Origin: Bacteroidota bacterium | Lineage (GTDB): Bacteria > Bacteroidota > Bacteroidia > Chitinophagales > Chitinophagaceae | NCBI GenBank assembly: GCA_018267955.1 | Contig: JAFDXL010000001.1 | Location: forward strand, 62,001-126,000 | DNA: 64,000 nt | Reading direction: 5' to 3' | Shown here: positions 1 to 64,000 of the stretch, one piece after another | Position numbering within the stretch: the stretch's first letter is position 1 | How the letters are laid out: the number at the start of each line of letters is the position of its first letter | Program-made: the position numbers and the translations under genes | Notes under the pieces: model-generated | Told to the model about the DNA's origin: nothing | Databases searched by the model: none | The model's input: only the letters and a program-made list of their open reading frames with translations

Positions 1-339
1 AACCTGCTGAAGTATCAATTAGGCACGGCGGTGGGTAAATACATCAAACAACACAATGTACCTTCAAATGGACTGCTAGTGTACAAACTGGATCATCCAT
101 TGAACGCCATGCATTTTTATGCAGACAGGCTGGTGGCAGAAGATACGCTTGGACTGGTGCCGGGAAAGATTGTGCTGACATCGCCGGAAGGATTAACTGC
201 ACTAAATGAGCAACAAACACATTATGAAATGTTGCAGCAGGGAGATTATTTTAAAGTAAGCGAATTAACGCCGGAATTCCTGAACCCGGCAACCAGGGAT
301 AAAGCAGTGATGAAATATTACTTATTAAAATTGCAATAG
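1..339 (+). CDS. C-terminal part of a probable membrane glycosyltransferase (partial)
   Basis: The reading frame is open from base 1 to the stop at 339, so this is the 3' end of a gene whose start lies outside the window. About 112 residues remain. They are soluble and look like the periplasmic C-terminal tail of a GT-C type (ArnT/PMT-like) glycosyltransferase: a short alpha/beta segment with a valine-rich strand ending in a tyrosine- and leucine-rich tail. This similarity is a general impression from fold and composition; no catalytic part is visible. A strong hairpin terminator follows immediately at 341-369 and faces the convergent gene at 381. Confidence 0.4.
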   Translation, partial: NLLKYQLGTAVGKYIKQHNVPSNGLLVYKLDHPLNAMHFYADRLVAEDTLGLVPGKIVLTSPEGLTALNEQQTHYEMLQQGDYFKVSELTPEFLNPATRDKAVMKYYLLKLQ

Positions 340-340
340 A

Positions 341-369
341 AAAGGGCCGGTACAATACCGGCCCTTTTT
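341..369. terminator. Bidirectional terminator between convergent genes
   Basis: A perfect 12-bp stem (AAAGGGCCGGTA at 341-352, complement at 356-367) with a 3-nt loop, A-rich before and T-rich after. It lies between the partial gene ending at 339 and the minus-strand gene ending at 381, so it can serve both. Confidence 0.9.
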
Positions 370-380
370 ACATTATGCTG

Positions 381-1076
381 TTATTTAAACTGCCTGAAGA
401 AATAAGTAGTGCCTTCACTTTCCATGATCAGGTCGTTATCCTGGCATTTGATCACCTTAAACTGGCGATTGTCTTTGCCTTCGCAATACAGTGTTTGATT
501 GCTATAGCTTTTTATCACCCAGGAAGGTGCATTATCGGCATCGCGACGGGAATATACATTACCCCAGATACCATCTTTTTCTGATGGAAATATTTCTATT
601 GATTTTACCTGCCTGCTGTAGTCAATAGATTCCTTCTTTTTGTCGCTGGTACCTTTGTAAACAGACCATTGTCCTGCCATTTGCTGGATGCTGTTTACCG
701 GAGCATTCATTTCCTGGTGCACAGGTGCATAATCAGACTTAGGCTCTGTATAAGGCGCAAATTCATAAATGCCGGCATCGTCGCGCAATACCAGTTTATT
801 TGGTTTGCGTTCCGTTATAAGAAATTGGCGGGCGCCCATATCCAGCGAGTTATTCTCTATTTTATAAGTGCCGCGATAGATAAATCCGCCGGCTTTTTGC
901 CATACATACTCGTTACCGGTCAGGAATTTGATCATGATGGTATCTGTATAGGCAATCGTTTCTTTTGCAGATTTTTTGCGGGATACTTCTTTCCAATTGC
1001 CCGAAAGGCTGTTTTTATCGCCACAAAAACCCAGTACCGGGGTGATAAACAGTGAGAGGAATAATATTTTTTTCAT
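381..1076 (-). CDS. Secreted protein with two lipocalin-like repeats, unknown function
   Basis: A 231-residue protein with an N-terminal signal peptide (about residues 1-18, ending before CGDKN). The mature part falls into two similar halves, roughly residues 25-110 and 130-231. Each opens with a G-x-W motif (SGNWKEV and AGQWSVY) and runs through alternating beta strands, as in the lipocalin-like domains common in Bacteroidota. That suggests two small calyx-like barrels in the periplasm or on the cell surface that bind a ligand nobody can name from sequence alone. It is monocistronic: a terminator lies downstream and the divergent nitrilase gene starts 68 bp upstream. Confidence 0.7.
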   Translation of the reverse strand: MKKILFLSLFITPVLGFCGDKNSLSGNWKEVSRKKSAKETIAYTDTIMIKFLTGNEYVWQKAGGFIYRGTYKIENNSLDMGARQFLITERKPNKLVLRDDAGIYEFAPYTEPKSDYAPVHQEMNAPVNSIQQMAGQWSVYKGTSDKKKESIDYSRQVKSIEIFPSEKDGIWGNVYSRRDADNAPSWVIKSYSNQTLYCEGKDNRQFKVIKCQDNDLIMESEGTTYFFRQFK

Positions 1077-1143
1077 AAACTTTGTCTTAGCGTTACAAGG
1101 TCAAAAATATTCAAAATAATGTAACGGGTTAACATTAATCATC

Positions 1144-1935
1144 ATGCCATCAAGTACACTTAATATCAGTATCATTCAGCCCGATATTATTTGGGAAGAT
1201 AAAAAAGCCAACCTCGAGCAATATGAAGCCATGATTGCAGGGATAGAAGAAAAAAGGGAGATCGTGGTATTGCCTGAAATGTTCTCTACCGGTTTCAGCA
1301 TGAGCCCCGAAACTTTGGCAGAACCAATGGATGGCACTACGGTGCAGTGGATGAAGGATATAGCCAGGAAATACAAGTGCATTCTCACCGGTAGCGTGAT
1401 AATAGAAGAGGATGGCAACTACTACAACCGCCTGTTATGGGTGCAGCCGGATGGACAGGTAGGTAAATACGATAAAAGGCACCTTTTTGGTTACGCAGAT
1501 GAGGACCAACACTATACCCCCGGCAATAAGCGATTGATAACCAGTGTGAAAGGATTCAGGATTTGCCCGATGGTGTGTTATGACCTTCGGTTCCCGGTAT
1601 GGGCGCGCAATCTTAACAAGGAATACGATGTACTGATATATGTAGCTAACTGGCCAGAAAAAAGGAGCATTGCCTGGCGGACCTTATTGCGCGCAAGGGC
1701 TATAGAAAACATGAGCTATGCAGTGGGTGTTAACCGCGTAGGTATAGATGGCAAAGGGCATCAATATATAGGGGAAAGCAGTGTTTTTGGCCCGCTTGGC
1801 GAAGAAATATGGCAACAAAAAGATCAGCCTGCTGTTCATACAGTGACATTGCAAAAGGACGTGATAGAAGAGGTAAGGGGGCATCTGCCTTTCCTGGAAG
1901 ATGCAGACAGGTTTATCATTGTAGACGAGGAATAG
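1144..1935 (+). CDS. Carbon-nitrogen hydrolase, omega-amidase (YafV/Nit2) type
   Basis: A 263-residue nitrilase-superfamily enzyme of full length. The Glu-Lys-Cys triad is visible: E45 in LPEMFSTGFS, K111 in KYDKRHLF and C145 in MVCYDLRFP. The STGFS and KRHLF signatures point to the omega-amidase subgroup, cytosolic enzymes that hydrolyse alpha-ketoglutaramate or alpha-ketosuccinamate, the by-products of glutamine or asparagine transamination. In many bacteria this enzyme is linked to a methionine aminotransferase of the YbdL type; such an aminotransferase occurs in this window at 36760 but not adjacent. Substrate assignment is from the family. The ATG at 1144 gives the complete first beta strand. 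Confidence 0.85.
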   Translation: MPSSTLNISIIQPDIIWEDKKANLEQYEAMIAGIEEKREIVVLPEMFSTGFSMSPETLAEPMDGTTVQWMKDIARKYKCILTGSVIIEEDGNYYNRLLWVQPDGQVGKYDKRHLFGYADEDQHYTPGNKRLITSVKGFRICPMVCYDLRFPVWARNLNKEYDVLIYVANWPEKRSIAWRTLLRARAIENMSYAVGVNRVGIDGKGHQYIGESSVFGPLGEEIWQQKDQPAVHTVTLQKDVIEEVRGHLPFLEDADRFIIVDEE

Positions 1936-1964
1936 GGCTATAAAACGAAGTCCTCATATTTCGC

Positions 1965-1972
1965 TACTTTTG
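1965..1972 (+). promoter_or_regulatory. Bacteroidetes -7 element upstream of the RND exporter gene
   Basis: TACTTTTG fits the TAnnTTTG consensus and lies 31 bp before the ATG at 2004, in the gap after the nitrilase gene. No clear TTG -33 element is seen at the usual distance, so support is moderate. Confidence 0.45.
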
Positions 1973-2003
1973 CCCCCTCATTCACATCATAAAAAAGTAG
2001 CCC

Positions 2004-4361
2004 ATGTGGCATAGCATAGCCGCTTTTATCATTAAGTTCCGTATTGCCTTACTTGTAGTATTGCTTGCCGCAACCGCCTTTATGGGCTACCACGCCAGCA
2101 AAGTGCAGCTGAGTTATGAGTTTACCAACGCAATACCTACCAACAATCCTAAATACATTGATTACCAGGCATTTCGCAAGCAATTTGGTGAGGATGGCAA
2201 CCTGCTGGTGATAGGTGTGAAGACCGATAAGTTTTTTGATGCTGCATTCTTTAAAGATTATACCGCGCTGGTTCGCCACCTGGAAAAAGTAAAAGCAGTA
2301 GAGAATGTTCTTAGTATACCGGGAGCTATTAACCTGGTAAAAGATACGGCAACCGGGCAGTTGAAAGTGATAAAACTGGTACCGGATCATGGTGAGATCA
2401 ATATAGATTCCATACAATCATCTTTTTTCAACCTGCCATTTTACAGGGGCTTCCTGTATAACCCGGAAACGCATGCTTACCTGATGGCGTTGCGCATCAA
2501 CAAAGAAGTACTCAATTCTAAAAACCGTAAAGATGTAGTCAACGAGATAGTAGGCCTGTCGGATGAATTTGGTAAGAAGTACAATACGGAAATGCACTAT
2601 TCGGGCCTGCCACTGATCCGTACCATGATGGCTACACAGGTACAGAGCGAGATGAGGCTGTTCCTGATCATGTCATTTATCCTTACGGCTGTGATCCTTG
2701 CCCTCTTCTTCAGGTCTTTTGCAGTAGTGCTGGCATCTATGCTGGTAGTAGCAGTAGGCGTAGTATGGTCGCTGGGTACTATAGTATTGCTGGGCTATAA
2801 GATCACCTTGCTAACGGCACTGATACCGCCGCTGATAGTGGTAATAGGCATACCTAACTGTGTGTACCTGCTGAATAAATACCATGCGGAATACAACAGG
2901 CATGGCAATAAAGCAAAGGGCCTGCTGCGCATGGTAGACAGGATGGGTATTGTTACCCTGTTTACCAACCTGACAGCAGCGATAGGTTTCGGTGTATTCT
3001 TCTTTACCAAGAGCGCTATCCTGAAAGAATTCGGCCTGGTAGCAGGTATCAATATCATGGCCATATTTGTAATATCGCTGATATTCATCCCTGCATTATT
3101 CAGCTTCCTGCCGCCGCCTAAAGGCAAGCATACCAACTACCTGGAAAGCGGCTGGATCAATAGGTTACTGAATACGCTGACCAACTGGGTATTTGGGCAT
3201 AGGGTTACTATTTATGTCATCACAATAATAGTATGTATCGTATCTGTAATGGGTATGATGCGCCTGAATACAGTAGGGCATATCGTGGACGACCTTCCTA
3301 AGAGCGGTAAGGTATTCCAGGACCTGAAATTTTTTGAAAGCAATTTCCGTGGGGTAATGCCTTTGGAAATTGTGATAGATACCAAAAAGAAACGTGGTGC
3401 TGTATCATTACCTGTGTTGCAGAAAATGGATGAGCTGACCCAGTACCTGAAGCAATTCCCGGAAATAGGCCATGCTTTATCTATTACAGAAGGCATCAAA
3501 TTTGCAAGGCAGGCTTATTATGATGGCGATAGTAGCAGCTATGGTGTGCCCAATATGTTTGACGGTGCCTTTATACAACCTTACCTGAGTGCCAAAGGAG
3601 ATAAGAACAGTATGTTCAATAAGCTGTTGCTTTCTTTTATGGACAGCACCAAACAAAAGACCCGCATCAGCATTAATATGGCCGATGTAGGCTCTAAAAG
3701 ATTGCCTGTATTGCTGGACAGCATCCGCCCGAAAACATTGCAGATATTCGATACTAGTAAATACAACGTAACCTTTACCGGGACCAGTATTGTATTCCTG
3801 GAAGGTAGCAAGTTCATCATCAACAGCCTGCGCGACAGTTTGATATTAGCCTTCATCATGATCTTTGGTTGCATGATCGTGCTGTTCCGCTCATGGAGGA
3901 TATTGCTGATATCTATGGTAATCAATATTGTTCCGCTATTGATAACTGCCGGCATCATGGGCTGGGTGGGTATTCCTATCAAGCCATCCACCGTACTGGT
4001 ATTTAGCGTGGCGCTGGGTATTACTATAGATGTGACGATACGCTTCCTGGTGAACTTTAAACAGGAGCTGGTGCGCCACGAGGATGATATTGCCACTACC
4101 GTAAAACGTACGATACACGATACGGGCCTGAGTATTATATATACTTCGCTGATATTGATAGCAGGGTTTGGTGTATTTGCCTTGTCGCAATTCGATGGTA
4201 CCAAATCGCTCGGCTACCTGACATCTCTGACATTGTTGCTGGCAATGGTTACCAACCTGACTCTGCAACCTGCATTACTGCTGTGGATGGATAAGGTAAT
4301 GCGCAAGAATAAGTCGGCCGACTTCTTAGTGGATGAAGAAGATGAGAATGCTTCTGTGTAG
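2004..4361 (+). CDS. RND-superfamily (MMPL type) exporter
   Basis: A 785-residue inner-membrane protein with the two-fold RND layout. TM1 (about 10-30) is followed by a periplasmic domain (30-210), a five- to six-helix bundle (about 215-370) with a GIPNCVYLLNKY loop, then the repeat: one helix (about 400-420), a second periplasmic domain (420-610) and a final helix bundle (615-770) with GITIDVTIRFLVNF. This is the COG1033/MMPL architecture, related to hopanoid transporter HpnN and MmpL proteins, which move lipids or hydrophobic compounds using the proton gradient. Cargo is unknown. A lipid-modifying hydroxylase follows at 4492 on the same strand, which makes lipid cargo an attractive but unproven idea. 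Confidence 0.85.
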   Translation: MWHSIAAFIIKFRIALLVVLLAATAFMGYHASKVQLSYEFTNAIPTNNPKYIDYQAFRKQFGEDGNLLVIGVKTDKFFDAAFFKDYTALVRHLEKVKAVENVLSIPGAINLVKDTATGQLKVIKLVPDHGEINIDSIQSSFFNLPFYRGFLYNPETHAYLMALRINKEVLNSKNRKDVVNEIVGLSDEFGKKYNTEMHYSGLPLIRTMMATQVQSEMRLFLIMSFILTAVILALFFRSFAVVLASMLVVAVGVVWSLGTIVLLGYKITLLTALIPPLIVVIGIPNCVYLLNKYHAEYNRHGNKAKGLLRMVDRMGIVTLFTNLTAAIGFGVFFFTKSAILKEFGLVAGINIMAIFVISLIFIPALFSFLPPPKGKHTNYLESGWINRLLNTLTNWVFGHRVTIYVITIIVCIVSVMGMMRLNTVGHIVDDLPKSGKVFQDLKFFESNFRGVMPLEIVIDTKKKRGAVSLPVLQKMDELTQYLKQFPEIGHALSITEGIKFARQAYYDGDSSSYGVPNMFDGAFIQPYLSAKGDKNSMFNKLLLSFMDSTKQKTRISINMADVGSKRLPVLLDSIRPKTLQIFDTSKYNVTFTGTSIVFLEGSKFIINSLRDSLILAFIMIFGCMIVLFRSWRILLISMVINIVPLLITAGIMGWVGIPIKPSTVLVFSVALGITIDVTIRFLVNFKQELVRHEDDIATTVKRTIHDTGLSIIYTSLILIAGFGVFALSQFDGTKSLGYLTSLTLLLAMVTNLTLQPALLLWMDKVMRKNKSADFLVDEEDENASV

Positions 4362-4424
4362 CATTTATCAGCAGTACTGATAATAACATTTAGTATAGCA
4401 ATAATACCGCTTTTGTAGTGACTG

Positions 4425-4432
4425 TAGTTTTG
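4425..4432 (+). promoter_or_regulatory. -7 element (TAGTTTTG) before the fatty acid hydroxylase gene
   Basis: TAGTTTTG matches TAnnTTTG. It sits only 2 nt before an in-frame ATG at 4435, so transcription would start at or after that codon. This favours the ATG at 4492 as the true start of the hydroxylase. Confidence 0.4.
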
Positions 4433-4491
4433 TAATGCATTTGCAATTATGCCACGGGCATATTTTTTGCGGTGCATTTAAAAACACCACC

Positions 4492-5112
4492 ATGCTACAC
4501 GAAGGAACCACTATTAAAAATAAGGGGCAAGGCCGTTTATTTAAGAGCGATATCCTTGAAGCGCTCAGCAAAACGCATCCGTTTGTTATTTACGGAATAT
4601 ATTTCCCCATTATCTTCTATCTGCTATACTATGGCAATACGCAGAAAGGACTTGCTGTATGGGCTGAGGCCGGCTTGTTTGTAGGAGGCGCTATGTTCTG
4701 GAGCTTTTTTGAGTACATCATGCACCGCTACCTGTTTCATATGATGGTGGAAGGGGAGCGCAGCCGCAAGTTTGTGTACACCATGCACGGGGTACATCAT
4801 GAATACCCGAGAGACAGAGACCGATTGTTTATGCCGCCGATACCCAGCCTGGTTGTATCCAGCATTATTTTTTCACTGATGTATTTTGTGATGGACAGGT
4901 ATGCTTTCGCTTTTTTCCCGGGTTTCCTGTTTGGCTACCTTGTATATGGCAGCATGCACTATGCCATACATGCTTTTGCACCACCTAAGTTTTTAAAAGC
5001 ACTGTGGAGAAACCATCACCTGCACCATTATAAAACACCGGATAAAGGTTTTGGCGTGAGTTCTGTTTTGTGGGATGTGGTGTTTGGGACGGTGCCTGGG
5101 AAGCATGCATAA
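4492..5112 (+). CDS. Fatty acid hydroxylase / sterol desaturase family membrane enzyme
   Basis: A 206-residue integral membrane di-iron enzyme. The histidine clusters are complete: HRYLFH, HGVHHEYP, HYAIH and HHLHHY, spread between predicted helices as in fatty acid 2-hydroxylases (FA2H/Scs7 type). The conserved tail KGFGVSSVLWDVVFGT is also present. In Bacteroidota such enzymes are thought to hydroxylate the acyl chains of sphingolipids, ceramides or sulfonolipids; that role is inferred from the family. An upstream ATG at 4435 would add 19 cysteine/histidine-rich residues that do not look like family sequence and overlaps a promoter motif, so I start at 4492. The gene follows the RND exporter by 130 bp. 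Confidence 0.8.
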   Translation: MLHEGTTIKNKGQGRLFKSDILEALSKTHPFVIYGIYFPIIFYLLYYGNTQKGLAVWAEAGLFVGGAMFWSFFEYIMHRYLFHMMVEGERSRKFVYTMHGVHHEYPRDRDRLFMPPIPSLVVSSIIFSLMYFVMDRYAFAFFPGFLFGYLVYGSMHYAIHAFAPPKFLKALWRNHHLHHYKTPDKGFGVSSVLWDVVFGTVPGKHA

Positions 5113-5133
5113 ATCTAAGAGATGTATAGATAT

Positions 5134-6036
5134 TTAAAAGGTTTTTTCATCCTTTTTACTTTTTGGATTTGGAAGCTCTTTGCCTTTACTTGCTAGCGCG
5201 ATCGCTTCATAAAATATAGAGTTGTGAATATAATTTTTTACTAAATCAATTTCAGGAGTTGTTCTGGGATCTCTATAATTTCTATAATATTCTACTTCAA
5301 TTTTAGTATCTAAAAAAGTGATGTTGTATGTAAACGAAGTGTCTTTTTCATAATAGTGAGCAATTGCTTTGATGTTCATTATCGAAGTATCTAACATTGA
5401 TGCTAACAATTTTCTATCAGGCCGTTTAATCAATAATGAGTTAATCATTTTCATTGCACTTTTGTTTCCTGCAAGCGACTCTATCCCGATAGGAATACTT
5501 AGCAGTTTGTGTAAAGCTTTATTTGTGTCACCCATTTTAAGATAGATATCGGCGTAATATTCACAGGTCTCAATTGTATTTCCAGCATATTCATTGCCAC
5601 AAAAATGATGATACGGGTAAACTGTATCGGATAGTATTAAGAAATGTAGTGCGGAGTCATACTTTTGCTTGTCATAATATATTGAACTTAAAATTCTAGA
5701 AGATTTGTGCTTATAATCACGGTAGGGAGATTCCATTATATCTCCCCTAACTTCTTTAAGATCAACTGCACCACTGGCCAGCATTTTTTTAAAAATGTAT
5801 ATGGCACTGTCAGCTTTATGGTTATTTAGATAGGAATAGCCTAGATTGAATAATGATTCATAGTAAATTTTACTTTTTGGATGATTGATAACGATGTATC
5901 GAAATGCATTTTCTGCGTCGTTATATCTTTCCTGATCGTAAAATGTAATTCCTTCTTCAAAATAGTCTGAGGGCATTTTTTGTGCAAGTACCAATGTTGA
6001 TATTATACAAAGGCCAATAGTTATTAAGGTTTTCAT
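5134..6036 (-). CDS. Secreted tetratricopeptide-repeat protein
   Basis: A 300-residue protein beginning with a signal peptide (MKTLITIGLCIISTLVLAQ). Helical repeats between about residues 25 and 110 read as TPR units (EEGITFYDQERYNDAENAF, LFNLGYSYLNNHKADSAIYI), with at least two more weaker units to about residue 190. The C-terminal third has no recognisable motif. The start at 6036 is chosen because it opens the signal peptide and its ATG overlaps the stop of the upstream gene as ATGA, indicating translational coupling; a longer frame reaches 6111 but lacks secretion sense. Base composition is clearly richer in A+T than the neighbours. Function unknown; probably works with its coupled partner in the periplasm or outer membrane. 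Confidence 0.75.
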   Translation of the reverse strand: MKTLITIGLCIISTLVLAQKMPSDYFEEGITFYDQERYNDAENAFRYIVINHPKSKIYYESLFNLGYSYLNNHKADSAIYIFKKMLASGAVDLKEVRGDIMESPYRDYKHKSSRILSSIYYDKQKYDSALHFLILSDTVYPYHHFCGNEYAGNTIETCEYYADIYLKMGDTNKALHKLLSIPIGIESLAGNKSAMKMINSLLIKRPDRKLLASMLDTSIMNIKAIAHYYEKDTSFTYNITFLDTKIEVEYYRNYRDPRTTPEIDLVKNYIHNSIFYEAIALASKGKELPNPKSKKDEKTF

Positions 6037-7511
6037 AGAATGATTTTGTAACGATAAAATGAATTTCCTTCTACCCCATAGAATATAAATTGATTGGAAT
6101 AAAAATAGCATGATGATTTTATAATTTTTGATACTCCAATAAGTGTTTTATAGATTTTGTTATTAATAATTAACCTAAACTTGTCTTGATCTATTTGTTG
6201 TAATGCATAATATCCATATTCAGCTATTCCGGAAACAGAAAAATACGGGTATTTTTTATCTACGGGCTTTGTAACAAAAAGCGGCTTTGACATTTTTCCT
6301 TTATAGAAAATATATTGAATATTTTTTATGGTTAGAACTACATTGTCTTTTTGCCATATATCATAATAATAATCTAGATAACCCAATCCTTCAGTACTTA
6401 AGTTGCTCCAAGAGATATTATCATCATCTTCGTATACTATCGGTGAGAAAATCAAACTATCATTTTGATAGATATAAACGGAATCATCTGTTGCGAAAAT
6501 ATGAAGTGAATTACCTGTAGGACTGATATATAGCGGTATTGCACGCACCCCGTATTTTGATATAGGTGTAGTATTACGAACACCATTCACAACTTTAAAT
6601 AGATAGTAATTGCTCCTTGTGTAAAATGAAAAATGGCCTTTCTTCCCTAAATTAGGAATCACTATCTTATCATATCCGTTATTATAAATCTTCCCGTTTA
6701 CATTAATGTAGTTAATACTATCTTCAGTATATGTAAACAAGTAGTTGGAATCTCCAGCTAACTCCACATTTTCTATGTTTTCAAGATCGCGAAAGATATG
6801 TTTCCCAATAGCAATATTATTATTCCATTTTATGTAAATTCTATTAGAATTAATAAATGGAATATCGTTTTTGATGTAACCGTAGTCGCCATCGTCATTC
6901 AATGTCAGTTCTGAAAATATAGTAGTACTTGAATCTATATGTTGACTATTAAAGAATAGGTAGTACTGCCTGTTCTTATTTATATAATATAACCTGTCCC
7001 CTTTTCTATTAAACTTGCACCAGGTGCTGTATTCATATCTTAATTTTTCTCCAGAAGAATCCAGAACTTTATTAACGATTTTATCATTTATATAATAATA
7101 GTCATAGCCCGAATAGTTGAGTGTAATAGCAACATCATTCATATTATATCCTGCACAATTTCTATCACCTAATTTTCCTTTCACTGGACCATATACCTTT
7201 GTTCCATAAGAGTTCTTGTAATACCATTCAGCTTCCGGACGATTATAATTCTCAGAATAAGAGATACTTCCTAAACGCGCAGATGAACTTCCGATAAAAT
7301 GAAAAGGACCTAACTTTTCTTTGTTGGTTAAGAAATAATAAGACGTGTCCTGTTTAAGACTAAAACAATAGTTGCCAGCAGTGTCAAAAGTTGGGTCTCC
7401 TTTTAATAGCAATGAATCACCGGGATCTGTAATAATTAGTTTTCGCTCAATAGTTTGAGAATAACAATATACAGGAAGGTAGAAGCAAAGGATAAATAAT
7501 AGTGATCGCAT
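6033..7511 (-). CDS. Secreted protein of unknown function, possible beta-propeller
   Basis: A 492-residue protein with signal peptide (MRSLLFILCFYLPVYCYSQ). I do not recognise the family. The mature part is made of repeating short strands with many Tyr, Asn, Asp and Ser-rich turns (for example KGDRLYYINKNRQYYLFFN, SYLFTYTEDS-like blocks), which would suit a WD40- or TolB-like propeller. Start at 7511 rather than 7526 because it begins the signal peptide. The stop overlaps the start of the TPR gene (ATGA), so the two are one transcription and translation unit. Both genes are strikingly A+T-rich against the flanking core genes, a sign of recent acquisition or relaxed selection. Confidence 0.7.
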   Translation of the reverse strand: MRSLLFILCFYLPVYCYSQTIERKLIITDPGDSLLLKGDPTFDTAGNYCFSLKQDTSYYFLTNKEKLGPFHFIGSSSARLGSISYSENYNRPEAEWYYKNSYGTKVYGPVKGKLGDRNCAGYNMNDVAITLNYSGYDYYYINDKIVNKVLDSSGEKLRYEYSTWCKFNRKGDRLYYINKNRQYYLFFNSQHIDSSTTIFSELTLNDDGDYGYIKNDIPFINSNRIYIKWNNNIAIGKHIFRDLENIENVELAGDSNYLFTYTEDSINYINVNGKIYNNGYDKIVIPNLGKKGHFSFYTRSNYYLFKVVNGVRNTTPISKYGVRAIPLYISPTGNSLHIFATDDSVYIYQNDSLIFSPIVYEDDDNISWSNLSTEGLGYLDYYYDIWQKDNVVLTIKNIQYIFYKGKMSKPLFVTKPVDKKYPYFSVSGIAEYGYYALQQIDQDKFRLIINNKIYKTLIGVSKIIKSSCYFYSNQFIFYGVEGNSFYRYKIIL

Positions 7512-7544
7512 AACCGTATATAACAATATACAGTGTTTATGCTA

Positions 7545-8174
7545 TTATCGCAATAACAACTCCTCCAGTTCAGAAATGATCATGGCAGTAGCGCCCCAAA
7601 CAATATGATCGTCTTTCCATTTGTAAGCGGGAGCATCAATGGTAATATGAGGAAAAGCGGAAGGTGTGATCATGGTACGGATCTTTCGTTCAGGTGCAAA
7701 GAAATCTTTAAGAGGAACCTCCAGCACATACTGTACTTCGCTCAGGCTAAGGCTATAAGATAGATGCTCTTTTGCGAAGCCTACAAAAGGCTGCACCTGG
7801 TTGTAGCTTACAGGTATATATAAAGGCGTCAACCTGCCCAGTACTTCTATCTTATCATCCGTAATGCCTACTTCTTCAAAGGTTTCGCGTAGGGCGGTTA
7901 CCTGCAGGTTGGCATCAGTCATGTCTTTTCTGCCACCGGGGAAGCTTATTTGTCCACCATGCGCCTTGCCATCTTCCACCCTTTTTATCAGCAGCATATT
8001 CAACTCATCCTGTTTGGGAAAGAGCAATGCCATTACTGCGCTTTCTTTAGCATCGCCGGGTATTGTTGCCGGCATCTCACGCACTCTCGATGCCATTTTG
8101 TTTTGCGCGGTTAGCCCCGGTAATGGTTGTTGTAATCTTTCCCTTAACTGCTCTATATGTTTTGAAATATCCAA
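7545..8174 (-). CDS. Nudix hydrolase, CoA pyrophosphatase (NudL-like)
   Basis: A 209-residue Nudix enzyme. The box runs GGRKDMTDANLQVTALRETF then EEVG: the helix core RETFEEVG is intact, while the first acidic position is Asp rather than Glu, as is usual in the NudL branch. The preceding GGQISFPGG is the UPF0035 signature that marks CoA diphosphatases, which split CoA or acyl-CoA into phosphopantetheine and 3',5'-ADP and so turn over oxidised or damaged cofactor. It starts 2 nt after the stop of the CDGSH gene, so the two are co-transcribed. Length is normal. Substrate is from the family, not shown here. Confidence 0.85.
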   Translation of the reverse strand: MDISKHIEQLRERLQQPLPGLTAQNKMASRVREMPATIPGDAKESAVMALLFPKQDELNMLLIKRVEDGKAHGGQISFPGGRKDMTDANLQVTALRETFEEVGITDDKIEVLGRLTPLYIPVSYNQVQPFVGFAKEHLSYSLSLSEVQYVLEVPLKDFFAPERKIRTMITPSAFPHITIDAPAYKWKDDHIVWGATAMIISELEELLLR

Positions 8175-8176
8175 CC

Positions 8177-8614
8177 CTATTCGTCTTTAAAATCAATCTT
8201 TCTGTGAGTGCCATCGCAATATGGTTTGTTGGATGACTGTCCGCAACGGCAAAGTGCAGTTACCTTATTCTTTTTGGTCTCTTCACCATTCTTGTGTTTG
8301 ATGGTGATATTGCCGTAGATCATCAAAGGGCCGTTAGGAGTTACTTCTACAATCGTTTCCACGTCAATTTCGGGAGTAGAAGCGGTATGCTGCTTCTCAT
8401 CGTTCCTGAAATAACTCAATGCTCCCGAAGGGCATTTTTCCACCTGGCTGATGATAAGATCTGTTTCTGCCTTGGTCATATCTATCCACGGGCGTTTGCG
8501 CGGGTCAAAAACCTCCAGCAGGCCTGTCCAGCAAAGTTTGGAGTGGATGCACACATTGGGTTTCCATGCAATGGTGATCTCACCGTTGGTATAGTGTTTC
8601 GTTATTTCTTCCAT
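8177..8614 (-). CDS. CDGSH iron-sulfur protein with divergent 4Fe-4S domain
   Basis: A 145-residue protein with two metal-binding parts. Residues 1-70 match the divergent 4Fe-4S mono-cluster domain (Fer4_19), with C22, C28 and C61 available. Residues 98-140 hold the CDGSH signature CRCGQSSNKPYCDGTH, giving the three-Cys one-His ligands C122, C124, C133 and H137 of a labile 2Fe-2S cluster (mitoNEET-like). Such proteins are thought to act in redox sensing or cluster transfer in the cytosol. It leads a two-gene operon with the Nudix gene (2-nt spacing). Directly upstream is a perfect 14-bp dyad containing a promoter-like element. Confidence 0.85.
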   Translation of the reverse strand: MEEITKHYTNGEITIAWKPNVCIHSKLCWTGLLEVFDPRKRPWIDMTKAETDLIISQVEKCPSGALSYFRNDEKQHTASTPEIDVETIVEVTPNGPLMIYGNITIKHKNGEETKKNKVTALCRCGQSSNKPYCDGTHRKIDFKDE

Positions 8615-8627
8615 TGTATTTCCTTAT

Positions 8628-8663
8628 AGAGGCCTCTTATCAAATTTACGATAAGAGGCCTCT
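8628..8663 (-). promoter_or_regulatory. Perfect 14-bp dyad enclosing a -7 promoter element
   Basis: AGAGGCCTCTTATC at 8628-8641 is repeated exactly in reverse complement at 8650-8663, with an 8-nt loop. On the minus strand the centre reads TAAATTTG (8648-8641), a TAnnTTTG -7 element aimed at the CDGSH gene, with a TTG at 8667-8665, 16 nt upstream. No T-run follows on the minus strand, so it is a poor terminator for the pirin gene; an operator or a structured leader fits better. Confidence 0.5.
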
Positions 8664-8673
8664 GCAACCTAAT

Positions 8674-9393
8674 TTAGAATTGCATCGGTACCTCTACAAC
8701 CAGTATATCGCTATCAGTATTGGCAAGGAGCGACAGCTTATCTGTATTACTGATGCCTGCAGCGTCCCTTTTGCCCAATAGCTGTTCATTTGCTGTTGCC
8801 TCGCCATCTATCATAAATACATATACGCCGTGCCTGTTGCTATGTAATGCATGCTCCAGGCTTTGGCCTGCCTTTAGTGTGGTGCGGTAGATCCATGCGT
8901 CCTGGTGTATCTTCAGCCCATCATCTGCCTTATCAATGGGCGATACCAGTGTTTGCAGTTTATTGACGCGCTCTGCGGGATCAAAAACAGTTTGTCCGTA
9001 ACGAGGTTTTACATTCTTTTTGTCAGGGAATATCCAGAGCTGCAACACATTTACATTCTGATCCCTGCTATGGTTATATTCGCTATGCTGCACACCCGTA
9101 CCAGCGCTCATCACCTGCACCTCATTTGGGTACAATGCCTGCGTATGCCCCATGCTGTCTTTGTGTTCCAATGCGCCATCCAGCACTACGGTGATGATCT
9201 CCATATTATCGTGCGGGTGTTTGCCAAACCCCATTCCACCGGCGATGATATCGTCATTTAATACTCTCAGTGCTCCGAAATGTATCCTCGAAGGATCGTG
9301 GTAGCCGGCAAAACTGAAAGAATGGTTAGCCTTCAGCCAGCCATGATCCGCAAATCCTCTTGTGTTTGCAGGATGAAAATTTATTGTTGCCAT
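8674..9393 (-). CDS. Pirin family protein (YhhW/quercetinase-like)
   Basis: A 239-residue bicupin of standard length. The N-terminal cupin carries the metal site: HPHDNMEI, EHKDSMGH and GTGVQHSE supply the His and Glu ligands seen in pirins. The C-terminal cupin (about 140-239) is degenerate in metal ligands, as normal. Bacterial pirins such as YhhW have quercetin 2,3-dioxygenase activity in vitro and are often linked to oxidative or redox regulation. The physiological substrate cannot be told from sequence. It is transcribed from its own promoter at 9434-9465. Confidence 0.9.
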   Translation of the reverse strand: MATINFHPANTRGFADHGWLKANHSFSFAGYHDPSRIHFGALRVLNDDIIAGGMGFGKHPHDNMEIITVVLDGALEHKDSMGHTQALYPNEVQVMSAGTGVQHSEYNHSRDQNVNVLQLWIFPDKKNVKPRYGQTVFDPAERVNKLQTLVSPIDKADDGLKIHQDAWIYRTTLKAGQSLEHALHSNRHGVYVFMIDGEATANEQLLGKRDAAGISNTDKLSLLANTDSDILVVEVPMQF

Positions 9394-9433
9394 ATTATTT
9401 ACAGTTTATTATTGTATGTACATTAGTTTATAG

Positions 9434-9465
9434 CAAAGTTATATCCAAATTGGTCCTGCTGCCAA
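9434..9465 (-). promoter_or_regulatory. Bacteroidetes promoter of the pirin gene
   Basis: On the minus strand, TTG (9465-9463), a 21-nt spacer, then TAACTTTG (9441-9434). This agrees with the -33/-7 consensus and lies about 40 bp before the ATG at 9393. Confidence 0.6.
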
Positions 9466-9553
9466 TTTTGCATGATTATACAACCATTAGCAACGTTAAT
9501 ACTGTCTTAAACGGCAGAACAAAAAACAATTAATCATTAAATTGGACGAAAAT

Positions 9554-10321
9554 ATGCACATGAAGAAACATTACCTCCTGGCTGCAACCTTACTATTAAC
9601 ATTATTAGCAGATAAGGCAGAGGCGCAATATATGGATACACTAAAGCGTAAAGACCCGGACGGTTGGGAATTTGTACAAATGCGTGCGGGAGGTGTGGTG
9701 AACGAAGAAGGTTATCTGCATAACGGCATCAAAGAAAATGTATGGAGCAGCTACTGGCCATCGGGATATCCCAAAACAGTGCAGGGATATTTGCATGGCA
9801 AAAGGGATGGAGTGTATATGCGTGTAACGGAAGAAGGAGGTGTAGATGTGGTAGAGCAATACAAAGACGATAAGCTGGAAGGCCCGCGCAGGGTATATTA
9901 TATACGTGGCCCACGCATGGAAGAGACCTACTATTCTGACGGTAAAAAGAATGGTAAGTATACTAAGTGGTACCAAACGGGCATCAAGCAGGAAGAAGGC
10001 AGCTTTAATAACGATCTGCATTATGGAAAATCGACCTGGTACTATGCCAGCGGCAAAAAAGCGGTGGAGTATGAATATAATAATGGTGATATAGATGGCG
10101 ATGCCGTAAGCTATTATGAAAATGGCAAAGTAAGTGAGCTGGGAACCTATAAAAAGAACATCAAAACAGGCAGCTGGAGGGAGTTTTATGAGAACGGCAA
10201 TACCAAGGCAGAAGGTAAATATGAAGATAACGAGAAAGAGGGACCGTGGAAACAGTATGATGAGAATGGTAAGTTTGTAAAGACCGTTCGCTATAACAAA
10301 GGGGTAGAGGTAAAAAAATAA
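9554..10321 (+). CDS. Secreted MORN/YwqK-type repeat protein
   Basis: A 255-residue protein with a signal peptide (MHMKKHYLLAATLLLTLLAD to about AEAQ) and at least seven repeats of about 23 residues of the form G-x-Y-x-x-x-x-x-x-G-x-W-x-x-Y-x-x-x-G-x, e.g. DGKKNGKYTKWYQTGIKQEE and NIKTGSWREFYENGNTKAE. These are the YwqK/MORN_2 beta-hairpin repeats, often labelled toxin-antitoxin YwqK family without functional proof. An extended protein- or lipid-contacting surface outside the inner membrane is the likely structure. A TTG at 9542 is possible but the ATG at 9554 (or 9560) opens the signal peptide. It ends 3 nt before the response regulator gene, so they are probably co-transcribed. Confidence 0.75.
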   Translation: MHMKKHYLLAATLLLTLLADKAEAQYMDTLKRKDPDGWEFVQMRAGGVVNEEGYLHNGIKENVWSSYWPSGYPKTVQGYLHGKRDGVYMRVTEEGGVDVVEQYKDDKLEGPRRVYYIRGPRMEETYYSDGKKNGKYTKWYQTGIKQEEGSFNNDLHYGKSTWYYASGKKAVEYEYNNGDIDGDAVSYYENGKVSELGTYKKNIKTGSWREFYENGNTKAEGKYEDNEKEGPWKQYDENGKFVKTVRYNKGVEVKK

Positions 10322-10324
10322 GCT

Positions 10325-11488
10325 ATGTCGCAAAGTATTCTGATCATTGACGACGAGAAGTCGATACGCAAAACATTAATAGATATCCTGAGCTTTGAAG
10401 GCTTTGCGATAGATGAAGCAGCTGACGGGGCCGAAGGCATTAAGAAGATAAAAGAGAATAATTACGATTGCATTCTTTGCGATATAAAAATGCCCAAGAT
10501 GGATGGGCTGGAAGTGCTGGAGCAAACCCGTGAACTAAAACCGGATATTCCGTTCATAGTAATATCGGGGCATGGTAATATAGAAACGGCGGTGGATGCA
10601 GTGAAAAAAGGCGCGTTTGATTTTATATCCAAACCGCCTGACCTGAACAGGCTGCTGATAACCATCCGCAACGCGATGGATAAGAAATCGCTGGTGACGG
10701 AGACCAAACAATTGCGTAAACGAATATCGCGCAGTGCAGATATGATCGGTAATTCTGCACCGATACAAAAGATAAAAGACACCATAGAAAAGGTGGCGCC
10801 TACGGATGCCCGCGTATTGGTAACCGGCGAAAACGGTGTGGGTAAAGAGATGGTGGCTCGCCGCATACATGAGCTAAGCAACAGGGCAAACGGTCCGCTG
10901 GTAGAAGTAAACTGTGCTGCCATACCAGCCGAATTAATAGAGAGTGAATTGTTTGGCCACGAAAAAGGTTCTTTTACATCTGCCATCAAGCAGCGCATAG
11001 GTAAGTTTGAGCAGGCCAATGGTGGTACCCTTTTCCTGGATGAAATAGGCGACATGAGCCACGATGCACAGGCAAAAGTATTGCGTGCACTGCAGGAAGG
11101 TAAAATAACACGCGTAGGCGGAGATAAAGAGATAAAAGTGGATGTACGCGTAATAGCTGCTACTAATAAAGACCTGATGCAGGAAGTGGAAGAAAAGAAC
11201 TTCCGCCTGGACCTGTACCACAGGCTAAGCGTGATATTGATACATGTGCCCTCTTTGAACGACCGGAGGGATGATATACCTCTGCTGATAGAACATTTTA
11301 TAAATGACATCAGCGAAGAGTATAAACAGGCCCCTAAAGAGATTGATGATGCCGCAATAGAAGCATTGAAGAAATATAACTGGACGGGAAATATTCGCGA
11401 ATTGCGCAATGTAGTAGAACGCCTCATCATCCTGTCTGACAAAAAGATCACCAAAAAGGATGTGGAGAACTATATACTGATCCGGTAA
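10325..11488 (+). CDS. NtrC-like response regulator without DNA-binding domain
   Basis: A 387-residue protein. A receiver domain (1-120) has phospho-acceptor D53 in CDIKMP and a KPP motif at about 103. An AAA+ domain (about 140-375) has Walker A GENGVGKE (K174), Walker B LFLDEIGD (D239, E240), sensor RVIAATNKDL and arginine finger region FRLDLYHRL. The sigma-54 contacting GAFTGA loop reads GSFTSA (215-220), and the protein stops right after the WTGNIRELRNVVERL helix bundle, with no Fis-type helix-turn-helix; NtrC itself is about 80 residues longer. It may remodel something other than sigma-54 holoenzyme, or act without binding DNA. No histidine kinase is adjacent. ATG is 3 nt after the MORN gene. 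Confidence 0.85.
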   Translation: MSQSILIIDDEKSIRKTLIDILSFEGFAIDEAADGAEGIKKIKENNYDCILCDIKMPKMDGLEVLEQTRELKPDIPFIVISGHGNIETAVDAVKKGAFDFISKPPDLNRLLITIRNAMDKKSLVTETKQLRKRISRSADMIGNSAPIQKIKDTIEKVAPTDARVLVTGENGVGKEMVARRIHELSNRANGPLVEVNCAAIPAELIESELFGHEKGSFTSAIKQRIGKFEQANGGTLFLDEIGDMSHDAQAKVLRALQEGKITRVGGDKEIKVDVRVIAATNKDLMQEVEEKNFRLDLYHRLSVILIHVPSLNDRRDDIPLLIEHFINDISEEYKQAPKEIDDAAIEALKKYNWTGNIRELRNVVERLIILSDKKITKKDVENYILIR

Positions 11489-11520
11489 AGGAACCCCCTT
11501 TAATGTAGATAAGCGAGGCC

Positions 11521-11528
11521 TATCTTTG
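11521..11528 (+). promoter_or_regulatory. -7 element (TATCTTTG) for the outer membrane protein gene
   Basis: TATCTTTG matches TAnnTTTG and sits 16 bp before the ATG at 11545, giving a very short leader. No clear -33 TTG. Confidence 0.45.
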
Positions 11529-11544
11529 CGCGCAAATTTACATT

Positions 11545-12324
11545 ATGAAAAAATTGACCTTTATCCTGACAGTTTTATCTGCACTGTCTTTAAAAGCAGA
11601 AGCACGAAAATTATACATAAGGACAGGCGTGGGCTATGCTGCCCCCGCTGCCGGACAGACAAGAGATGTAGGAATTTTGCCTTTAAATGGTGAATTAACA
11701 GAATCTCCTTCCGGTGCCATTTCTATGAACTTAAAAAAGGCATCATTTTCATCCGGCTTAAATGTAAATGCAGCTTTAGGGTATTCAATTAATAATCATA
11801 TCGCCGTGGAGCTTAGTGGCTTTGCAATAATAGTACCAACCAGGTATACCGGTACATTAAATACGGTGGATGCTATTAATGGTTTTTATTCTTCAATGGT
11901 TATCAAGAAACATGCAGAATTACCTGTTTTTTTGATACCATCGCTGGTACTGCAAACCGGGGGTAAATTGAATTTGTATATGCGTACAGGTGTTGTGTTG
12001 CCTCTTAAAAGCGATATAAAAACTGAAACAGTAGTCGTAGGGTCACACAATCCCGCCAGCAGAGTCACCTATCATTCTAAGTTTAACCTTGGCCTTGCCG
12101 CTGCAGCAGGTGTAAACTTTAATGTTCAGAAGAAAATTAAAGTTTTTGCAGAGGCAAACCTGATATCACTATCGCTTTATGTAAAAGATATAACGACGAA
12201 TAGTGCAGAATTTAAGTATGCCTTTAAAGTAAATAATAACAGTGGTTATAATGCAGTACAGGGTACTTACTCGTATCCGTTCAGCGCAATCGGTATATCT
12301 GCCGGTTTACAATTTGCTTTATAA
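11545..12324 (+). CDS. Outer membrane beta-barrel protein
   Basis: A 259-residue protein with a signal peptide (about 1-20, MKKLTFILTVLSALSLKAEA). The rest alternates amphipathic strands and turns typical of an 8-strand OmpA/OmpW-like barrel: glycine-rich GVGYAAPAA near the start, paired strands such as VNAALGYSINNHIAVELSGF and LGLAAAAGVNFNVQKKIKVF, and a terminal strand IGISAGLQFAL ending in a hydrophobic/Leu residue after an aromatic, the usual Bam signal form. It probably folds in the outer membrane; what it does there is unknown. Monocistronic between its own promoter and the terminator at 12323. Confidence 0.75.
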   Translation: MKKLTFILTVLSALSLKAEARKLYIRTGVGYAAPAAGQTRDVGILPLNGELTESPSGAISMNLKKASFSSGLNVNAALGYSINNHIAVELSGFAIIVPTRYTGTLNTVDAINGFYSSMVIKKHAELPVFLIPSLVLQTGGKLNLYMRTGVVLPLKSDIKTETVVVGSHNPASRVTYHSKFNLGLAAAAGVNFNVQKKIKVFAEANLISLSLYVKDITTNSAEFKYAFKVNNNSGYNAVQGTYSYPFSAIGISAGLQFAL

Positions 12325-12360
12325 AAATAAGGCCCCGCAAAATTGCAGGGCCTTATTTTT
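12323..12360. terminator. Bidirectional terminator
   Basis: An 18-bp stem with a single mismatch (arms 12323-12340 and 12343-12360, core AAGGCCC/GGGCCTT) flanked by A and T runs, between the convergent barrel gene and the DUF4293 gene. Confidence 0.9.
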
Positions 12361-12370
12361 ATCATGTCAT

Positions 12371-12811
12371 TTATCGTAGTCTGTCTAACGACTTTACCAG
12401 TTTCTCATCTTTATTGATACCGCGGATGGCCATGATCATAAAGATGATAGCCAATGCAGGTAACACAGCACCGATCCAGTAGCTTCCTCCAGTAGGAGCC
12501 GGCGTTACACTATTATTGAAATTAGTAACCCGCATTAATATATTGGAGATAAAACCGATCGTAAATACGATTGATAATATCACAACCGTGCGTTGCTGCT
12601 TTCTTTTCTTAAAGAGAAAAATGGCCACCAAGGGCATTATAGTAATAGCAAGGGCCATGAGTAGTGATGGATAATGATCATTTACACGCAGATGCTGCAC
12701 TGCTGCTACACCATTTGTAACAACATCGGCATGATAAAAATCAAAAAAGAACAAGCCTGCATTGCACAATGCCGCCAGGAGCAGCCATACAGATTGAATG
12801 CGTTGTATCAT
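12371..12811 (-). CDS. DUF4293 family small membrane protein
   Basis: A 146-residue protein with four predicted transmembrane helices (about 5-25, 47-66, 75-95, 108-130) and the characteristic opening MIQRIQSVWLLLAALCNAGL of the DUF4293 family, which is confined to Bacteroidota. No catalytic motif is seen and the function is not known. It lies downstream of serS on the same strand with a 38-bp gap, so may share a transcript. Confidence 0.8.
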   Translation of the reverse strand: MIQRIQSVWLLLAALCNAGLFFFDFYHADVVTNGVAAVQHLRVNDHYPSLLMALAITIMPLVAIFLFKKRKQQRTVVILSIVFTIGFISNILMRVTNFNNSVTPAPTGGSYWIGAVLPALAIIFMIMAIRGINKDEKLVKSLDRLR

Positions 12812-12849
12812 AATTTAAAGTTCTAAATTCTAATTTCTAAATCCTAATC
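12812..12849. repeat. AT-rich TTCTAAATTC-type repeat between serS and DUF4293
   Basis: The gap consists almost wholly of staggered copies of a TAAATTCTAATTTC-like unit (for example TTCTAAATTCTAATTTCTAA around 12821-12840). It resembles in style the TTTTGAATTTTGA repeats found in the nuo operon gaps, though the word differs. Confidence 0.5.
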
Positions 12850-14121
12850 TTAGTTGATCATTTCTTTGCCGAAATAAGGTTGCAATGCGGCAGGTATTTT
12901 GATGCCATCCGGTGTCTGATGATTTTCGAGCAGGCAGGCAACAATGCGAGGCAACGCCAGTGAGCTGCCATTCAATGAATGCGCCAGCTGTGTTTTACCA
13001 TTACCATCTTTATAGCGGATCTTCATACGATTGGTCTGGAAAGATTCGAAATTAGATACAGAGCTAACTTCCAGCCAGCGTTCCTGTGCCGCGCTATATA
13101 CTTCAAAATCGTAAGTAAGCGCAGATGTAAAGCTCATATCACCACCGCATAAGCGAAGGATGCGATATTCAAGATCCAGGTTCTGGAGCAACTTTTCTAC
13201 ATGCGCCACCATTCCTTCCAATGCATCGTAGCTTTTTTCAGGGTTTGTTATTTGTACGATCTCTACTTTATCGAACTGGTGCAGGCGATTGAGGCCTCTC
13301 ACATCCTTACCATAAGAACCGGCCTCTCTGCGGAAGCAAGGAGTGTATGCGGTCATCTTTACCGGGAGATCAGCCTCTTTTATTATCTCATCCCTGTAAA
13401 TATTGGTAACAGGCACTTCTGCCGTAGGTATCAGGTAGAAATTGTCTTCCGTAGCATGATACATCTGGCCTTCCTTATCAGGTAACTGTCCTGTACCGCG
13501 TGCAGAAGTTTCATTGACCATATACGGCGGATAATATTCATTGTATCCTGCCTCTATATTATAATTCAGGAAATAGCTGATCAGTGAACGCTGCAGTTTG
13601 GCACCCTGTCCAATATATACAGGAAAGCCGCTGCCTGTAAGCTTGGTTCCCAGTTCAAAATTGATCAGGTTATATTTTTCGGTAAGCTCCCAGTGAGGCA
13701 GTTTCTGTGCATCCAGGTTGGGCCTCTTGCCGCCTGTACGCACCACTTCGTTTTCCTCCGGCGTTTTACCAACCGGTACACTGCTGTGCGGCAGGTTTGG
13801 CAGGCGGATGATCAGGTCTTCCTGCTGCTGTTCCAGTTCGGCCAGCTTTTGTGCCAGTTCTTTTGTTTGCTCTTTATGTTTGGCAACATCGGCCTTCATT
13901 TTTTCGGCTTCGTCTTTTTCCCCTTTTGCCATCAGCTGGCCGATGCTTTTGGATGCGGAGTTTATAGATGCTGCGAGATTATCATTTTCTACCTGCAACT
14001 GGCGGCGGCGTTCATCTATAGAGATAATTTCATCCACCAGTTCCAGTTCCTTAAAATTCTTCTTCTTGAGTCCTTCTATTACAAGCTCCTTGTTTTGCCT
14101 GAATAATTGTATCGGCAGCAT
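12850..14121 (-). CDS. serS: Seryl-tRNA synthetase
   Basis: A 423-residue class II aminoacyl-tRNA synthetase of normal length. Residues about 25-110 form the long antiparallel coiled coil that clamps the long variable arm of tRNA-Ser. The catalytic domain shows motif 2 (TPCFRREAGSYGKDVRGLNR) and motif 3 (SSLALPRIVACLLENHQ), plus the serine-site loop around TAEVPVTN. It charges tRNA-Ser with serine via seryl-adenylate in the cytosol. The gene follows moxR across a 250-bp gap that holds a good minus-strand terminator, so it is likely transcribed separately. Confidence 0.97.
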   Translation of the reverse strand: MLPIQLFRQNKELVIEGLKKKNFKELELVDEIISIDERRRQLQVENDNLAASINSASKSIGQLMAKGEKDEAEKMKADVAKHKEQTKELAQKLAELEQQQEDLIIRLPNLPHSSVPVGKTPEENEVVRTGGKRPNLDAQKLPHWELTEKYNLINFELGTKLTGSGFPVYIGQGAKLQRSLISYFLNYNIEAGYNEYYPPYMVNETSARGTGQLPDKEGQMYHATEDNFYLIPTAEVPVTNIYRDEIIKEADLPVKMTAYTPCFRREAGSYGKDVRGLNRLHQFDKVEIVQITNPEKSYDALEGMVAHVEKLLQNLDLEYRILRLCGGDMSFTSALTYDFEVYSAAQERWLEVSSVSNFESFQTNRMKIRYKDGNGKTQLAHSLNGSSLALPRIVACLLENHQTPDGIKIPAALQPYFGKEMIN

Positions 14122-14159
14122 ATTATATAAAATTGTGTGGCAAATATAACTAACAGTTT

Positions 14160-14371
14160 GCAGTAGGCAATTTTCAGTTTGCAGTAGGCGGTTTGTAATT
14201 TTCAGTCTGGATTGTTAGCAGTCAGGCAGCAAAAAACCTTAAGCTTATGCTTAAGGTCTTATACCAGATTATATTAATTTTTAGAGAAATTGTTCCCGTC
14301 TATCACATTACCGGCTGTAAACTGTCAACTGTAATAGCATAAGTAACTGCCTACTGAAAATTGCCTACTGC
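14160..14371. repeat. 19-bp inverted repeat pair bracketing the moxR-serS gap
   Basis: GCAGTAGGCAATTTTCAGT at 14160-14178 recurs exactly in reverse complement at 14353-14371. Partial further copies (GCAGTAGGCGG at about 14181-14191; ACTGTCAACTGT at about 14324) lie inside the pair. The right arm abuts the moxR stop codon. There is no open reading frame of note in the enclosed 174 bp, which holds the terminator at 14230-14257. Confidence 0.7.
14230..14257 (-). terminator. Intrinsic terminator after moxR
   Basis: On the minus strand a perfect 9-bp stem ACCTTAAGC / GCTTAAGGT with a 4-nt loop (14257 down to 14236) is followed by six T residues. It sits downstream of moxR. Confidence 0.85.
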
Positions 14372-15379
14372 CTATGGTACTTCTACAGCGTTCAGTATCT
14401 CGTTGAGTATATGCTCGCTGGTGATGTTTTCAGCTTCTGCCTCGTAGCTGAGGCCTATACGGTGACGCATTACATCGTGGCAAACTGCGCGAATATCCTC
14501 CGGAATTACATAACCACGGCGTTTGATAAAGGCATAGGCCTTAGCAGCCAGGGCCAGGTTAATGCTGGCACGTGGCGATGCGCCATAGCTGATAAGCGGC
14601 TTCAGTTTGTTGAGTTTATATTCCTCAGGGAAGCGGGTAGCAAATACTATATCCAGGATATATTGTTCAATTTTTTCATCCATGTATACTTCGCGAACCA
14701 ACTGGCGGGCACGAAGGATATCTTCCGGTGTAACCACGGGGTTGATCTTAGGCATACCCTGCGGATTGAGGTTGTACCTGATTACCTGGCGTTCTTCTTC
14801 TTTTTTAGGATAAGAGATGATCACCTTCAGCATAAAGCGGTCTACCTGTGCTTCGGGTAATTCATAAGTACCTTCCTGCTCTATCGGGTTTTGTGTGGCC
14901 AGTACCAGGAATGGCTCTTCCAGTTTATATGTATTGTCGCCAATGGTTACCTGGCGTTCCTGCATAGCTTCCAGCAGGGCGCTTTGTACTTTTGCCGGGG
15001 CACGGTTGATCTCATCGGCCAATATGAAGTTGGCGAAGATGGGACCCTTACGCACGGCAAATTCGTGCGCTTGTGGGTTATATACCATTGTACCCAATAC
15101 GTCTGCAGGCAACAGGTCGGGCGTGAACTGAATACGTGCAAAACGCGCATGGATAGCCGATGCCAATGATTTGATAGCTAAAGTTTTTGCGAGGCCGGGA
15201 ACCCCTTCGAGCAATACGTGGCCATTTGCCAGCATCCCTATCATCAGGCGCTCTATCATATGTTTTTGGCCAACCAGTGTCTTATTCAGCTCCATTGTCA
15301 GCAGGTCTATAAAAGCACTTTGCTGATGGATGCGCTCGTTGAGCTCCCTAACGTCAAATGGTGTGGTACTTGTTTCCAT
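14372..15379 (-). CDS. MoxR family AAA+ ATPase
   Basis: A 335-residue MoxR-type ATPase with Walker A GVPGLAKT (59-66), Walker B ILADEINR, and the typical DVLGTMVYN and SYGASPRAS motifs of the AAA_3 plus C-terminal lid domains. MoxR proteins act as chaperones that help assemble or activate enzyme complexes, usually with a VWA-domain or DUF58 protein encoded next door; in many Bacteroidota this is the bat operon. Here neither partner is present on either side: the gene is isolated between a terminator and a small plus-strand gene, so its partners must lie elsewhere. Confidence 0.92.
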   Translation of the reverse strand: METSTTPFDVRELNERIHQQSAFIDLLTMELNKTLVGQKHMIERLMIGMLANGHVLLEGVPGLAKTLAIKSLASAIHARFARIQFTPDLLPADVLGTMVYNPQAHEFAVRKGPIFANFILADEINRAPAKVQSALLEAMQERQVTIGDNTYKLEEPFLVLATQNPIEQEGTYELPEAQVDRFMLKVIISYPKKEEERQVIRYNLNPQGMPKINPVVTPEDILRARQLVREVYMDEKIEQYILDIVFATRFPEEYKLNKLKPLISYGASPRASINLALAAKAYAFIKRRGYVIPEDIRAVCHDVMRHRIGLSYEAEAENITSEHILNEILNAVEVP

Positions 15380-15502
15380 ATATATCCGACTAATAGGCGC
15401 AATATATTACATCTTAAAAACATCAGGAATCTTATTTTCCTAAAAATGAGTTAAACCATTTAGGCTTAATACATACATTTATCCGTCGTTTATACAGAAG
15501 AC

Positions 15503-15679
15503 ATGGAAACCAAAGAACACAAGAATAAAATACCTCAAGGTTTTTTCCTAAGCATTGGGGTAGCCGTTGGTGCGGCAATAGGCATTGCGTTTAAGAACCT
15601 GGCCGTTGGTATGGCTCTTGGTATAGCAATAGGCGTGGCGCTTGACATGGGGAATCGGAAAAAGAACAAAGAGAAGTAA
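15503..15679 (+). CDS. Small glycine-zipper membrane protein (58 aa)
   Basis: A short frame from ATG 15503 to TAA 15677-15679. It encodes a charged head (METKEHKNK), then a hydrophobic, glycine-zipper helix region FFLSIGVAVGAAIGIAF followed by VGMALGIAIGVALDMG, and a basic tail. The GxxxG spacing suggests a pair of tightly packed membrane helices. Codon use and the clean start and stop argue for a real gene. Function unknown. It is followed by the next gene after 26 bp, which however has its own promoter element. Confidence 0.6.
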   Translation: METKEHKNKIPQGFFLSIGVAVGAAIGIAFKNLAVGMALGIAIGVALDMGNRKKNKEK

Positions 15680-15690
15680 GGGTTTCATCT

Positions 15691-15698
15691 TAGCTTTG
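15691..15698 (+). promoter_or_regulatory. -7 element (TAGCTTTG) giving a leaderless start
   Basis: TAGCTTTG fits TAnnTTTG and ends 7 nt before the ATG at 15706, so transcription would begin at or next to the start codon. Confidence 0.5.
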
Positions 15699-15705
15699 CG
15701 GGCAT

Positions 15706-16035
15706 ATGGAAAATTTTGAAGAGCGCTGGATACAGGTAGAATTCCTGATGCAGGAGCGCTTTGGAAAGGTTCCGGATATGGAAGGTATTTTATTCCTTAT
15801 AGGTGTAAATGAACTTGGTAAGATACCCGCCCGGAAATTTTCTAAAGAACAGAAACAGGATCTGATACATATAGCCGTTTGCGGATTGCTGGCACGCAGA
15901 GGATATTATGAATATGAAGGCCATGATGCCGATGGCTGGCCACATTATATGCAACTAAAGCCTGTTGAAACACAGGGGCTTAACGGCCAGGAACGGATCC
16001 TGAAAGAATGCATCATTGAATATTTTGAGCAATAA
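15706..16035 (+). CDS. Conserved hypothetical protein (109 aa)
   Basis: A 109-residue cytosolic protein, mostly helical in the first two thirds, with a conserved-looking FLIGVNELGK segment (about 26-36) and an aromatic stretch YYEYEGHDADGWPHY (about 66-80). No known domain is recognised by eye. Composition and codon use match the core genes around it. It has its own promoter element and a strong terminator, so it is monocistronic. Confidence 0.65.
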   Translation: MENFEERWIQVEFLMQERFGKVPDMEGILFLIGVNELGKIPARKFSKEQKQDLIHIAVCGLLARRGYYEYEGHDADGWPHYMQLKPVETQGLNGQERILKECIIEYFEQ

Positions 16036-16065
16036 AAAATGCCTCCCATTTGGGAGGCATTTTTT
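16035..16065. terminator. Bidirectional terminator
   Basis: Stem AAATGCCTCCCA / TGGGAGGCATTT with a 2-nt loop and flanking A and T runs, between the convergent genes ending at 16035 and 16089. Confidence 0.9.
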
Positions 16066-16088
16066 GTGTATTGTAGATAAGGTCCTGA

Positions 16089-18080
16089 TTATTTAGCTAT
16101 AGAAAGCTGTTGTGTCAGAGAACCTTTTTCTGTTTGTAATTTGATAGTATAAACACCGGAAGCAAGGTTTGCAGTATTGATGTTGATCTTCTGTGCACCT
16201 TGTTCGAATTGCTGAGCGCTAACTGAGCTTACAACACGGCCAAGAGCGTCTAACACTTGTACAGATACTTTTGCCCTTTCGTTCAGGTTGAAGTTAAGGT
16301 GAGCCACATCTGTAGCAGGGTTAGGATATACAGTCAGGTGTTCTACACCAGCATCTACATTGCTGATACCCAGTGGCATTACCATATCGTTACTGTTCAG
16401 CACTGAACCGTCTGCATTGTTAATTAGCATGGCAACAATCTTCATGTTAGCCCTGTTGAATGGCTGTGCAACAGTAGTGTTGAATGTATAATCGTAAGTA
16501 GAGTTTGCAGTCATTGTAGCAGGAAGGCTGTTTGCAGCGCCTGTAACAGATGGTACAATAGCACGTGCTACGAACTGATAGTACATATTGTCACCGGTAA
16601 TATCAGAACCATAGGATTTAGGTACACCCTCATTGTTCCAGTCATGCCCGGCACCTACTAATACACCAAAATTGCTTTCCTGGTGATAATAGTAATTGTG
16701 CTGATCCCAGCCTGCGCCTGCCGGACCATGTACATTGTTTTCTACAAGTACCAGTGCGAGGCGGTAGTCGCCTGCTAAGTCTATCGCAGGTTTAACGGAA
16801 ACTTTTACAGACAGTCCAAAGCTTGTAGCGCCCATATCAGTTAATGTTAGATCTGCAAAGCCGAAGTAGTCTTTTTGAGCATCATACACATCAAATAATG
16901 CTGATGGATCATGAACTTCACGACGGTCAACAAGTACGTTGGGGTAACCACCTATTTTGGCACTTACAAACTGGTCATATGCAGTTACAACCATGTTGTC
17001 AGCACCAGAGCTGTTATCGTGCACAGCTATTTGTGTAACGTCACCTCCATGTGTATTTGCTATAGAGTCCATATATACGGCACCCCTTGGACAGAAACCG
17101 CACCATGCACCTGTACCTTCTTCAAGGCAAAGTTTTTTCTTCGGTTTAAAGCCTGCAACAATAACAGAAGTATTTGCTGAATCGTCTGTGTGATCCACAT
17201 CACCTGCCAGAGTAACCCATCCTTTTATACTATGCGCACCTAAAGTAGATGGGAAAGTATAAGCGGTTGGGAAACTAAAAGTTTGCGCGGTATTAGAAGC
17301 TACACTTGCAGAAACAGTACCGGTTACAACCGCTGAAGTTCCGTCTTGATAAGTAGCGTCAAAGGAAGACACCGGTAATGTACCATAGTTAACTACAGTA
17401 CCTCCAAATGTAGTCTGAGCCCCAACAGCACCATACTTAGTCGGTGAATTTTCAAAGGGGGTCATAGTAACAAAACGAAGATCATTTGCTACAGGCTCAT
17501 ATACCTTAATATAATCTACTGCGCAGCCAATCAGTTTTTTTGAACCGCCATTGCCGTCATTGTAAAGCACACCTACTTGCACAGTTGGCTGTCCGGCATA
17601 AGCTGCAAGGCTTTTGAATTCATATCGCCAATCTATTGTTTGTGTATTTTTTAAAGTGTCTAAAGTAGTCCACGAAGTACCGCCGTTGGTGGTTATCTGC
17701 AAGTAGGCACTCTCTGTAGGGCCACTGGTACCGTAGCTGGCAAGTATAAAGAAATAATCCATTGCTACATAAGCGTTAGTATGGCCAACGAGGCTGAATA
17801 CTGGAGATACTAACCTTGTGGAGTCATTGGTTTCATTATTGTTCCAGTCATCTACAACAGCATATTTAGTATGCGGATTTAATATCCACGAACCATTGTT
17901 AAAAGATATAAAGCCAGAATTTGTTTTCCAACCTGTTGTCGCTTTTGTGGTTTGTGTCCATCCCGATGGAAGAGCGGGAATTGTTGCTGATTCGAAATCC
18001 TGCAACATGATTGTTTGAGCAGAACCCGTAGCAGATAATGCCAGCATCGCTGCTGAAAATAGAGTACTAAATTTTTTCAT
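16089..18080 (-). CDS. Type IX-secreted Omp28-like surface protein with CGFC motif
   Basis: A 663-residue protein. Signal peptide MKKFSTLFSAAMLALSATGSA; residues about 20-200 read as a jelly-roll adhesin-like domain (LQDFESATIPALPSGW opening, as in choice-of-anchor J). A middle Ig-like stretch is followed by an Omp28-type domain starting LCLEEGTGAWCGFCPRG: a thioredoxin-like CxxC on the cell surface. The last 75 residues are a type A sorting domain (LTVYPNPATD to GVYTIKLQ) that directs export by the type IX system and anchoring. The start at 18080 opens the signal peptide; the frame extends to 18119. The substrate of the thiol motif is unknown. Monocistronic. Confidence 0.8.
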   Translation of the reverse strand: MKKFSTLFSAAMLALSATGSAQTIMLQDFESATIPALPSGWTQTTKATTGWKTNSGFISFNNGSWILNPHTKYAVVDDWNNNETNDSTRLVSPVFSLVGHTNAYVAMDYFFILASYGTSGPTESAYLQITTNGGTSWTTLDTLKNTQTIDWRYEFKSLAAYAGQPTVQVGVLYNDGNGGSKKLIGCAVDYIKVYEPVANDLRFVTMTPFENSPTKYGAVGAQTTFGGTVVNYGTLPVSSFDATYQDGTSAVVTGTVSASVASNTAQTFSFPTAYTFPSTLGAHSIKGWVTLAGDVDHTDDSANTSVIVAGFKPKKKLCLEEGTGAWCGFCPRGAVYMDSIANTHGGDVTQIAVHDNSSGADNMVVTAYDQFVSAKIGGYPNVLVDRREVHDPSALFDVYDAQKDYFGFADLTLTDMGATSFGLSVKVSVKPAIDLAGDYRLALVLVENNVHGPAGAGWDQHNYYYHQESNFGVLVGAGHDWNNEGVPKSYGSDITGDNMYYQFVARAIVPSVTGAANSLPATMTANSTYDYTFNTTVAQPFNRANMKIVAMLINNADGSVLNSNDMVMPLGISNVDAGVEHLTVYPNPATDVAHLNFNLNERAKVSVQVLDALGRVVSSVSAQQFEQGAQKININTANLASGVYTIKLQTEKGSLTQQLSIAK

Positions 18081-18167
18081 TTTCTCAATTTTGTCGTCCG
18101 AAATTAAGTATAATATCAATATTAAATTCAGGTTAAAAATATTTATCTAAAAATTTAATCTAATACT

Positions 18168-18175
18168 TAATTTTG
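18168..18175 (+). promoter_or_regulatory. -7 element (TAATTTTG) before the TPP riboswitch
   Basis: TAATTTTG matches TAnnTTTG and lies about 20 bp upstream of the riboswitch, so the aptamer would sit at the very 5' end of the transcript. No convincing TTG at -33. Confidence 0.5.
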
Positions 18176-18189
18176 TGTCATCTGCGTGT

Positions 18190-18280
18190 AAAAGCAGAAC
18201 GGGGTGCCTAAAATTAAAGGCTGAGATCATACCCGCTGAACCTGGACCGGGTAATGCCGGTTAGGGATGAGCAAATCAGC
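18190..18280 (+). ncRNA. TPP (thi-box) riboswitch
   Basis: The conserved thi-box blocks are present in order: CGGGGTGCC, GGCTGAGAT, ATACCCGCTGAACCTG, CCGGGTAATGCCGGTTAGGG. These form the pyrimidine-binding and pyrophosphate-binding helices of the thiamine pyrophosphate aptamer. It lies in the 324-bp gap before the TonB-dependent receptor at 18405, which it presumably represses when TPP is plentiful. A small hairpin at 18309-18328 (CATACG stem) lies downstream; no clear U-run is seen, so the mechanism, terminator or start-site masking, is open. Confidence 0.95.
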
Positions 18281-18404
18281 TATCGTTTTATTGCATCTGC
18301 TATCAAGCCATACGAAGGCCTGCGTATGTATTGTTTAGTAGTGTAATGGAATGAGATTAAGGGCATGGCGCCTCATATTTATTTGATTTTAAAATATTTA
18401 TGCC

Positions 18405-20624
18405 ATGCATTTTTTTTACAAACATTTACCGGCATTGATTGCTACGGTTATAGCCATGCAAGCCAATGCCCAAACAGAAACTGTGGATACCAGTATCAAC
18501 AAGCAGCAAAAACTGGTACCGGTAGAGATACGCTCATTAAGAGCAAGCTCTAATGCCCCGTTCGTAAAAACGGAGATCACAGCAAAAGATATTGAAAAAG
18601 CTAACCTGGGCCAGGATCTCCCCTACTTATTGCAATACACACCTTCTGCTGTAGTAACCTCAGATGCCGGTACGGGTGTAGGTTATACCGGCCTGCGTGT
18701 ACGTGGTACAGACGGCATCAGGATGAATGTGACCATGAATGGTATCCCTGTAAACGATGCGGAATCGCAGGGAGCCTTCTTTGTAGACTTTCCTGATATA
18801 GCATCTTCTACAGGTTCTATCCAACTGCAGCGTGGCGTAGGTACCTCTACAAACGGCGCCGGCGCATTTGGTGCTACTATGAGCATCAGCAACCTGCAAC
18901 AGGCGGACGAAGCAAGTGCAGAAACCAGCAATAGTTATGGATCCTTTAATACATGGAAACATACCGTAAAAGCTGGTACCGGCCTTATGAAAAATGGCTT
19001 TCAGTTTGATGTACGTTTATCACAGATAACATCTGACGGATATATAGACCGCTCCGCCAGCGACCTGAAATCTTTGCAATTAATAGCAGGCTGGCAGATA
19101 AGCAAGAAAACCTCGCTGCGGTTTATGCTGTTGACCGGCAAAGAAAAAACAGGCCAGGCATGGAATGGTGTGCCGGGAGATTCATTAAAAACAAACCGCA
19201 CTTATAACGAACTGGGGCTGAAGTCTGATGGTAGTCATTACAACGATCAGACCGATAATTATCAGCAGGATTACTACCAGTTGTTCCTCGATCATAAATT
19301 CAGCAGGTACCTGTCGGGCCATATAGCTATGTTCATGACCAGGGGGCTGGGATATTACCAGGAATATAAAGCAGGAGAATCTTATAGCTCTTATGGATTG
19401 CCGAATTTTATTAATGGCGCCGATACTATTACAAAAACAGACCTTACCCGTCAGCTCTGGTTAGACAACTATTATTACGGGTCTGTATTTTCCCTGCTGT
19501 ATGAGAAAAAGAAGACACAGGTATCATTTGGCGGCGGTTGGAATCAATATCTTGGCACACACTATGGTTATGTAACATGGGCGCAATATGCAGTGCCCGA
19601 TAACTATCGCTGGTATCTGCTGCATTCACAAAAGAATGATCTGAACCTTTATGTAAAAGCGCAACAAACAATTGGCGACAACCTTGTACTTTTTGGAGAC
19701 CTCCAATACCGAAACGTGTCTTATATCATCAATGGTTTCAGGGAGAACCCAACACTTAACCCTACTACCAATTATAATTTCTTTAATCCGAAAGTGGGTG
19801 CCACCTACCTGGTAAGAAATACGGGCAGCAACAGGCAAAAAGTATATGCGTCTTTTGCTGTAGCTAATAAAGAGCCAAACCGGGATGATTTTGAAGCATC
19901 CCCGTTATCACAACCTAAGCCGGAAAAACTCAATGATATAGAACTGGGCTATGAAATTGCCCGGCGCAAATGGAATGCAGGCATCAACCTGTATGACATG
20001 ATCTACAAAGATCAACTGGTGTTTACCGGGCAAATAAATGACGTGGGTGCTTATACCCGTACCAACGTACCTAACAGCTACCGCAGGGGTGTAGAGTTGC
20101 AGGCTGCATACAAACCATGGTATTGGCTGCAGGCAAATGCAAACCTTACCTTGTCTGAAAACAGGATAAAGGAATTTACGGAGTATATAGATAATTGGGA
20201 TGATCCCAATTTCGGACAGGTAGCGGTAGTGCATAAGAATACACCTATCGCTTTATCCCCGGGTACAATTGCCGGTGGTGGTATTACCCTAACTCCTTTC
20301 CGATATATGAAGCATGATCAAAATCTGGCCCTGGACATATTGGGCAAGTATGTTGGCAAGCAATATCTTGATAATTCGGGCGATGAACTGAGAACCTTGA
20401 AGAGCTATGGCTTGTGCGATCTGCGCCTGCGTTACAGCGTACATATGAAACCATTCAAAGAGATTATGGCGACACTTGCGCTGAACAACATATTAGATCA
20501 CAAGTATGAAAGCAATGGTTATGTGTACTATGTATACCAGACAGGCGGCCAGAATGTGATAGACAACCGATATTTTCCGCAGGCAGGACGTAACTGGATG
20601 CTGGGCCTGACTGTTAAGTTTTAA
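18405..20624 (+). CDS. TonB-dependent receptor, probable thiamine transporter
   Basis: A 739-residue outer-membrane receptor with signal peptide (about 1-22, ending ANAQ). The plug domain spans about 45-165 (LGQDLPYLLQYTPSAVV, GLRVRGTDGIRMNVTMNGIP, IQLQRGVGTSTNGAGAFG) and the remainder is a 22-strand barrel ending NWMLGLTVKF with the terminal Phe needed for Bam insertion. There is no carboxypeptidase-like leader as in SusC proteins. The TPP riboswitch directly upstream makes thiamine or a phosphorylated form the likely cargo, as described for riboswitch-linked receptors in Bacteroidota. No inner-membrane thiamine transporter (PnuT) follows here; a terminator closes the unit. Confidence 0.88.
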   Translation: MHFFYKHLPALIATVIAMQANAQTETVDTSINKQQKLVPVEIRSLRASSNAPFVKTEITAKDIEKANLGQDLPYLLQYTPSAVVTSDAGTGVGYTGLRVRGTDGIRMNVTMNGIPVNDAESQGAFFVDFPDIASSTGSIQLQRGVGTSTNGAGAFGATMSISNLQQADEASAETSNSYGSFNTWKHTVKAGTGLMKNGFQFDVRLSQITSDGYIDRSASDLKSLQLIAGWQISKKTSLRFMLLTGKEKTGQAWNGVPGDSLKTNRTYNELGLKSDGSHYNDQTDNYQQDYYQLFLDHKFSRYLSGHIAMFMTRGLGYYQEYKAGESYSSYGLPNFINGADTITKTDLTRQLWLDNYYYGSVFSLLYEKKKTQVSFGGGWNQYLGTHYGYVTWAQYAVPDNYRWYLLHSQKNDLNLYVKAQQTIGDNLVLFGDLQYRNVSYIINGFRENPTLNPTTNYNFFNPKVGATYLVRNTGSNRQKVYASFAVANKEPNRDDFEASPLSQPKPEKLNDIELGYEIARRKWNAGINLYDMIYKDQLVFTGQINDVGAYTRTNVPNSYRRGVELQAAYKPWYWLQANANLTLSENRIKEFTEYIDNWDDPNFGQVAVVHKNTPIALSPGTIAGGGITLTPFRYMKHDQNLALDILGKYVGKQYLDNSGDELRTLKSYGLCDLRLRYSVHMKPFKEIMATLALNNILDHKYESNGYVYYVYQTGGQNVIDNRYFPQAGRNWMLGLTVKF

Positions 20625-20647
20625 GAGAGAAATATAGATCGTGTATT

Positions 20648-20676
20648 AAAGCGCCGGTATTTATTATCGGCGCTTT
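20648..20676 (+). terminator. Terminator after the TonB receptor
   Basis: Perfect 9-bp stem AAAGCGCCG (20648-20656) / CGGCGCTTT (20668-20676) with an 11-nt loop and short T-run, 24 bp after the stop codon. Confidence 0.75.
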
Positions 20677-20816
20677 TGGCATATATAGACAAAGCTCTAT
20701 GAGGATATAGGGCAAATTGTAGCGCCCAACTGGTAGATAACCGGTATTTTTACACACCAAATACTGCCATTTTTACATTGGTAAGCTATTTGATGGATAA
20801 ATAAGTAAAAACGAGC

Positions 20817-21509
20817 ATGTTAGGTAGTTATTTAATTTTTTTCCTGGTGCCGATGTTGTTGGGTATGCTGGTAAGCTTCAGGCTGAAGAGCAAATTCAAA
20901 GAATATGGAGAGATACCTTTATACGAGGGTTTGAGCGGGAAAGAGGTAGCGGAAAGAATGCTGCATGAAAATGGCATTAACGATGTGCAGGTGATATCGG
21001 CAAATGGCTTTTTATCAGATCACTATAATCCGGCAAATAAAACAGTGAACCTGAGCCCGGATGTATATGCAGGGCGTAGTATTGCTTCTGCGGCAGTAGC
21101 CGCACACGAATGTGGCCACGCGGTGCAGCATGCAAAAGGATATGCAATGTTGCAGCTTCGCAGCGCGCTGGTGCCTATCGTACAGGTAAGTACCAACCTG
21201 GCGCAGTGGGTACTGCTGGCAGGTGTGGGTTTATTCTTCGGCCGCGGCAATCAAACAATATTGTTGATAGGCATCATCCTGTTTTCAGCATCCACTCTTT
21301 TTTCACTGATAACATTGCCTGTGGAATATGATGCCAGTAACCGTGCGCTGAAATGGATGGAAGCTACGCATCTTACCACCCGCGACGAACACGATAAAGC
21401 CGCCGATGCCTTGAAATGGGCTGCCAGGACGTATGTAGTTGCAGCACTGGCATCCATAGCGCAGTTGCTATACTGGATAATGCTGTATAACAACAGGCGC
21501 GACGATTAA
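20817..21509 (+). CDS. Membrane zinc metallopeptidase (Zn_peptidase_2, YugP-like)
   Basis: A 230-residue membrane protein. TM1 covers about 3-20, the catalytic HECGH motif is at 97-101 inside AAVAAHECGHAVQHAKGY, and two or three more helices follow (about 128-170 and 205-225). This is the COG2738/YugP family of predicted neutral zinc peptidases, widespread but with no established substrate. A distal acidic residue as third zinc ligand is likely in the segment around 175-180 (PVEYDASNRA). It precedes the persulfide dioxygenase gene by 20 bp on the same strand, so the two may be co-transcribed. Confidence 0.85.
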   Translation: MLGSYLIFFLVPMLLGMLVSFRLKSKFKEYGEIPLYEGLSGKEVAERMLHENGINDVQVISANGFLSDHYNPANKTVNLSPDVYAGRSIASAAVAAHECGHAVQHAKGYAMLQLRSALVPIVQVSTNLAQWVLLAGVGLFFGRGNQTILLIGIILFSASTLFSLITLPVEYDASNRALKWMEATHLTTRDEHDKAADALKWAARTYVVAALASIAQLLYWIMLYNNRRDD

Positions 21510-21529
21510 AATCATTAATTTTAGAAACA

Positions 21530-22936
21530 ATGAAGCACATGATAGTAGAACAATTATATACAGGCTGCCTTAGTGAAGCTGCCTATTTTATTGCCAGCGA
21601 GGGAGAGGCTGCAGTAATAGACCCATTGAGAGATACGGATGAGTATATTAAAAAAGCAGAGGAACTAGGTGTCAAGATCAAATATATTTTTGAAACACAC
21701 TTCCATGCAGACTTTGTAAGTGGCCACCTCGATCTATCGAAAAAAACGGGAGCGCCCATCGTTTACGGGCCGCAAACGAATGCCAAATTCGACTTTCACA
21801 TGGCAAATGACGGGGAAGAATTTAAAGTAGGCAAGCTAACGATAAAAGCATTGCATACACCGGGGCACACACTTGAAAGTACCTGCTATTTACTCAATGA
21901 TGAAGCAGGCAAGCCATATTGTGTATTTACAGGCGATACGCTGTTTGTAGGTGATGTTGGCCGTCCTGACCTGTTTAGCGGCAACCTTACCAAAGAAGAG
22001 CTGGCGGGCTATATGTACGATTCCCTGCAGAACAAGATAAAACCATTGGCAGACGACGTGATCGTGTACCCTGCGCACGGGCCGGGATCATCCTGTGGTA
22101 AAAACCTGGGGCCGGAAACATATAGCACCATTGGCGAGCAAAGACAAAGCAACTATGCATTGCAGGATATGACTAAGGAAGAATTCATCGATGTAGTAAC
22201 AGAAGGATTAACTACACCACCTGCATACTTCCCTATCAATGCACGCATCAATAAAGAAGGATATGACAACCTGGATAGTGTTTTGAATACCGCTTTGCAG
22301 CCATTGTCCATTGCCGACTTCAAACAAAGGGTAAAAGAAGGCGCGTGGATACTGGATACAAGGACAGCAACTGTATTTACAGAAGGCTTTGTTCCTGAAT
22401 CCATCAATATAGGTCTGGATGGCCGCTTTGCAGAATGGGCAGGAAGCCTGTTGCCATTTGATCAGCCGCTGGTACTGGTTACAGAGCCCGGCGCGGAAAA
22501 AGAAAGTGCAATAAGGCTATCGCGAGTGGGCATAGATAATGTACAAGGATACCTGGATGGCAGCTATGAAGCATGGAAGAATGCCGGTGAAAAAATAGAC
22601 ATGATCATCAATGTTGATCCCGAAGAGCTGGTGATGGACATTCCGCACGATAATAAGCTGGAGATCATTGACGTGCGTAAACCGACGGAATTTGAAGCGG
22701 GACATATAAAAGGAGCGTACAACGCACCACTGAATACGCTGATGGATACAGCCAATGTTGCCATGATAGATGACGAGGCCAACCTGTACATTCATTGTGC
22801 CGGTGGTTATCGTTCTGTGATAGCGGCATCTATCCTGAAAAAAGAAGGTTTTCACAACCTGCGCAATGTTTTGGGTGGATATGGAAAGATAAAAGAGGTA
22901 CCGGGTGCACCTGTTGTGTTGCCTTCTAAAGTATAA
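21530..22936 (+). CDS. CstB-like persulfide dioxygenase with two rhodanese domains
   Basis: A 468-residue protein in three parts. Residues 1-250 are a metallo-beta-lactamase fold with the ETHE1-type iron site THFHADFVSGH, later HTPGHT and FTGDTLFVGDVGR. Residues about 255-350 are a rhodanese fold without a catalytic Cys (the active loop reads LVTEPGAEKES). Residues about 365-460 are a second rhodanese with the Cys loop HCAGGYRS. This order, with a pseudo-rhodanese in the middle, is that of staphylococcal CstB, which oxidises low-molecular-weight persulfides to thiosulfate. It should act in the cytosol in sulfide or persulfide detoxification. Function is by analogy with CstB. Confidence 0.85.
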   Translation: MKHMIVEQLYTGCLSEAAYFIASEGEAAVIDPLRDTDEYIKKAEELGVKIKYIFETHFHADFVSGHLDLSKKTGAPIVYGPQTNAKFDFHMANDGEEFKVGKLTIKALHTPGHTLESTCYLLNDEAGKPYCVFTGDTLFVGDVGRPDLFSGNLTKEELAGYMYDSLQNKIKPLADDVIVYPAHGPGSSCGKNLGPETYSTIGEQRQSNYALQDMTKEEFIDVVTEGLTTPPAYFPINARINKEGYDNLDSVLNTALQPLSIADFKQRVKEGAWILDTRTATVFTEGFVPESINIGLDGRFAEWAGSLLPFDQPLVLVTEPGAEKESAIRLSRVGIDNVQGYLDGSYEAWKNAGEKIDMIINVDPEELVMDIPHDNKLEIIDVRKPTEFEAGHIKGAYNAPLNTLMDTANVAMIDDEANLYIHCAGGYRSVIAASILKKEGFHNLRNVLGGYGKIKEVPGAPVVLPSKV

Positions 22937-22937
22937 T

Positions 22938-22945
22938 TACCTTTG
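22938..22945 (+). promoter_or_regulatory. -7 element (TACCTTTG) for the aldehyde dehydrogenase gene
   Basis: TACCTTTG overlaps the stop region of the previous gene and ends 6 nt before ATG 22952. A TTG at 22914-22916 lies 21 nt upstream. This would give a leaderless mRNA and separate regulation from the persulfide dioxygenase. Confidence 0.5.
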
Positions 22946-22951
22946 CAAACT

Positions 22952-24409
22952 ATGAATTTAGAAGCTCCGAAGCAGATAACCAATTATATAGCAGGTGATC
23001 TGCAGGCACCGCTGAACGGCAAATACATTGACAATGTGAACCCCGCGACCGGTGCGGTCTATAGCCAGATACCGGACAGCGATGCCAAAGATGTGGAAGA
23101 AGCGGTAGGCGCTGCAAAGGCGGCATTCCCCGAATGGAGTACTACGCCTGCCGAAGAACGCTTTAAAATACTGAACAGGATAGCCGAGCTGATAGATGAG
23201 AACCTGGACGCACTGGCACTGGCAGAAACAAATGACAATGGAAAGCCACTGTGGCTAAGCAAGAAGGTAGATATACCACGTGCATCGAGCAACTTTCGCT
23301 TCTTTGCTACAGGGCTGATGCACTTTGCTACAGAGAGCCATAATATGGAGAATGGCACGATCAACTACACACTTCGCCAGCCGATAGGTGTTGTGGGTTG
23401 TATCTCTCCGTGGAACCTGCCTTTATATCTGTTTACCTGGAAGATAGCGCCTGCATTGGCAGCAGGTAACTGCGTAGTTGCCAAGCCAAGCGAGGTAACC
23501 CCAATGACTGCTTATTTATTGAGCGTCATTTGCAGGGAAGCAGGCTTACCGGCCGGTGTACTGAATATACTGCACGGAGCGGGCCCTAATTGCGGTAGCG
23601 CCATTGTAGCTCACCCGGATATCAAAGCCATATCATTTACCGGTAGCACACGTGCTGGTAAAGACATAGCTGCTACTGCAGCACCAATGTTCAAAAAAAT
23701 ATCATTGGAACTGGGTGGTAAAAATCCAAACATCATATTCGCAGATTGCGACTGGGATAAGATGATGCGTACAACGCTGCAATCATCTTTTGCTAACCAG
23801 GGTCAGATATGCCTGTGCGGCAGCCGGATATTGGTAGAAGAAAGCATCTACGAAAAATTCAAAGCGGAATTTATAGAACGTGCGCGGAAGCTAACTGTTG
23901 GCGACCCGCTGGAAGATAGCAGCAGGCAGGGCGCTGTTGTAAGCAAAATGCACTTTGATAAAGTGATGAGCTGTATAGAACTTGCTAAAGAGGAAGGTGG
24001 TACCATATTATTGGGTGGCAATGCCATCAAAGGAACAGGCCGCTGTGCCAATGGCTATTTCATAGAACCTACCATCATAGAAGGACTGGGCCCGCATTGC
24101 CGTACTAATATGGAAGAGATATTCGGACCGGTAGTAACCATACAGCCATTTAAAACAGAGGATGAAGCATTACAACTGGCAAATATCAGCGATTACGGAC
24201 TGGCCGCAACAATATGGACACAGGATGTAAGCCGTGCTAATCGTGTGGCTGCAAAAGTGCACAGCGGTATCATTTGGGTGAACTGCTGGCTGCTGCGCGA
24301 TCTGCGCACACCGTTTGGTGGTTTCAAAAACTCGGGCGTGGGCCGCGAAGGTGGCTGGGATGCACTGAAATTCTTTACAGATGTGAAGAATGTATGTATT
24401 GACCTGTAA
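22952..24409 (+). CDS. Aldehyde dehydrogenase, 2-aminomuconate/hydroxymuconic semialdehyde type
   Basis: A 485-residue NAD-dependent ALDH of normal length. Seen: the N169-type motif GCISPWNLPLYLFTWKIAPALAAGN, cofactor motif ISFTGSTRAGKDI, general base Glu in LELGGKNPN, catalytic Cys in FANQGQICLCGSR, and the C-terminal FGGFKNSGVGREGG. The APxFGGFKNSGxGREGG and NQGQICLCGSR forms are those of the ALDH8/2-hydroxymuconic semialdehyde dehydrogenase group. The RidA protein 36 bp downstream resembles 2-aminomuconate deaminase, so oxidation of 2-aminomuconate semialdehyde in tryptophan (kynurenine) breakdown is the best reading. ATG 22952 is preferred to a TTG at 22943 that overlaps the promoter motif. 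Confidence 0.82.
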   Translation: MNLEAPKQITNYIAGDLQAPLNGKYIDNVNPATGAVYSQIPDSDAKDVEEAVGAAKAAFPEWSTTPAEERFKILNRIAELIDENLDALALAETNDNGKPLWLSKKVDIPRASSNFRFFATGLMHFATESHNMENGTINYTLRQPIGVVGCISPWNLPLYLFTWKIAPALAAGNCVVAKPSEVTPMTAYLLSVICREAGLPAGVLNILHGAGPNCGSAIVAHPDIKAISFTGSTRAGKDIAATAAPMFKKISLELGGKNPNIIFADCDWDKMMRTTLQSSFANQGQICLCGSRILVEESIYEKFKAEFIERARKLTVGDPLEDSSRQGAVVSKMHFDKVMSCIELAKEEGGTILLGGNAIKGTGRCANGYFIEPTIIEGLGPHCRTNMEEIFGPVVTIQPFKTEDEALQLANISDYGLAATIWTQDVSRANRVAAKVHSGIIWVNCWLLRDLRTPFGGFKNSGVGREGGWDALKFFTDVKNVCIDL

Positions 24410-24445
24410 TCGTTTTTACTTTTGAATTTTTAGTTTTGAATTTAT
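24410..24445. repeat. TTTTGAATTT-type intergenic repeat
   Basis: The gap between the ALDH and RidA genes reads as two close copies of a TTTTGAATTTxTA unit (TACTTTTGAATTTTTAG then TTTTGAATTTATA). The first copy contains TACTTTTG (24417-24424), a TAnnTTTG match, so the repeat may double as a promoter. Same family as the nuo-operon gap repeats. Confidence 0.55.
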
Positions 24446-24859
24446 ATGAGCGAACGTATATCTACAGATAAAGCACCGGCACCGGTAGGATTGTATCCGC
24501 ATGCCCGCCGCGTTGGTAATCTTTTATTTTTATCGGGAATAGGGCCACGTACCGTAACTAACGAAATACCGGGCCTGCAACTGGATAAGAACGGTAACTT
24601 CCTGGAATTTGATTTTGCAGCGCAGTGCCGTAATGTATTTGAGAATGTACGCATAGTACTGGAAGAGAGCGGCAGCAGCTGGGATAAACTGGTAGATGTT
24701 ACCGTTTTCCTGGTAAATATGAAGCGCGACTTTGCTACCTACAATAAGATATACGCGGAGTATTTCAAAGACAATCAACCTTGCCGTACAACGGTAGAAA
24801 TTAACTCATTGCCTACTCCGATAGCCATCGAGCTGAAGTGCATAGCGACAATAGATTAA
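24446..24859 (+). CDS. RidA family protein, probable 2-aminomuconate deaminase
   Basis: A 137-residue YjgF/YER057c/UK114-family protein. The opening KAPAPVGLYPHARRVGNLLF and LFLSGIGPR differ from canonical RidA and match the RidA-type 2-aminomuconate deaminases of nitrobenzoate and tryptophan catabolism. The usual substrate-carboxylate-binding Arg is at CRTTVEINSLP near residue 113. It should form a cytosolic trimer that deaminates the enamine/imine form of 2-aminomuconate to 4-oxalocrotonate. Placement right after an ALDH of the matching type supports this. The remaining pathway genes (3-hydroxyanthranilate dioxygenase, ACMS decarboxylase) are not in the window. A terminator follows. Confidence 0.78.
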   Translation: MSERISTDKAPAPVGLYPHARRVGNLLFLSGIGPRTVTNEIPGLQLDKNGNFLEFDFAAQCRNVFENVRIVLEESGSSWDKLVDVTVFLVNMKRDFATYNKIYAEYFKDNQPCRTTVEINSLPTPIAIELKCIATID

Positions 24860-24880
24860 TAACAACTAAGATAAAAATGA

Positions 24881-24911
24881 AAAAAGAGCCTGTATCACTA
24901 CAGGCTCTTTT
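24881..24911. terminator. Bidirectional terminator
   Basis: Perfect stem AAAAGAGCCTGTA / TACAGGCTCTTTT with a 4-nt loop, A-run before and T-run after, between the convergent RidA and lipoprotein genes. Confidence 0.9.
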
Positions 24912-24918
24912 CATTGAA

Positions 24919-25788
24919 CTATTTTAAAGGAATATCAAGCCTTATCTGCTTCGAGAAGTTTCTTCCGTCAGCGCCTTTGCCATCTATCTTCCACATCACG
25001 CTTCGCAGAACGACCACCATTGGTTTCTGATTGGTATTGCGCACATGCTTAATGCTATTCAGCCATTTTTGTTCTGTCGCCCTGCTCATACGTTTGCTCC
25101 TTGCAGCACGGGTTACAGCATTGCGAATACCGGCCGGTGAGGTTTTCAGGTATTCGAGGTGGCGATCATCAAGGCCACTGATAGTATAGTCATTATTCCT
25201 GCCCTTTAATGCTTCCCAGTCTGATGTGGTATTGAGCGACTCCAGGTACAATGTTCCCAATTCATTTTTTATAGCTACTATAGTTTGGTAGCGCTGGGAA
25301 ACTTTTGCAACCTTACCGTCACCGGTACGGATATGATTGCCGTTTATATTGCCACTCACCAGCTCATAGCTTGCGCCATTGGCTTTTTGTAAATTCTGCT
25401 GGCGATAGGAGCGCGTAACGATATTGGGGATGAGAACAGTTACATCTTTGAAAGCTACGGTAAGGCCATTACCCTTGGGAGCTTGTGTTTCCGGCGGGGC
25501 AACTGCGGGAGTTGTTTTATCCTCCGCTTGCGGTGCTGCCTCTTTCTCTGCTGCTGCTTGTTTCGCAGCGGTATCTTCCACCGGTGCAGGCGTAGCGGGC
25601 TGTTCAGGTTCTGCTTGTTTCATTTTAATATCCGCCACAAAATCCTGCAGGTATTGAGGATCGTTTTCTGTGACGATAGTAGACGAATCTCCTAACACTA
25701 TTGGTTTGCCCCTGTTAGGATTATCGTTGTTGCTGCAGGATTGTAACAGCAAGGCAGCGGACAATAATAATAAACCCGGTTTACGCAT
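24919..25788 (-). CDS. Lipoprotein of unknown function with Pro/Ala/Glu-rich linker
   Basis: A 289-residue lipoprotein: lipobox LLLQSC with lipidation at C18. Residues about 48-100 are low complexity (Glu, Ala, Pro, Gln, Lys), a flexible tether. The folded domain spans about 105-289, with alternating strands and helices; it carries an Arg/Lys-rich patch (RNAVTRAARSKRMSRATEQKW, described as residues about 220-242). I do not recognise the family. It is separated from the upstream dehydrogenase gene by a terminator, so it is probably monocistronic. Confidence 0.7.
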   Translation of the reverse strand: MRKPGLLLLSAALLLQSCSNNDNPNRGKPIVLGDSSTIVTENDPQYLQDFVADIKMKQAEPEQPATPAPVEDTAAKQAAAEKEAAPQAEDKTTPAVAPPETQAPKGNGLTVAFKDVTVLIPNIVTRSYRQQNLQKANGASYELVSGNINGNHIRTGDGKVAKVSQRYQTIVAIKNELGTLYLESLNTTSDWEALKGRNNDYTISGLDDRHLEYLKTSPAGIRNAVTRAARSKRMSRATEQKWLNSIKHVRNTNQKPMVVVLRSVMWKIDGKGADGRNFSKQIRLDIPLK

Positions 25789-25816
25789 GAGATGAGTATT
25801 CGTGAGCGAAAATAAT

Positions 25817-25841
25817 AAACGCCTTTTATTACAAGGCGTTT
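25817..25841 (-). terminator. Terminator after the 2-oxoacid dehydrogenase gene
   Basis: Stem AAACGCCTT / AAGGCGTTT with a 7-nt loop. On the minus strand it is followed by TTTATTATTTT, placing it after the dehydrogenase gene and before the lipoprotein gene. Confidence 0.8.
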
Positions 25842-25851
25842 TATTAAAAGT

Positions 25852-27831
25852 TTAATAAGCCGATAGTTTCCGGACTGATTCGTCCAGCCGGGCCTTGGCC
25901 AGGAAGTTTTGCTCCAGCTCTATGGCAAAAGGAACCGGTGTATCCAGGCTGGCGCAACGAACTATAGGAGCATCCAGCAATTCAAAGCAATTTTCGGATA
26001 TCCATGCAGCGATCTCCCCGCCAATACCACCTATCAAGGTATCTTCATGCAACAGCAACACTTTGCCGGTACGCTTTACAGAAGCACGGATGGCATCATA
26101 ATCCAGCGGCAGCAGGGTACGGAGATCTAATATGTCAAAAGATATATCCTGGTGCTTTGCTGCATAGTCCAGCGCCCAATGCACGCCACTGCCGTAGGTG
26201 ATAATGCTGATATCAGAGCCTTCTGATACCAGTTTTGCTTTTCCTATTTCAATGGTATAGTAATCGTCGGGTACGCTGCCTGTAATGCTGCGATACAATG
26301 CTTTATGCTCGAAGAACATCACCGGGTTAGGATCTTCAATAGCAGCTATCAGCAATCCTTTAGCATCTTCCGGCGTAGATGGGTAGATCACCTTCAGGCC
26401 TGGTGTATGGGTAAACCATGCCTCATTACTTTGTGAGTGGAACGGCCCTGCACCTACACCGCCACCCGTCGGCATACGGATGACCACATCTGCATTCTGC
26501 CCCCAGCGGTAATATATTTTGGCAAGATTGTTAATGATCTGGTTGAAGCCAACGGTAACAAAGTCGGCAAACTGCATTTCCATCATAGATTTGAAACCTT
26601 TGATGGATAGGCCAAGTGCAGTACCTACTATGGCACTTTCGCAAAGCGGTGTATTGCGTACCCGCTCTTTGCCAAACTGCGCTACAAAACCTTCCGTCAC
26701 CTTAAAGGCACCACCATATTCAGCAATATCCTGTCCCATCAATACCAGGTTAGGATGCTTTTCCATACTCTGACGCAGGCCATCGCTAATGGCGTTGATA
26801 AACTTCATGTCAGACTTGTTGCCCGTTGCAGGTGCAACCGCATGATTATTTGCAGGAGCATACACATCCTGCATCTCCTCTGCCGTATCGGCAACGACAG
26901 GCGCAGCTGCAAAACCTTTAGCTAAGCCTTCTTCTATCTCCTTTTGTATACCATCCCTGATGTCATTTATCAGGTATTGAGAAAGTATAGATTTTTCTAA
27001 CAGGTACGCTTCAAAATTGGCAACGGGATCTTTTTTACCCCATTCTTCGAACAACTCTTTAGGTACATACTTCACGCCGCTCGCTTCCTCATGCCCACGC
27101 ATACGGAAGGTCATACATTCTATGAGTATTGGCTTTTGCTCATGAATACAGTATTCCCTTGCTTCACTTACGGTTTTATATACTTCTAATATATTGTTAC
27201 CATCAATAGTAATGCCCTTCATGCCATACCCAACAGCCCTGTCTGCTAGCTGCTTGCACACAAATTGCTCATTAACCGGCGTGCTCAGGCCGTAGCCATT
27301 GTTTTCTATGATAAAGATGACTGGCAAACCCCATACTGCAGCAACATTCAGTGCTTCGTGGAAGTCGCCTTCACTGGTGCCACCATCGCCACTGAAGGCG
27401 AGGGATACTTTATTTTCCTTGCGTAGTTTATGTGCCAGCGCTATACCATCTGCAATAGCCAGTTGCGGACCCAGGTGAGATATCATACCACATATATGGT
27501 ATTCATTGGCGCCAAAGTGAAAAGAACGTTCGCGCGCTTTGCTATAGCCTTCTTTCTTGCCCTGCCATTGCATAAACAATTTATCGAAGGGCATTTTGCG
27601 GGTAGTGAATACGCCCAGGTTGCGGTGCAGCGGCATAATATACTCATCACTATCAAGCGCCATAGTAGCGCCAACAGCAATAGCCTCCTGCCCGATACCG
27701 CTAAACCATTTGCTCACCCTGCCCTGGCGCAGCAGCACCAGCATTTTCTCTTCGATCATGCGGGGGCGCACCAGTTGTATATATAGATCAATGAGTTTAT
27801 CGTTATCAAAGCCGCTTCTGTCAAATTGCAT
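25852..27831 (-). CDS. Fused E1 alpha-beta subunit of a branched-chain 2-oxoacid dehydrogenase
   Basis: A 659-residue protein joining both E1 subunits. Residues 1-320 are E1-alpha with the ThDP motif GDGGTSEGDFHEA...ENNGYG and the phospho-loop-like RMRGHEEASG. After a linker (about 315-340, Ala/Pro-rich) residues 345-659 are E1-beta (LVLMGQDIAEYGGAFKVTEG, MPTGGGVGAGPFHSQSNEAW). The enzyme decarboxylates 2-oxo acids from Val, Leu and Ile and passes the acyl group to the E2 lipoyl subunit; single-chain E1 is common in Bacteroidota. Products feed branched (iso) fatty acids typical of the phylum. E2 and E3 genes are not in the window. Confidence 0.88.
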   Translation of the reverse strand: MQFDRSGFDNDKLIDLYIQLVRPRMIEEKMLVLLRQGRVSKWFSGIGQEAIAVGATMALDSDEYIMPLHRNLGVFTTRKMPFDKLFMQWQGKKEGYSKARERSFHFGANEYHICGMISHLGPQLAIADGIALAHKLRKENKVSLAFSGDGGTSEGDFHEALNVAAVWGLPVIFIIENNGYGLSTPVNEQFVCKQLADRAVGYGMKGITIDGNNILEVYKTVSEAREYCIHEQKPILIECMTFRMRGHEEASGVKYVPKELFEEWGKKDPVANFEAYLLEKSILSQYLINDIRDGIQKEIEEGLAKGFAAAPVVADTAEEMQDVYAPANNHAVAPATGNKSDMKFINAISDGLRQSMEKHPNLVLMGQDIAEYGGAFKVTEGFVAQFGKERVRNTPLCESAIVGTALGLSIKGFKSMMEMQFADFVTVGFNQIINNLAKIYYRWGQNADVVIRMPTGGGVGAGPFHSQSNEAWFTHTPGLKVIYPSTPEDAKGLLIAAIEDPNPVMFFEHKALYRSITGSVPDDYYTIEIGKAKLVSEGSDISIITYGSGVHWALDYAAKHQDISFDILDLRTLLPLDYDAIRASVKRTGKVLLLHEDTLIGGIGGEIAAWISENCFELLDAPIVRCASLDTPVPFAIELEQNFLAKARLDESVRKLSAY

Positions 27832-27868
27832 AGCAATAATTTAGGGGGCAAAGATAATATTTATGAAT

Positions 27869-27893
27869 AAAGGCCCCGTTTTACGGAGCCTTT
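27869..27893 (-). terminator. Likely terminator after the GH3/serine hydrolase gene
   Basis: A 10-bp stem with one mismatch (AAAGGCCCCG at 27869-27878, CGGAGCCTTT at 27884-27893). The following T-run on the minus strand is interrupted, so strength is uncertain. Confidence 0.6.
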
Positions 27894-27898
27894 GGAAA

Positions 27899-30800
27899 TT
27901 ATTTGTTTGCCTGGTTCTCGGCAAGTTCTTTTTTATACAAAGCAGGTCGTTCGTGGTTGATCGGGAATCCCAAAGATTCATATATATAATCCTGTGATAC
28001 CGTACGAACGCTCATTTTATTGATCATATTATTATCGGACGAAGGCTGCAGCCTGTTAGACAGGAATACGAAAACAATGCCTGTAGCAGGATCGGCCCAA
28101 ACGCAGGTACCTGTAAAGCCCTGATGGCCAAAAGTATAGCCGCTGCAACGGTTGCCTGTTGGTCCTGCATCATCTGCATCCGGTATCGGTTTATCAAATG
28201 CAAGGCCCCGACGGCTGATGGTGCTGTTATAACGTGTGAACAGTTCTACTGTTTCTTTTTTGAAATATCGTTTACCGCCATAGGTGCCTTTATTAAGTAG
28301 CATCTGGAAGATCACGGCAACATCGTTGGCAGTAGAGAAAATACCCGCATGGCCCGCAACCCCGCCAAATAATGCGGCACCCTGATCGTGTACATAACCT
28401 ATTAGCTGCTGATGCCGGAAGAAAAGATCATTTTCGCTCGGCGCTATCTGTGACGGGTTGAATTTTTTCAGGGGCAGGTAAGTGATATATTTTAAACCAA
28501 GTGGTTTATAGAACTGCTGATCTACATACTGATCCAGGTGTTGGCCGGATATCTTTTCTACGATCGCGGCCAGGAAATAGAAGTCAAGATCGCTATACAC
28601 ATAGCGGCCTTTGTTTTCCAGAGGGCTGGCCAATATTTCGCTCCATATAGAGTCAACATAATCGCCACGCAGGTACAGCCCGCTCGCTACCTGTATCCAG
28701 TTGTTATTATCCGGTTTACTGCTATAAAGGTCTGTCCTTAGATTGCCCTTAGCATCCATTGTTTCGCGGTAGAAAGGTATCCAGCTTTTAAGGCCCGCCT
28801 GGTGCATCAGCAGATCGCGTATTTTCAGGTCTGCCTTGTTACTTTGGCGCGTCCACGGCAGGTAATCGCCAATTGTTTTATCCAGCGATAGTTTACCGGT
28901 TTCATAAAGGCGCATCACACCCAGCGTTGTAGCCAATATTTTGGTAACAGAAGCTACATCATAAATGGTATTCTTATCTACGGGCTTATCCTTTTTATAG
29001 GTATAATATCCGAAGGCCTTATCATAAAAAACCTTACTGTCTTTAGCGGCCAGCACGCGGCAGCCGGGAGTGGCACCATCTGCAATAGCGCGCTGTATAA
29101 ACATGTCTAGTTTAGTAAGCGCCTGGTTATTGATAACGCCTGCATCTTCCGCAAAGTCAATGTATTTCAATTCATCAGATTTTTGCGCACCGGCTTTGCC
29201 CGCAGCAATCAATGCAGGGCCTTCGGTTTGCATATCTATACATGGTGTTACGGGAAGCACGCCACGTGCATCTTCTTTTCGCAGCAGCACACGAGCAACC
29301 ATGTTTTCGGTAGTAGTGTCATCTTCATAAGCGACAATTGCAGAACCCACTTCACAAATATTCTTCATCAGGTAGGCATTACCCAATAACACGATCATCA
29401 CGCTGCGTTTATTGGCCATTTGTTTAATGAAGGCCATCTGCTGTTCGTCTAGTCCATAATTGCCATTGGTGGGATAGAAGGTCATATTGTGGATGGCTAC
29501 AATGGTGATATCATCATCAGTAGCGTCGCCTGCTATTTTGTTGGCAACAGAGGTCATCACACCCTTGGGCAGCCAGCGCACTTTCATATCGGGGATGGCC
29601 TTTAGCAGTTCGTTACTGAGGCGTGTGCTATCTGTTGCATTGATGCCTATATAGCCTACATGTTTCCTGCTGTTCAGAAGGTCTGTAAGGATAAAATTCC
29701 TGTCGCGCACAAGTGTTACCGATTTCTTAGCAGTTTGTGAGCGAAGCTGTTCTGTATATTGATTCAGGTCGTTGGTAATGTTTACAGATTCTACCGGTTT
29801 AAACACCGAAAGCCCTGCGTCATATTTAGCAGCCAGTATCTTTTTTACCTTGCCTTCAATGTCCTTCCAGCTAAGTCTTCCATCAGCTAGCGCTTCCTGT
29901 ATCTTTTGCATGGCAACAGGTACATCCTGCGAGAACAGCAGCATATCGTTACCTGCTATTAATGCGCGTACATCTACGTCGCCAGGCGCATAGTATTTGG
30001 CAACACCCTGCATATTCAGCGCATCTGTAAATACCAACCCTTTAAAGCCCATACGGGTTTTCAGCAGGCCTGTGATTGTGCTTTTTGATAATGTTGCCGG
30101 CACATTTGGTTCTGTTTCCAGTGCGGGTAAGTTCAGATGCGCTACCATTACACTTTTCACGCCTGCTTTTATCATTTCGCGGAATGGATAGAGCTCCAGT
30201 GTGTCGAGTTGGGCCAAAGATTTATTGATGGTCGGCAGATCGTTGTGGGAATCTACCTTGGTATCTCCATGTCCGGGGAAGTGTTTCGCGCAGGCAATAA
30301 CCCCCATACCCTGCAAACCATGCAGGTAAGCAATAGACATTTTGGTAACCCAGTTTTTGTCCTCGCCAAATGACCTGGCGTTGATGATGGGGTTATCGGG
30401 GTTATTATTGATATCTACCACCGGGGCAAAGTCGATATGCACTCCCAGCCTTTTGCATTGCAGACCTATGGCTTGTCCTATCCTGTAAGCAATTGTGGTA
30501 TCGTGCGTAGCGCCAATCATCATGGAATGTGGCATATTAGCTACACCTGTGAGGCGCATACCCAACCCCCATTCTGCATCCATACCTATTAATAACGGCA
30601 CGTAAGCCATCTGCTGGTACAGGTTGGTGAGCGATGCCTGGGCTTCTGCTGTTCCCTGCATAAATATGAGGCCGCCAATGCGCCGCTCAGATATAAGTTT
30701 TTTTATGTCTTCTTCATTGTAATTCTTACCAACCGAATAAGCGGCAACCATAAAAAGCTGACCTATTTTTTCTGAATCTTCAAGTTTTTCATACACACTA

Positions 30801-30934
30801 TCTACCCAATGGTTCTTTGTGTTGGGCAATATCCTGGTTGGTTGCCCGCGATATACTGGCTGTGCGTAAACGGATGGACTGAGAAAAGCGAAAAGAAACG
30901 AAACAAAAAAAAGAATATGCTTGTAACAGGTCAT
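27899..30934 (-). CDS. NagZ-like GH3 hydrolase fused to a serine beta-lactamase-fold domain
   Basis: A 1011-residue exported protein (signal peptide MTCYKHILFFVSFLFAFLSP to about VYAQ). Residues about 25-400 are a GH3 domain with NagZ features: KHFPGHGDTKVDSHNDLP (acid/base His-Asp loop) and the nucleophile Asp in LVFTDALNMQGV. A GH3 C-terminal-like region follows (about 400-570). Residues about 600-1000 are a class C beta-lactamase/penicillin-binding fold: Ser-x-x-Lys in SVTK, Tyr in YSDLDFY, and HQGFTG in place of KTG. This suggests a periplasmic enzyme that removes N-acetylglucosamine from wall fragments and cuts or binds a peptide or ester. Start at 30934 opens the signal peptide; the frame reaches 31018. 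Confidence 0.85.
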   Translation of the reverse strand: MTCYKHILFFVSFLFAFLSPSVYAQPVYRGQPTRILPNTKNHWVDSVYEKLEDSEKIGQLFMVAAYSVGKNYNEEDIKKLISERRIGGLIFMQGTAEAQASLTNLYQQMAYVPLLIGMDAEWGLGMRLTGVANMPHSMMIGATHDTTIAYRIGQAIGLQCKRLGVHIDFAPVVDINNNPDNPIINARSFGEDKNWVTKMSIAYLHGLQGMGVIACAKHFPGHGDTKVDSHNDLPTINKSLAQLDTLELYPFREMIKAGVKSVMVAHLNLPALETEPNVPATLSKSTITGLLKTRMGFKGLVFTDALNMQGVAKYYAPGDVDVRALIAGNDMLLFSQDVPVAMQKIQEALADGRLSWKDIEGKVKKILAAKYDAGLSVFKPVESVNITNDLNQYTEQLRSQTAKKSVTLVRDRNFILTDLLNSRKHVGYIGINATDSTRLSNELLKAIPDMKVRWLPKGVMTSVANKIAGDATDDDITIVAIHNMTFYPTNGNYGLDEQQMAFIKQMANKRSVMIVLLGNAYLMKNICEVGSAIVAYEDDTTTENMVARVLLRKEDARGVLPVTPCIDMQTEGPALIAAGKAGAQKSDELKYIDFAEDAGVINNQALTKLDMFIQRAIADGATPGCRVLAAKDSKVFYDKAFGYYTYKKDKPVDKNTIYDVASVTKILATTLGVMRLYETGKLSLDKTIGDYLPWTRQSNKADLKIRDLLMHQAGLKSWIPFYRETMDAKGNLRTDLYSSKPDNNNWIQVASGLYLRGDYVDSIWSEILASPLENKGRYVYSDLDFYFLAAIVEKISGQHLDQYVDQQFYKPLGLKYITYLPLKKFNPSQIAPSENDLFFRHQQLIGYVHDQGAALFGGVAGHAGIFSTANDVAVIFQMLLNKGTYGGKRYFKKETVELFTRYNSTISRRGLAFDKPIPDADDAGPTGNRCSGYTFGHQGFTGTCVWADPATGIVFVFLSNRLQPSSDNNMINKMSVRTVSQDYIYESLGFPINHERPALYKKELAENQANK

Positions 30935-30937
30935 AAA

Positions 30938-30945
30938 CAAATATA
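30938..30945 (-). promoter_or_regulatory. -7 element (TATATTTG) next to the GH3 start codon
   Basis: On the minus strand TATATTTG ends 3 nt before ATG 30934, implying a leaderless or near-leaderless transcript; no -33 TTG is apparent, so support is weak. Confidence 0.35.
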
Positions 30946-30980
30946 ACCTTATTGTGGCGGAGAGATGTAAAGGGTATGAT

Positions 30981-31007
30981 AAAAAAAATGCTCCCTGGAA
31001 AGGGAGC
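30981..31007 (-). terminator. Orphan minus-strand terminator upstream of the GH3 gene
   Basis: Minus strand: GCTCCCT (31007-31001), 4-nt loop, AGGGAGC (30996-30990), then A and eight T residues. It is a strong intrinsic terminator but no annotated minus-strand gene precedes it; the next gene upstream, mutL, is on the plus strand. It therefore ends a small RNA or acts as an attenuator in a longer GH3 leader. Confidence 0.75.
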
Positions 31008-31098
31008 AACAAACCCATTATGCACTATATCTAGTTAAAAACTGAGGTTGTTTGTTTTGCTTGAAAGCAATTTGCCTCTGTAATTAAGTAGGATACAA
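30981..31098 (-). ncRNA. Candidate small RNA ending at the orphan terminator
   Basis: A minus-strand transcript of roughly 115 nt would start a few bases after CATCTTTG (31102-31095; one mismatch to TAnnTTTG) and end at the terminator. Inside it are a small palindrome TTGCTTTCAAGCAA (about 31057-31070) and a GAGG/CCTC pair. No open reading frame of note is encoded. The start is inferred only from a near-consensus motif. Confidence 0.3.
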
Positions 31099-31198
31099 AG
31101 ATGAGACATATTTAAATGCTCCGTAATGACTTTGGTTACGAAAAATTGATGATTTTCATCACCTTTTACAAGACCGGTGTATTGAGGTGGCTAAATCT

Positions 31199-31206
31199 TA
31201 CCTTTG
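31199..31206 (+). promoter_or_regulatory. -7 element (TACCTTTG) before mutL
   Basis: TACCTTTG matches TAnnTTTG, 19 nt before the GTG start at 31226. A TTG at 31182-31184 is closer (14 nt) than usual for a -33 element. Confidence 0.45.
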
Positions 31207-31225
31207 CATACCTATTTTAAGAGAA

Positions 31226-33061
31226 GTGGCCGACGTAATACAGTTATTATCAGATCATATAGCCAACCAGATAGCTGCGGGAGAGGTGATTCAAAGGCCT
31301 GCATCTGCGGTTAAAGAGTTGCTGGAGAATGCTATAGATGCCGGCGCTACAGAGATACAGCTTATACTAAAGGACGCCGGTAAGGAACTGCTGCAGGTAA
31401 TAGACAATGGCTGCGGCATGAGCACTACGGATGCGCGCATGAGCTTTGAAAGGCATGCCACTTCTAAAATACGCGATATCAACGACCTGTTTTCTATAAA
31501 AACAATGGGGTTCAGGGGAGAGGCGCTTGCATCTGTTGCGGCGGTGGCACAGGTAGAGATGAAAACACGCAGGCATGATGCCGAAATAGGTACCCGGATC
31601 GTTGTTGAAGGCACGGAAGTGAAAATACAGGAGCCCTGCGCTACAGCACCCGGCACTAATATCTGCATCAAAAACCTGTTTTATAATGTACCTGCAAGGC
31701 GGCATTTTCTAAAAACCACCACAACGGAGTTTCGTCATGTAGTGGATGAATTTACCAGGGTTGCCCTTGCCTATCCGCAGGTGGCGTTTCGCTTATGGCA
31801 TAACAACGCAGAGCAATTTCACCTAGAGGCGGGCAACCTGAAGACGCGCATCAAAGGATTGCTGGGCAGCTCGTATGAGAAAAACCTGGTACCTGTAGAA
31901 GAGCGTGCCGACCTGCTGAATATAACAGGCTTTATAGGCAAGCCCGAAGCTGCTACCCGCACACGTGGCATGCAGTTCTTCTTTATTAATAATCGTTTTA
32001 TACGTAACGCCTATCTGCATCATGCCGTAGTACAGGCATACGAAGGGTTGATAGAAAAGGAAACATTTCCTTTTTATGTATTGTTTCTTGAAGTGGACCC
32101 GGCAAGGGTGGATGTGAACGTGCACCCTACCAAGCAGGAGGTGAAATTTGAAGATGACCGCCTGATGTATGCTTACCTGAACGCAGCCGTGAAACATGCG
32201 TTGGCAAAATATAATATAGCGCCATCGCTAGATTTTACGCTCAACGCCGGCATACAGGAATTGCCTTCTGTGCAACAGCCTGTAACAGAACAAGTAAAGC
32301 AGGATACGGAGAAAGGTTATTTGTACAGCGCCTTTACTCAAAAAAACCAGGCGCATCTTGCCGAGAAAAAAGACAGTTTGCAACGCTGGAAGGATCTGTA
32401 CGAAATAGCCAGCAATATTCCGCTAAACAAAAGGAATGTAGAGGAAGACCTGCAGCCACAGCAAACTACACTGCACAGCACTACCGAAACGCATAATAAA
32501 AGCAACAATATTATATCCGTACAGGGGTCTTTACTGGTAACTACGGTAAAGTCGGGACTGATGCTGGTACATATACGCAGGGCGCAGGAACGCATCTGGT
32601 ATGAACGCTTATTGCACGAGTATAACAACGGCAGCACACCATCGCAGCAATTGCTGTTTCCCGTGCAGTATGAGCTATCTCCGCAGGATGCGATATTACT
32701 TACAGAAGTATTGCCCGACCTGGCACGCATAGGATTTGATGTTTCTCCATTCGGGCAAAACACCTTTGTAGTGCAGGGCGTGCCTACCGCATTGCCACAG
32801 GGCGAAGAAAAAAACGTGCTCGATGAAGCAATAGACCAATTGAAACACGAAGCCAGTGATGCCGTTGCTAAACGAACAGACAAACTGCTGGCTAATATGG
32901 CAAAGCGCTTGTCGCGCAATACAGATGCGATACAGCGGCAGGAGGCACAACAAGCTCTGATAGACGAATTGTTTGCCTGTGCGCAGCCCGAATATACGCC
33001 GGGAGGGAAGAAGGTCTTCACGATGATAAAGCGCGAAAACCTGGATGATATGCTGAGTTAG
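31226..33061 (+). CDS. mutL: DNA mismatch repair protein MutL, nuclease motif degenerate
   Basis: A 611-residue MutL. The GHKL ATPase (1-330) is intact: IQLLSDHIANQIAAGEVIQR at the start, ELLENAIDAGA, DNGCGM, TMGFRGEALAS and the VDVNVHPTKQEV transducer signature. It couples MutS recognition to strand removal. In the C-terminal dimerisation domain the endonuclease motif DQHAxxExxxxE is HIRRAQERIWYE: only the acidic tail survives, and the usual CPHGRP is replaced by TPGGKK, so nuclease activity is doubtful. The GTG at 31226 gives the family N-terminus MADVIQLL; the frame extends to a GTG at 31187 that lies upstream of the promoter element. PaaE-like gene follows after 48 bp. Confidence 0.93.
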   Translation: MADVIQLLSDHIANQIAAGEVIQRPASAVKELLENAIDAGATEIQLILKDAGKELLQVIDNGCGMSTTDARMSFERHATSKIRDINDLFSIKTMGFRGEALASVAAVAQVEMKTRRHDAEIGTRIVVEGTEVKIQEPCATAPGTNICIKNLFYNVPARRHFLKTTTTEFRHVVDEFTRVALAYPQVAFRLWHNNAEQFHLEAGNLKTRIKGLLGSSYEKNLVPVEERADLLNITGFIGKPEAATRTRGMQFFFINNRFIRNAYLHHAVVQAYEGLIEKETFPFYVLFLEVDPARVDVNVHPTKQEVKFEDDRLMYAYLNAAVKHALAKYNIAPSLDFTLNAGIQELPSVQQPVTEQVKQDTEKGYLYSAFTQKNQAHLAEKKDSLQRWKDLYEIASNIPLNKRNVEEDLQPQQTTLHSTTETHNKSNNIISVQGSLLVTTVKSGLMLVHIRRAQERIWYERLLHEYNNGSTPSQQLLFPVQYELSPQDAILLTEVLPDLARIGFDVSPFGQNTFVVQGVPTALPQGEEKNVLDEAIDQLKHEASDAVAKRTDKLLANMAKRLSRNTDAIQRQEAQQALIDELFACAQPEYTPGGKKVFTMIKRENLDDMLS

Positions 33062-33109
33062 CAAACGTATTTTATTTAAACTATTTTTGACACCGATTAG
33101 AATATTTAG

Positions 33110-34198
33110 ATGTCTGCATTAAAGTTTTACGATCTTACCGTTAAAGAAGTTCGCCCCGAAACACAGGATTGCGTATCAATAGCCTTAAACATACCCGGCG
33201 AGCTGGCAGCGGCTTTTCAGTTTGCCGCAGGGCAATACCTGACCTTTAGGATCAAAATTAACGGCGAGGAAGTAAGGCGTTCGTATTCTATCTGCTCTGC
33301 TCCAAACGAACATGAGCTGAGGGTGGCAGTAAAAAAGGTAGAAGCCGGTAAGTTCTCTACCTATGCCAATGATGTGCTAAAGGCTGGTGAAAAAATAGAA
33401 GTAATGCCCCCGCTAGGTAAATTTTCCCCCAAGGGTATTACCAAAGCAAAAAAACAATACCTGGCTATAGCAGCCGGCAGCGGCATCACCCCGGTGATGA
33501 GTATTATGAAGCATGTGCTGGAAACCGAGCCTGATAGCCAGTTTACGCTGATCTATGGTAATAAGAACCGTAATACCATCATATTCCGCGAAGAAATTGA
33601 AGGGCTAAAAAACAAATACATGCAGCGCCTGAGGGTGTATCATATATTAAGTCGCGAGACTATGGATACGCCACTATTCAATGGACGCATTACGGCTGAT
33701 AAATGCAGGGAGTTTTGCGATACTTTAATTGATATCAAGACCATAGATGAGGCGTTTGTGTGCGGCCCGGAAGAAATGATCTTGTCTGTTCGTCAGCAGT
33801 TGATAGACCTCGGCATGGTATCGGAAAGTGTGCACATGGAACTCTTCACCTCCCCGGATCAGCCAAAACCTAATCATGACAGGTGGGTATCAGAACATAG
33901 CGTATCATCTGATGCCATGAGTAAAGTGAGCATCACACTCGACGGAACCACATTTGAAATGGAACTGGCGTATAATGGCGATAGCATACTGGATGCGGCC
34001 CTGAAGAGCGGTGCAGACCTGCCTTACGCCTGTAAAGGAGGCGTATGCTGTACCTGCCGTGCCAAGGTAACAGAGGGCGCGGTAGATATGGAAGTAAACT
34101 ATTCGCTGGAGAAAGACGAACTGGAGAAGGGTTTTGTATTGACCTGCCAATCGCACCCAAGGACAGAAAGAGTGCATATAGATTTTGACGCGCGCTAA
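33110..34198 (+). CDS. paaE: PaaE-type oxidoreductase (FAD/NAD(P)H and plant-type 2Fe-2S)
   Basis: A 362-residue electron-transfer protein. FAD-binding barrel (about 1-105, RRSYSICSAP and GKFSTY), NAD(P) domain (110-240, AIAAGSGITPVMSIMKH, CGPEEMI) and a C-terminal plant-type ferredoxin (270-362) with CKGGVCCTC and the distal Cys in LTCQSH. The NYSLEKDELEKGFVLTCQ segment is characteristic of PaaE/PaaK, the reductase of phenylacetyl-CoA epoxidase. The paaABCD genes are absent here, so either they lie elsewhere or this reductase serves another di-iron enzyme such as a fatty acid hydroxylase. Followed by a terminator. Confidence 0.75.
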   Translation: MSALKFYDLTVKEVRPETQDCVSIALNIPGELAAAFQFAAGQYLTFRIKINGEEVRRSYSICSAPNEHELRVAVKKVEAGKFSTYANDVLKAGEKIEVMPPLGKFSPKGITKAKKQYLAIAAGSGITPVMSIMKHVLETEPDSQFTLIYGNKNRNTIIFREEIEGLKNKYMQRLRVYHILSRETMDTPLFNGRITADKCREFCDTLIDIKTIDEAFVCGPEEMILSVRQQLIDLGMVSESVHMELFTSPDQPKPNHDRWVSEHSVSSDAMSKVSITLDGTTFEMELAYNGDSILDAALKSGADLPYACKGGVCCTCRAKVTEGAVDMEVNYSLEKDELEKGFVLTCQSHPRTERVHIDFDAR

Positions 34199-34204
34199 AA
34201 AATT

Positions 34205-34240
34205 AACAGGCTACCCGCCGAAGCAGAATAGCCTGTTTTT
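34205..34240. terminator. Bidirectional terminator
   Basis: Stem AACAGGCTA (34205-34213) / TAGCCTGTT (34229-34237) with T-run after it, between convergent genes. Confidence 0.8.
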
Positions 34241-34255
34241 CAAAACACACACATC

Positions 34256-34696
34256 CTATTTTTTATCTGAATTACCGCCATCGTTCGGAGGTAAATTTGT
34301 ATTATTATTTATATAATTGATGTTGCGGGATATAGTTTTATCTACACCATCATTAATGGCACTTTCCTTACCCTGGTAGGCAGCGTTAGGATCATCATAA
34401 CTGGCGCCAAAACGTGGATTTTTCTTACTGGTTGCATTTACTACCCTTGGCTCAGGGTTTACATACACATACCTATCCAGTTTGTGTAACTGCGCGATGG
34501 TTTTATCGTTTTTGTTTGCAGCCTTTTTTGTGTTTACTATCGTAGGTGTATTTTCGCTGCAGACGGTATACGTACCATCTATGCGGCATACCTTGTAATT
34601 TTGATCATAAACACTTTCACCGTTAGAATAACTTTTTTGAGCGTGTGCCACGACAGGTAATGTTGCAACTGCCAGGGCTAAAATCAGGTTTTTCAT
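34256..34696 (-). CDS. Secreted hypothetical protein (146 aa)
   Basis: A 146-residue exported protein with signal peptide MKNLILALAVATLPVVAHAQ. The mature part is polar, with two Cys (CRIDGTYTVC) that could form a disulfide, and an Asn/Asp-rich disordered tail. No family is recognised. I place the start at 34696 because it opens the signal peptide; the frame extends eight codons to 34720. It is monocistronic, facing the PaaE gene across a terminator. The 274 bp upstream to the nfu gene contain only AT-rich sequence and the nfu promoter. Confidence 0.55.
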   Translation of the reverse strand: MKNLILALAVATLPVVAHAQKSYSNGESVYDQNYKVCRIDGTYTVCSENTPTIVNTKKAANKNDKTIAQLHKLDRYVYVNPEPRVVNATSKKNPRFGASYDDPNAAYQGKESAINDGVDKTISRNINYINNNTNLPPNDGGNSDKK

Positions 34697-34939
34697 ATCT
34701 ACACATTTTTTTGTTATCAATCATGCTGTCGATATATGAAAACAAAAAACCATTCCATACACAATTAAGACAATGTTAAAGAGGGCAAAAGAAACAGTTT
34801 TTACGTAACTAATTGATAATCAATAGATATTCCTTTTTATAAATTTGGGTAATTTCTGTGGGGTAACCACAACATGTAGAAATTAGTTTCAATTGTAGGG
34901 CTATTTAGCATATTGATGGGTAGGTAGCGTATTATTAAG

Positions 34940-34947
34940 TAAATTTG
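34940..34947 (+). promoter_or_regulatory. -7 element (TAAATTTG) before the Nfu gene
   Basis: TAAATTTG matches TAnnTTTG, 23 bp before ATG 34971; a TTG at 34913-34915 is 24 nt upstream, slightly longer than the usual spacer. Confidence 0.5.
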
Positions 34948-34970
34948 TACTCCAAATAAAGAGTAATTAC

Positions 34971-35561
34971 ATGTTGAAGACTGGAAATACCATTGTGAGC
35001 ATCTATACAGAGATGACGCCGAACCCTGAAACAATGAAGTTTGTTGCTAACAAATTGCTGTATCCGGGAAAGAGTATAGATTTTCCTGAAGAGTCTGTGG
35101 CGGCACCCTCACCTTTGGCAAAAGAATTATTTGCATTCCCCTTCATTCGCAGTGTATTTATTGCCAGCAACTTTGTAACGCTGACTAAAACACCTGAAAC
35201 GCGCTGGGAAGAAGTAATACCATCTGTGCGCGAATTTCTGAAACAATACCTGGAAGAAGGTAAAGTAGTGATCAATGAAGACCTGGTGGTAAAGAAAGCG
35301 GATACCAATCTTATTAGCTCTGATGATACGGATGTAGTAAAGCGCATCAAAGAACTGCTGGAGAACTATGTAAAGCCTGCGGTAGAGATGGATGGCGGCG
35401 CTATCAGCTACAAGGGCTATGAAAATGGTACTGTGAAACTGATGATGCAGGGGTCTTGTTCAGGATGCCCTTCTTCTATGATCACCTTAAAAGCAGGTAT
35501 CGAAGGCATGATGAAACGTATGATACCTGAAGTGAAAGAAGTAGTGGCAGAAGCAGAATAA
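34971..35561 (+). CDS. Nfu-type iron-sulfur cluster carrier
   Basis: A 196-residue protein with an N-terminal Nfu_N domain (about 10-100; YTEMTPNPETMKFVANK opening) and a C-terminal NifU-like domain (about 120-196) carrying the cluster-binding C163-x-x-C166 in GSCSGCPSS. Two-domain Nfu proteins of this kind, as in mitochondria and alphaproteobacteria, receive a 4Fe-4S cluster from the SUF scaffold and hand it to client enzymes such as aconitase, lipoate synthase or complex I. Complex I is encoded in this same window. Monocistronic, with terminator 30 bp downstream. Confidence 0.9.
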   Translation: MLKTGNTIVSIYTEMTPNPETMKFVANKLLYPGKSIDFPEESVAAPSPLAKELFAFPFIRSVFIASNFVTLTKTPETRWEEVIPSVREFLKQYLEEGKVVINEDLVVKKADTNLISSDDTDVVKRIKELLENYVKPAVEMDGGAISYKGYENGTVKLMMQGSCSGCPSSMITLKAGIEGMMKRMIPEVKEVVAEAE

Positions 35562-35591
35562 CTAAAACGTTAATTTATAAAATTCGGTTAT

Positions 35592-35619
35592 GCCCCGCCT
35601 TAATAGGCGGGGCTTTTTT
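35592..35619 (+). terminator. Terminator after the Nfu gene
   Basis: Perfect 9-bp GC-rich stem GCCCCGCCT / AGGCGGGGC with 4-nt loop and T6. It also rules out the upstream ATG at 35590 as the start of the next gene. Confidence 0.9.
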
Positions 35620-35670
35620 CATATTATTGTCGGGCGATTAAGCTATTTTTATACGCAATTCACACACAGT

Positions 35671-36756
35671 ATGAGCATTGAAAATAATTACGTGGCGATC
35701 ATGGCAGGTGGTATCGGCAGCAGGTTTTGGCCCGAAAGCCGCATGAGCTATCCCAAGCAGTTTATAGATATATTAGGTACAGGGCGCTCCCTGATTCAAT
35801 GGACATACCAAAGGTTTACCAACATTTGCCCTAAGGAGAATATATACTTCATCACCAACCAGCAATATATCAACACACTAAAGGAGCAAATACCGGACGT
35901 GAGCGATGCCAATATCATCAGCGAGCCATCGCGAAAAAATACGGCTCCATGCGCTGCTTACTTTGCGCATAAGATGATGGCATTAAACCCCAAGGCAAAT
36001 ATCATTATGTCTCCGGCAGATCATCTGATAATGGATGAGCGTGCATTTGAGCGCACTGCGCACGAGGCATTAGAATTTGTTGCGCAGCATGATGCACTGC
36101 TTACACTGGGCATAAAACCAACCAGGCCCGATACCGGCTATGGCTATATACAATACGATGCTGATGACGAGCTGGATCAATTGTATAAGGTGAAGACTTT
36201 TACAGAAAAGCCATCGCTGGACCTGGCACGTACTTTCCTAAAAAGTGGAGATTTCCTTTGGAACTCAGGCATATTTGTATGGAATGTGAAGACTATTATG
36301 GAGGCCCTGGAAAAGTTTTTGCCGGAAATGAATGAAGTATTTCTACAGGCTACCGGTAATTATAATACATCGAAAGAGCATGAGATAATCAACAGTTTAT
36401 ACTCTCAATGCACCAATATATCCATCGATTATGGTATCATGGAAAAAGCAAAGAATGTATATGTAATACCATCTTATTTCGGCTGGTGCGACCTGGGAAC
36501 ATGGGAGAGCGCTTATGAGAACTTTGATAAAGACTACCTGGGCAATGCCGTGCATGGCGATAATGTGATGATAATAGACGCCAGCGAATGCATGATAAAA
36601 GTGCCGAACGAAAAGCTGCTGGTAGTGCAAGGCCTGGAGCGCTTTATTGTAATAGATACGCCCGATGTACTATTAATATGCGAACGCAACCGTGAACAGC
36701 AGATAAAGGAATATGTTGCAGAAGTAAAAAGAAATAAGGGAGATAAATACCTATAG
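35671..36756 (+). CDS. Mannose-1-phosphate guanylyltransferase
   Basis: A 361-residue nucleotidyltransferase. The GTP-binding loop MAGGIGSRFWPESR with YPKQF is at the N-terminus, followed by NTAPCAAYFA, the metal motif SPADHLI, the TGYGYIQYD and FTEKP substrate loops, and WNSGIFVW. It makes GDP-mannose from mannose-1-phosphate and GTP for surface glycans. The phosphomannose-isomerase half of bifunctional ManC proteins is absent. The start at 35671 (MSIENNYVAIMAGG) is used since a frame to 35590 would run through the terminator. It ends 3 nt before the aminotransferase gene, suggesting co-transcription. Confidence 0.92.
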   Translation: MSIENNYVAIMAGGIGSRFWPESRMSYPKQFIDILGTGRSLIQWTYQRFTNICPKENIYFITNQQYINTLKEQIPDVSDANIISEPSRKNTAPCAAYFAHKMMALNPKANIIMSPADHLIMDERAFERTAHEALEFVAQHDALLTLGIKPTRPDTGYGYIQYDADDELDQLYKVKTFTEKPSLDLARTFLKSGDFLWNSGIFVWNVKTIMEALEKFLPEMNEVFLQATGNYNTSKEHEIINSLYSQCTNISIDYGIMEKAKNVYVIPSYFGWCDLGTWESAYENFDKDYLGNAVHGDNVMIIDASECMIKVPNEKLLVVQGLERFIVIDTPDVLLICERNREQQIKEYVAEVKRNKGDKYL

Positions 36757-36759
36757 CCA

Positions 36760-37917
36760 ATGTTACTGCCACACAAACACTCTGCAGAAGGAACAACGAT
36801 TTTTACCATTATGAGCGCCCTGGCGCAGCAGCATAATGCGATCAACCTGTCGCAGGGCTTCCCTGATTTCCCGATCGGTACAGAGTTGGCTTCTCTGCTT
36901 GGTGAGGCAGCAGCACAAGGATATAACCAATATGCACCCATGGCGGGCTTGCCACAATTGCGGCAACAAATAGCAACCGATTTTCAAAAAAGATATGGTG
37001 TAACTATTAACCCCGATACCGAGATCACAATCACACCCGGAGCCACCTATGCTATTTATACAGCATTCACTTCTATTCTTGAAGCAGGTGATGAAGTGAT
37101 AGTGCTGGAGCCTGCATACGATAGTTATATACCTAATATTGAAACCAACGGTGCCAGGGCAATTACCATAAGCCTGAAGGCTCCTGCTTTTAGTGTGGAT
37201 TGGGATGAAGTACAGAAAGCGATCAGCCTGCGTACGAAAGCCATTATCATCAACACACCACATAACCCTACCGGCGCTGTGTGGACAAAAGAAGACTGGG
37301 ATAAGCTGGCCGACCTGGTACGCGATACCAACATCATCATCTTATCTGATGAAGTATACGAACAACTGATCTATGATGGGCTGCAACATTATTCTGTATT
37401 GCAGCATCCTGAACTGAGGCACAGAAGTTTTGCTTTATATTCTTTTGGCAAGGTGTTTCATAATACCGGGTGGAAGATCGGATATTGCATAGCGCCGCCT
37501 GAGTTTACAACTGCATTCAGGCGCATACATCAATTCCTTTGCTTCTCCGTAAACACACCGGCCCAGTATGCGCTGGCAACTTATCTTTCGCAGCCGGGAT
37601 TGCCTGTGGTATCTAAAATGATGCAGCAAAAGCGCGATCATTTTATCGACATGTTAAGCGCTACGCAGTTTACCATACACCAGCCTGCATCGGGCAGTTA
37701 TTTTCAGACAGTCAGCTATGAGCAGATCAGCGATATGCCCGATATGGAATTTGCACAATGGCTTACCAGGGAACATGGGGTAGCCACTATCCCCATCAGT
37801 GCATTTTACCGCAATAAAAAAGACGATAAACTGATACGTTTCTGTTTTGCCAAAAAAGAAGAAACAATAAAGCTGGCGATGGACAGGTTGTCGGCGATTA
37901 CAGTTACCGCTAAGTGA
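36760..37917 (+). CDS. PLP-dependent methionine aminotransferase (YbdL type)
   Basis: A 385-residue fold-type I aminotransferase. Seen: SQGFPDFP, the PLP-binding TPGATYAIYTAF, NTPHNPTGAVW, SDEVYEQLIYD and the Schiff-base Lys in YSFGKVFHNTGWKIGY. FGKxxHxTGWKxGY with NLSQGFPDF marks the YbdL/kynurenine-glutamine transaminase group, which uses methionine and other hydrophobic amino acids with keto acids such as KMTB. Together with the omega-amidase at 1144 it would form a methionine-salvage style transamination pair. Its stop TGA shares an A with the ATG of the next gene. Confidence 0.87.
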   Translation: MLLPHKHSAEGTTIFTIMSALAQQHNAINLSQGFPDFPIGTELASLLGEAAAQGYNQYAPMAGLPQLRQQIATDFQKRYGVTINPDTEITITPGATYAIYTAFTSILEAGDEVIVLEPAYDSYIPNIETNGARAITISLKAPAFSVDWDEVQKAISLRTKAIIINTPHNPTGAVWTKEDWDKLADLVRDTNIIILSDEVYEQLIYDGLQHYSVLQHPELRHRSFALYSFGKVFHNTGWKIGYCIAPPEFTTAFRRIHQFLCFSVNTPAQYALATYLSQPGLPVVSKMMQQKRDHFIDMLSATQFTIHQPASGSYFQTVSYEQISDMPDMEFAQWLTREHGVATIPISAFYRNKKDDKLIRFCFAKKEETIKLAMDRLSAITVTAK

Positions 37918-39716
37918 TGGGAGTAAATCAAATCAATTTAAGATCGGCACTACGGGTGCTGGTTATCTTTAGTATTTCCGTATTGCTATTAGGATGCGGA
38001 TGGATTATTACTATATATCATTATGACACTTTTCTGCTTGCCTTTACACATGATATTTATAAGTCTGAAATCTTCAATGAGCTGTTGAGTAACAGGAAAG
38101 TACATTATTGCTTCTTGCTGCTCAAAGGCGGTATTTATTTATTGATCGCTACCTGGTTTTTCTTTTTGATAAGGGCAGTCATTTATAAAAAGCCGCTGCT
38201 GGGCAAGTGGCCGGAGCGATGGATAGATGGAGCAATAAATATCATAGCAAAAAACTACAGTTTTTTCAAATCCTTGCCAGGTGTTGTAAAGGTAACGCTG
38301 ACCGGCATCCTGGTTATAGAAACACTAAGCCTTGCATATTTTAGCGCAACACTGCCATATGATTATGATGAAGCTTTTTCTTATCTGTTTTTCTCAGGGG
38401 TGGGAATATTGTCTTCATGGTTTTTTTATCCTTTACCAAACAATCATGTTCTCTATAATATTCTCTCTTCCGTAGCGCTTCATCTTCCGTTACCCGTTGT
38501 ACCGGCAACCCGTGTTGTGAGCCTAGTTGCAGCTATTATAGCCACGTGGTATTTTTTCAAGCTGATGACCAAATGTGTAGGTAAGGTATCAGCGGCAATG
38601 GCAACTGCTTTACTAGTGTTTTCTTATCCCTTCCTGTTGTACGCCGTACAGGCACGGGGTTATATGTTGTTATTGCTTTGCGCGTTGTTATGTGTTTATA
38701 GTTGTGTAAATATTATAGGCGGCAAAAGCCGAAGAAAGTATTACGCTCTTTTTATACTAAGCAGCGTTGCCGGTTTTTTTACAATCCCATCTTTCCTGTA
38801 TTGTTTTTTGCCTGTTACTGTTATTCTTTTTTTGAATGCGGTAAGACTAAAGAGCTATCGCGAGATCAAAAGTACAGTTATCGCTAACCTGGCAATAGTA
38901 ATGGGAACCTTGGCTTTGTACACCCCTATAATATGGCGGAACGGGTTTCACGCGCTTACCAGTAATAATGGTGTGGTTGCAAGAGGGGCAGATTATATTA
39001 AAGATAATATCGGCAGCCACCTGCAAGAAACCTGGAATCTGCTGACAGGATATTTAGGTATTAATATATACTTCTGGGTTTTACTGGTTGTCCTATTATT
39101 TACTTCATTTTTCAAACGTGGTAACTACAACAAATCGTTGTACATAATTAGTGGATTAATGCTCGCATCTCCTCCACTTATAATTTGGTTGCATGGAGTG
39201 ATACCTTTTGGACGTACCTGGTTTTATCTATTGCTGCCAATGTACACGGCTGTAGCCCTGGTTATTTCTTTGGCAGCAGACAATGATAAATGGGCCAGGA
39301 AGATGCAAGTATTGAAACCGAAATTGTTGCTGCCCGTAGTTTTATTGTTATTGACGGCAACACAATTATGGAGATTTGAAAAGCTGCATAAACGCATTTA
39401 TGGTATAGATTATGTTTGTGAATCGTACAATCAAGTGTTAAAAGAGAGATATTATGATATAAAATCGGTCGGGTATGGGGAAGGAGATTTTAGTTTTTAT
39501 CTGAAGGATATATTGCTATCTGATCTTAAAATTTTTGATAAGGAAAGGAAGATACCTTTTGTTCCGCTAAAGGATGGAGATACCATTCACCACGATCTTT
39601 TAATACTCGATAAGAAAACAGACTTTCCTGTCAGTGTACAAGACTACCATTTAATGAATCCTGAAGATAGTTTTTTTAAGGTGTACCTGAAGAACGATAT
39701 CTATGATAGGAAATAA
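37917..39716 (+). CDS. GT-C fold membrane glycosyltransferase (GT39/PMT-like)
   Basis: A 599-residue polytopic membrane protein with some 11-13 predicted helices. Near residue 150 it has the lumenal acidic motif YDYDEAFSYLF, which corresponds to the catalytic DE loop of GT-C enzymes that use lipid-linked sugar donors, and a soluble C-terminal domain (about 490-599). Donor and acceptor are unknown. The ATG at 37917 overlaps the previous stop by one base, showing coupling with the aminotransferase gene; a GTG at 37914 is possible. Its 3' end overlaps the convergent TSUP gene by 16 bp, with no terminator hairpin there. Confidence 0.7.
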   Translation: MGVNQINLRSALRVLVIFSISVLLLGCGWIITIYHYDTFLLAFTHDIYKSEIFNELLSNRKVHYCFLLLKGGIYLLIATWFFFLIRAVIYKKPLLGKWPERWIDGAINIIAKNYSFFKSLPGVVKVTLTGILVIETLSLAYFSATLPYDYDEAFSYLFFSGVGILSSWFFYPLPNNHVLYNILSSVALHLPLPVVPATRVVSLVAAIIATWYFFKLMTKCVGKVSAAMATALLVFSYPFLLYAVQARGYMLLLLCALLCVYSCVNIIGGKSRRKYYALFILSSVAGFFTIPSFLYCFLPVTVILFLNAVRLKSYREIKSTVIANLAIVMGTLALYTPIIWRNGFHALTSNNGVVARGADYIKDNIGSHLQETWNLLTGYLGINIYFWVLLVVLLFTSFFKRGNYNKSLYIISGLMLASPPLIIWLHGVIPFGRTWFYLLLPMYTAVALVISLAADNDKWARKMQVLKPKLLLPVVLLLLTATQLWRFEKLHKRIYGIDYVCESYNQVLKERYYDIKSVGYGEGDFSFYLKDILLSDLKIFDKERKIPFVPLKDGDTIHHDLLILDKKTDFPVSVQDYHLMNPEDSFFKVYLKNDIYDRK

Positions 39717-40462
39717 TCGTAAGCGAGTTTTACTATCAACGCCAGTACAACCAGTATAAAGAATAACCGGATAAACCCGCTACCTTTTTTCAATGCGAAA
39801 TGCGAACCTGTATAGCTGCCGGCCATATTGGCAATGCCCACCGGTATGGCAAGATGCCATTGCACATTGCCGCTGGCAATAAAGAAACTAAGGGCCGAGA
39901 TGTTGGTGACACAGTTAATCACCTTTGCATTAGCGGAAGCATTTAAAAAGTTATAGCCAAACAACACTACAAAAGCGAATATCAAAAAGCTTCCCGTACC
40001 CGGGCCTATCAATCCATCGTAAAAGCCTATAATTACTCCCGTGCCAATGGCGTATGCATAATACCTGGTATTGCTTAGAGATTTATCTACATGATGCAGC
40101 CCCAGCTCTTTTTTAAAAACAGTGTAGATCAATACCAGTATAAGTGCGGTTAGGATAAAAGGCATAAACTGCTCCTTATGGATAAAGCTAACCAGCAGCG
40201 CACCGCAAAAAGATCCTATAAATGCAGTAATGATGGCAGGGGTCAGATGCCGCCAGTTAATGGGTACTCTTTTAATATACCTGTATGCCGATACCGATGT
40301 GCCGAGAAACGAGGCAGTTTTATTGGATGCCAAAGTCTGTACCAGGCTCAGTTGCGGCATTAATACGAAGAAAGCCGGTAACTGCACCAGCCCGCCCCCA
40401 CCCACCATAGCATCAATAATGCCGGCGAGAAATGCGAAAAAACAAAGCAGGATAAGACTCAT
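39701..40462 (-). CDS. TSUP (TauE/SafE) family permease
   Basis: A 253-residue membrane protein with about eight helices and the duplicated TSUP motif: first copy GIIDAMVGGGGLVQLPAF near residue 15, second copy GFYDGLIGPGTGSFLIFAF near residue 146. The family moves sulfite, sulfoacetate or other organosulfonates, though many members have unknown substrates. The gene stands alone; the CstB-like protein elsewhere in the window shows this organism handles sulfane sulfur, but no linkage is implied. It converges on, and overlaps, the GT-C gene by 16 bp. Confidence 0.87.
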   Translation of the reverse strand: MSLILLCFFAFLAGIIDAMVGGGGLVQLPAFFVLMPQLSLVQTLASNKTASFLGTSVSAYRYIKRVPINWRHLTPAIITAFIGSFCGALLVSFIHKEQFMPFILTALILVLIYTVFKKELGLHHVDKSLSNTRYYAYAIGTGVIIGFYDGLIGPGTGSFLIFAFVVLFGYNFLNASANAKVINCVTNISALSFFIASGNVQWHLAIPVGIANMAGSYTGSHFALKKGSGFIRLFFILVVLALIVKLAYDYFLS

Positions 40463-40586
40463 ACTGTTAATGAGTGATAAAAGTATTAATTTTTGGAGGA
40501 TGGTTTACAGTTGCGCCGCCCTTTCCTATATATTAACCTGATATCCCCATGCATATATGAGGGGTAAAAGTCAGCACTGTTTATCC

Positions 40587-40594
40587 TAATTTTG
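40587..40594 (+). promoter_or_regulatory. -7 element (TAATTTTG) before thyA
   Basis: TAATTTTG matches TAnnTTTG and ends 7 nt before the thyA ATG, so the transcript would be leaderless. No clear -33 TTG. Confidence 0.5.
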
Positions 40595-40601
40595 TTGAAG
40601 T

Positions 40602-41396
40602 ATGGAAGCCTATTTAAAATTATTGCAGCACATCCTGGATACGGGTGTTAGTAAGAGTGACCGCACAGGCACCGGTACCATCAGTTGTTTTGGTTACCAG
40701 ATGCGTTTCGATCTGCAAAAAGGCTTCCCAATGGTTACTACAAAGAAGCTGCACCTGAAGTCTATCATTTATGAACTGCTATGGTTTCTTAAAGGGGATA
40801 CGAACATCAAATATCTGAAGGATAATGGAGTAAGTATTTGGGACGAATGGGCGGATGCGCATGGCGACCTGGGCCCTGTTTATGGGCATCAATGGCGCAG
40901 CTGGACCGGCGCTGACGGGCAAACCCATGACCAGATAAAAGATGTACTGAACCAGATAAAGAATAACCCCGACAGCAGGAGAATGATCGTAAATGCCTGG
41001 AACGTGGGTGACCTGGGCAAAATGGCGCTCACTCCATGCCATGCGCTTTTTCAGTTCTATGTAGCAGATGGCAAATTAAGTTGCCAGCTATACCAGCGCA
41101 GTGCGGATGTATTTTTGGGTGTACCTTTTAATATAGCCTCGTACGCGTTGCTGACCATGATGATGGCGCAGGTATGCGGGCTGCAGCCGGGTGAATTCAT
41201 TCATACCTTCGGAGATGTACATCTCTATAACAATCATATAGATCAGGCACGCTTGCAGCTTACAAGGGAGCCCTATCCGCTGCCAATCATGGAATTGAAC
41301 CCTAATGTTACAGATCTGTTTGATTTTAAATTCGAAGACTTCACACTTAAAAATTACCAGTCGCATCCGCATATTAAAGCGCCGGTAGCAGTATAA
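40602..41396 (+). CDS. thyA: Thymidylate synthase
   Basis: A 264-residue ThyA, the same length as the E. coli enzyme. Nucleophile C146 lies in [12 protein letters not shown], the folate/dUMP contacts RTGTGT and [10 protein letters not shown] are present, and [20 protein letters not shown] and [12 protein letters not shown] follow. It methylates dUMP to dTMP using methylenetetrahydrofolate, yielding dihydrofolate. It is followed 6 bp later by folA, which regenerates tetrahydrofolate, so substrate and cofactor recycling are co-expressed. Confidence 0.97.
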
Positions 41397-41402
41397 CAGC
41401 TT

Positions 41403-41909
41403 ATGATCCTTACAGCTATAGTAGCAGTAGATGAGCAAAATGCCATAGGAAGGGATAACCAATTGCCCTGGCATTTACCCGAAGATTTGAAATTTTTTAA
41501 ACGCAAGACCTTAGGTAAGCCTGTTCTTATGGGCAGGAAAACCTATGAATCTTTGGGTAAGCCGCTACCCGGCAGATTAAATATTGTAGTATCCTCTAAC
41601 AGCAATTTGAACTTGCCCGAAGGTGTGCTGCTTTATAACGATCTGAATGCTGCGGTGGAGAAACTGAAGCAAGCCCATGATGATGAAGGCTTTATAATTG
41701 GTGGAGGAAAAATATTTGCGGAAACAATGGATGTATTAGACCGGATGTATGTTACGGTTGTGCATACCAAGGTAGTGGGTGCCGAGGCATTCTTTCCTCA
41801 CATAGACCACGCACACTGGAAGCTGGTTTGGGAAGAACCGCACCAGGCAGATGAGAAGCACGCTTATGCCTACACTTTCCAGGAGTGGGAGCGTATCAAA
41901 GAGATATAA
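41403..41909 (+). CDS. folA: Dihydrofolate reductase
   Basis: A 168-residue DHFR of normal length. It opens ILTAIVAVDEQNAIGRDNQL and continues PWHLPEDLKFFKRKT (the WHLPxDLxxFK active-site helix with catalytic Asp equivalent E/D27 in LPED), then MGRKTYESLGKPLPGR and GGGKIFAETM for NADPH binding. It reduces dihydrofolate made by ThyA. It is second in the thyA-folA operon and its stop codon directly abuts the ATG of the next gene. Confidence 0.95.
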   Translation: MILTAIVAVDEQNAIGRDNQLPWHLPEDLKFFKRKTLGKPVLMGRKTYESLGKPLPGRLNIVVSSNSNLNLPEGVLLYNDLNAAVEKLKQAHDDEGFIIGGGKIFAETMDVLDRMYVTVVHTKVVGAEAFFPHIDHAHWKLVWEEPHQADEKHAYAYTFQEWERIKEI

Positions 41910-42314
41910 ATGTCGTTGCACGCTCTCCTGCAATATATCCGCTACCGGCTGAAGGCGAAAACGAGACACGGCATACACTCTCCTTTTGTGTATGCTTTTA
42001 TCGAACAGGGGCTGATGAAAATGAAAGGAGATGTAGTGGCGGGGATAACCTTGTATTTCTCGGGTTGGGATGTTCGCATATTTAACATCAGCAATGCGCA
42101 GGAAATTGCGCATGATATATACCGGGCTCAGGGCAAAACCATACTGGTAGTAACAGATATTCATATTAACCAGCAAGCTACTACAGGTTGGAACATGCTT
42201 CGCGCTAACGATAAGGTCGTGATAGACATTGATCTATATCGTGTAGGGCTTCTATTCTTTAATGAGGATATAAAAGAAAAACAAAGCTTTGTACTAAAAT
42301 ATCCGTATAAATAA
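41910..42314 (+). CDS. Shortened SAM-methyltransferase-like protein lacking the catalytic core
   Basis: A 134-residue protein. Its N-terminus (LLQYIRYRLKAKTRHGIHSPFVYAF, about residues 6-30) and its C-terminus (VTDIHINQQATTGWNMLRAN to DIDLYRVGLLFFN, about 87-122) look like the two ends of the roughly 250-residue class I methyltransferases common in Bacteroidota, where the terminal parts read HSPFVY and DDIHWS...AW...DLF.GLVFF. The intervening Rossmann core with the SAM-binding glycine loop is missing; a short DVRIFNISNAQ stretch remains. The frame is clean and translationally joined to folA (no gap), so it is a maintained short gene or a recent in-frame deletion. Catalysis is unlikely. Family match is from memory of motifs. 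Confidence 0.6.
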   Translation: MSLHALLQYIRYRLKAKTRHGIHSPFVYAFIEQGLMKMKGDVVAGITLYFSGWDVRIFNISNAQEIAHDIYRAQGKTILVVTDIHINQQATTGWNMLRANDKVVIDIDLYRVGLLFFNEDIKEKQSFVLKYPYK

Positions 42315-42341
42315 GAAGAGCAGGAAGTCCCTGCTCTTCTT
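42313..42341. terminator. Bidirectional terminator
   Basis: Perfect 11-bp stem AAGAAGAGCAG / CTGCTCTTCTT with 7-nt loop, between the convergent thyA operon and the DUF5606 gene. The T-run is short. Confidence 0.75.
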
Positions 42342-42361
42342 AGATTTCTATTTTCAGAAAA

Positions 42362-42982
42362 CTATTCTTCCGTTTTCTTTTTCTTCGCTGTTTTCTTTGC
42401 AGGCTTTTCTTCACCTTCTGCTACCGGCTCAGCAGCTTTCTTGGCGCGGGCTTTCTTTGCAGGTTTTTCTTCAGCACCTTCTTCGGTAGCCTCAGTTTTA
42501 GCAGCTTTTGATTTTTTAGCAGGCTTCTCCTCAGCTACTTCAGTTGCAGTTTCTGCAGCAGGAACTTCTGCTTCAGCCGTAGCTTCATCCATAGATTCGA
42601 AGTTCAGCATATCATTAGCCTTTAGTATTTCAAACCATTTCACCATTTTCTTCATATCACTCACGTACACACGCTCGTCATCAAATTCAGGGAAAATGCT
42701 TTTGAAATAACTTTTTACAGCATTATTATCTGCTTTTGCATCTACCAAAGGAGTAGTACCCTCGCTGTCTTTCATTTTTTGAAACACATTGTGCAGGCGT
42801 ACATTATCGCCGGTTGTATATACCTCGATGCTTTCCAGCGGAGTTACATTGTGCAGGCGGGCAGATATGAATTTAGTTGATTTGTCTGCCAGGTTGCGAA
42901 CAATAGCACCATCGCTTTTGGTGGCTAATAATTGAAAAAGACCGCTTAAACCGGTTACCGCTACTATTTCTCTGTATACCAT
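42362..42982 (-). CDS. DUF5606 protein with histone-like Lys/Ala tail
   Basis: A 206-residue protein. Residues 1-125 match DUF5606, a Bacteroidota-specific domain (VYREIVAVTGLSGLFQLLAT, ARLHNVTPLESIEVYTTGD). From about 138 to the end is low complexity, with three copies of EEKPAKK and runs such as KKTAKKKK interspersed with Ala and Glu, like histone H1 or AlgP tails. Such a tail could bind nucleic acid or act as a flexible acidic-basic spacer. Role unknown. Single gene with its own upstream gap of 89 bp and a terminator after it. Confidence 0.8.
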   Translation of the reverse strand: MVYREIVAVTGLSGLFQLLATKSDGAIVRNLADKSTKFISARLHNVTPLESIEVYTTGDNVRLHNVFQKMKDSEGTTPLVDAKADNNAVKSYFKSIFPEFDDERVYVSDMKKMVKWFEILKANDMLNFESMDEATAEAEVPAAETATEVAEEKPAKKSKAAKTEATEEGAEEKPAKKARAKKAAEPVAEGEEKPAKKTAKKKKTEE

Positions 42983-43071
42983 AGTACTATTTGAAAGGGG
43001 GCAAAAATAACGTATTTCAATTTATTTTACCCTAAGAATATAAAAAAGTGAATTATCATCAAAAATACCTT

Positions 43072-44559
43072 CTAGAATAACCTCTTATTTGTTTTTATTG
43101 ATATAAGGTAATTCTGGAGGTCTTCAGATGGTTTTAGCCACAAAAGCATGGCGGCATAAACTGCCAGTATAACAATGCTGCGTACAATAGCATCGGGTAC
43201 AGGCCCACCGACTACAGGTAACAAATAGCCTGCAGCTATGGCCAATGCAACAGCAACCAAAGAAAGCCAGCTACCCCTTGTAAAGGGCTGCAGTCTCATC
43301 TTAAACCATAAAAAGAGCAACTTGAATATGTTAATTGCCGTAAACGCAAGAGTAGTTCCCCATGCAGCGCCATATATACCATATTTAGGTATCAGCAACA
43401 CATTAAAGCCAAATACGGTAGCTGTTAATAGCCCGGCTGATCGAAAATTGAATTTATAATACCTGGATATGGAGATCACTTCATTGTTCAAACCGGTAGC
43501 CATATCAATAATTCTGCCCAGCATCATGATCATAATTACCGGTTTTATTGCTGCATACTGGGGAGGAAGTATAGCAACAAGATTATCCAGATTGCATAAG
43601 ATCACGGCAAACAAAGCCATTGTAACAATAAATATATTCAGCGCCGATCGTTTGAAAAGACTTTGCAGTAAAGTATTGTCGTTGGCGATATAGGCTTTGT
43701 TCAGCGCTGTATAGCTGGAGTAGGTCATAGCCCTGTAAGGGATAACCATAAGCGCTACCACAAACACAGCGTTGCGATAGACGGCAATGCTTTCAAATCC
43801 TCTTTTATCAAGTACGCCCAGCATAAATGAATCCAGCATTCCAAATAAGTTTTGGGATAAGCCAAAAAGCAGGTGGTACCATGCAAAGTGGATGATTCCT
43901 CGGTAATCGGATTTTGTGAATGCGTTGAAATCAGATGAAAATCCAAAGCCGGGTGTTTTCGAAGCTGCTATAAAGAGAATGATGGCGCCCAGCGCATATA
44001 TGGATACGGATGCCAGGATGAAGATATTGAAATCAATGTATTGGTAATAATACAGCGCAATAATGATGAGGTTGCACACTCTTATGACCACCTCTTTTAC
44101 GAAGGCGGAGAAAGCGATCTTTACATGGGATATTAAATAATGATCGAAAAGGGACATGATGCCCCATAAACTCATAAGGAGCGGCAACGCGTAATAATAT
44201 TTATTGAAAAGTTGCCTGTCCTGTTCATGATACAGTGCTACAAACTGTTGCCTGAAGACAAAAAATATAATTGAATAAAATAGGATTGAAGCCGCTACTA
44301 CTATTAATGACAGAGATAGCAATACCTTCCTTCTTTCGTCCTTTTCTGAGAACTTCTGTATATAGGTGGCAAGCACGGAACCCGTACCCATCATGATGAG
44401 AAGTTGCAATGTGGCACCGATGGTGATCGTATTAGAATAAAAACCTAATTGCTGCCGGAGAAAAACAAAGACATATATATAATTGGTAATTGCTCCTAAT
44501 GCGGCACCGGTAAAAGTGACGATCGTAGTTTTTACAGACTGGCGGAAAACAATTCCCAT
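43072..44559 (-). CDS. Polysaccharide flippase (Wzx/MATE-like, oligosaccharide exporter)
   Basis: A 495-residue polytopic membrane protein with about 14 helices, opening IVFRQSVKTTIVTFTGAALG as typical for the oligosaccharide flippase family in Bacteroidota. It would flip undecaprenyl-linked glycan units across the inner membrane. The start at 44559 (MGIVFRQS) is preferred to 44586, which adds nine residues not typical of the family. It is the last of three minus-strand glycan genes, 73 bp after the GT2 gene. Confidence 0.8.
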   Translation of the reverse strand: MGIVFRQSVKTTIVTFTGAALGAITNYIYVFVFLRQQLGFYSNTITIGATLQLLIMMGTGSVLATYIQKFSEKDERRKVLLSLSLIVVAASILFYSIIFFVFRQQFVALYHEQDRQLFNKYYYALPLLMSLWGIMSLFDHYLISHVKIAFSAFVKEVVIRVCNLIIIALYYYQYIDFNIFILASVSIYALGAIILFIAASKTPGFGFSSDFNAFTKSDYRGIIHFAWYHLLFGLSQNLFGMLDSFMLGVLDKRGFESIAVYRNAVFVVALMVIPYRAMTYSSYTALNKAYIANDNTLLQSLFKRSALNIFIVTMALFAVILCNLDNLVAILPPQYAAIKPVIMIMMLGRIIDMATGLNNEVISISRYYKFNFRSAGLLTATVFGFNVLLIPKYGIYGAAWGTTLAFTAINIFKLLFLWFKMRLQPFTRGSWLSLVAVALAIAAGYLLPVVGGPVPDAIVRSIVILAVYAAMLLWLKPSEDLQNYLISIKTNKRLF

Positions 44560-44632
44560 AGGCGCAAAAGTAATGTTCACGCTCAATACTCTATGCCTAT
44601 AGATTGCTAATATTTTATTACTTGCCGCACAG

Positions 44633-45592
44633 CTATTTATTAACGGTAGCCCTTTTCATGTTCCCTTTAAAATGGAAAAGATAGGAGTAAGACATGAACA
44701 GTTTTGAAAACACTCCTTTTTTCAGCAGGTTTTTCGGTAATTTATTTTGCAGGGATAAGATGTTATTTAAAAAGAATGGTATGGGGTACCCGGCCGTATA
44801 TTGGTTTAATTCTGTACTGTCTTTTATGCTAAGTTTACGCATTAGCCTCCACCATGTGTCATAGTTCATGATTCCGGGTATCATCGATGCGCCATATTCA
44901 TTCCATAGTATCAGGGCCTCTCTAATTTCTGTTGACTTGTTGTAGAATTCAACGGCTGTGGCTTGCTGCTCATGCCACCCAATATTTATTAAGGTTTCAG
45001 GAATGTAAGAAGCCGGGTATTTTCTTAGCACGGCAATATAATATTCGAGATCTACCAGCCAGTTCATTCGCTCGTTATACCTTATTTCCACAGAGTGGTG
45101 TACCATAGTGACGCTTGGGGGGCCAATAATATTATCGCCAAAGATCAAAAAAGGATTTTCCAGTATCTTTTTAAAACCGCTATTACTGTTGCGTCCTGCT
45201 TTAGCATGGCCGGTCTTGTCATCAATAAGTTGCCACGAGGAGCATAAGAAACGCGCATTTGTGTTTGTTGCTGCCGCAAACTTTTCTAAAGCATCATTTG
45301 TAGCAAACCAGTCATCGTCATGCATCATTTTCAGCCATACACCATTCGCCTTAGAGATATTGATGTTCCAGTTGACCGCCATCGTAGTTGGCGGTGTGTT
45401 TTTATGATACTTTATTGGTAATTGAGGATATTCTTTAATAAAATCTGAAACGCTATCGTTATCGCTGTTGTCGGTTATTACTATTTCATAATCTTTGAAT
45501 GTCTGTACGGAAATACTATCCAGAAGCCTTTTCAGATAGTTTATCCTGTTATAGGTTGGTACGCACAAGGAAATCAAAGGTTGCCTGGTCAT
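44633..45592 (-). CDS. Family 2 glycosyltransferase
   Basis: A 319-residue cytosolic GT-A enzyme. The N-terminus ISLCVPTYNRINYLKRLLDS with EIVITDNSDNDS is the nucleotide-sugar site and MHDDDW (about residue 92) is the DxD metal motif. It transfers a sugar from a nucleotide donor to a lipid-linked or surface glycan. Lies between the GT4 and flippase genes in one minus-strand group. Confidence 0.85.
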   Translation of the reverse strand: MTRQPLISLCVPTYNRINYLKRLLDSISVQTFKDYEIVITDNSDNDSVSDFIKEYPQLPIKYHKNTPPTTMAVNWNINISKANGVWLKMMHDDDWFATNDALEKFAAATNTNARFLCSSWQLIDDKTGHAKAGRNSNSGFKKILENPFLIFGDNIIGPPSVTMVHHSVEIRYNERMNWLVDLEYYIAVLRKYPASYIPETLINIGWHEQQATAVEFYNKSTEIREALILWNEYGASMIPGIMNYDTWWRLMRKLSIKDSTELNQYTAGYPIPFFLNNILSLQNKLPKNLLKKGVFSKLFMSYSYLFHFKGNMKRATVNK

Positions 45593-45687
45593 CTTAATTT
45601 ATTGGGCATTTTAAGCCTACTGCAAAGTTTACAACAGCCGGTTGGCCAAAAATAGATACTGCTTTTGAATTATGTAAGGGAAATTGT

Positions 45688-46884
45688 TTAGGCATGCTCC
45701 TCCAAAAACTTGTTATAGGTTTTAATAAACTTATTCCTGTCAAAATGGATTTCGGCATAATTATAGGCCGCCTCGCTCAATCGCTCCAATTCGAATCGAT
45801 TATTGCATAATACAGTTAAAAGTTCTATCCCCTTTGCTATTACATGGTCTTCATTAGCCGGATCGCTGATCAGCAACGCATTTTGGCTATGGAAAAGGTG
45901 CGATTTATTTCCTTCCAACGCCGTAACTACAGGCACGCAGCCATGCGCCATGCCTTCCTTTATTAACATAGGGAATCCTTCGTATGAAGATGTCATTAAT
46001 ATGGCATGGCATTGATCGTATAATTCGTTCATTTTTGCCGGTTCGCTAATCTCGCCATGAATTACCGAATGTTCTTTTACATATTCCGATAATTCATCCA
46101 TCATACTGCCTGCAAAATGAAATTGTATTGGCTTCGCTGCTTTGATACAGCTATCTGCGATCTTATTTAATAGGTAAATTCTTTTCTGCGCTGTGCCCCT
46201 GCCGGCATATAGCACTTTTAAAGGCAGGCTATAGTCTTTTTTAATTGCAGATGGAACTGATACACCGGGCTCTATCACCTGCACCCTTTGCATATAACGT
46301 TCTTCTACGCCATATTCTTTGTACTGATTTGCAATATTGTTATAGGTAGCAAAATCTACCAGAATCCTGTGATCCAGGTATTGGTAATTGGCAAGTCCAA
46401 AGAACTCCATTCCATTCTTGCCGTAAGTGAAATTGTGTAGCAGTTCCGTTTTTATCACCTTTTTCTTCAGGAAAAACAGCATATCATAAAAAAAAGTACT
46501 GTTGGAACTAAAGACGTGAGCTTTTGTATGCCTGTTGATATATAATGAATAATAATGAACCGTAAATAGTCTGAATAGCAGGTTATCGCACCAGAAATGA
46601 ATGTCCCTGGCATCGCAATTTGATAACGTAAAGAACTCATCCTTCAATGCTTCGTTTGGGGATAAGCGTGTGAAATACAATTCCTTAGGCATCCCTGCAA
46701 CGCTTTCTAATATATCTAAATGCACCCGTTGCGCACCGCCAATAGCATACCGGTCGAAAAAGAAGAACAAGTGTCCTTTATTTTTCTTTTTCAGCAGAAC
46801 AAAAGGATACAGAAAGATAATGGCAAAAGGATAGGTAATGCATAACAGAACCCGGAACAGTTTTATTTTAAAAAGATTATGCAT
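45688..46884 (-). CDS. Family 4 glycosyltransferase
   Basis: A 398-residue GT-B enzyme. It has a hydrophobic anchor near the N-terminus (about 10-32), a glycine-rich acceptor loop YAIGGAQRVHLDIL, the donor-domain start LKVLYAGRGTAQKR, and the EGFPMLIKEGMAHGCVPV stretch that carries the E-x7-E-like retaining motif. It probably extends the same surface glycan as the neighbouring GT2 and flippase genes. First gene of the minus-strand group, divergent from nuoA across 204 bp. The sequence is richer in A+T than the nuo operon, as usual for glycan loci. Confidence 0.82.
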   Translation of the reverse strand: MHNLFKIKLFRVLLCITYPFAIIFLYPFVLLKKKNKGHLFFFFDRYAIGGAQRVHLDILESVAGMPKELYFTRLSPNEALKDEFFTLSNCDARDIHFWCDNLLFRLFTVHYYSLYINRHTKAHVFSSNSTFFYDMLFFLKKKVIKTELLHNFTYGKNGMEFFGLANYQYLDHRILVDFATYNNIANQYKEYGVEERYMQRVQVIEPGVSVPSAIKKDYSLPLKVLYAGRGTAQKRIYLLNKIADSCIKAAKPIQFHFAGSMMDELSEYVKEHSVIHGEISEPAKMNELYDQCHAILMTSSYEGFPMLIKEGMAHGCVPVVTALEGNKSHLFHSQNALLISDPANEDHVIAKGIELLTVLCNNRFELERLSEAAYNYAEIHFDRNKFIKTYNKFLEEHA

Positions 46885-47020
46885 GTAAGAAAAATGCGGC
46901 CATTTTGATGGTAAATGTAAAATTAATACCCTAAGGGTTGCCTATTTAACATTTAATATAGCTTAACATATACATATATTAATCTTACTTAAAAAAGAGG
47001 CTCAAAAATCTGTAACTAGC

Positions 47021-47050
47021 TTGCATATTCAAGCCTTACACGTAACTTTG
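47021..47050 (+). promoter_or_regulatory. Promoter of the nuo operon
   Basis: TTG (47021-47023), a 19-nt spacer, then TAACTTTG (47043-47050): an exact Bacteroidetes -33/-7 promoter. The nuoA ATG follows 38 bp later. It is the best promoter match in the window and lies in the gap divergent from the GT4 gene. Confidence 0.8.
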
Positions 47051-47088
47051 TTGCCTCTATTTTACAACATCCGAGTGATCGTTACAAT

Positions 47089-47481
47089 ATGAACTTTTTA
47101 TTATTGGCGGCAGATCAGCAAACGCCATTCAGTTATCTACCTGTAGCCCTTCAACTGATGGTTGCAATCGGGTTCGTGGTAGTAACCATCGGCGCATCTC
47201 AGTTACTGGGGCCTAAACGCAAAACGCATGACAAGCTTATAAACTTTGAAAGCGGTATTCCGTCTGTTGGTAATGCGCGCCAGCCAATGGCTATCAAATA
47301 TTTCCTGGTAGCTATATTGTTTGTGTTGTTTGATGTGGAAGTGATCTTCTTTTATCCTTATGCAATCAATTTTAAGGAGCTGGGCCAGCAAGGGTTTATG
47401 GCTGTTATAATGTTTGTAGCCTTTTTCCTCTGCGGGTTCATATATATAGTAAAGAAAGGCGCTTTAGATTGGGAAGATTAA
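47089..47481 (+). CDS. nuoA: NADH-quinone oxidoreductase subunit A
   Basis: A 130-residue membrane subunit with three helices and the conserved loop FESGIPSVGNARQPMAIKYF followed by LFDVEVIFFYP. NuoA helps form the junction of the membrane arm with the quinone site. First gene of the nuo operon. Confidence 0.97.
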   Translation: MNFLLLAADQQTPFSYLPVALQLMVAIGFVVVTIGASQLLGPKRKTHDKLINFESGIPSVGNARQPMAIKYFLVAILFVLFDVEVIFFYPYAINFKELGQQGFMAVIMFVAFFLCGFIYIVKKGALDWED

Positions 47482-47577
47482 GTGTAATTCAAAATGCAAA
47501 AAGTAAAAAGTCAATAAATAGGACATCGTACTTAACAGCATTTTGAATTTTGATTGTTGACTTTGAATTTTAAGAAT
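47482..47577. repeat. Palindromic AT-rich repeat between nuoA and nuoB
   Basis: The 96-bp gap holds a perfect 12-bp inverted repeat AATTCAAAATGC (47486-47497) / GCATTTTGAATT (47538-47549) and a second, interleaved 8-bp pair AAAGTCAA (47507-47514) / TTGACTTT (47557-47564). The right side contains tandem TTTTGAATTTTGA words. No coding capacity is seen. Confidence 0.65.
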
Positions 47578-48141
47578 ATGGGACGTCCGGTTCAATATAA
47601 TACGAATGTGAAATTGGCGCCGATACCTGAAGGGTATTCCGGCGAGGGGTTTATGGCAACCTCTTTTGATAAAGTGATAGGCCTGGCACGTAAAAATTCA
47701 TTATGGCCTTTACCGTTTGCAACATCTTGCTGCGGTATCGAGTTCATGGCTACGATGGGTGCTAACTACGACCTGGCCCGTTTTGGTTCTGAACGTATGG
47801 GCTTTACTCCCCGCCAGTGCGATATGCTGCTGGTGGCGGGTACCATTGCCAAGAAGATGGCACCCATCCTCAGGCAGGTTTACCTGCAGATGGCAGAGCC
47901 CCGTTGGGTAATTGCCATCGGTGCATGTGCATCCAGCGGCGGTATATTTGATTCTTACCCTGTATTGCAGGGTATAGACCAGGTGATACCGGTAGATGTA
48001 TATGTTTCCGGCTGCCCTCCGCGCCCGGAAGCAATATTGGATGGTATCATCAAACTGCAGGACCTGGTACAGAACGAGAGCCTGCGCCGCAGGAACAGCC
48101 CTGTGTACAAACAATTAATGGAAAGCTACGCAATACAGTAG
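47578..48141 (+). CDS. nuoB: NADH-quinone oxidoreductase subunit B
   Basis: A 187-residue subunit holding cluster N2. Cysteines are in SCCGIEFMA, VAIGACASSGG-type loop and GCPPRPEA, giving the four ligands with tandem Cys. N2 passes electrons to quinone. ATG 47578 (MGRPVQYN) is used; the frame extends into the repeat upstream without family similarity. Confidence 0.97.
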   Translation: MGRPVQYNTNVKLAPIPEGYSGEGFMATSFDKVIGLARKNSLWPLPFATSCCGIEFMATMGANYDLARFGSERMGFTPRQCDMLLVAGTIAKKMAPILRQVYLQMAEPRWVIAIGACASSGGIFDSYPVLQGIDQVIPVDVYVSGCPPRPEAILDGIIKLQDLVQNESLRRRNSPVYKQLMESYAIQ

Positions 48142-48197
48142 TATCAGGGGTCAAAAGCAGCACACACTGTTTTTGGCTTTTAGTTTTGATATAGCAT
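48142..48197. repeat. Semi-palindromic repeat in the nuoB-nuoC gap
   Basis: The 56-bp gap pairs TATCA...TCAAAAGC near its left end with GGCTTTTAGTTTTGATA near its right end, an imperfect inverted repeat related in style to the other nuo gap repeats. Confidence 0.4.
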
Positions 48198-48710
48198 ATG
48201 GCATTGACCAACGAAACGATACAACAAAAACTGTCTGAAAAATTCGGTGAGCAACTTACCGAGTGGCAGGAACCTTACGGCATGCTCACCTTCAGGGCGC
48301 CGGCAGAAATGAACCTGAAAGTGATGCAGCATCTGTATGATGACATGGGCTTCAGGTTTCTTACAGATCTTACAGCAGTGCATTACCCGCACAGTGTAAA
48401 TGAAGAATTGTGTGTTGTGTACCATATGCACAACCTGGTAGATAATGTAAGGCTACGTTTTAAAGTATTTGTACCTATCAGCAAACCCGATGTATTTACC
48501 GCTACACAGTTGTTCTCGGCAGCAAACTGGATGGAGCGGGAAGCATTTGACAACTTCGGTGTAAATTTTGTTGGCCACCCCGACCTCAGGCGCATTTTGA
48601 ATGTGGACGATATGGACTACTTCCCTATGCGCAAGGAATATCCCATGGAAGACCCTACACGTACAGACAAAGACGATGAAATGTTTGGACGTGGAGGAAC
48701 AGTTGTATAA
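48198..48710 (+). CDS. nuoC: NADH-quinone oxidoreductase subunit C
   Basis: A 170-residue peripheral subunit (30-kDa family). The signature is seen as WMEREAFDNFGVNFVGHPDL then RRILNVDDM with YPMEDP. Encoded separately from NuoD, unlike the NuoCD fusion of enterobacteria. Confidence 0.96.
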   Translation: MALTNETIQQKLSEKFGEQLTEWQEPYGMLTFRAPAEMNLKVMQHLYDDMGFRFLTDLTAVHYPHSVNEELCVVYHMHNLVDNVRLRFKVFVPISKPDVFTATQLFSAANWMEREAFDNFGVNFVGHPDLRRILNVDDMDYFPMRKEYPMEDPTRTDKDDEMFGRGGTVV

Positions 48711-48741
48711 TATATTTTGACCTTAAATTGATTTTAGACTA

Positions 48742-49983
48742 ATGTCTGAGCATCAACATCATATTCAACTGGCAGAGGAGTCACTGGCAAAGCAGACTAC
48801 TACGCTGAACCTGGGGCCTACGCACCCTGCCACGCACGGTATCTTCCAGAACATACTGGAGATAGACGGCGAAAAAGTTCTCAGTTCAGAACAAACTGTG
48901 GGTTACATCCACCGTGCGTTCGAGAAGATCGCGGAACGTCGTCCATACTATCAGATCACGCCACTTACAGACAGGCTTAACTATTGTTCCTCCCCCATTA
49001 ACAATATGGGCTGGCACATGACCATAGAAAAGCTGCTGGGCCTTAAACTGCCCAAGCGTGTAGAGTACATGCGTGTGATCATTATGGAACTGGCGCGTAT
49101 CGGCGACCACCTGATATGCAACTCTGTTGTAGCTGTAGATACGGGTGCGCTTACCGGTTTTACTTATGTATTCCAGTGGCGCGAGCTGATCTATGAAATA
49201 TATGAAGAAGTGTGCGGTAGCCGCCTTACTACCAATATTGGCCGTGTAGGTGGTTTCGAGCGCAACTTCTCAGATGTTGCCTGGCAGAAGCTGAGGAAAT
49301 TTATGGATGGCTTTCCGAAAGTGATGAAGGAATTCGAAGCGTTGCTGAACCGTAACCGCATCTTTATGGAGCGTTGCATAGGCGCGGGGCCGATCAATGC
49401 AGAGCGTGCACTCAACTATGGTTTTACAGGCCCTAACCTGCGAGCTGCAGGAGTGGATTATGACGTACGTGTAGCGCAGCCTTATTCATCTTACGAAGAT
49501 TTTGATTTTACAATACCTGTAGGTACTACGGGTGATGTGTATGATCGCTACATGGTTCGTAATGATGAGATCTGGCAGAGTTATAGCATCATACAGCAGG
49601 CAATAGCGAAGATCGAAGAGATAGAAAAAGCAGATCCTGCACAGAAGAATATCTTCTACGCACCGGAAGCAGATAAATTCCACTTGCCTGCTAAAGAAGA
49701 TGTGTATACCAAGATGGAAGCCCTGATCTACCACTTCAAGATGATCATGGGCGAGATAGAAGCGCCTCCGGGCGAGGTGTACCATGCAGTAGAAGGTGGT
49801 AATGGCGAACTTGGGTTCTACCTGATCAGTGATGGAGGAAGGACACCTTATCGCCTGCACTTCCGTCGTCCATGCTTTATTTATTACCAGGCATATCCTG
49901 AGATCATTAAGGACGGATTGCTGAGTGATGCGATCATCACATTAAGTAGTTTGAACGTAATTGCAGGAGAACTGGACGGATAA
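48742..49983 (+). CDS. nuoD: NADH-quinone oxidoreductase subunit D
   Basis: A 413-residue 49-kDa type subunit. It shows GPTHPATHGIF, the HRAFEKIAE quinone-site segment, LTDRLNYCSS, and the C-terminal segment PYRLHFRRPCF. With NuoB it builds the quinone-reducing chamber. It follows nuoC after 31 bp. Confidence 0.97.
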   Translation: MSEHQHHIQLAEESLAKQTTTLNLGPTHPATHGIFQNILEIDGEKVLSSEQTVGYIHRAFEKIAERRPYYQITPLTDRLNYCSSPINNMGWHMTIEKLLGLKLPKRVEYMRVIIMELARIGDHLICNSVVAVDTGALTGFTYVFQWRELIYEIYEEVCGSRLTTNIGRVGGFERNFSDVAWQKLRKFMDGFPKVMKEFEALLNRNRIFMERCIGAGPINAERALNYGFTGPNLRAAGVDYDVRVAQPYSSYEDFDFTIPVGTTGDVYDRYMVRNDEIWQSYSIIQQAIAKIEEIEKADPAQKNIFYAPEADKFHLPAKEDVYTKMEALIYHFKMIMGEIEAPPGEVYHAVEGGNGELGFYLISDGGRTPYRLHFRRPCFIYYQAYPEIIKDGLLSDAIITLSSLNVIAGELDG

Positions 49984-49995
49984 AACAGTTATAAA

Positions 49996-50493
49996 ATGAA
50001 ATTTTCGGAAGAAAAACTAAATAAAGCAAAAGAGATCATAGCACGCTACCCGGATGGGAAGCAAAAAAGTGCGCTGATACCTCTGTTGCACCTGGCGCAG
50101 GAAGAATTTGGCGGCTGGCTGGATGTACCTGCAATGGACTATGTGGCTGGGTTGCTGAACATCTTGCCGATAGAAGTGTACGAAGTAGCTACCTTCTATT
50201 CCATGTTCAACCTGAAGCCTGTTGGTAAATATATATTTGAAGTGTGCCGTACTGGTCCTTGTATGCTCAATGGCAGCGATGATATCATCGAGTATATCAA
50301 GGAAAAACTGAACATCCGCGAAGGGGAAACAACGCCTGATGGACTGTTTACCCTGAAGCCTGCAGAATGTCTGGGAGCATGTGGTTATGCCCCGATGATG
50401 CAGCTGGGCAAGCACTTCAGGGAGCATCTTACCAAAGAAAAAGTAGATGCAATTATAGACGAGTGCAGGAGAAATGCTGCGATAAATAACTAA
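49996..50493 (+). CDS. nuoE: NADH-quinone oxidoreductase subunit E
   Basis: A 165-residue thioredoxin-fold subunit with the 2Fe-2S cluster N1a ligands CRTGPC and CLGAC. It starts 12 bp after nuoD. In most genomes nuoF follows; here two other genes intervene. Confidence 0.96.
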   Translation: MKFSEEKLNKAKEIIARYPDGKQKSALIPLLHLAQEEFGGWLDVPAMDYVAGLLNILPIEVYEVATFYSMFNLKPVGKYIFEVCRTGPCMLNGSDDIIEYIKEKLNIREGETTPDGLFTLKPAECLGACGYAPMMQLGKHFREHLTKEKVDAIIDECRRNAAINN

Positions 50494-50497
50494 TGCT

Positions 50498-50902
50498 ATG
50501 GCGTACGATCTGGAATTGGAATTTGTGATACCGGGTACGCCGAAGCAAACAATGCAAATGCTGACAGACACGACATTGATAAGAAAATGGAGTGGTGAGG
50601 ACGCGGTACTGGAACCGCAGGTTGGTGGAAAATTCCAGATGTTTGACGGATGGGTAAGTGGCGAAGTGAAAAAGATAACGGATAAAGAGCTGGCTTACAG
50701 CTGGAAACCGGCAGAATGGGAAGAAAGCACAGCACCATCAGAAGTTCATTTTTTATTGAGTAGTGATAAAGAAGGCACTAAAGTGATATTGCATCATACG
50801 AACCTTCCTACGCAGGAAGAAGCGGATGAGCAAAAGCAGGGTTGGGATGATTACTTCTTCGGGCCGCTGGAGGAGTATATATACGCAACCAAACGATATT
50901 GA
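50498..50902 (+). CDS. SRPBCC/AHSA1-type START-like protein inside the nuo operon
   Basis: A 134-residue helix-grip protein. The beta-rich body includes LIRKWSGEDAVLEPQVGGKF and GEVKKITDKELAYSW, and the closing helix GWDDYFFGPLEEYI, as in AHSA1 domains (activator of Hsp90 ATPase homologue 1-like). Proteins of this fold bind hydrophobic ligands. It begins 4 bp after nuoE and ends 1 bp before the next gene, so it is plainly co-transcribed with nuo. No role in complex I is established; help in assembly or quinone handling would be speculation. Confidence 0.8.
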   Translation: MAYDLELEFVIPGTPKQTMQMLTDTTLIRKWSGEDAVLEPQVGGKFQMFDGWVSGEVKKITDKELAYSWKPAEWEESTAPSEVHFLLSSDKEGTKVILHHTNLPTQEEADEQKQGWDDYFFGPLEEYIYATKRY

Positions 50903-50903
50903 T

Positions 50904-51323
50904 ATGAGATATCTTGTATTGATCTCGTTGCTCTTTATTTATAGTTCTGTATCGGCACAAAGTGAAAGAAGTGCAGGTATCGCAGCAGATGGTTTTACAA
51001 ACGCCCTGGTAGACAGGGATACTGTAGAATTGAAGAAACTGCTGGATGATAAGCTGATCTACGGCCATTCAAACGGCTGGAAGCAATCGAAACGGGAACT
51101 TATAGAAGATCTGTACAATGGTAAGATCATCTACAAAAACATCAGTTCGACCGATCAGCAGATAACACTGGAAGGCAGTACGGCATGTGTGCGGGCAACG
51201 TCAGAAATAGATGTGGTGATGGAAGGTAAGCCGGTGCATTTTAAGTTAATGGTGTTGCAGGTGTGGATATGGAAGAATAAACAATGGAAACTGCTAAGCA
51301 GGCAGAGTACCAGGATTAATTAA
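50904..51323 (+). CDS. Secreted DUF4440/NTF2-like protein inside the nuo operon
   Basis: A 139-residue protein with a signal peptide MRYLVLISLLFIYSSVSAQ and an NTF2-like cone fold: helices around ADGFTNALVDRDTVELKKLL followed by strands LIYGHSNGW, CVRATSEIDVVM and WIWKNKQWKLLSRQSTRI. This is the DUF4440 pattern. Being exported, it cannot touch the cytosolic arm of complex I. ATG 50904 begins the signal peptide and lies 1 bp after the SRPBCC stop. Function unknown. Confidence 0.75.
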   Translation: MRYLVLISLLFIYSSVSAQSERSAGIAADGFTNALVDRDTVELKKLLDDKLIYGHSNGWKQSKRELIEDLYNGKIIYKNISSTDQQITLEGSTACVRATSEIDVVMEGKPVHFKLMVLQVWIWKNKQWKLLSRQSTRIN

Positions 51324-51390
51324 AAATTCAAAAGACAAAATTCAAAATGGTTTCACTTTTGACTTTTGACTTTTAACTTTTGACTTGAGA
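51324..51390. repeat. Heptad CTTTTGA repeat with opposed arm before nuoF
   Basis: The gap has TTCAAAA words on the left (51328-51348) and a tandem of four 7-bp CTTTTGA-like units on the right (about 51356-51385). The two sides are complementary, so the gap could form a hairpin. No coding capacity. Confidence 0.65.
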
Positions 51391-52743
51391 ATGAAATTAT
51401 TATTAGAACACGCACATGTTGAGGGTATTCGCTACTACGATGCCTACCGTAAAAACGGTGGTTATCGTGCAGTAGAGAAGGCGTTTAAGATGACACCCGA
51501 TGAGATAGTGGAGGAAGTGAAGAAGAGCGGCCTGCGCGGCCGTGGCGGCGCGGGTTTCCCTACAGGTATGAAATGGAGTTTCCTGGCCAAGCCGGAAGGA
51601 ATACCCCGTCACCTGGTGTGCAACGCGGATGAGTCAGAGCCCGGTACTTTCAAAGACCGCTACCTGATGGAGTTCATTCCGCACCTGCTGATCGAAGGCC
51701 TTATCGTGAGCAGCTTTGCATTGGGAAGTAATGCTACCTATATCTATATACGCGGTGAGTATGCATGGATCGTAGATATACTGGAGCAGGCAATTACAGA
51801 AGCAAAGAATAATGGCTGGCTGGGTAAAAACATCCTGAACAGCGGTTTTGATTGCGAAATATATGTGCAGCGTGGTGCAGGTGCTTACATCTGCGGTGAA
51901 GAAACAGCATTGATAGAATCACTGGAAGGTAAGCGTGGTAACCCACGTATCAAACCGCCATTCCCTGCCATACAGGGCCTATGGATGCGCCCGACTGTGG
52001 TGAACAACGTAGAAACATTGGCTGCCGTAGTACCTATTATGAATATAGGTGGCGAAGCCTATTCTAAAATAGGTGTAGGCCGCTCTACAGGTACTAAACT
52101 GTTATCTGTTTGTGGCAATGTAAAAAAGCCGGGCATCTACGAAATAGATATGACGCAATCAGTAGAAGAGTTCATCTTCTCTGATGAATACTGTGGTGGT
52201 ATTGCCAACGGTAAAAAACTGAAGGCTTGTATACCGGGCGGATCGTCCGTACCTATACTACCTGCTAACCTGCTGCTGAAAACGGCAAAAGGTGAAACAC
52301 GGTATATGAACTATGAAAGCCTGTCTGACGGGGGCTTTGCTACCGGTTCCATGATGGGGTCCGGTGGTTTTATAGTGTTTGATGAAGACCAATGCGTAGT
52401 TCGCCATACCATGACCCTGGCCCGCTTCTACAACCACGAGAGTTGCGGACAATGCAGTCCTTGTCGTGAAGGTACCGGCTGGATGTATAAAATACTGAAG
52501 AACATAGAATACGGAAAGGGCAAGATGAGCGATATAGACCTGTTGTGGGATATTCAGCGTAAGATAGAAGGTAATACTATCTGTCCGCTGGGTGATGCTG
52601 CCGCATGGCCTGTAGCTGCGGCCATCCGTCACTTCCGTGATGAATTTGAATGGCATGTACTGAACCCTGAAGAATCACAGAAAAGGAATTTTGGATTGGC
52701 CCATTACGCGGACCCAATTCACGTTCCGACTGAAACAGCATAG
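51391..52743 (+). CDS. nuoF: NADH-quinone oxidoreductase subunit F
   Basis: A 450-residue FMN and NADH-binding subunit: GLRGRGGAGFPTGMKW (NADH/FMN site), CNADESEPGTFKDR, GAGAYICGEETALIESLEG and the N3 cluster ligands ESCGQCSPCREGTGWM with a later Cys in NTICPLGDA. It is the electron entry point of the complex. ATG 51391 (MKLLLEHAH) is used, two codons inside the open frame and directly after the repeat. Confidence 0.97.
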   Translation: MKLLLEHAHVEGIRYYDAYRKNGGYRAVEKAFKMTPDEIVEEVKKSGLRGRGGAGFPTGMKWSFLAKPEGIPRHLVCNADESEPGTFKDRYLMEFIPHLLIEGLIVSSFALGSNATYIYIRGEYAWIVDILEQAITEAKNNGWLGKNILNSGFDCEIYVQRGAGAYICGEETALIESLEGKRGNPRIKPPFPAIQGLWMRPTVVNNVETLAAVVPIMNIGGEAYSKIGVGRSTGTKLLSVCGNVKKPGIYEIDMTQSVEEFIFSDEYCGGIANGKKLKACIPGGSSVPILPANLLLKTAKGETRYMNYESLSDGGFATGSMMGSGGFIVFDEDQCVVRHTMTLARFYNHESCGQCSPCREGTGWMYKILKNIEYGKGKMSDIDLLWDIQRKIEGNTICPLGDAAAWPVAAAIRHFRDEFEWHVLNPEESQKRNFGLAHYADPIHVPTETA

Positions 52744-52772
52744 TTTTTGATTTTTGAATTTTGACTTAGAAT
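52744..52772. repeat. TTTTTGAATTTTGA-type repeat between nuoF and nuoG
   Basis: The 29-bp gap is essentially three overlapping copies of a TTTTGA word (TTTTTGATTTTTGAATTTTG). Same family as the neighbouring gap repeats. Confidence 0.5.
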
Positions 52773-53861
52773 ATGTCAGAACAACCGAAGTTTAAAGTAA
52801 CGATCGATAATATTACGGTAGAAGTACCCGCAGGTACTACTATCCTCAACGCAGCACGCATGATTGGTGGTGATGTAACGCCGCCGGCTATGTGTTACTA
52901 CAGCAAGCTGGAAGGCAGCGGCGGTAAATGCCGTACCTGCCTGGTAGAGGTGAGCAAAGGTTCTGAAAAGGATCCGCGCCCCATGCCAAAGCTGGTGGCA
53001 AGCTGCCGTACTACCGTGATGGATGGCATGGAAGTGAAGAATATCACTTCTGATAAAGTGCTGGACGCACGCAAAGGTGTGGTAGAGATGCTGCTGATCA
53101 ATCACCCGCTGGATTGCCCTGTTTGCGACCAGGCCGGTGAATGCCATCTGCAGGACCTGAGCTACGAACATGGAGTTGCAGGTACAAGGTACGAGTTCGA
53201 CCGCCGCACATTTGAAAAAGAAGACATCGGTGATTATATACAATTGCACATGACGCGTTGCATCCTGTGCTATCGTTGTGTATTTACAGCAGATCAGCTT
53301 ACCAATAAAAGAGAGCATGGCATTCTGGAGCGTGGCGACCATGCTGAGATCAGCACATTGCTGGGCAAATCTTTGGATAACGAGTTCATTGGCAACGTAA
53401 TAGATGTTTGCCCGGTAGGTGCGCTTACAGATAAGACCTTCCGCTTTAAGAACCGTGTATGGTTTACCAAGCCGGTAGATGCACATCGTGATTGCCCTAC
53501 TTGTAGCGGTAAGGTGCGCTTGTGGATGCGCGGTGATGAAGTATTCCGCGTAACTGCACGCAAGGACAAATGGGGCGAAGTGGAAGAATGGATATGTAAC
53601 GACTGCCGCTTCCATAAAAAAGAAGCAAAAGACTGGGTGATAGAAGGACCATCAAGGATAGACAGGCACAGCGTAATATCACAGGGCCATTATGTAGATA
53701 CGGTGAAGCAGCCGGTATATATAGACAGGGTGATAGGAAAGAATCCGAAACTATTGCTGGATATACATAAAGTGAGTGATGTGAACAGGCCGGACGTAGA
53801 CCTTTCAAAAATAGAAGGGCCTGCGCACTCAGACGACTTTAAGAAGAATAAAGACAATTAA
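52773..53861 (+). CDS. nuoG: NADH-quinone oxidoreductase subunit G, short form
   Basis: A 362-residue subunit holding the N-terminal clusters: a 2Fe-2S ferredoxin domain (CYYSKLEGSGGKCRTC, later Cys in SCRTT), the His-ligated 4Fe-4S site (CDQAGECHLQDLSYEHG), a second 4Fe-4S site (CILCYRC ... CPVGAL), and the first part of the molybdopterin-type domain with CPTC and CNDC. It stops there: the large C-terminal domain of E. coli NuoG (over 900 residues) is missing. A short NuoG appears to be normal in Bacteroidota rather than a truncation; the end is a natural low-complexity tail. Confidence 0.92.
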   Translation: MSEQPKFKVTIDNITVEVPAGTTILNAARMIGGDVTPPAMCYYSKLEGSGGKCRTCLVEVSKGSEKDPRPMPKLVASCRTTVMDGMEVKNITSDKVLDARKGVVEMLLINHPLDCPVCDQAGECHLQDLSYEHGVAGTRYEFDRRTFEKEDIGDYIQLHMTRCILCYRCVFTADQLTNKREHGILERGDHAEISTLLGKSLDNEFIGNVIDVCPVGALTDKTFRFKNRVWFTKPVDAHRDCPTCSGKVRLWMRGDEVFRVTARKDKWGEVEEWICNDCRFHKKEAKDWVIEGPSRIDRHSVISQGHYVDTVKQPVYIDRVIGKNPKLLLDIHKVSDVNRPDVDLSKIEGPAHSDDFKKNKDN

Positions 53862-53893
53862 TTTTTTAACGAACTAATTACTTTTGCGCCGTT

Positions 53894-54964
53894 ATGCAAT
53901 TGTTGCAAGTTGATATTTGGTTTATCATTGAAAAGCTGGTACTGATCACGGTAATATTGCTGGGTTCATTAGGTATCGCTATGTATGCCACATGGGGCGA
54001 ACGTAAAGTCGCTGCCGTAATGCAGGATCGTATTGGCCCTGCCCGTGCGGGTTTGTTTGGATTGTTGCAACCGCTTGCAGACGGTGGTAAACTTTTCTTC
54101 AAAGAAGAGATCCTGCCCGACCGTTCTACCAAGTTCCTGTTCATTATGGGGCCTGCCCTTGCAATGCTCACTGCTTGTATGACCAGTGCGGTAGTTCCCT
54201 GGGGACCAGATTATGTTACCCAAACAGGCAGAGTGGTATCGCTGCAGGTAGCAGATATTAATATAGGTATCCTGTTTGTGTTTGGTGTGGTGAGCCTTGG
54301 TGTGTACGGTGTAATGCTGGGTGGCTGGGCTTCAAACAATAAATTCTCCCTGTTAAGTAGTATTCGTGCTGCGTCTCAGGCTATTTCTTATGAGTTGGCT
54401 ATGGGTATCAGCCTTGTTGCGCTGTTAATGATGACCGGTTCACTGAGCCTGCGTGAGATCGTATCACAGCAACATGGTTTCTGGCATGATGGCTACTTCA
54501 CCTGGAATTTCTTTAAGCAACCATTAGGCTTTTTAATATTCCTTACCTGCTCTTTTGCCGAACTGAACCGTGCACCTTTCGATCTTCCGGAGTGTGAAAG
54601 CGAATTGAACATGGGCTACCACCAGGAATATTCTTCTATGAAGCTAGGCTTCTTCCTGTTTGCTGAATACATCAACCTGTTTATCAGCTCTGCAATATTG
54701 GCAACATTGTTCTTCGGTGGTTACAACTTCCCATTCATGGACCAGGTGGCGGCGAGTGTATCTCCGCTGTTATTCACCATCATCTGTGTATTGGTGCTGC
54801 TGACTAAAATAGTTGGATTTATATTATTCTTTATGTTCGTACGCTGGACGCTGCCACGCTTCCGCTACGATCAATTAATGCGTTTAGGTTGGAAATCACT
54901 GATACCACTGGCATTGATAAACATGCTGATAACAGGTATCGTGGTATTGTGGGTGATCAAATAA
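53894..54964 (+). CDS. nuoH: NADH-quinone oxidoreductase subunit H
   Basis: A 356-residue membrane subunit with eight helices. It has the amphipathic quinone-channel segment ERKVAAVMQDRIGPARAG, FNEADRAPFDLPE-like motif here read as ELNRAPFDLPECESELNMGY, and MFVRWTLPRFRYDQLM. NuoH forms the quinone tunnel and links it to the proton channels. Confidence 0.97.
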   Translation: MQLLQVDIWFIIEKLVLITVILLGSLGIAMYATWGERKVAAVMQDRIGPARAGLFGLLQPLADGGKLFFKEEILPDRSTKFLFIMGPALAMLTACMTSAVVPWGPDYVTQTGRVVSLQVADINIGILFVFGVVSLGVYGVMLGGWASNNKFSLLSSIRAASQAISYELAMGISLVALLMMTGSLSLREIVSQQHGFWHDGYFTWNFFKQPLGFLIFLTCSFAELNRAPFDLPECESELNMGYHQEYSSMKLGFFLFAEYINLFISSAILATLFFGGYNFPFMDQVAASVSPLLFTIICVLVLLTKIVGFILFFMFVRWTLPRFRYDQLMRLGWKSLIPLALINMLITGIVVLWVIK

Positions 54965-54972
54965 TTTGAAAA

Positions 54973-55482
54973 ATGGAAAAACTGACAAACAGGGCTGCAC
55001 CGGTAAATCGCGATCCAATGACATTTGGAGAGAAGATATACCTGCCTGCTATAGCTAAAGGCCTTAGTATAACTATAGGACACATATTTAAAAAGAAGGC
55101 AACCGTAAGCTACCCGGAAGAAAAGCGTCCGTTTAGCCCGGTGTTCCGCGGATTGCATATCCTGAACCGTGATGAAGAAGGCCGCGAACGCTGTACTGCC
55201 TGTGGCCTGTGTGCAGTAGCTTGTCCTGCAGAAGCCATTACCATGGAAGCCGCAGAACGTAAACCGGGAGAAGAGCATCTGTACAGGGAAGAAAAATATG
55301 CTGCGAAGTACGAGATCAATATGCTGCGTTGCATATTCTGCGGCTATTGCGAAGAAGCTTGTCCTAAGGATGCTATTTACCTGTCAGAGACGATCATGCC
55401 AACTAACTACACAAGAGCAAGCTTCATTTATAAAAAAGAAGATCTGCTGATTCCTGATCCTAAAAATAAAGAAGCCAAATAA
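54973..55482 (+). CDS. nuoI: NADH-quinone oxidoreductase subunit I
   Basis: A 169-residue ferredoxin-like subunit with two 4Fe-4S sites (N6a, N6b): CTACGLCAVACPAEAI and CIFCGYCEEACPKDAI. It follows nuoH after 8 bp. Confidence 0.97.
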   Translation: MEKLTNRAAPVNRDPMTFGEKIYLPAIAKGLSITIGHIFKKKATVSYPEEKRPFSPVFRGLHILNRDEEGRERCTACGLCAVACPAEAITMEAAERKPGEEHLYREEKYAAKYEINMLRCIFCGYCEEACPKDAIYLSETIMPTNYTRASFIYKKEDLLIPDPKNKEAK

Positions 55483-55486
55483 GTAT

Positions 55487-55990
55487 ATGAGTTTATACCA
55501 AATCTGTTTCTGGGTTCTTACGGTTATGGCATTGGGTTGCGCGTTAGGCGTAATACTAAGCCGCAACCCTGTGAGCAGCGTATTGTTTCTCATAGCTACT
55601 TTCTTTGCAATATCCGGCCACTACCTGCTGATGAACGCGCAGTTCCTTGCTATCGTTAACATTATCGTTTATGCAGGTGCCATCATGGTATTGTTCCTCT
55701 TCGTTATCATGTTAATGAATCTTAATGCAGATACGGAACCGCAAAAGAACCGGCTGGTGCAGCTGGCGGGCGTTGTGTCGGGTGGAATATTATTCCTGGT
55801 GATACTGGCAGCATTGAGATCTTCCAGTGTCAATGTGCTGGAGCAGACACCTACCGATATAGGATTGATTAAAAATTTGGGTAAGACATTGTTCACACAA
55901 TTCGTCCTGCCTTTTGAAATAAGCAGTGTACTCTTTTTAAGTGCGATGATCGGTGCGGTAGTGATAGGTAAAAAAGAAGAAGTAGCCTGA
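55487..55990 (+). CDS. nuoJ: NADH-quinone oxidoreductase subunit J
   Basis: A 167-residue membrane subunit with five helices. The typical NPVSSVLFLIATFFAISGHY and VYAGAIMVLFLFVIMLMNL segments are seen, the latter with the pi-bulge helix. It follows nuoI after 4 bp. Confidence 0.96.
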   Translation: MSLYQICFWVLTVMALGCALGVILSRNPVSSVLFLIATFFAISGHYLLMNAQFLAIVNIIVYAGAIMVLFLFVIMLMNLNADTEPQKNRLVQLAGVVSGGILFLVILAALRSSSVNVLEQTPTDIGLIKNLGKTLFTQFVLPFEISSVLFLSAMIGAVVIGKKEEVA

Positions 55991-56024
55991 TTTTAAATAT
56001 TTGGTAAAAACTGACCGTAGATAA

Positions 56025-56324
56025 ATGCCGATACAGTATTATTTATTTCTGAGCATGGCGCTCTTTTGCATAGGCATCATGGGTACGCTCATGCGCCGCA
56101 ATGCCATTATCATCTTCATGTGTATAGAACTGATGCTGAATGCAGTGAACCTGTTGTTGGTAGCATTTTCAAAAATGCACAATGATGGCTCTGCACAGGT
56201 GTTCGTTTTCTTTAACATGGTGGTAGCAGCTGCAGAAGTAGCAGTGGGGCTGGCGATCATTGTAATGATGTATCGCAAGGTGCATTCGGTAGACATTAAT
56301 ATTTTGAATAGGCTGAAACACTAA
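56025..56324 (+). CDS. nuoK: NADH-quinone oxidoreductase subunit K
   Basis: A 99-residue three-helix subunit (MrpC-like) with the two conserved channel glutamates in [13 protein letters not shown] and [11 protein letters not shown]. It is followed not by nuoL but by a repeat and a four-helix-bundle gene. Confidence 0.97.
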
Positions 56325-56333
56325 GTCAAAAGC

Positions 56334-56753
56334 CAAAATTCAAAATTAAAAATGCAGGATGAAGTTCTTTATACAGTAGAAGAAGCCGAAAAGGTCTATA
56401 ACATTAAGCACAGAGCTTACCTGTTTGCAAAAAGCGTTGTGTTATATGTTAACGAAGTGAAGTTTGATAAGTTACATTTTTCTATGTTTGACCAATTGTT
56501 GCGAAGCGCAACATCCATCGGGGCAAACTTAGCAGAAGGTAGAGCAGGTGCTTCTAAAAACGATTTTTTAAAATATTATATCATTGGCCTTAAATCAGCT
56601 AATGAGACTAAATATTGGCTTTGTTTAATAAGAGATACATTAGGTTTGGATAAAAACAAGCTAAACGACTTACTAAATGAAGCAGATGAAATATCAAAAA
56701 TAATTGCGAGTATCATTATTACAACAAAAGGACAATAACACTTTTGAATTTTG
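56334..56753. repeat. 12-bp inverted repeat pair flanking the four-helix-bundle gene
   Basis: CAAAATTCAAAA at 56334-56345 and its exact reverse complement TTTTGAATTTTG at 56742-56753 bracket the gene at 56352-56738. A second right-hand copy (TTGAATTTTGAATTTG) follows to about 56773. The arms lie tight against the start and stop of the enclosed gene and against nuoK and nuoL. Confidence 0.6.
56352..56738 (+). CDS. Four-helix-bundle protein (23S rRNA IVP / Avd-like) inserted in the nuo operon
   Basis: A 128-residue all-helical protein of the S23/TIGR02436 family. Signature: QLLRSATSIGANLAEGRAGAS then KNDFLKYYIIGLKSANETKYW. Family members are encoded in 23S rRNA intervening sequences of some bacteria, and structural relatives (Avd) bind nucleic acid in diversity-generating retroelements; many stand-alone copies have no known role. 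Here it sits between nuoK and nuoL, same strand, A+T-rich against its neighbours, and enclosed by an inverted repeat. No reverse transcriptase is near. Start at 56352 (ATG) 27 bp after nuoK. It looks like a late arrival in a conserved operon. Confidence 0.85.
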   Translation: MQDEVLYTVEEAEKVYNIKHRAYLFAKSVVLYVNEVKFDKLHFSMFDQLLRSATSIGANLAEGRAGASKNDFLKYYIIGLKSANETKYWLCLIRDTLGLDKNKLNDLLNEADEISKIIASIIITTKGQ

Positions 56754-56777
56754 ATTCTTGAATTTTGAATTTGAAAA

Positions 56778-58673
56778 ATGACAAACTTAGTTTACTTAGT
56801 TCCTTTATTTCCGTTAATAGGTTTCCTGATCAACGGTCTTGGTTGGAGAAAGATCCCTAAAACTGCGGGTGGTGTAATTGGCAGCCTTGCGATACTGGCA
56901 TCTTTCTGTGTATCACTGGGTATATTCTTTGAAGTAAAAAGCACCGGTTCTACTACGGTAGTAAACCTGTTCGACTTTATTCAATCAGGCAAACTATATA
57001 TACCTTTTGCATTCCAGGTAGACAGTTTGTCTTCGCTGTTCCTGCTTATCATCACAGGTATCGGTTTCCTGATACACCTGTATTCTACATCCTATATGCA
57101 CGATGATGAGGGCATGGTAAAATACTTTGCCTACCTGAACCTGTTCGTATTCTCGATGTTGTTACTGGTATTAGGCGCTAACTACCTGGTAATGTTCATC
57201 GGCTGGGAAGGCGTAGGTCTTTGCTCTTACCTGCTGATCGGTTTCTGGTTCAAGAATCGAGACTATACAAATGCCGCTAAAAAGGCTTTCGTGATGAACC
57301 GCATCGGTGACCTGGGCTTTTTGGTGGGTATGTTATTGATACTGCTGAATTACGGTACCCTTTCTTACCAGCAATTCTTTGGCCAGCTAAGCAGTGGCCA
57401 GGTTGCGGTACCAGGTGCATTATATAATACAATTGCCATTTGCCTGTTTGTAGGTGCTATGGGTAAAAGTGCCCAGATACCTTTATATACATGGTTGCCA
57501 GACGCAATGGCGGGTCCGACACCGGTATCTGCACTGATACACGCTGCTACTATGGTTACTGCCGGTATCTATATGATAGCACGTAGTGCCGCATTGTACG
57601 ACCTGGCACCAATTGCGCAAAACCTGGTTGCTGTAATAGGTTTAGCAACTGCTTTGCTTGCGGCAACTATTGCGCTGTATCAAAATGATATTAAGAAAGT
57701 GCTGGCTTATTCTACTGTTAGCCAGCTCGGTTATATGTTCCTTGCATTGGGCGTAGGTGCTTATACCACCGGTATCTTCCACGTAATGACACACGCTTTC
57801 TTCAAAGCATTGTTGTTCCTGGGCGCAGGTAGCGTAATACACGCAATGGGCGGCGAGCAGGATATTAAATATATGGGTGGCCTTCGCAAAAAACTGCCCA
57901 TTACTTTTATCACGTTCCTGATTGGTGTTTTGGCCATTTCCGGTTTCCCGTTCACATCGGGCTTTGTTTCTAAAGACGAGATTTTGCTGGCAGCATTGCA
58001 GCACAATAAAATATACTTCTGGGTTGGAACATTTACTGCGGTGCTGACTGCTATCTATATGTTCCGCCTACTGATGCTGGTATTCTTCGGAAGTTTCCGC
58101 GGCACCGAAGATCAAAAACATCATTTACATGAATCTCCATGGCAAATGACCTTACCACTGATCGTTCTGGCTATACTTTCTTTAGTTGGCGGTTTTGTAC
58201 AGTTGCCTGAGTTATTTGGCGGACACGATTATCTAAACCAGTTCCTGGCAAAATCAGGTGTGCCTGCTTTGGTTCACGAAGAAGGTAGTTCCATGGTTAC
58301 ATCAGAATATTATCTGCTGGGTGGTACAGTCATTGGGCTGGCGATCATCATATTTGCAACCGCACGTTCATTCGCAGTTGATAAGTTTGAAGGCCGTTAT
58401 ACAGGACTTAAGAAATTCTTTGCTGATAAATGGTATATAGATGAGCTGTACGATGCGGTGATCGTACGCCCGCTGGAAGGCTTATCTAAAATATTGGATA
58501 AGTATGTAGAGCGTATGGGTATCGATGGCATTGTGAACGGCGTAGGTAAAACCGTACGCTGGGGAAGTGATCGTGTACGTTTGATACAAACGGGGCAGGT
58601 GGGCTTTTACATATTCGCTATGGTGATAGGTATTACCATCTTATTTGCACTAAGTTTTTTCTGGATTAGATAA
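56778..58673 (+). CDS. nuoL: NADH-quinone oxidoreductase subunit L
   Basis: A 631-residue Mrp-antiporter-type subunit with about 16 helices: GWEGVGLCSYLLIGFWF, the channel Lys/Glu motifs in LPDAMAGPTPVSALIHAATM, and the long lateral helix in the C-terminal part (about 520-600). It carries one of the three antiporter-like proton channels. Starts 39 bp after the four-helix-bundle gene. Confidence 0.97.
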   Translation: MTNLVYLVPLFPLIGFLINGLGWRKIPKTAGGVIGSLAILASFCVSLGIFFEVKSTGSTTVVNLFDFIQSGKLYIPFAFQVDSLSSLFLLIITGIGFLIHLYSTSYMHDDEGMVKYFAYLNLFVFSMLLLVLGANYLVMFIGWEGVGLCSYLLIGFWFKNRDYTNAAKKAFVMNRIGDLGFLVGMLLILLNYGTLSYQQFFGQLSSGQVAVPGALYNTIAICLFVGAMGKSAQIPLYTWLPDAMAGPTPVSALIHAATMVTAGIYMIARSAALYDLAPIAQNLVAVIGLATALLAATIALYQNDIKKVLAYSTVSQLGYMFLALGVGAYTTGIFHVMTHAFFKALLFLGAGSVIHAMGGEQDIKYMGGLRKKLPITFITFLIGVLAISGFPFTSGFVSKDEILLAALQHNKIYFWVGTFTAVLTAIYMFRLLMLVFFGSFRGTEDQKHHLHESPWQMTLPLIVLAILSLVGGFVQLPELFGGHDYLNQFLAKSGVPALVHEEGSSMVTSEYYLLGGTVIGLAIIIFATARSFAVDKFEGRYTGLKKFFADKWYIDELYDAVIVRPLEGLSKILDKYVERMGIDGIVNGVGKTVRWGSDRVRLIQTGQVGFYIFAMVIGITILFALSFFWIR

Positions 58674-58712
58674 TATTAATAGATAGCAACTGCAAACAAT
58701 TGCATTAGCATT

Positions 58713-60152
58713 ATGATTTTGACATTACTCATACTGGTTCCTTTAATAGCAGGCATTTTCAGCTTCATGGCAGGCAATGCTGCTAAGGGCCTGGCCTTGG
58801 TCAGCTCCCTGGTAACACTTGGAGTTGCTGCTTACGTTAGCATAGCAGGCCATGCCGAACCTTTGACATTCAACATGCCCTGGATCCCTACACTGGGTAC
58901 GCAAATAAGTTTACAGGCAGATGGTATGGCAGCCATGCTTTGCCTGCTCGTTGGCATAGTAATGCCGGTAATATTTATCACAAACTGGAATAAGGATGTA
59001 GAAAATCCTGCTTCCTTCTATGGCCTGATGCTGCTGGCACAAGCAGGTATTACGGGTGTATTCCTTGCTTATGATGCATTACTTTTCTACTTCTTCTGGG
59101 AGCTGGCGCTGATACCTGTTTATTTCCTTTGCTCGCGCTGGGGTGGCGAAAAGCGCATACAGGTAACGTTCAAATTTTTTGTGTACACATTCGTAGGTAG
59201 CCTTATCATGCTGGCAGCTATCATCTACCTGTCTATGCAAAATCCGGGTGCGAATGCTTATAGCTGGCCTAATATAGTACGTGCCGGGGCTTCTTTGGAT
59301 CCTGTAACACAGCAATGGCTTTTCTGGATGATCTTCATAGCCTTCGCTATCAAGATGCCGATATTCCCTTTCCATACATGGCAGCCCGATACTTATGAAC
59401 AAGCACCAACTTCTGTTACCATAGTGCTGAGTGCCCTGATGGTGAAGATGGGTCTGTTTGCGGTAGTTCGCTGGTTATTGCCTGTTGTTCCGGCCGGAGT
59501 AGCTTTCTGGAGCGATACCGTAATTATCATGTCTATCATCGGCATTGTATACGCATCGTTCATAGCTATTGTGCAAACTGACCTGAAGCGCCTGGTTGCA
59601 TATTCTTCGATAGCACACATGGGCCTGATGTCTGCAGCCGCTTTTTCTCAAAGCAATGTAGGTATGCATGGTTTGATGGTGCAGATGTTCAACCACGGTA
59701 TTAATATTACGGGTATGTGGCTGATCGTAAGTATGGTAGAACAGCGCTGGGGTACCCGCGATATGACCAAGCTGGGTGGTATGGCAAGTACAGCGCCACA
59801 AATGGCAATAGCTCTGGTGATCATTTCACTGGCCAACATTGCGCTGCCACTGACCAATGGTTTTGTGGGTGAGTTCATGCTGTTCAATGGTTTGTTCCAG
59901 GGCGTATCTAATTATCATATTACGTTTATGGTGGTTGCCGGTCTTGGAGTTATCCTCGGCGCTATCTATACACTGAACATGATTCAGAAATCTGCTTATG
60001 GCAATGCTACCGAAATGGTAATTGCAAAAGACCTGAGCCTGAATGAATATATAGGATTGGGAATTATCATCACGATCATACTGGTGCTGGGCGTATATCC
60101 TAAACCATTGCTGGATATGACAGCAAGTGTGGCAACGATGATAGTGCCATAA
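58713..60152 (+). CDS. nuoM: NADH-quinone oxidoreductase subunit M
   Basis: A 479-residue antiporter-like subunit with 14 helices: FFWELALIPVYFLCSRWGG with the key Glu, FPFHTWQPDTYEQAPTSVTI and AYSSIAHMGLMSAA. Proton channel of the membrane arm. Confidence 0.97.
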   Translation: MILTLLILVPLIAGIFSFMAGNAAKGLALVSSLVTLGVAAYVSIAGHAEPLTFNMPWIPTLGTQISLQADGMAAMLCLLVGIVMPVIFITNWNKDVENPASFYGLMLLAQAGITGVFLAYDALLFYFFWELALIPVYFLCSRWGGEKRIQVTFKFFVYTFVGSLIMLAAIIYLSMQNPGANAYSWPNIVRAGASLDPVTQQWLFWMIFIAFAIKMPIFPFHTWQPDTYEQAPTSVTIVLSALMVKMGLFAVVRWLLPVVPAGVAFWSDTVIIMSIIGIVYASFIAIVQTDLKRLVAYSSIAHMGLMSAAAFSQSNVGMHGLMVQMFNHGINITGMWLIVSMVEQRWGTRDMTKLGGMASTAPQMAIALVIISLANIALPLTNGFVGEFMLFNGLFQGVSNYHITFMVVAGLGVILGAIYTLNMIQKSAYGNATEMVIAKDLSLNEYIGLGIIITIILVLGVYPKPLLDMTASVATMIVP

Positions 60153-60241
60153 GGTATTGAGGAAGAGATTTTGTATAACAAGAAAATAATTAATTAAACA
60201 GTTGCCGTACAAAATGCGGCGACCGGTCAGATAAGAATAAT

Positions 60242-61621
60242 ATGAAGGCAATAATAGCTGCAACATTACTTGGCATCATCCTGATGTTTGCCGGACTGGC
60301 AACGAAGGACAAAAGATCCATTGCATCCATCGCGGTTGTGGGTTTTCTTTTGTTGCTGGGCGTAAATATATGGGAGCTGGCAACTACCTCGCCATCAGAG
60401 CCACAGGTGCTGTTTAACAACATGCTGCGCATAGACCGCTATGGTCTGTGGTTCAACCTGCTGATGACGGCCTGTACGCTGCTGTATGTAATGCTGGTAA
60501 ATAAGGACATACAACGTGTGGGTATGCATGTGGCAGAATACTTTGCCTTGATCGCTTTTATATTATGTGGTGTTTATTTGTTAAGCAGTTATAATAATGT
60601 ACTAATGCTCTTCATTGGTATTGAGATCATCTCTATACCTCAATACATATTGGCAGGTAGCGATAAACGTAATCTGAAGAGTAGTGAAGCATCTCTCAAA
60701 TACTTTTTGATGGGCTCTTTCTCAACCGGTATCCTGTTAATGGGTATAGTGCTGTTATATGGTGCAACGGGTACATTCAATATTGTAGAATATACTTTCC
60801 TGCAATCTGATTCTCTGAATCCGCTGGCGTTATCCGGTATTCTGTTCCTGATGGTCGCACTGTCCTTCAAGGTTTCTGCAGTGCCTATGCATATGTGGAC
60901 GCCGGACGTATACGATGGCTCTCCTACTCCGTTCACTGCTTTTATGGCTACGATCGTAAAAGCTGCTGCATTCCTGGCATTCATGCGTCTGTTTAGCGTA
61001 TCCTTCGGTTCGTTGAGCGATCACTGGATGATGATACTGGCTATTATTACAGCAGCCACTTTGTTTGTTGGTAATATCACAGCAGTATTCCAGCAAAGCG
61101 TAAAGCGTATGCTGGCATATTCCTCTATCGCGCAGGCTGGTTTCATGCTGTTTGCCATCATAGCAGTAAACGCTACTGCATGGCAGGGAATGATACTCTA
61201 CGCAGTTGCTTACAGTGTTGCTACAATAGGTATGTTCTCTGTACTGCTGAAGCTGAAAGATTATACTTACGATGGCTTTAACGGGCTTGCAAAAAGGAAC
61301 CCGGCATTGGCATTCTTTACTACTATCTTTTTATTGTCGCTTGCAGGTATACCACTTACAGGTGGCTTTATGGCAAAATACTTTGTATTAATGGCGGCTG
61401 TAAAACAAGGCAACTTGTTGTGGCTGGTAATATTCGCATTGTTGATGGCTGCAATCAGTGCCTACTATTATTTCCGTGTTATAATCGCTATGTACTTTAA
61501 ACAGGGTGAGCCGGAATTCAATTCAGAAGTAACGGGTACAGATAAGCTGCTGATGGCCATTACCTGTGCCCTGGTAATATTGATAGGCTGTGTACCGCAA
61601 TTGGTTTTAGCTAATATTTAA
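60242..61621 (+). CDS. nuoN: NADH-quinone oxidoreductase subunit N
   Basis: A 459-residue antiporter-like subunit with about 14 helices: FIGIEIISIPQYILAGSDKR, MHMWTPDVYDGSPTPFTAFM and AYSSIAQAGFMLFA. Last gene of the nuo operon, 89 bp after nuoM and followed by a strong terminator. Confidence 0.97.
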   Translation: MKAIIAATLLGIILMFAGLATKDKRSIASIAVVGFLLLLGVNIWELATTSPSEPQVLFNNMLRIDRYGLWFNLLMTACTLLYVMLVNKDIQRVGMHVAEYFALIAFILCGVYLLSSYNNVLMLFIGIEIISIPQYILAGSDKRNLKSSEASLKYFLMGSFSTGILLMGIVLLYGATGTFNIVEYTFLQSDSLNPLALSGILFLMVALSFKVSAVPMHMWTPDVYDGSPTPFTAFMATIVKAAAFLAFMRLFSVSFGSLSDHWMMILAIITAATLFVGNITAVFQQSVKRMLAYSSIAQAGFMLFAIIAVNATAWQGMILYAVAYSVATIGMFSVLLKLKDYTYDGFNGLAKRNPALAFFTTIFLLSLAGIPLTGGFMAKYFVLMAAVKQGNLLWLVIFALLMAAISAYYYFRVIIAMYFKQGEPEFNSEVTGTDKLLMAITCALVILIGCVPQLVLANI

Positions 61622-61636
61622 GTTATCCTGATAAAG

Positions 61637-61668
61637 AAAGCGGCGCTTAGATTTCTAAGCGCCGCTTT
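61637..61668. terminator. Bidirectional terminator at the end of the nuo operon
   Basis: Perfect 14-bp stem AAAGCGGCGCTTAG / CTAAGCGCCGCTTT with a 4-nt loop and T-run; also serves the convergent M64 gene. Confidence 0.93.
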
Positions 61669-61688
61669 TTAGTTAAGTTGATCTGTTA

Positions 61689-63092
61689 TTATTCTATAAT
61701 GATCCTTGCATCTACTACTACACCCTCACCACGCAGGCTGATATTATAAGTACCTGCAGCTAGTCCGCCGATGTTGATAGGTAGAGTCTGTTCACCTTTA
61801 GCGATACTCATTTTGCCTGATCCTACAACGCTACCGGTAATGCTGGTTATTGCATAATCGAGAGACGTTGCATTGGTGTTATTGTTGCAATACAGGTTCA
61901 CAGTATTTTTAGCCGGCACAGGATAGAAGCTGTAACTAAACCTGTTGTCCGCTACAATATTGCTTACCGTGCTCGCCCAATTCCGTTGTATAGTCCATTG
62001 CACGGAGAACATATACCCTTTCGCCGGGGTATAAGAACGCGACATCAGTGTAGTATCTGTTACGGTAGCAATAAGGGTATTAGCTCCAATGTTAAGCTGC
62101 GATTCATTAATGGAAATATTGGTATCCGTTGTGTTGATCGTATTGCCGTTCAATGTCCATTTATACTGCAATGTATTCGGGTTGGGTTTTACGGGCGTAA
62201 ATGAAAAACTCAGTGGTGTAGCAGAGCTCTGTATCTTACCGGTATTGGCAGGTATATAAGCATCTATCGGGTTCACCTTATCATAAATTCGGTCAATGAT
62301 ATTTTCCTTACACACGGCACAGAGCGGCACATTCAGAAAACGCATTTTACAGTTTTGATGCGGACGATACCAGGATGCTTCTACTCCGCTGGTACCATGT
62401 GCATAAATACCAACGCTGCCTGTTCCGATCCATTTATGCCATACATTGGTTACAGTGCTGTTGTCCTGTGTCATATTAGGATGCTCGCCCGGCATATTAT
62501 TCCAATATTCGTCCCACAGTTTGCCAAAGGTGTGTCCCAGTTCGTGTACTGCTGTTTCATTGGCAGATGAGTTGATGCTGAAAGTGATATAGTTGCCGCC
62601 CGTACCGCCATATTCAGGGTCGTTCACCAATACCATGGGCACATCATACATCGGGAAGTTGGCATTTAACACACTGAAAACACCGGAGCTATTCTGTGCC
62701 CATACCGCCCTGTGTACACCGCCATTATCGTAGGTAGATCTGAAGTAGGTATTATGAGATTCGATAGGCGACGCAGGTTCAGTTACATCGGTCGCGGTAC
62801 CAGGGTGTGTGGTGCCTGCTTCCGCGGATGGCACCTGTATGCTATATACGTTGAAGAATTTTGCATACTCTTTATACGGGCTTGCATTGAACACATAAGC
62901 CTGTATGCTCTTTACTTTGTCCTTGAAAGTATCAAGCTGGGATGATAAGAAACCATCGGGAAGTACCACGATATTAATACGGTTCGTATCGGGGCCGTTA
63001 ATATTAATGTTACTTACAGGAAACGTTTGAGCATTGCCTGCAGAAGCCAGCAAAATACCTGCTGCACACAACCATTGTAATTTTAAAAGCAT
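61689..63092 (-). CDS. M64-family surface metallopeptidase with type IX sorting domain
   Basis: A 467-residue exported protein, signal peptide about 1-21. The catalytic zinc motif is HELGHTFGKLWDEY (H183, E184, H187), with a preceding NRINIVVLPDGFL strand typical of the M64 (IgA peptidase) family. An Ig-like stretch (about 270-380) and a C-terminal sorting domain (about 390-467, FYPVPAKNTVNLYC to GTYNISLRGE) follow, so it should leave the cell by the type IX route and stay at the surface or be released. The clostridial founding member cuts IgA; here a nutritional or envelope role is more likely in a free-living organism. It lies 1 bp after the lipoprotein gene. Confidence 0.85.
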   Translation of the reverse strand: MLLKLQWLCAAGILLASAGNAQTFPVSNININGPDTNRINIVVLPDGFLSSQLDTFKDKVKSIQAYVFNASPYKEYAKFFNVYSIQVPSAEAGTTHPGTATDVTEPASPIESHNTYFRSTYDNGGVHRAVWAQNSSGVFSVLNANFPMYDVPMVLVNDPEYGGTGGNYITFSINSSANETAVHELGHTFGKLWDEYWNNMPGEHPNMTQDNSTVTNVWHKWIGTGSVGIYAHGTSGVEASWYRPHQNCKMRFLNVPLCAVCKENIIDRIYDKVNPIDAYIPANTGKIQSSATPLSFSFTPVKPNPNTLQYKWTLNGNTINTTDTNISINESQLNIGANTLIATVTDTTLMSRSYTPAKGYMFSVQWTIQRNWASTVSNIVADNRFSYSFYPVPAKNTVNLYCNNNTNATSLDYAITSITGSVVGSGKMSIAKGEQTLPINIGGLAAGTYNISLRGEGVVVDARIIIE

Positions 63093-63093
63093 A

Positions 63094-63600
63094 CTATTCT
63101 ATGTTTAAAGGAATAACTGTTATTTGTTTATCGGTTGATTTAGTTTTTTGAATAATTATCTTTTTCATCCCGGCATTGTAATTGGTCCGTACAGAGATAA
63201 AGTCTTCGTTCCTTTTAACAGGAATCGTTTTCAATGCTCCTGTTTCATCTGAGGATTCGATCCAGGTATTGAGCGGGTCTTTGATGTGATACGTAGTAAG
63301 GGCCACATCCTTGTCATCGGCAAATGATACTGTATAATCGTCGCCGGAATTATCATTCTGTCCGGGTTTAAGCTTACCGGCAACTTTATTCACTTTAGAT
63401 ACTTCAAAAGCAATAGAAGAGTCAGCCTTCCTGCTGGCCTTTAGTATTACGGCAAGTATGTACGACCCGGTGGGTTTATTATCACTCGCTGCTGTTGCTT
63501 CGTTTGTCCCCGGATTGCTCCCGGCAGCCGGTTTCGTTGTTTTGCAGGCTACAGAGAGGGTCAAAACTCCGGCGAAGAAGAGGTAAATACGCTTTCTCAT
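63094..63600 (-). CDS. Lipoprotein of unknown function, coupled to the M64 peptidase gene
   Basis: A 168-residue lipoprotein. Start at 63600 gives MRKRIYLFFAGVLTLSVAC, a clear signal with lipidation Cys at residue 19 (lipobox LSVAC); the frame extends to 63615. After a short disordered linker (about 20-45) a beta-rich domain follows with pairs such as SYILAVILKASRKADSSIAF. Its stop is 1 bp from the start of the peptidase gene, so the two are co-transcribed and may act together at the outer membrane. Family not recognised. Confidence 0.7.
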   Translation of the reverse strand: MRKRIYLFFAGVLTLSVACKTTKPAAGSNPGTNEATAASDNKPTGSYILAVILKASRKADSSIAFEVSKVNKVAGKLKPGQNDNSGDDYTVSFADDKDVALTTYHIKDPLNTWIESSDETGALKTIPVKRNEDFISVRTNYNAGMKKIIIQKTKSTDKQITVIPLNIE

Positions 63601-63732
63601 AAATAAGGATGGCAATATATATTTAATAATCCAGCATTAAAGCCATTATTTCACATATATGACCGAATAATTACACTGTCAAATATCACCAAAGTCACAA
63701 TACATTTCAGATAATGTTAACTATAGCTGGCG

Positions 63733-63740
63733 TAAATTTG
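63733..63740 (+). promoter_or_regulatory. -7 element (TAAATTTG) for scpB
   Basis: TAAATTTG matches TAnnTTTG and gives a leader of about 105 nt before ATG 63851. No convincing TTG -33. Confidence 0.5.
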
Positions 63741-63836
63741 CGGTGTAAAACAAAGGGATAACCTGTTTTTACCCACACCTGTGCATTTCTTTTCGGGTGA
63801 AAGAAGCAGGGCTATCTTATTTTCGATGTGTACCTG

Positions 63837-63843
63837 AAAGGAG
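63837..63843 (+). promoter_or_regulatory. Shine-Dalgarno sequence before scpB
   Basis: AAAGGAG ends 7 nt before the ATG at 63851. A good SD is unusual in this window, where most starts have none, and it supports this start codon. Confidence 0.6.
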
Positions 63844-63850
63844 AATAATT

Positions 63851-64000
63851 ATGGATATCGAACAATTAATGCCACACGTAGAAGCACTGATATTTGCCAG
63901 CGAACGTCCTATAACGTTAATGGAGATGACAGACATGCTTTCTCAGGCTTTGGAAGAGATCATAGAAGGGGAACGCGTTGCAACCTGCATCGAGGCTGTC
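63851..64000 (+). CDS. scpB: Segregation and condensation protein B (5' part)
   Basis: The first 50 codons of a gene that runs off the window. The encoded MDIEQLMPHVEALIFASERP matches the start of ScpB, the winged-helix kleisin-binding partner of the SMC-ScpA complex that organises the chromosome. Confidence is limited by the short stretch. It follows a long untranslated leader with a possible hairpin at 63778-63810 and a clear SD. Confidence 0.75.
   Translation, partial: MDIEQLMPHVEALIFASERPITLMEMTDMLSQALEEIIEGERVATCIEAV

What the first reader, a model, noticed from the sequence alone, without database searches (positions are those of the whole stretch)
56325..56777. Four-helix-bundle gene enclosed by an inverted repeat inside the nuo operon: possible small mobile or domesticated unit
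Seen: the gene at 56352-56738 interrupts the otherwise invariant nuoK-nuoL junction, is A+T-rich against its neighbours, and is bracketed by exact 12-bp inverted repeats (56334-56345 and 56742-56753) that hug its start and stop. Known: the family (23S rRNA IVP/S23, related to the nucleic-acid-binding Avd of diversity-generating retroelements) has many stand-alone copies without known function, and IVP genes occur in inserted sequences within rRNA genes. Inference: gene plus repeats may move or have moved as one cassette, with the protein or the hairpin arms recruiting a mobilising activity in trans. Empty-site-like repeats occur nearby (47482-47577, 51324-51390).
Basis: partly seen in the sequence, partly recalled or inferred. 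Interest (0 to 1): 0.75.

Follow-up and report, generated by a model that had tools for sequence, protein, structure and literature searches.

The report
Four-helix gene framed by matching heptads
A small gene lying between two respiratory-chain genes is framed by short repeated 7-letter DNA words, and across many bacteria each version of this gene has its own matching word, which suggests that gene and repeats form one slowly moving unit whose protein reads the repeats.

Summary
In detail: a PF05635/TIGR02436 gene (23S rRNA intervening-sequence protein, IVP) lies between nuoK and nuoL, AT-rich, inside an inverted repeat with a 12-bp exact core. In the genus, 2 of 14 genomes carry it there; the nearest relative (98% NuoL identity) lacks it but has a different IVP at nuoF-nuoG.

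The surprise is general. Of 195 IVP genes, 170 lie inside inverted repeats stronger than the 99th percentile of controls. The arms are degenerate tandem HEPTAMERS, and the heptamer goes with the IVP subfamily: protein similarity predicts arm similarity between unrelated loci (Mantel r 0.48, null maximum 0.07), while sharing a genome hardly does. Gene-less arrays of the window's heptamer are common in genomes with the cognate IVP (median 40.5 pattern hits against 1). Published TAACTGA repeats, whose spread had 'no mechanism evident', are one such arm class in Bacteroidota.

Best reading: a two-part cassette (binding protein plus cognate arrays) with the anatomy of an rRNA intervening sequence, mostly inherited vertically, occasionally relocated. 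Binding and movement are inferred; no enzyme is known.

The parts
56352..56738 (+). IVP (four-helix bundle) gene, 128 aa
   Evidence: PF05635 and TIGR02436 above cut-off; PDB 2rld E 2.6e-17; purifying selection in near pairs
56325..56351 (+). left arm: degenerate heptamer array NTNAAAA, beginning right after the nuoK stop codon
56742..56772 (+). right arm: the same heptamer inverted (TTTTNAN), ending just before the nuoL start codon
47482..47574 (+). gene-less inverted array of the same class, nuoA-nuoB
   Evidence: RNA fold z -1.93
51321..51390 (+). gene-less inverted array of the same class, upstream of nuoF
   Evidence: RNA fold z -1.54
52744..52769 (+). single right-type array between nuoF and nuoG; in G195, G199 and (broken) G169 an IVP gene sits at this junction
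48142..48197 (+). weak gene-less inverted array, nuoB-nuoC
   Evidence: by eye

Best explanation
The thing is a small two-part cassette: an IVP gene plus two inward-pointing arrays of a degenerate heptamer that is specific to that IVP lineage. Shown: the arms exist, are heptameric, go with the protein lineage and not with the host genome, and recur without the gene between other genes. Inferred: the pentameric four-helix-bundle protein binds its own heptamer arrays (as DNA, or as RNA in the transcript), and this recognition is why gene and arrays stay together. The cassette lives in gaps between genes, beginning at the upstream stop codon and ending at the downstream start codon, so that it spares its hosts; it is usually inherited in place, is lost leaving one array or a gene-less pair behind, and now and then relocates or is replaced at junctions that carry arrays of its class. 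The movement step must use an enzyme supplied in trans or host recombination between arrays, because the cassette encodes no catalytic domain. Its anatomy (IVP gene in the loop of a stem) is that of the known intervening sequences of rRNA genes, which would then be cassettes that landed in rRNA.
For: 170 of 195 IVP genes (190 loci; includes one duplicated genome, L042/L053) exceed the 99th control percentile for flanking inverted repeats. In an unbiased scan of 2,343 ORFs up to 350 aa, 64 of the 75 ORFs enclosed by strong repeats are IVPs. Arms have period 7 (self-match 0.68 at 7, 0.67 at 14, shuffled 0.375; best period 7 or 14 in 257 of 306 arms, 8 or 15 in 39). Protein identity against arm similarity: r = 0.48 over 11,592 pairs outside shared synteny and outside the nuo operon, maximum of 1,000 permutations 0.07; one element per synteny group, n = 40, r = 0.53, null maximum 0.15. 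Different IVPs in one genome: arm similarity 0.25 (37 pairs); dissimilar IVPs in different genomes 0.23; similar IVPs (>=60%) at unrelated places of different genomes 0.46 (37 pairs). The window subfamily keeps the NTNAAAA heptamer in Chitinophagaceae, Sphingobacteriaceae, Patescibacteria, WOR-3 and Nitrospirae loci. Plasmid-borne IVPs: 20 of 22 fetched (of 46 records) have inverted arms. Pattern hits for the window heptamer: median 40.5 in 22 genomes with a close IVP, 1 in 169 others, p = 5e-12. nuoF-nuoG holds two IVP lineages only 41-50% identical, both with TTTTGAC-type arms. dN/dS 0.02-0.25 in 11 near pairs.
Against: No binding was tested. At nuoF-nuoG inheritance is mainly vertical (r = 0.73; 2 junction changes), so movement is rare and no recent jump (near-identical copies at two places) was seen. 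Some genomes have hundreds of pattern hits without a close IVP (G009 557, G055 264, G026 252, G016 149). The array-IVP association is weak for a second class (AAGTWDT) once the cassettes' own arms are discounted (9 of 21 against 26 of 170, p = 0.005). Within a class an arm matches its own partner only somewhat better than others (own partner best in 4 of 78; 1 of 65 to 4 of 6 by class), so strict base pairing is not strongly kept. RNA folding of the gene-less arrays is only modestly better than shuffles (z -1.5 and -1.9). One plasmid IVP has direct, not inverted, arrays (L305) and one has no clear arms (L315).
Confidence: 0.6

Rival explanations
1. Post-transcriptional regulator: the IVP is an RNA-binding protein; the arrays before start codons and after stop codons are its binding sites in messages; the copy beside the IVP gene gives autoregulation and the scattered arrays are a regulon.
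For: Arrays abut start and stop codons (seen by eye); the protein is under purifying selection; MacGregor 2015 (PMC4679880; abstract, section 12 and passages seen) proposed translational regulation for TAACTGA arrays.
Against: Genomes with hundreds of pattern hits and no close IVP; arrays and IVPs are present or absent at the same junction among congeners; many lineages with different heptamers coexist, also on plasmids. It does not by itself explain relocation, and is not exclusive of the cassette reading.
Confidence: 0.25
2. Slippage only: heptamer arrays are ordinary unstable tandem repeats that collect in spacers, and IVP genes lie beside them by chance or because both tolerate spacers.
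For: Heptamer repeats are over-represented in several genomes and slippage was suggested (PMC4692102, passages seen).
Against: 64 of 75 strongly enclosed ORFs are IVPs; arm class follows the protein lineage and not the genome; inverted arrangement with inward polarity; reversed-pattern control 0 in this genome against 34 hits.
Confidence: 0.08
3. Resident operon gene: the IVP is a domesticated accessory of the nuo operon with a local function, and the hairpin is a processing site.
For: 59 of 79 relatives sit at nuoF-nuoG, with near-vertical inheritance.
Against: 12 of 79 relatives lie outside nuo, others at nuoK-nuoL or nuoA-nuoB; 12 of 14 congeners lack it at nuoK-nuoL and two use another lineage at nuoF-nuoG; the same architecture occurs in unrelated operons and in cas loci.
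Confidence: 0.07

Closest known systems
rRNA intervening sequences (IVS) with an S23/IVP ORF, e.g. Coxiella 23S rRNA helix 45 (PMC4990558, passages seen)
   Same: IVP-family ORF in the loop of a stem of about 28 bp made by terminal inverted repeats; AT-rich; sporadic distribution, horizontal transfer suggested
   Different: Sits between protein genes, not in rRNA; arms are tandem heptamers specific to the IVP lineage; gene-less arrays elsewhere in the genome; the gene is under purifying selection here, whereas the Coxiella ORF is described as decaying
TAACTGA heptamer direct repeats of Beggiatoaceae, Cyanobacteria and Bacteroidetes (MacGregor 2015, PMC4679880; abstract, section 12 and passages seen)
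   Same: Intergenic heptamer arrays close to start codons; patchy, apparently horizontal distribution; here the same heptamer (TAACTGA, or TAACTGC) flanks IVP genes in 4 Bacteroidota genomes
   Different: That paper names no partner gene of this family (S23, four helix, intervening: 0 hits in its main text); the window's heptamer is a different class
GGGAATC / GGGGA(T/C)T heptamer repeats of Xanthomonas and Nostoc (PMC4692102, passages seen)
   Same: Heptameric intergenic arrays, location conserved while length and sequence vary
   Different: No link to an IVP gene made there (S23, four helix: 0 hits); not tested here
Avd of diversity-generating retroelements (PMC10053308, passages seen)
   Same: Homologous four-helix-bundle family (PF05635 / cd16375)
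   Different: No reverse transcriptase near the window; the only RVT_1 hit of this genome is on another contig
MITEs and other gene-less derivatives of transposons (recalled)
   Same: Gene-bearing and gene-less copies with shared ends
   Different: No transposase, ends differ between lineages, no target-site duplication seen

Membership tests
PF05635 / TIGR02436 23S rRNA intervening-sequence protein | profile match above the curated cut-off | tested here: met
   82.5 bits (cut-off 33.8) and 89 bits (cut-off 24)
PF05635 / TIGR02436 23S rRNA intervening-sequence protein | homopentamer of four-helix bundles | not tested
   Sequence match to PDB 2rld, E 2.6e-17; no model was made; the pentamer is known from the literature on 2GSC (reference seen)
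rRNA intervening sequence (IVS) | IVP ORF inside a stem formed by terminal inverted repeats | tested here: met
rRNA intervening sequence (IVS) | located inside a 16S or 23S rRNA gene | tested here: not met
   between nuoK and nuoL; no Rfam family at gathering score in 46800-62000
rRNA intervening sequence (IVS) | excised from the transcript by RNase III | not testable with these tools
   needs RNA
Transposon / insertion sequence / MITE | transposase in the unit | tested here: not met
   the only gene in the unit is the IVP
Transposon / insertion sequence / MITE | target-site duplication and shared terminal repeats | tested here: inconclusive
   no duplication seen by eye between occupied and empty nuoK-nuoL; ends shared within a protein lineage only
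Diversity-generating retroelement (Avd) | reverse transcriptase with template and variable repeats nearby | tested here: not met
   one RVT_1 in the genome, on contig C8; the window is on C2
Published TAACTGA-type heptamer arrays | intergenic tandem heptamers abutting start codons | tested here: met
   period 7; arrays beside start and stop codons by eye; heptamer itself differs

The most novel reading that the evidence does not exclude
A previously unrecognised class of selfish genetic unit, found in at least Bacteroidota, Cyanobacteria, Patescibacteria and others: a non-catalytic four-helix-bundle protein and a lineage-specific heptamer code that co-evolve, with the arrays seeding hundreds of gene-less copies in trans. 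Heptamer repeats described piecemeal in bacteria (TAACTGA, perhaps GGGAATC and GGGGATT) and the intervening sequences of rRNA would be two faces of it.
Probability: 0.4. Interest if true: 0.9.

Novelty: new variant of a known kind. Interest (0 to 1): 0.8.

Why it matters
PF05635 is a large family of unknown function, and heptameric repeats are a known but unexplained excess in many bacterial genomes. A lineage-by-lineage match between the two gives the family a testable ligand (its own heptamer), offers a partner and a vehicle for TAACTGA-type repeats whose spread was reported without a mechanism, and would make rRNA intervening sequences a special case of a wider element. It also offers a natural set of co-varying protein-sequence and recognition-sequence pairs from which a recognition code could be read.

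Tried and rejected
Rejected: one conserved terminal repeat for all IVP genes (arms differ by lineage). Rejected: arms as a genome-specific repeat (same-genome pairs 0.25 against 0.23 baseline). Rejected: the own arm partner as generally the single best match (51 of 114 outside the window subfamily; 4 of 78 inside it): class polarity matters more than exact pairing. Considered and left open: DNA or RNA as the ligand. Looked for and not found: an IVP match in the phage collection, a known Rfam family over the nuo operon, a paper linking IVP genes to heptamer arrays (search listings; open-access PMC only, titles and abstract starts seen). A second class tested for gene-less arrays gave only weak support after discounting the cassettes' own arms, and its reversed-pattern control is not zero (up to 37 hits, G016; the reversed word resembles the TTTTGAA class). 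Covariation counting and structure prediction were not run.

Limits of the samples: the family sample is 195 genomes, and I took loci only for the best-scoring matches (30 with loci plus 80 fetched, of a list cut at about 150 rows), so high-scoring IVPs are over-represented; one search kept the best 80 hits (79 loci). In one search three of 198 hits were dropped for short flanks; only elements with a repeat score over 25 entered (167, one per locus, duplicate L053 dropped). Pattern counts are overlapping hits, not separate arrays, and include the IVP cassettes' own arms. In one search six genomes with weaker IVP matches (76-105 bits) were counted as 'without'. The trees are quick trees on 130 columns; one search used two wrongly framed rows (G195, G199) and was replaced.

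Full report
What is in the window. The gene at 56352-56738 is a 128-aa member of PF05635/TIGR02436, nearest solved structure 2rld. It starts 27 nt after the nuoK stop codon and ends 39 nt before the nuoL start. The gene is AT-rich (GC 32.8%) against nuoK 42.7% and nuoL 44.1%. By itself this repeat would be expected about once in 1,000 control window pairs.

The junction in relatives. Of 15 genomes of the genus 14 gave a nuoL hit. Two carry the gene at nuoK-nuoL, this one and G169 (78% identical IVP); 12 do not. G195, the nearest by NuoL (98%), has a plain short spacer there. At nuoF-nuoG the picture reverses: G195 and G199 carry an intact IVP, G169 one with an internal TGA, eight (this genome included) only a single right-type array directly after the nuoF stop codon, one a weak trace and two none. 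The G195/G199 genes are only 41-50% identical to the other nuo-operon IVPs compared and group with IVPs from Patescibacteria and others (SH-aLRT 96-99, quick tree), so the same junction has been used by two separate lineages with arms of the same kind.

Where relatives of the window gene sit. A scan of one genome per species gave 79 loci: 59 at nuoF-nuoG (in two of them only nuoG is seen, at a contig start), 3 at nuoK-nuoL, 5 at nuoA-nuoB and 12 outside the nuo operon; within nuo always in the direction of the operon. At nuoF-nuoG IVP identity follows NuoF+NuoG identity (51 loci, r = 0.73, null maximum 0.14), and the tree needs at least 2 changes of junction. So long residence with rare relocation, not active hopping.

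Arms are general. IVP genes occur in 150 of 195 genomes of the family, up to 17 per genome. I extracted 195 IVP genes with enough flank (one genome is in twice as L042 and L053, and five loci give two hits). 170 exceed the 99th percentile of 1,750 control window pairs from the same loci and spacing, 180 the 95th, 45 the highest control. Outside the window's subfamily it is 96 of 114. In an unbiased scan of 846 kb, 2,343 ORFs of up to 350 aa, 75 ORFs were enclosed by strong repeats and 64 of these were IVPs; the rest were nuo genes lying between two arrays, a DUF559 gene, and a few others in Patescibacteria and Ignavibacteria. On plasmids, 22 of 46 records with a match were read (20 Cyanobacteria, Azospirillum, Gemmatirosa): 20 have inverted arms such as GGGAACA, GGTGACA, GGAGTCA; L305 has direct arrays and L315 none clear; several cyanobacterial loci share a context and are not independent.

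The arms are heptamers. Self-match of the arms peaks at 7 (0.68) and 14 (0.67) against 0.375 in shuffles; the best period is 7 or 14 in 257 of 306 arms and 8 or 15 in 39.

The heptamer belongs to the protein lineage. The window's subfamily keeps the same word in Chitinophagaceae, Sphingobacteriaceae and in loci labelled Patescibacteria, WOR-3 and Nitrospirae. For 167 elements, protein identity and arm similarity correlate at r = 0.625 over non-syntenic pairs (null maximum 0.073); excluding also all nuo-nuo pairs and transitive synteny, r = 0.48 over 11,592 pairs (maximum of 1,000 permutations 0.07); with one element per synteny group, n = 40, r = 0.53 (null maximum 0.15). Host genome does not explain it: 37 same-genome pairs have mean arm similarity 0.25, 3,813 pairs of dissimilar IVPs in different genomes 0.23, and 37 pairs of similar IVPs at unrelated places in different genomes 0.46. 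The three IVP genes of this genome have three different arm classes.

Is it base pairing or a motif? Within a class an arm fits its own partner somewhat better than another element's (normalised rank 0.10 to 0.39 where 0.5 is chance), but the own partner is seldom the best (4 of 78). RNA folds of the two gene-less arrays have z -1.9 and -1.5, an artificial strand of the joined window arms -2.6. A polar recognition motif facing inward fits better than a strictly kept hairpin.

Gene-less arrays. The pattern (DTHAAAA)3 has 34 overlapping hits in this genome, its reversed control none. By eye, many are single arrays directly before a start codon or after a stop codon, others are inverted pairs. 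Over 191 genomes of the family, 22 with a close IVP (over 130 bits) have a median of 40.5 hits (2 to 428), the other 169 a median of 1 (p = 5e-12); at least 5 hits in 21 of 22 against 43 of 169. Against a simple dependence: G009 (557), G055 (264), G026 (252) and G016 (149) have no close IVP. 6 of 29 IVP matches in that search contain internal stops, so decay is common. For the AAGTWDT class the association is weak once own arms are discounted.

Link to published repeats. MacGregor (PMC4679880; abstract, section 12 and passages seen) described TAACTGA heptamer arrays, mostly just upstream of start codons in one genome, patchily in Beggiatoaceae, Cyanobacteria and Bacteroidetes, and wrote that no mechanism of transmission is evident. 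Here 22 of 395 Bacteroidota genomes have (TAACTGN)4. In G507 an IVP gene is followed at once by nine TAACTG units, in G327 one is preceded by the inverted array, and in G460 and G358 TAACTGC arrays lie beside an IVP, the G358 gene with two internal stops. Of the 22 array genomes 13 have an IVP like that of G507 (E up to 1e-25), against 51 of the other 368 (Fisher p = 3e-6); of the 8 matches above 129 bits 6 are in array genomes, G321 and G324 not. As identity to that IVP falls, the arms change from CAGTTA through CAGTGA and CAGTATG to AATTAGG; 24 of the 30 loci have a repeat score over 25. For the other 9 array genomes the arrays may be ordinary tandem repeats.

Function. In 11 hand-picked near pairs dN/dS is 0.02 to 0.25, and between the two nuoK-nuoL genes dN is 0.14 with synonymous sites near saturation: the protein is kept. 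No catalytic domain, no transposase in the unit, no reverse transcriptase on this contig. I commit to: protein binds its own arrays (likely), unit moves rarely with help in trans or by recombination between arrays (less certain).

Comparison. An IVP ORF within a stem of about 28 bp is what the Coxiella 23S rRNA intervening sequence looks like, where RNase III cuts the stem (PMC4990558, passages). IVP ORFs in rRNA insertions of CPR bacteria (PMC11270868, passages) and in cas loci (PMC3936711, passages) are known; three of the plasmid loci here are also in cas loci. Lineage-specific heptamer arms were not mentioned in the passages I saw nor in the listings of the ten paper searches. I file it as a new variant of a known kind (intervening-sequence-like unit) and keep the bolder reading as the novel case.

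Noticed in passing
L249 (G198, nuoJ-nuoK) and L054:3248-3613: A DUF559 gene (PF04480, 114.6 and 107.9 bits) enclosed by a different palindromic repeat (CCCCTAAAGGGG type); gene-less forms of that repeat lie at nuoK-nuoL in G196, G198, G204: a possible second gene-plus-hairpin unit.
   Followed up: partly
L244 (G196), nuoG-nuoH: About 620 nt insert with two ORFs that I read, from memory of the families, as a nucleotidyltransferase plus HEPN-type pair, without a hairpin; not tested.
   Followed up: no
window 50498-51323: Two extra ORFs between nuoE and nuoF; the first matches only in 5 of the 14 congeneric regions (G000, G195, G204, G205, G206), the second in all 14.
   Followed up: no
L305, L308, L309: Plasmid IVP genes inside cas loci (cas6-IVP-cas4 twice, cas10-IVP-cmr3), one with direct instead of inverted arrays.
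   Followed up: partly
G009, G055, G026, G016: 149 to 557 overlapping hits of the window heptamer pattern per genome without a close IVP.
   Followed up: no
L008, L010, L011, L012, L017, L019, L020: IVP with AAGTTAT arms at the same place between two genes that I read as argC and argD in several genera (gene names from memory).
   Followed up: partly
L357 (G000:C8:100043-100603): The only reverse-transcriptase domain found in this genome, on the contig that also carries its third IVP about 48 kb away.
   Followed up: no
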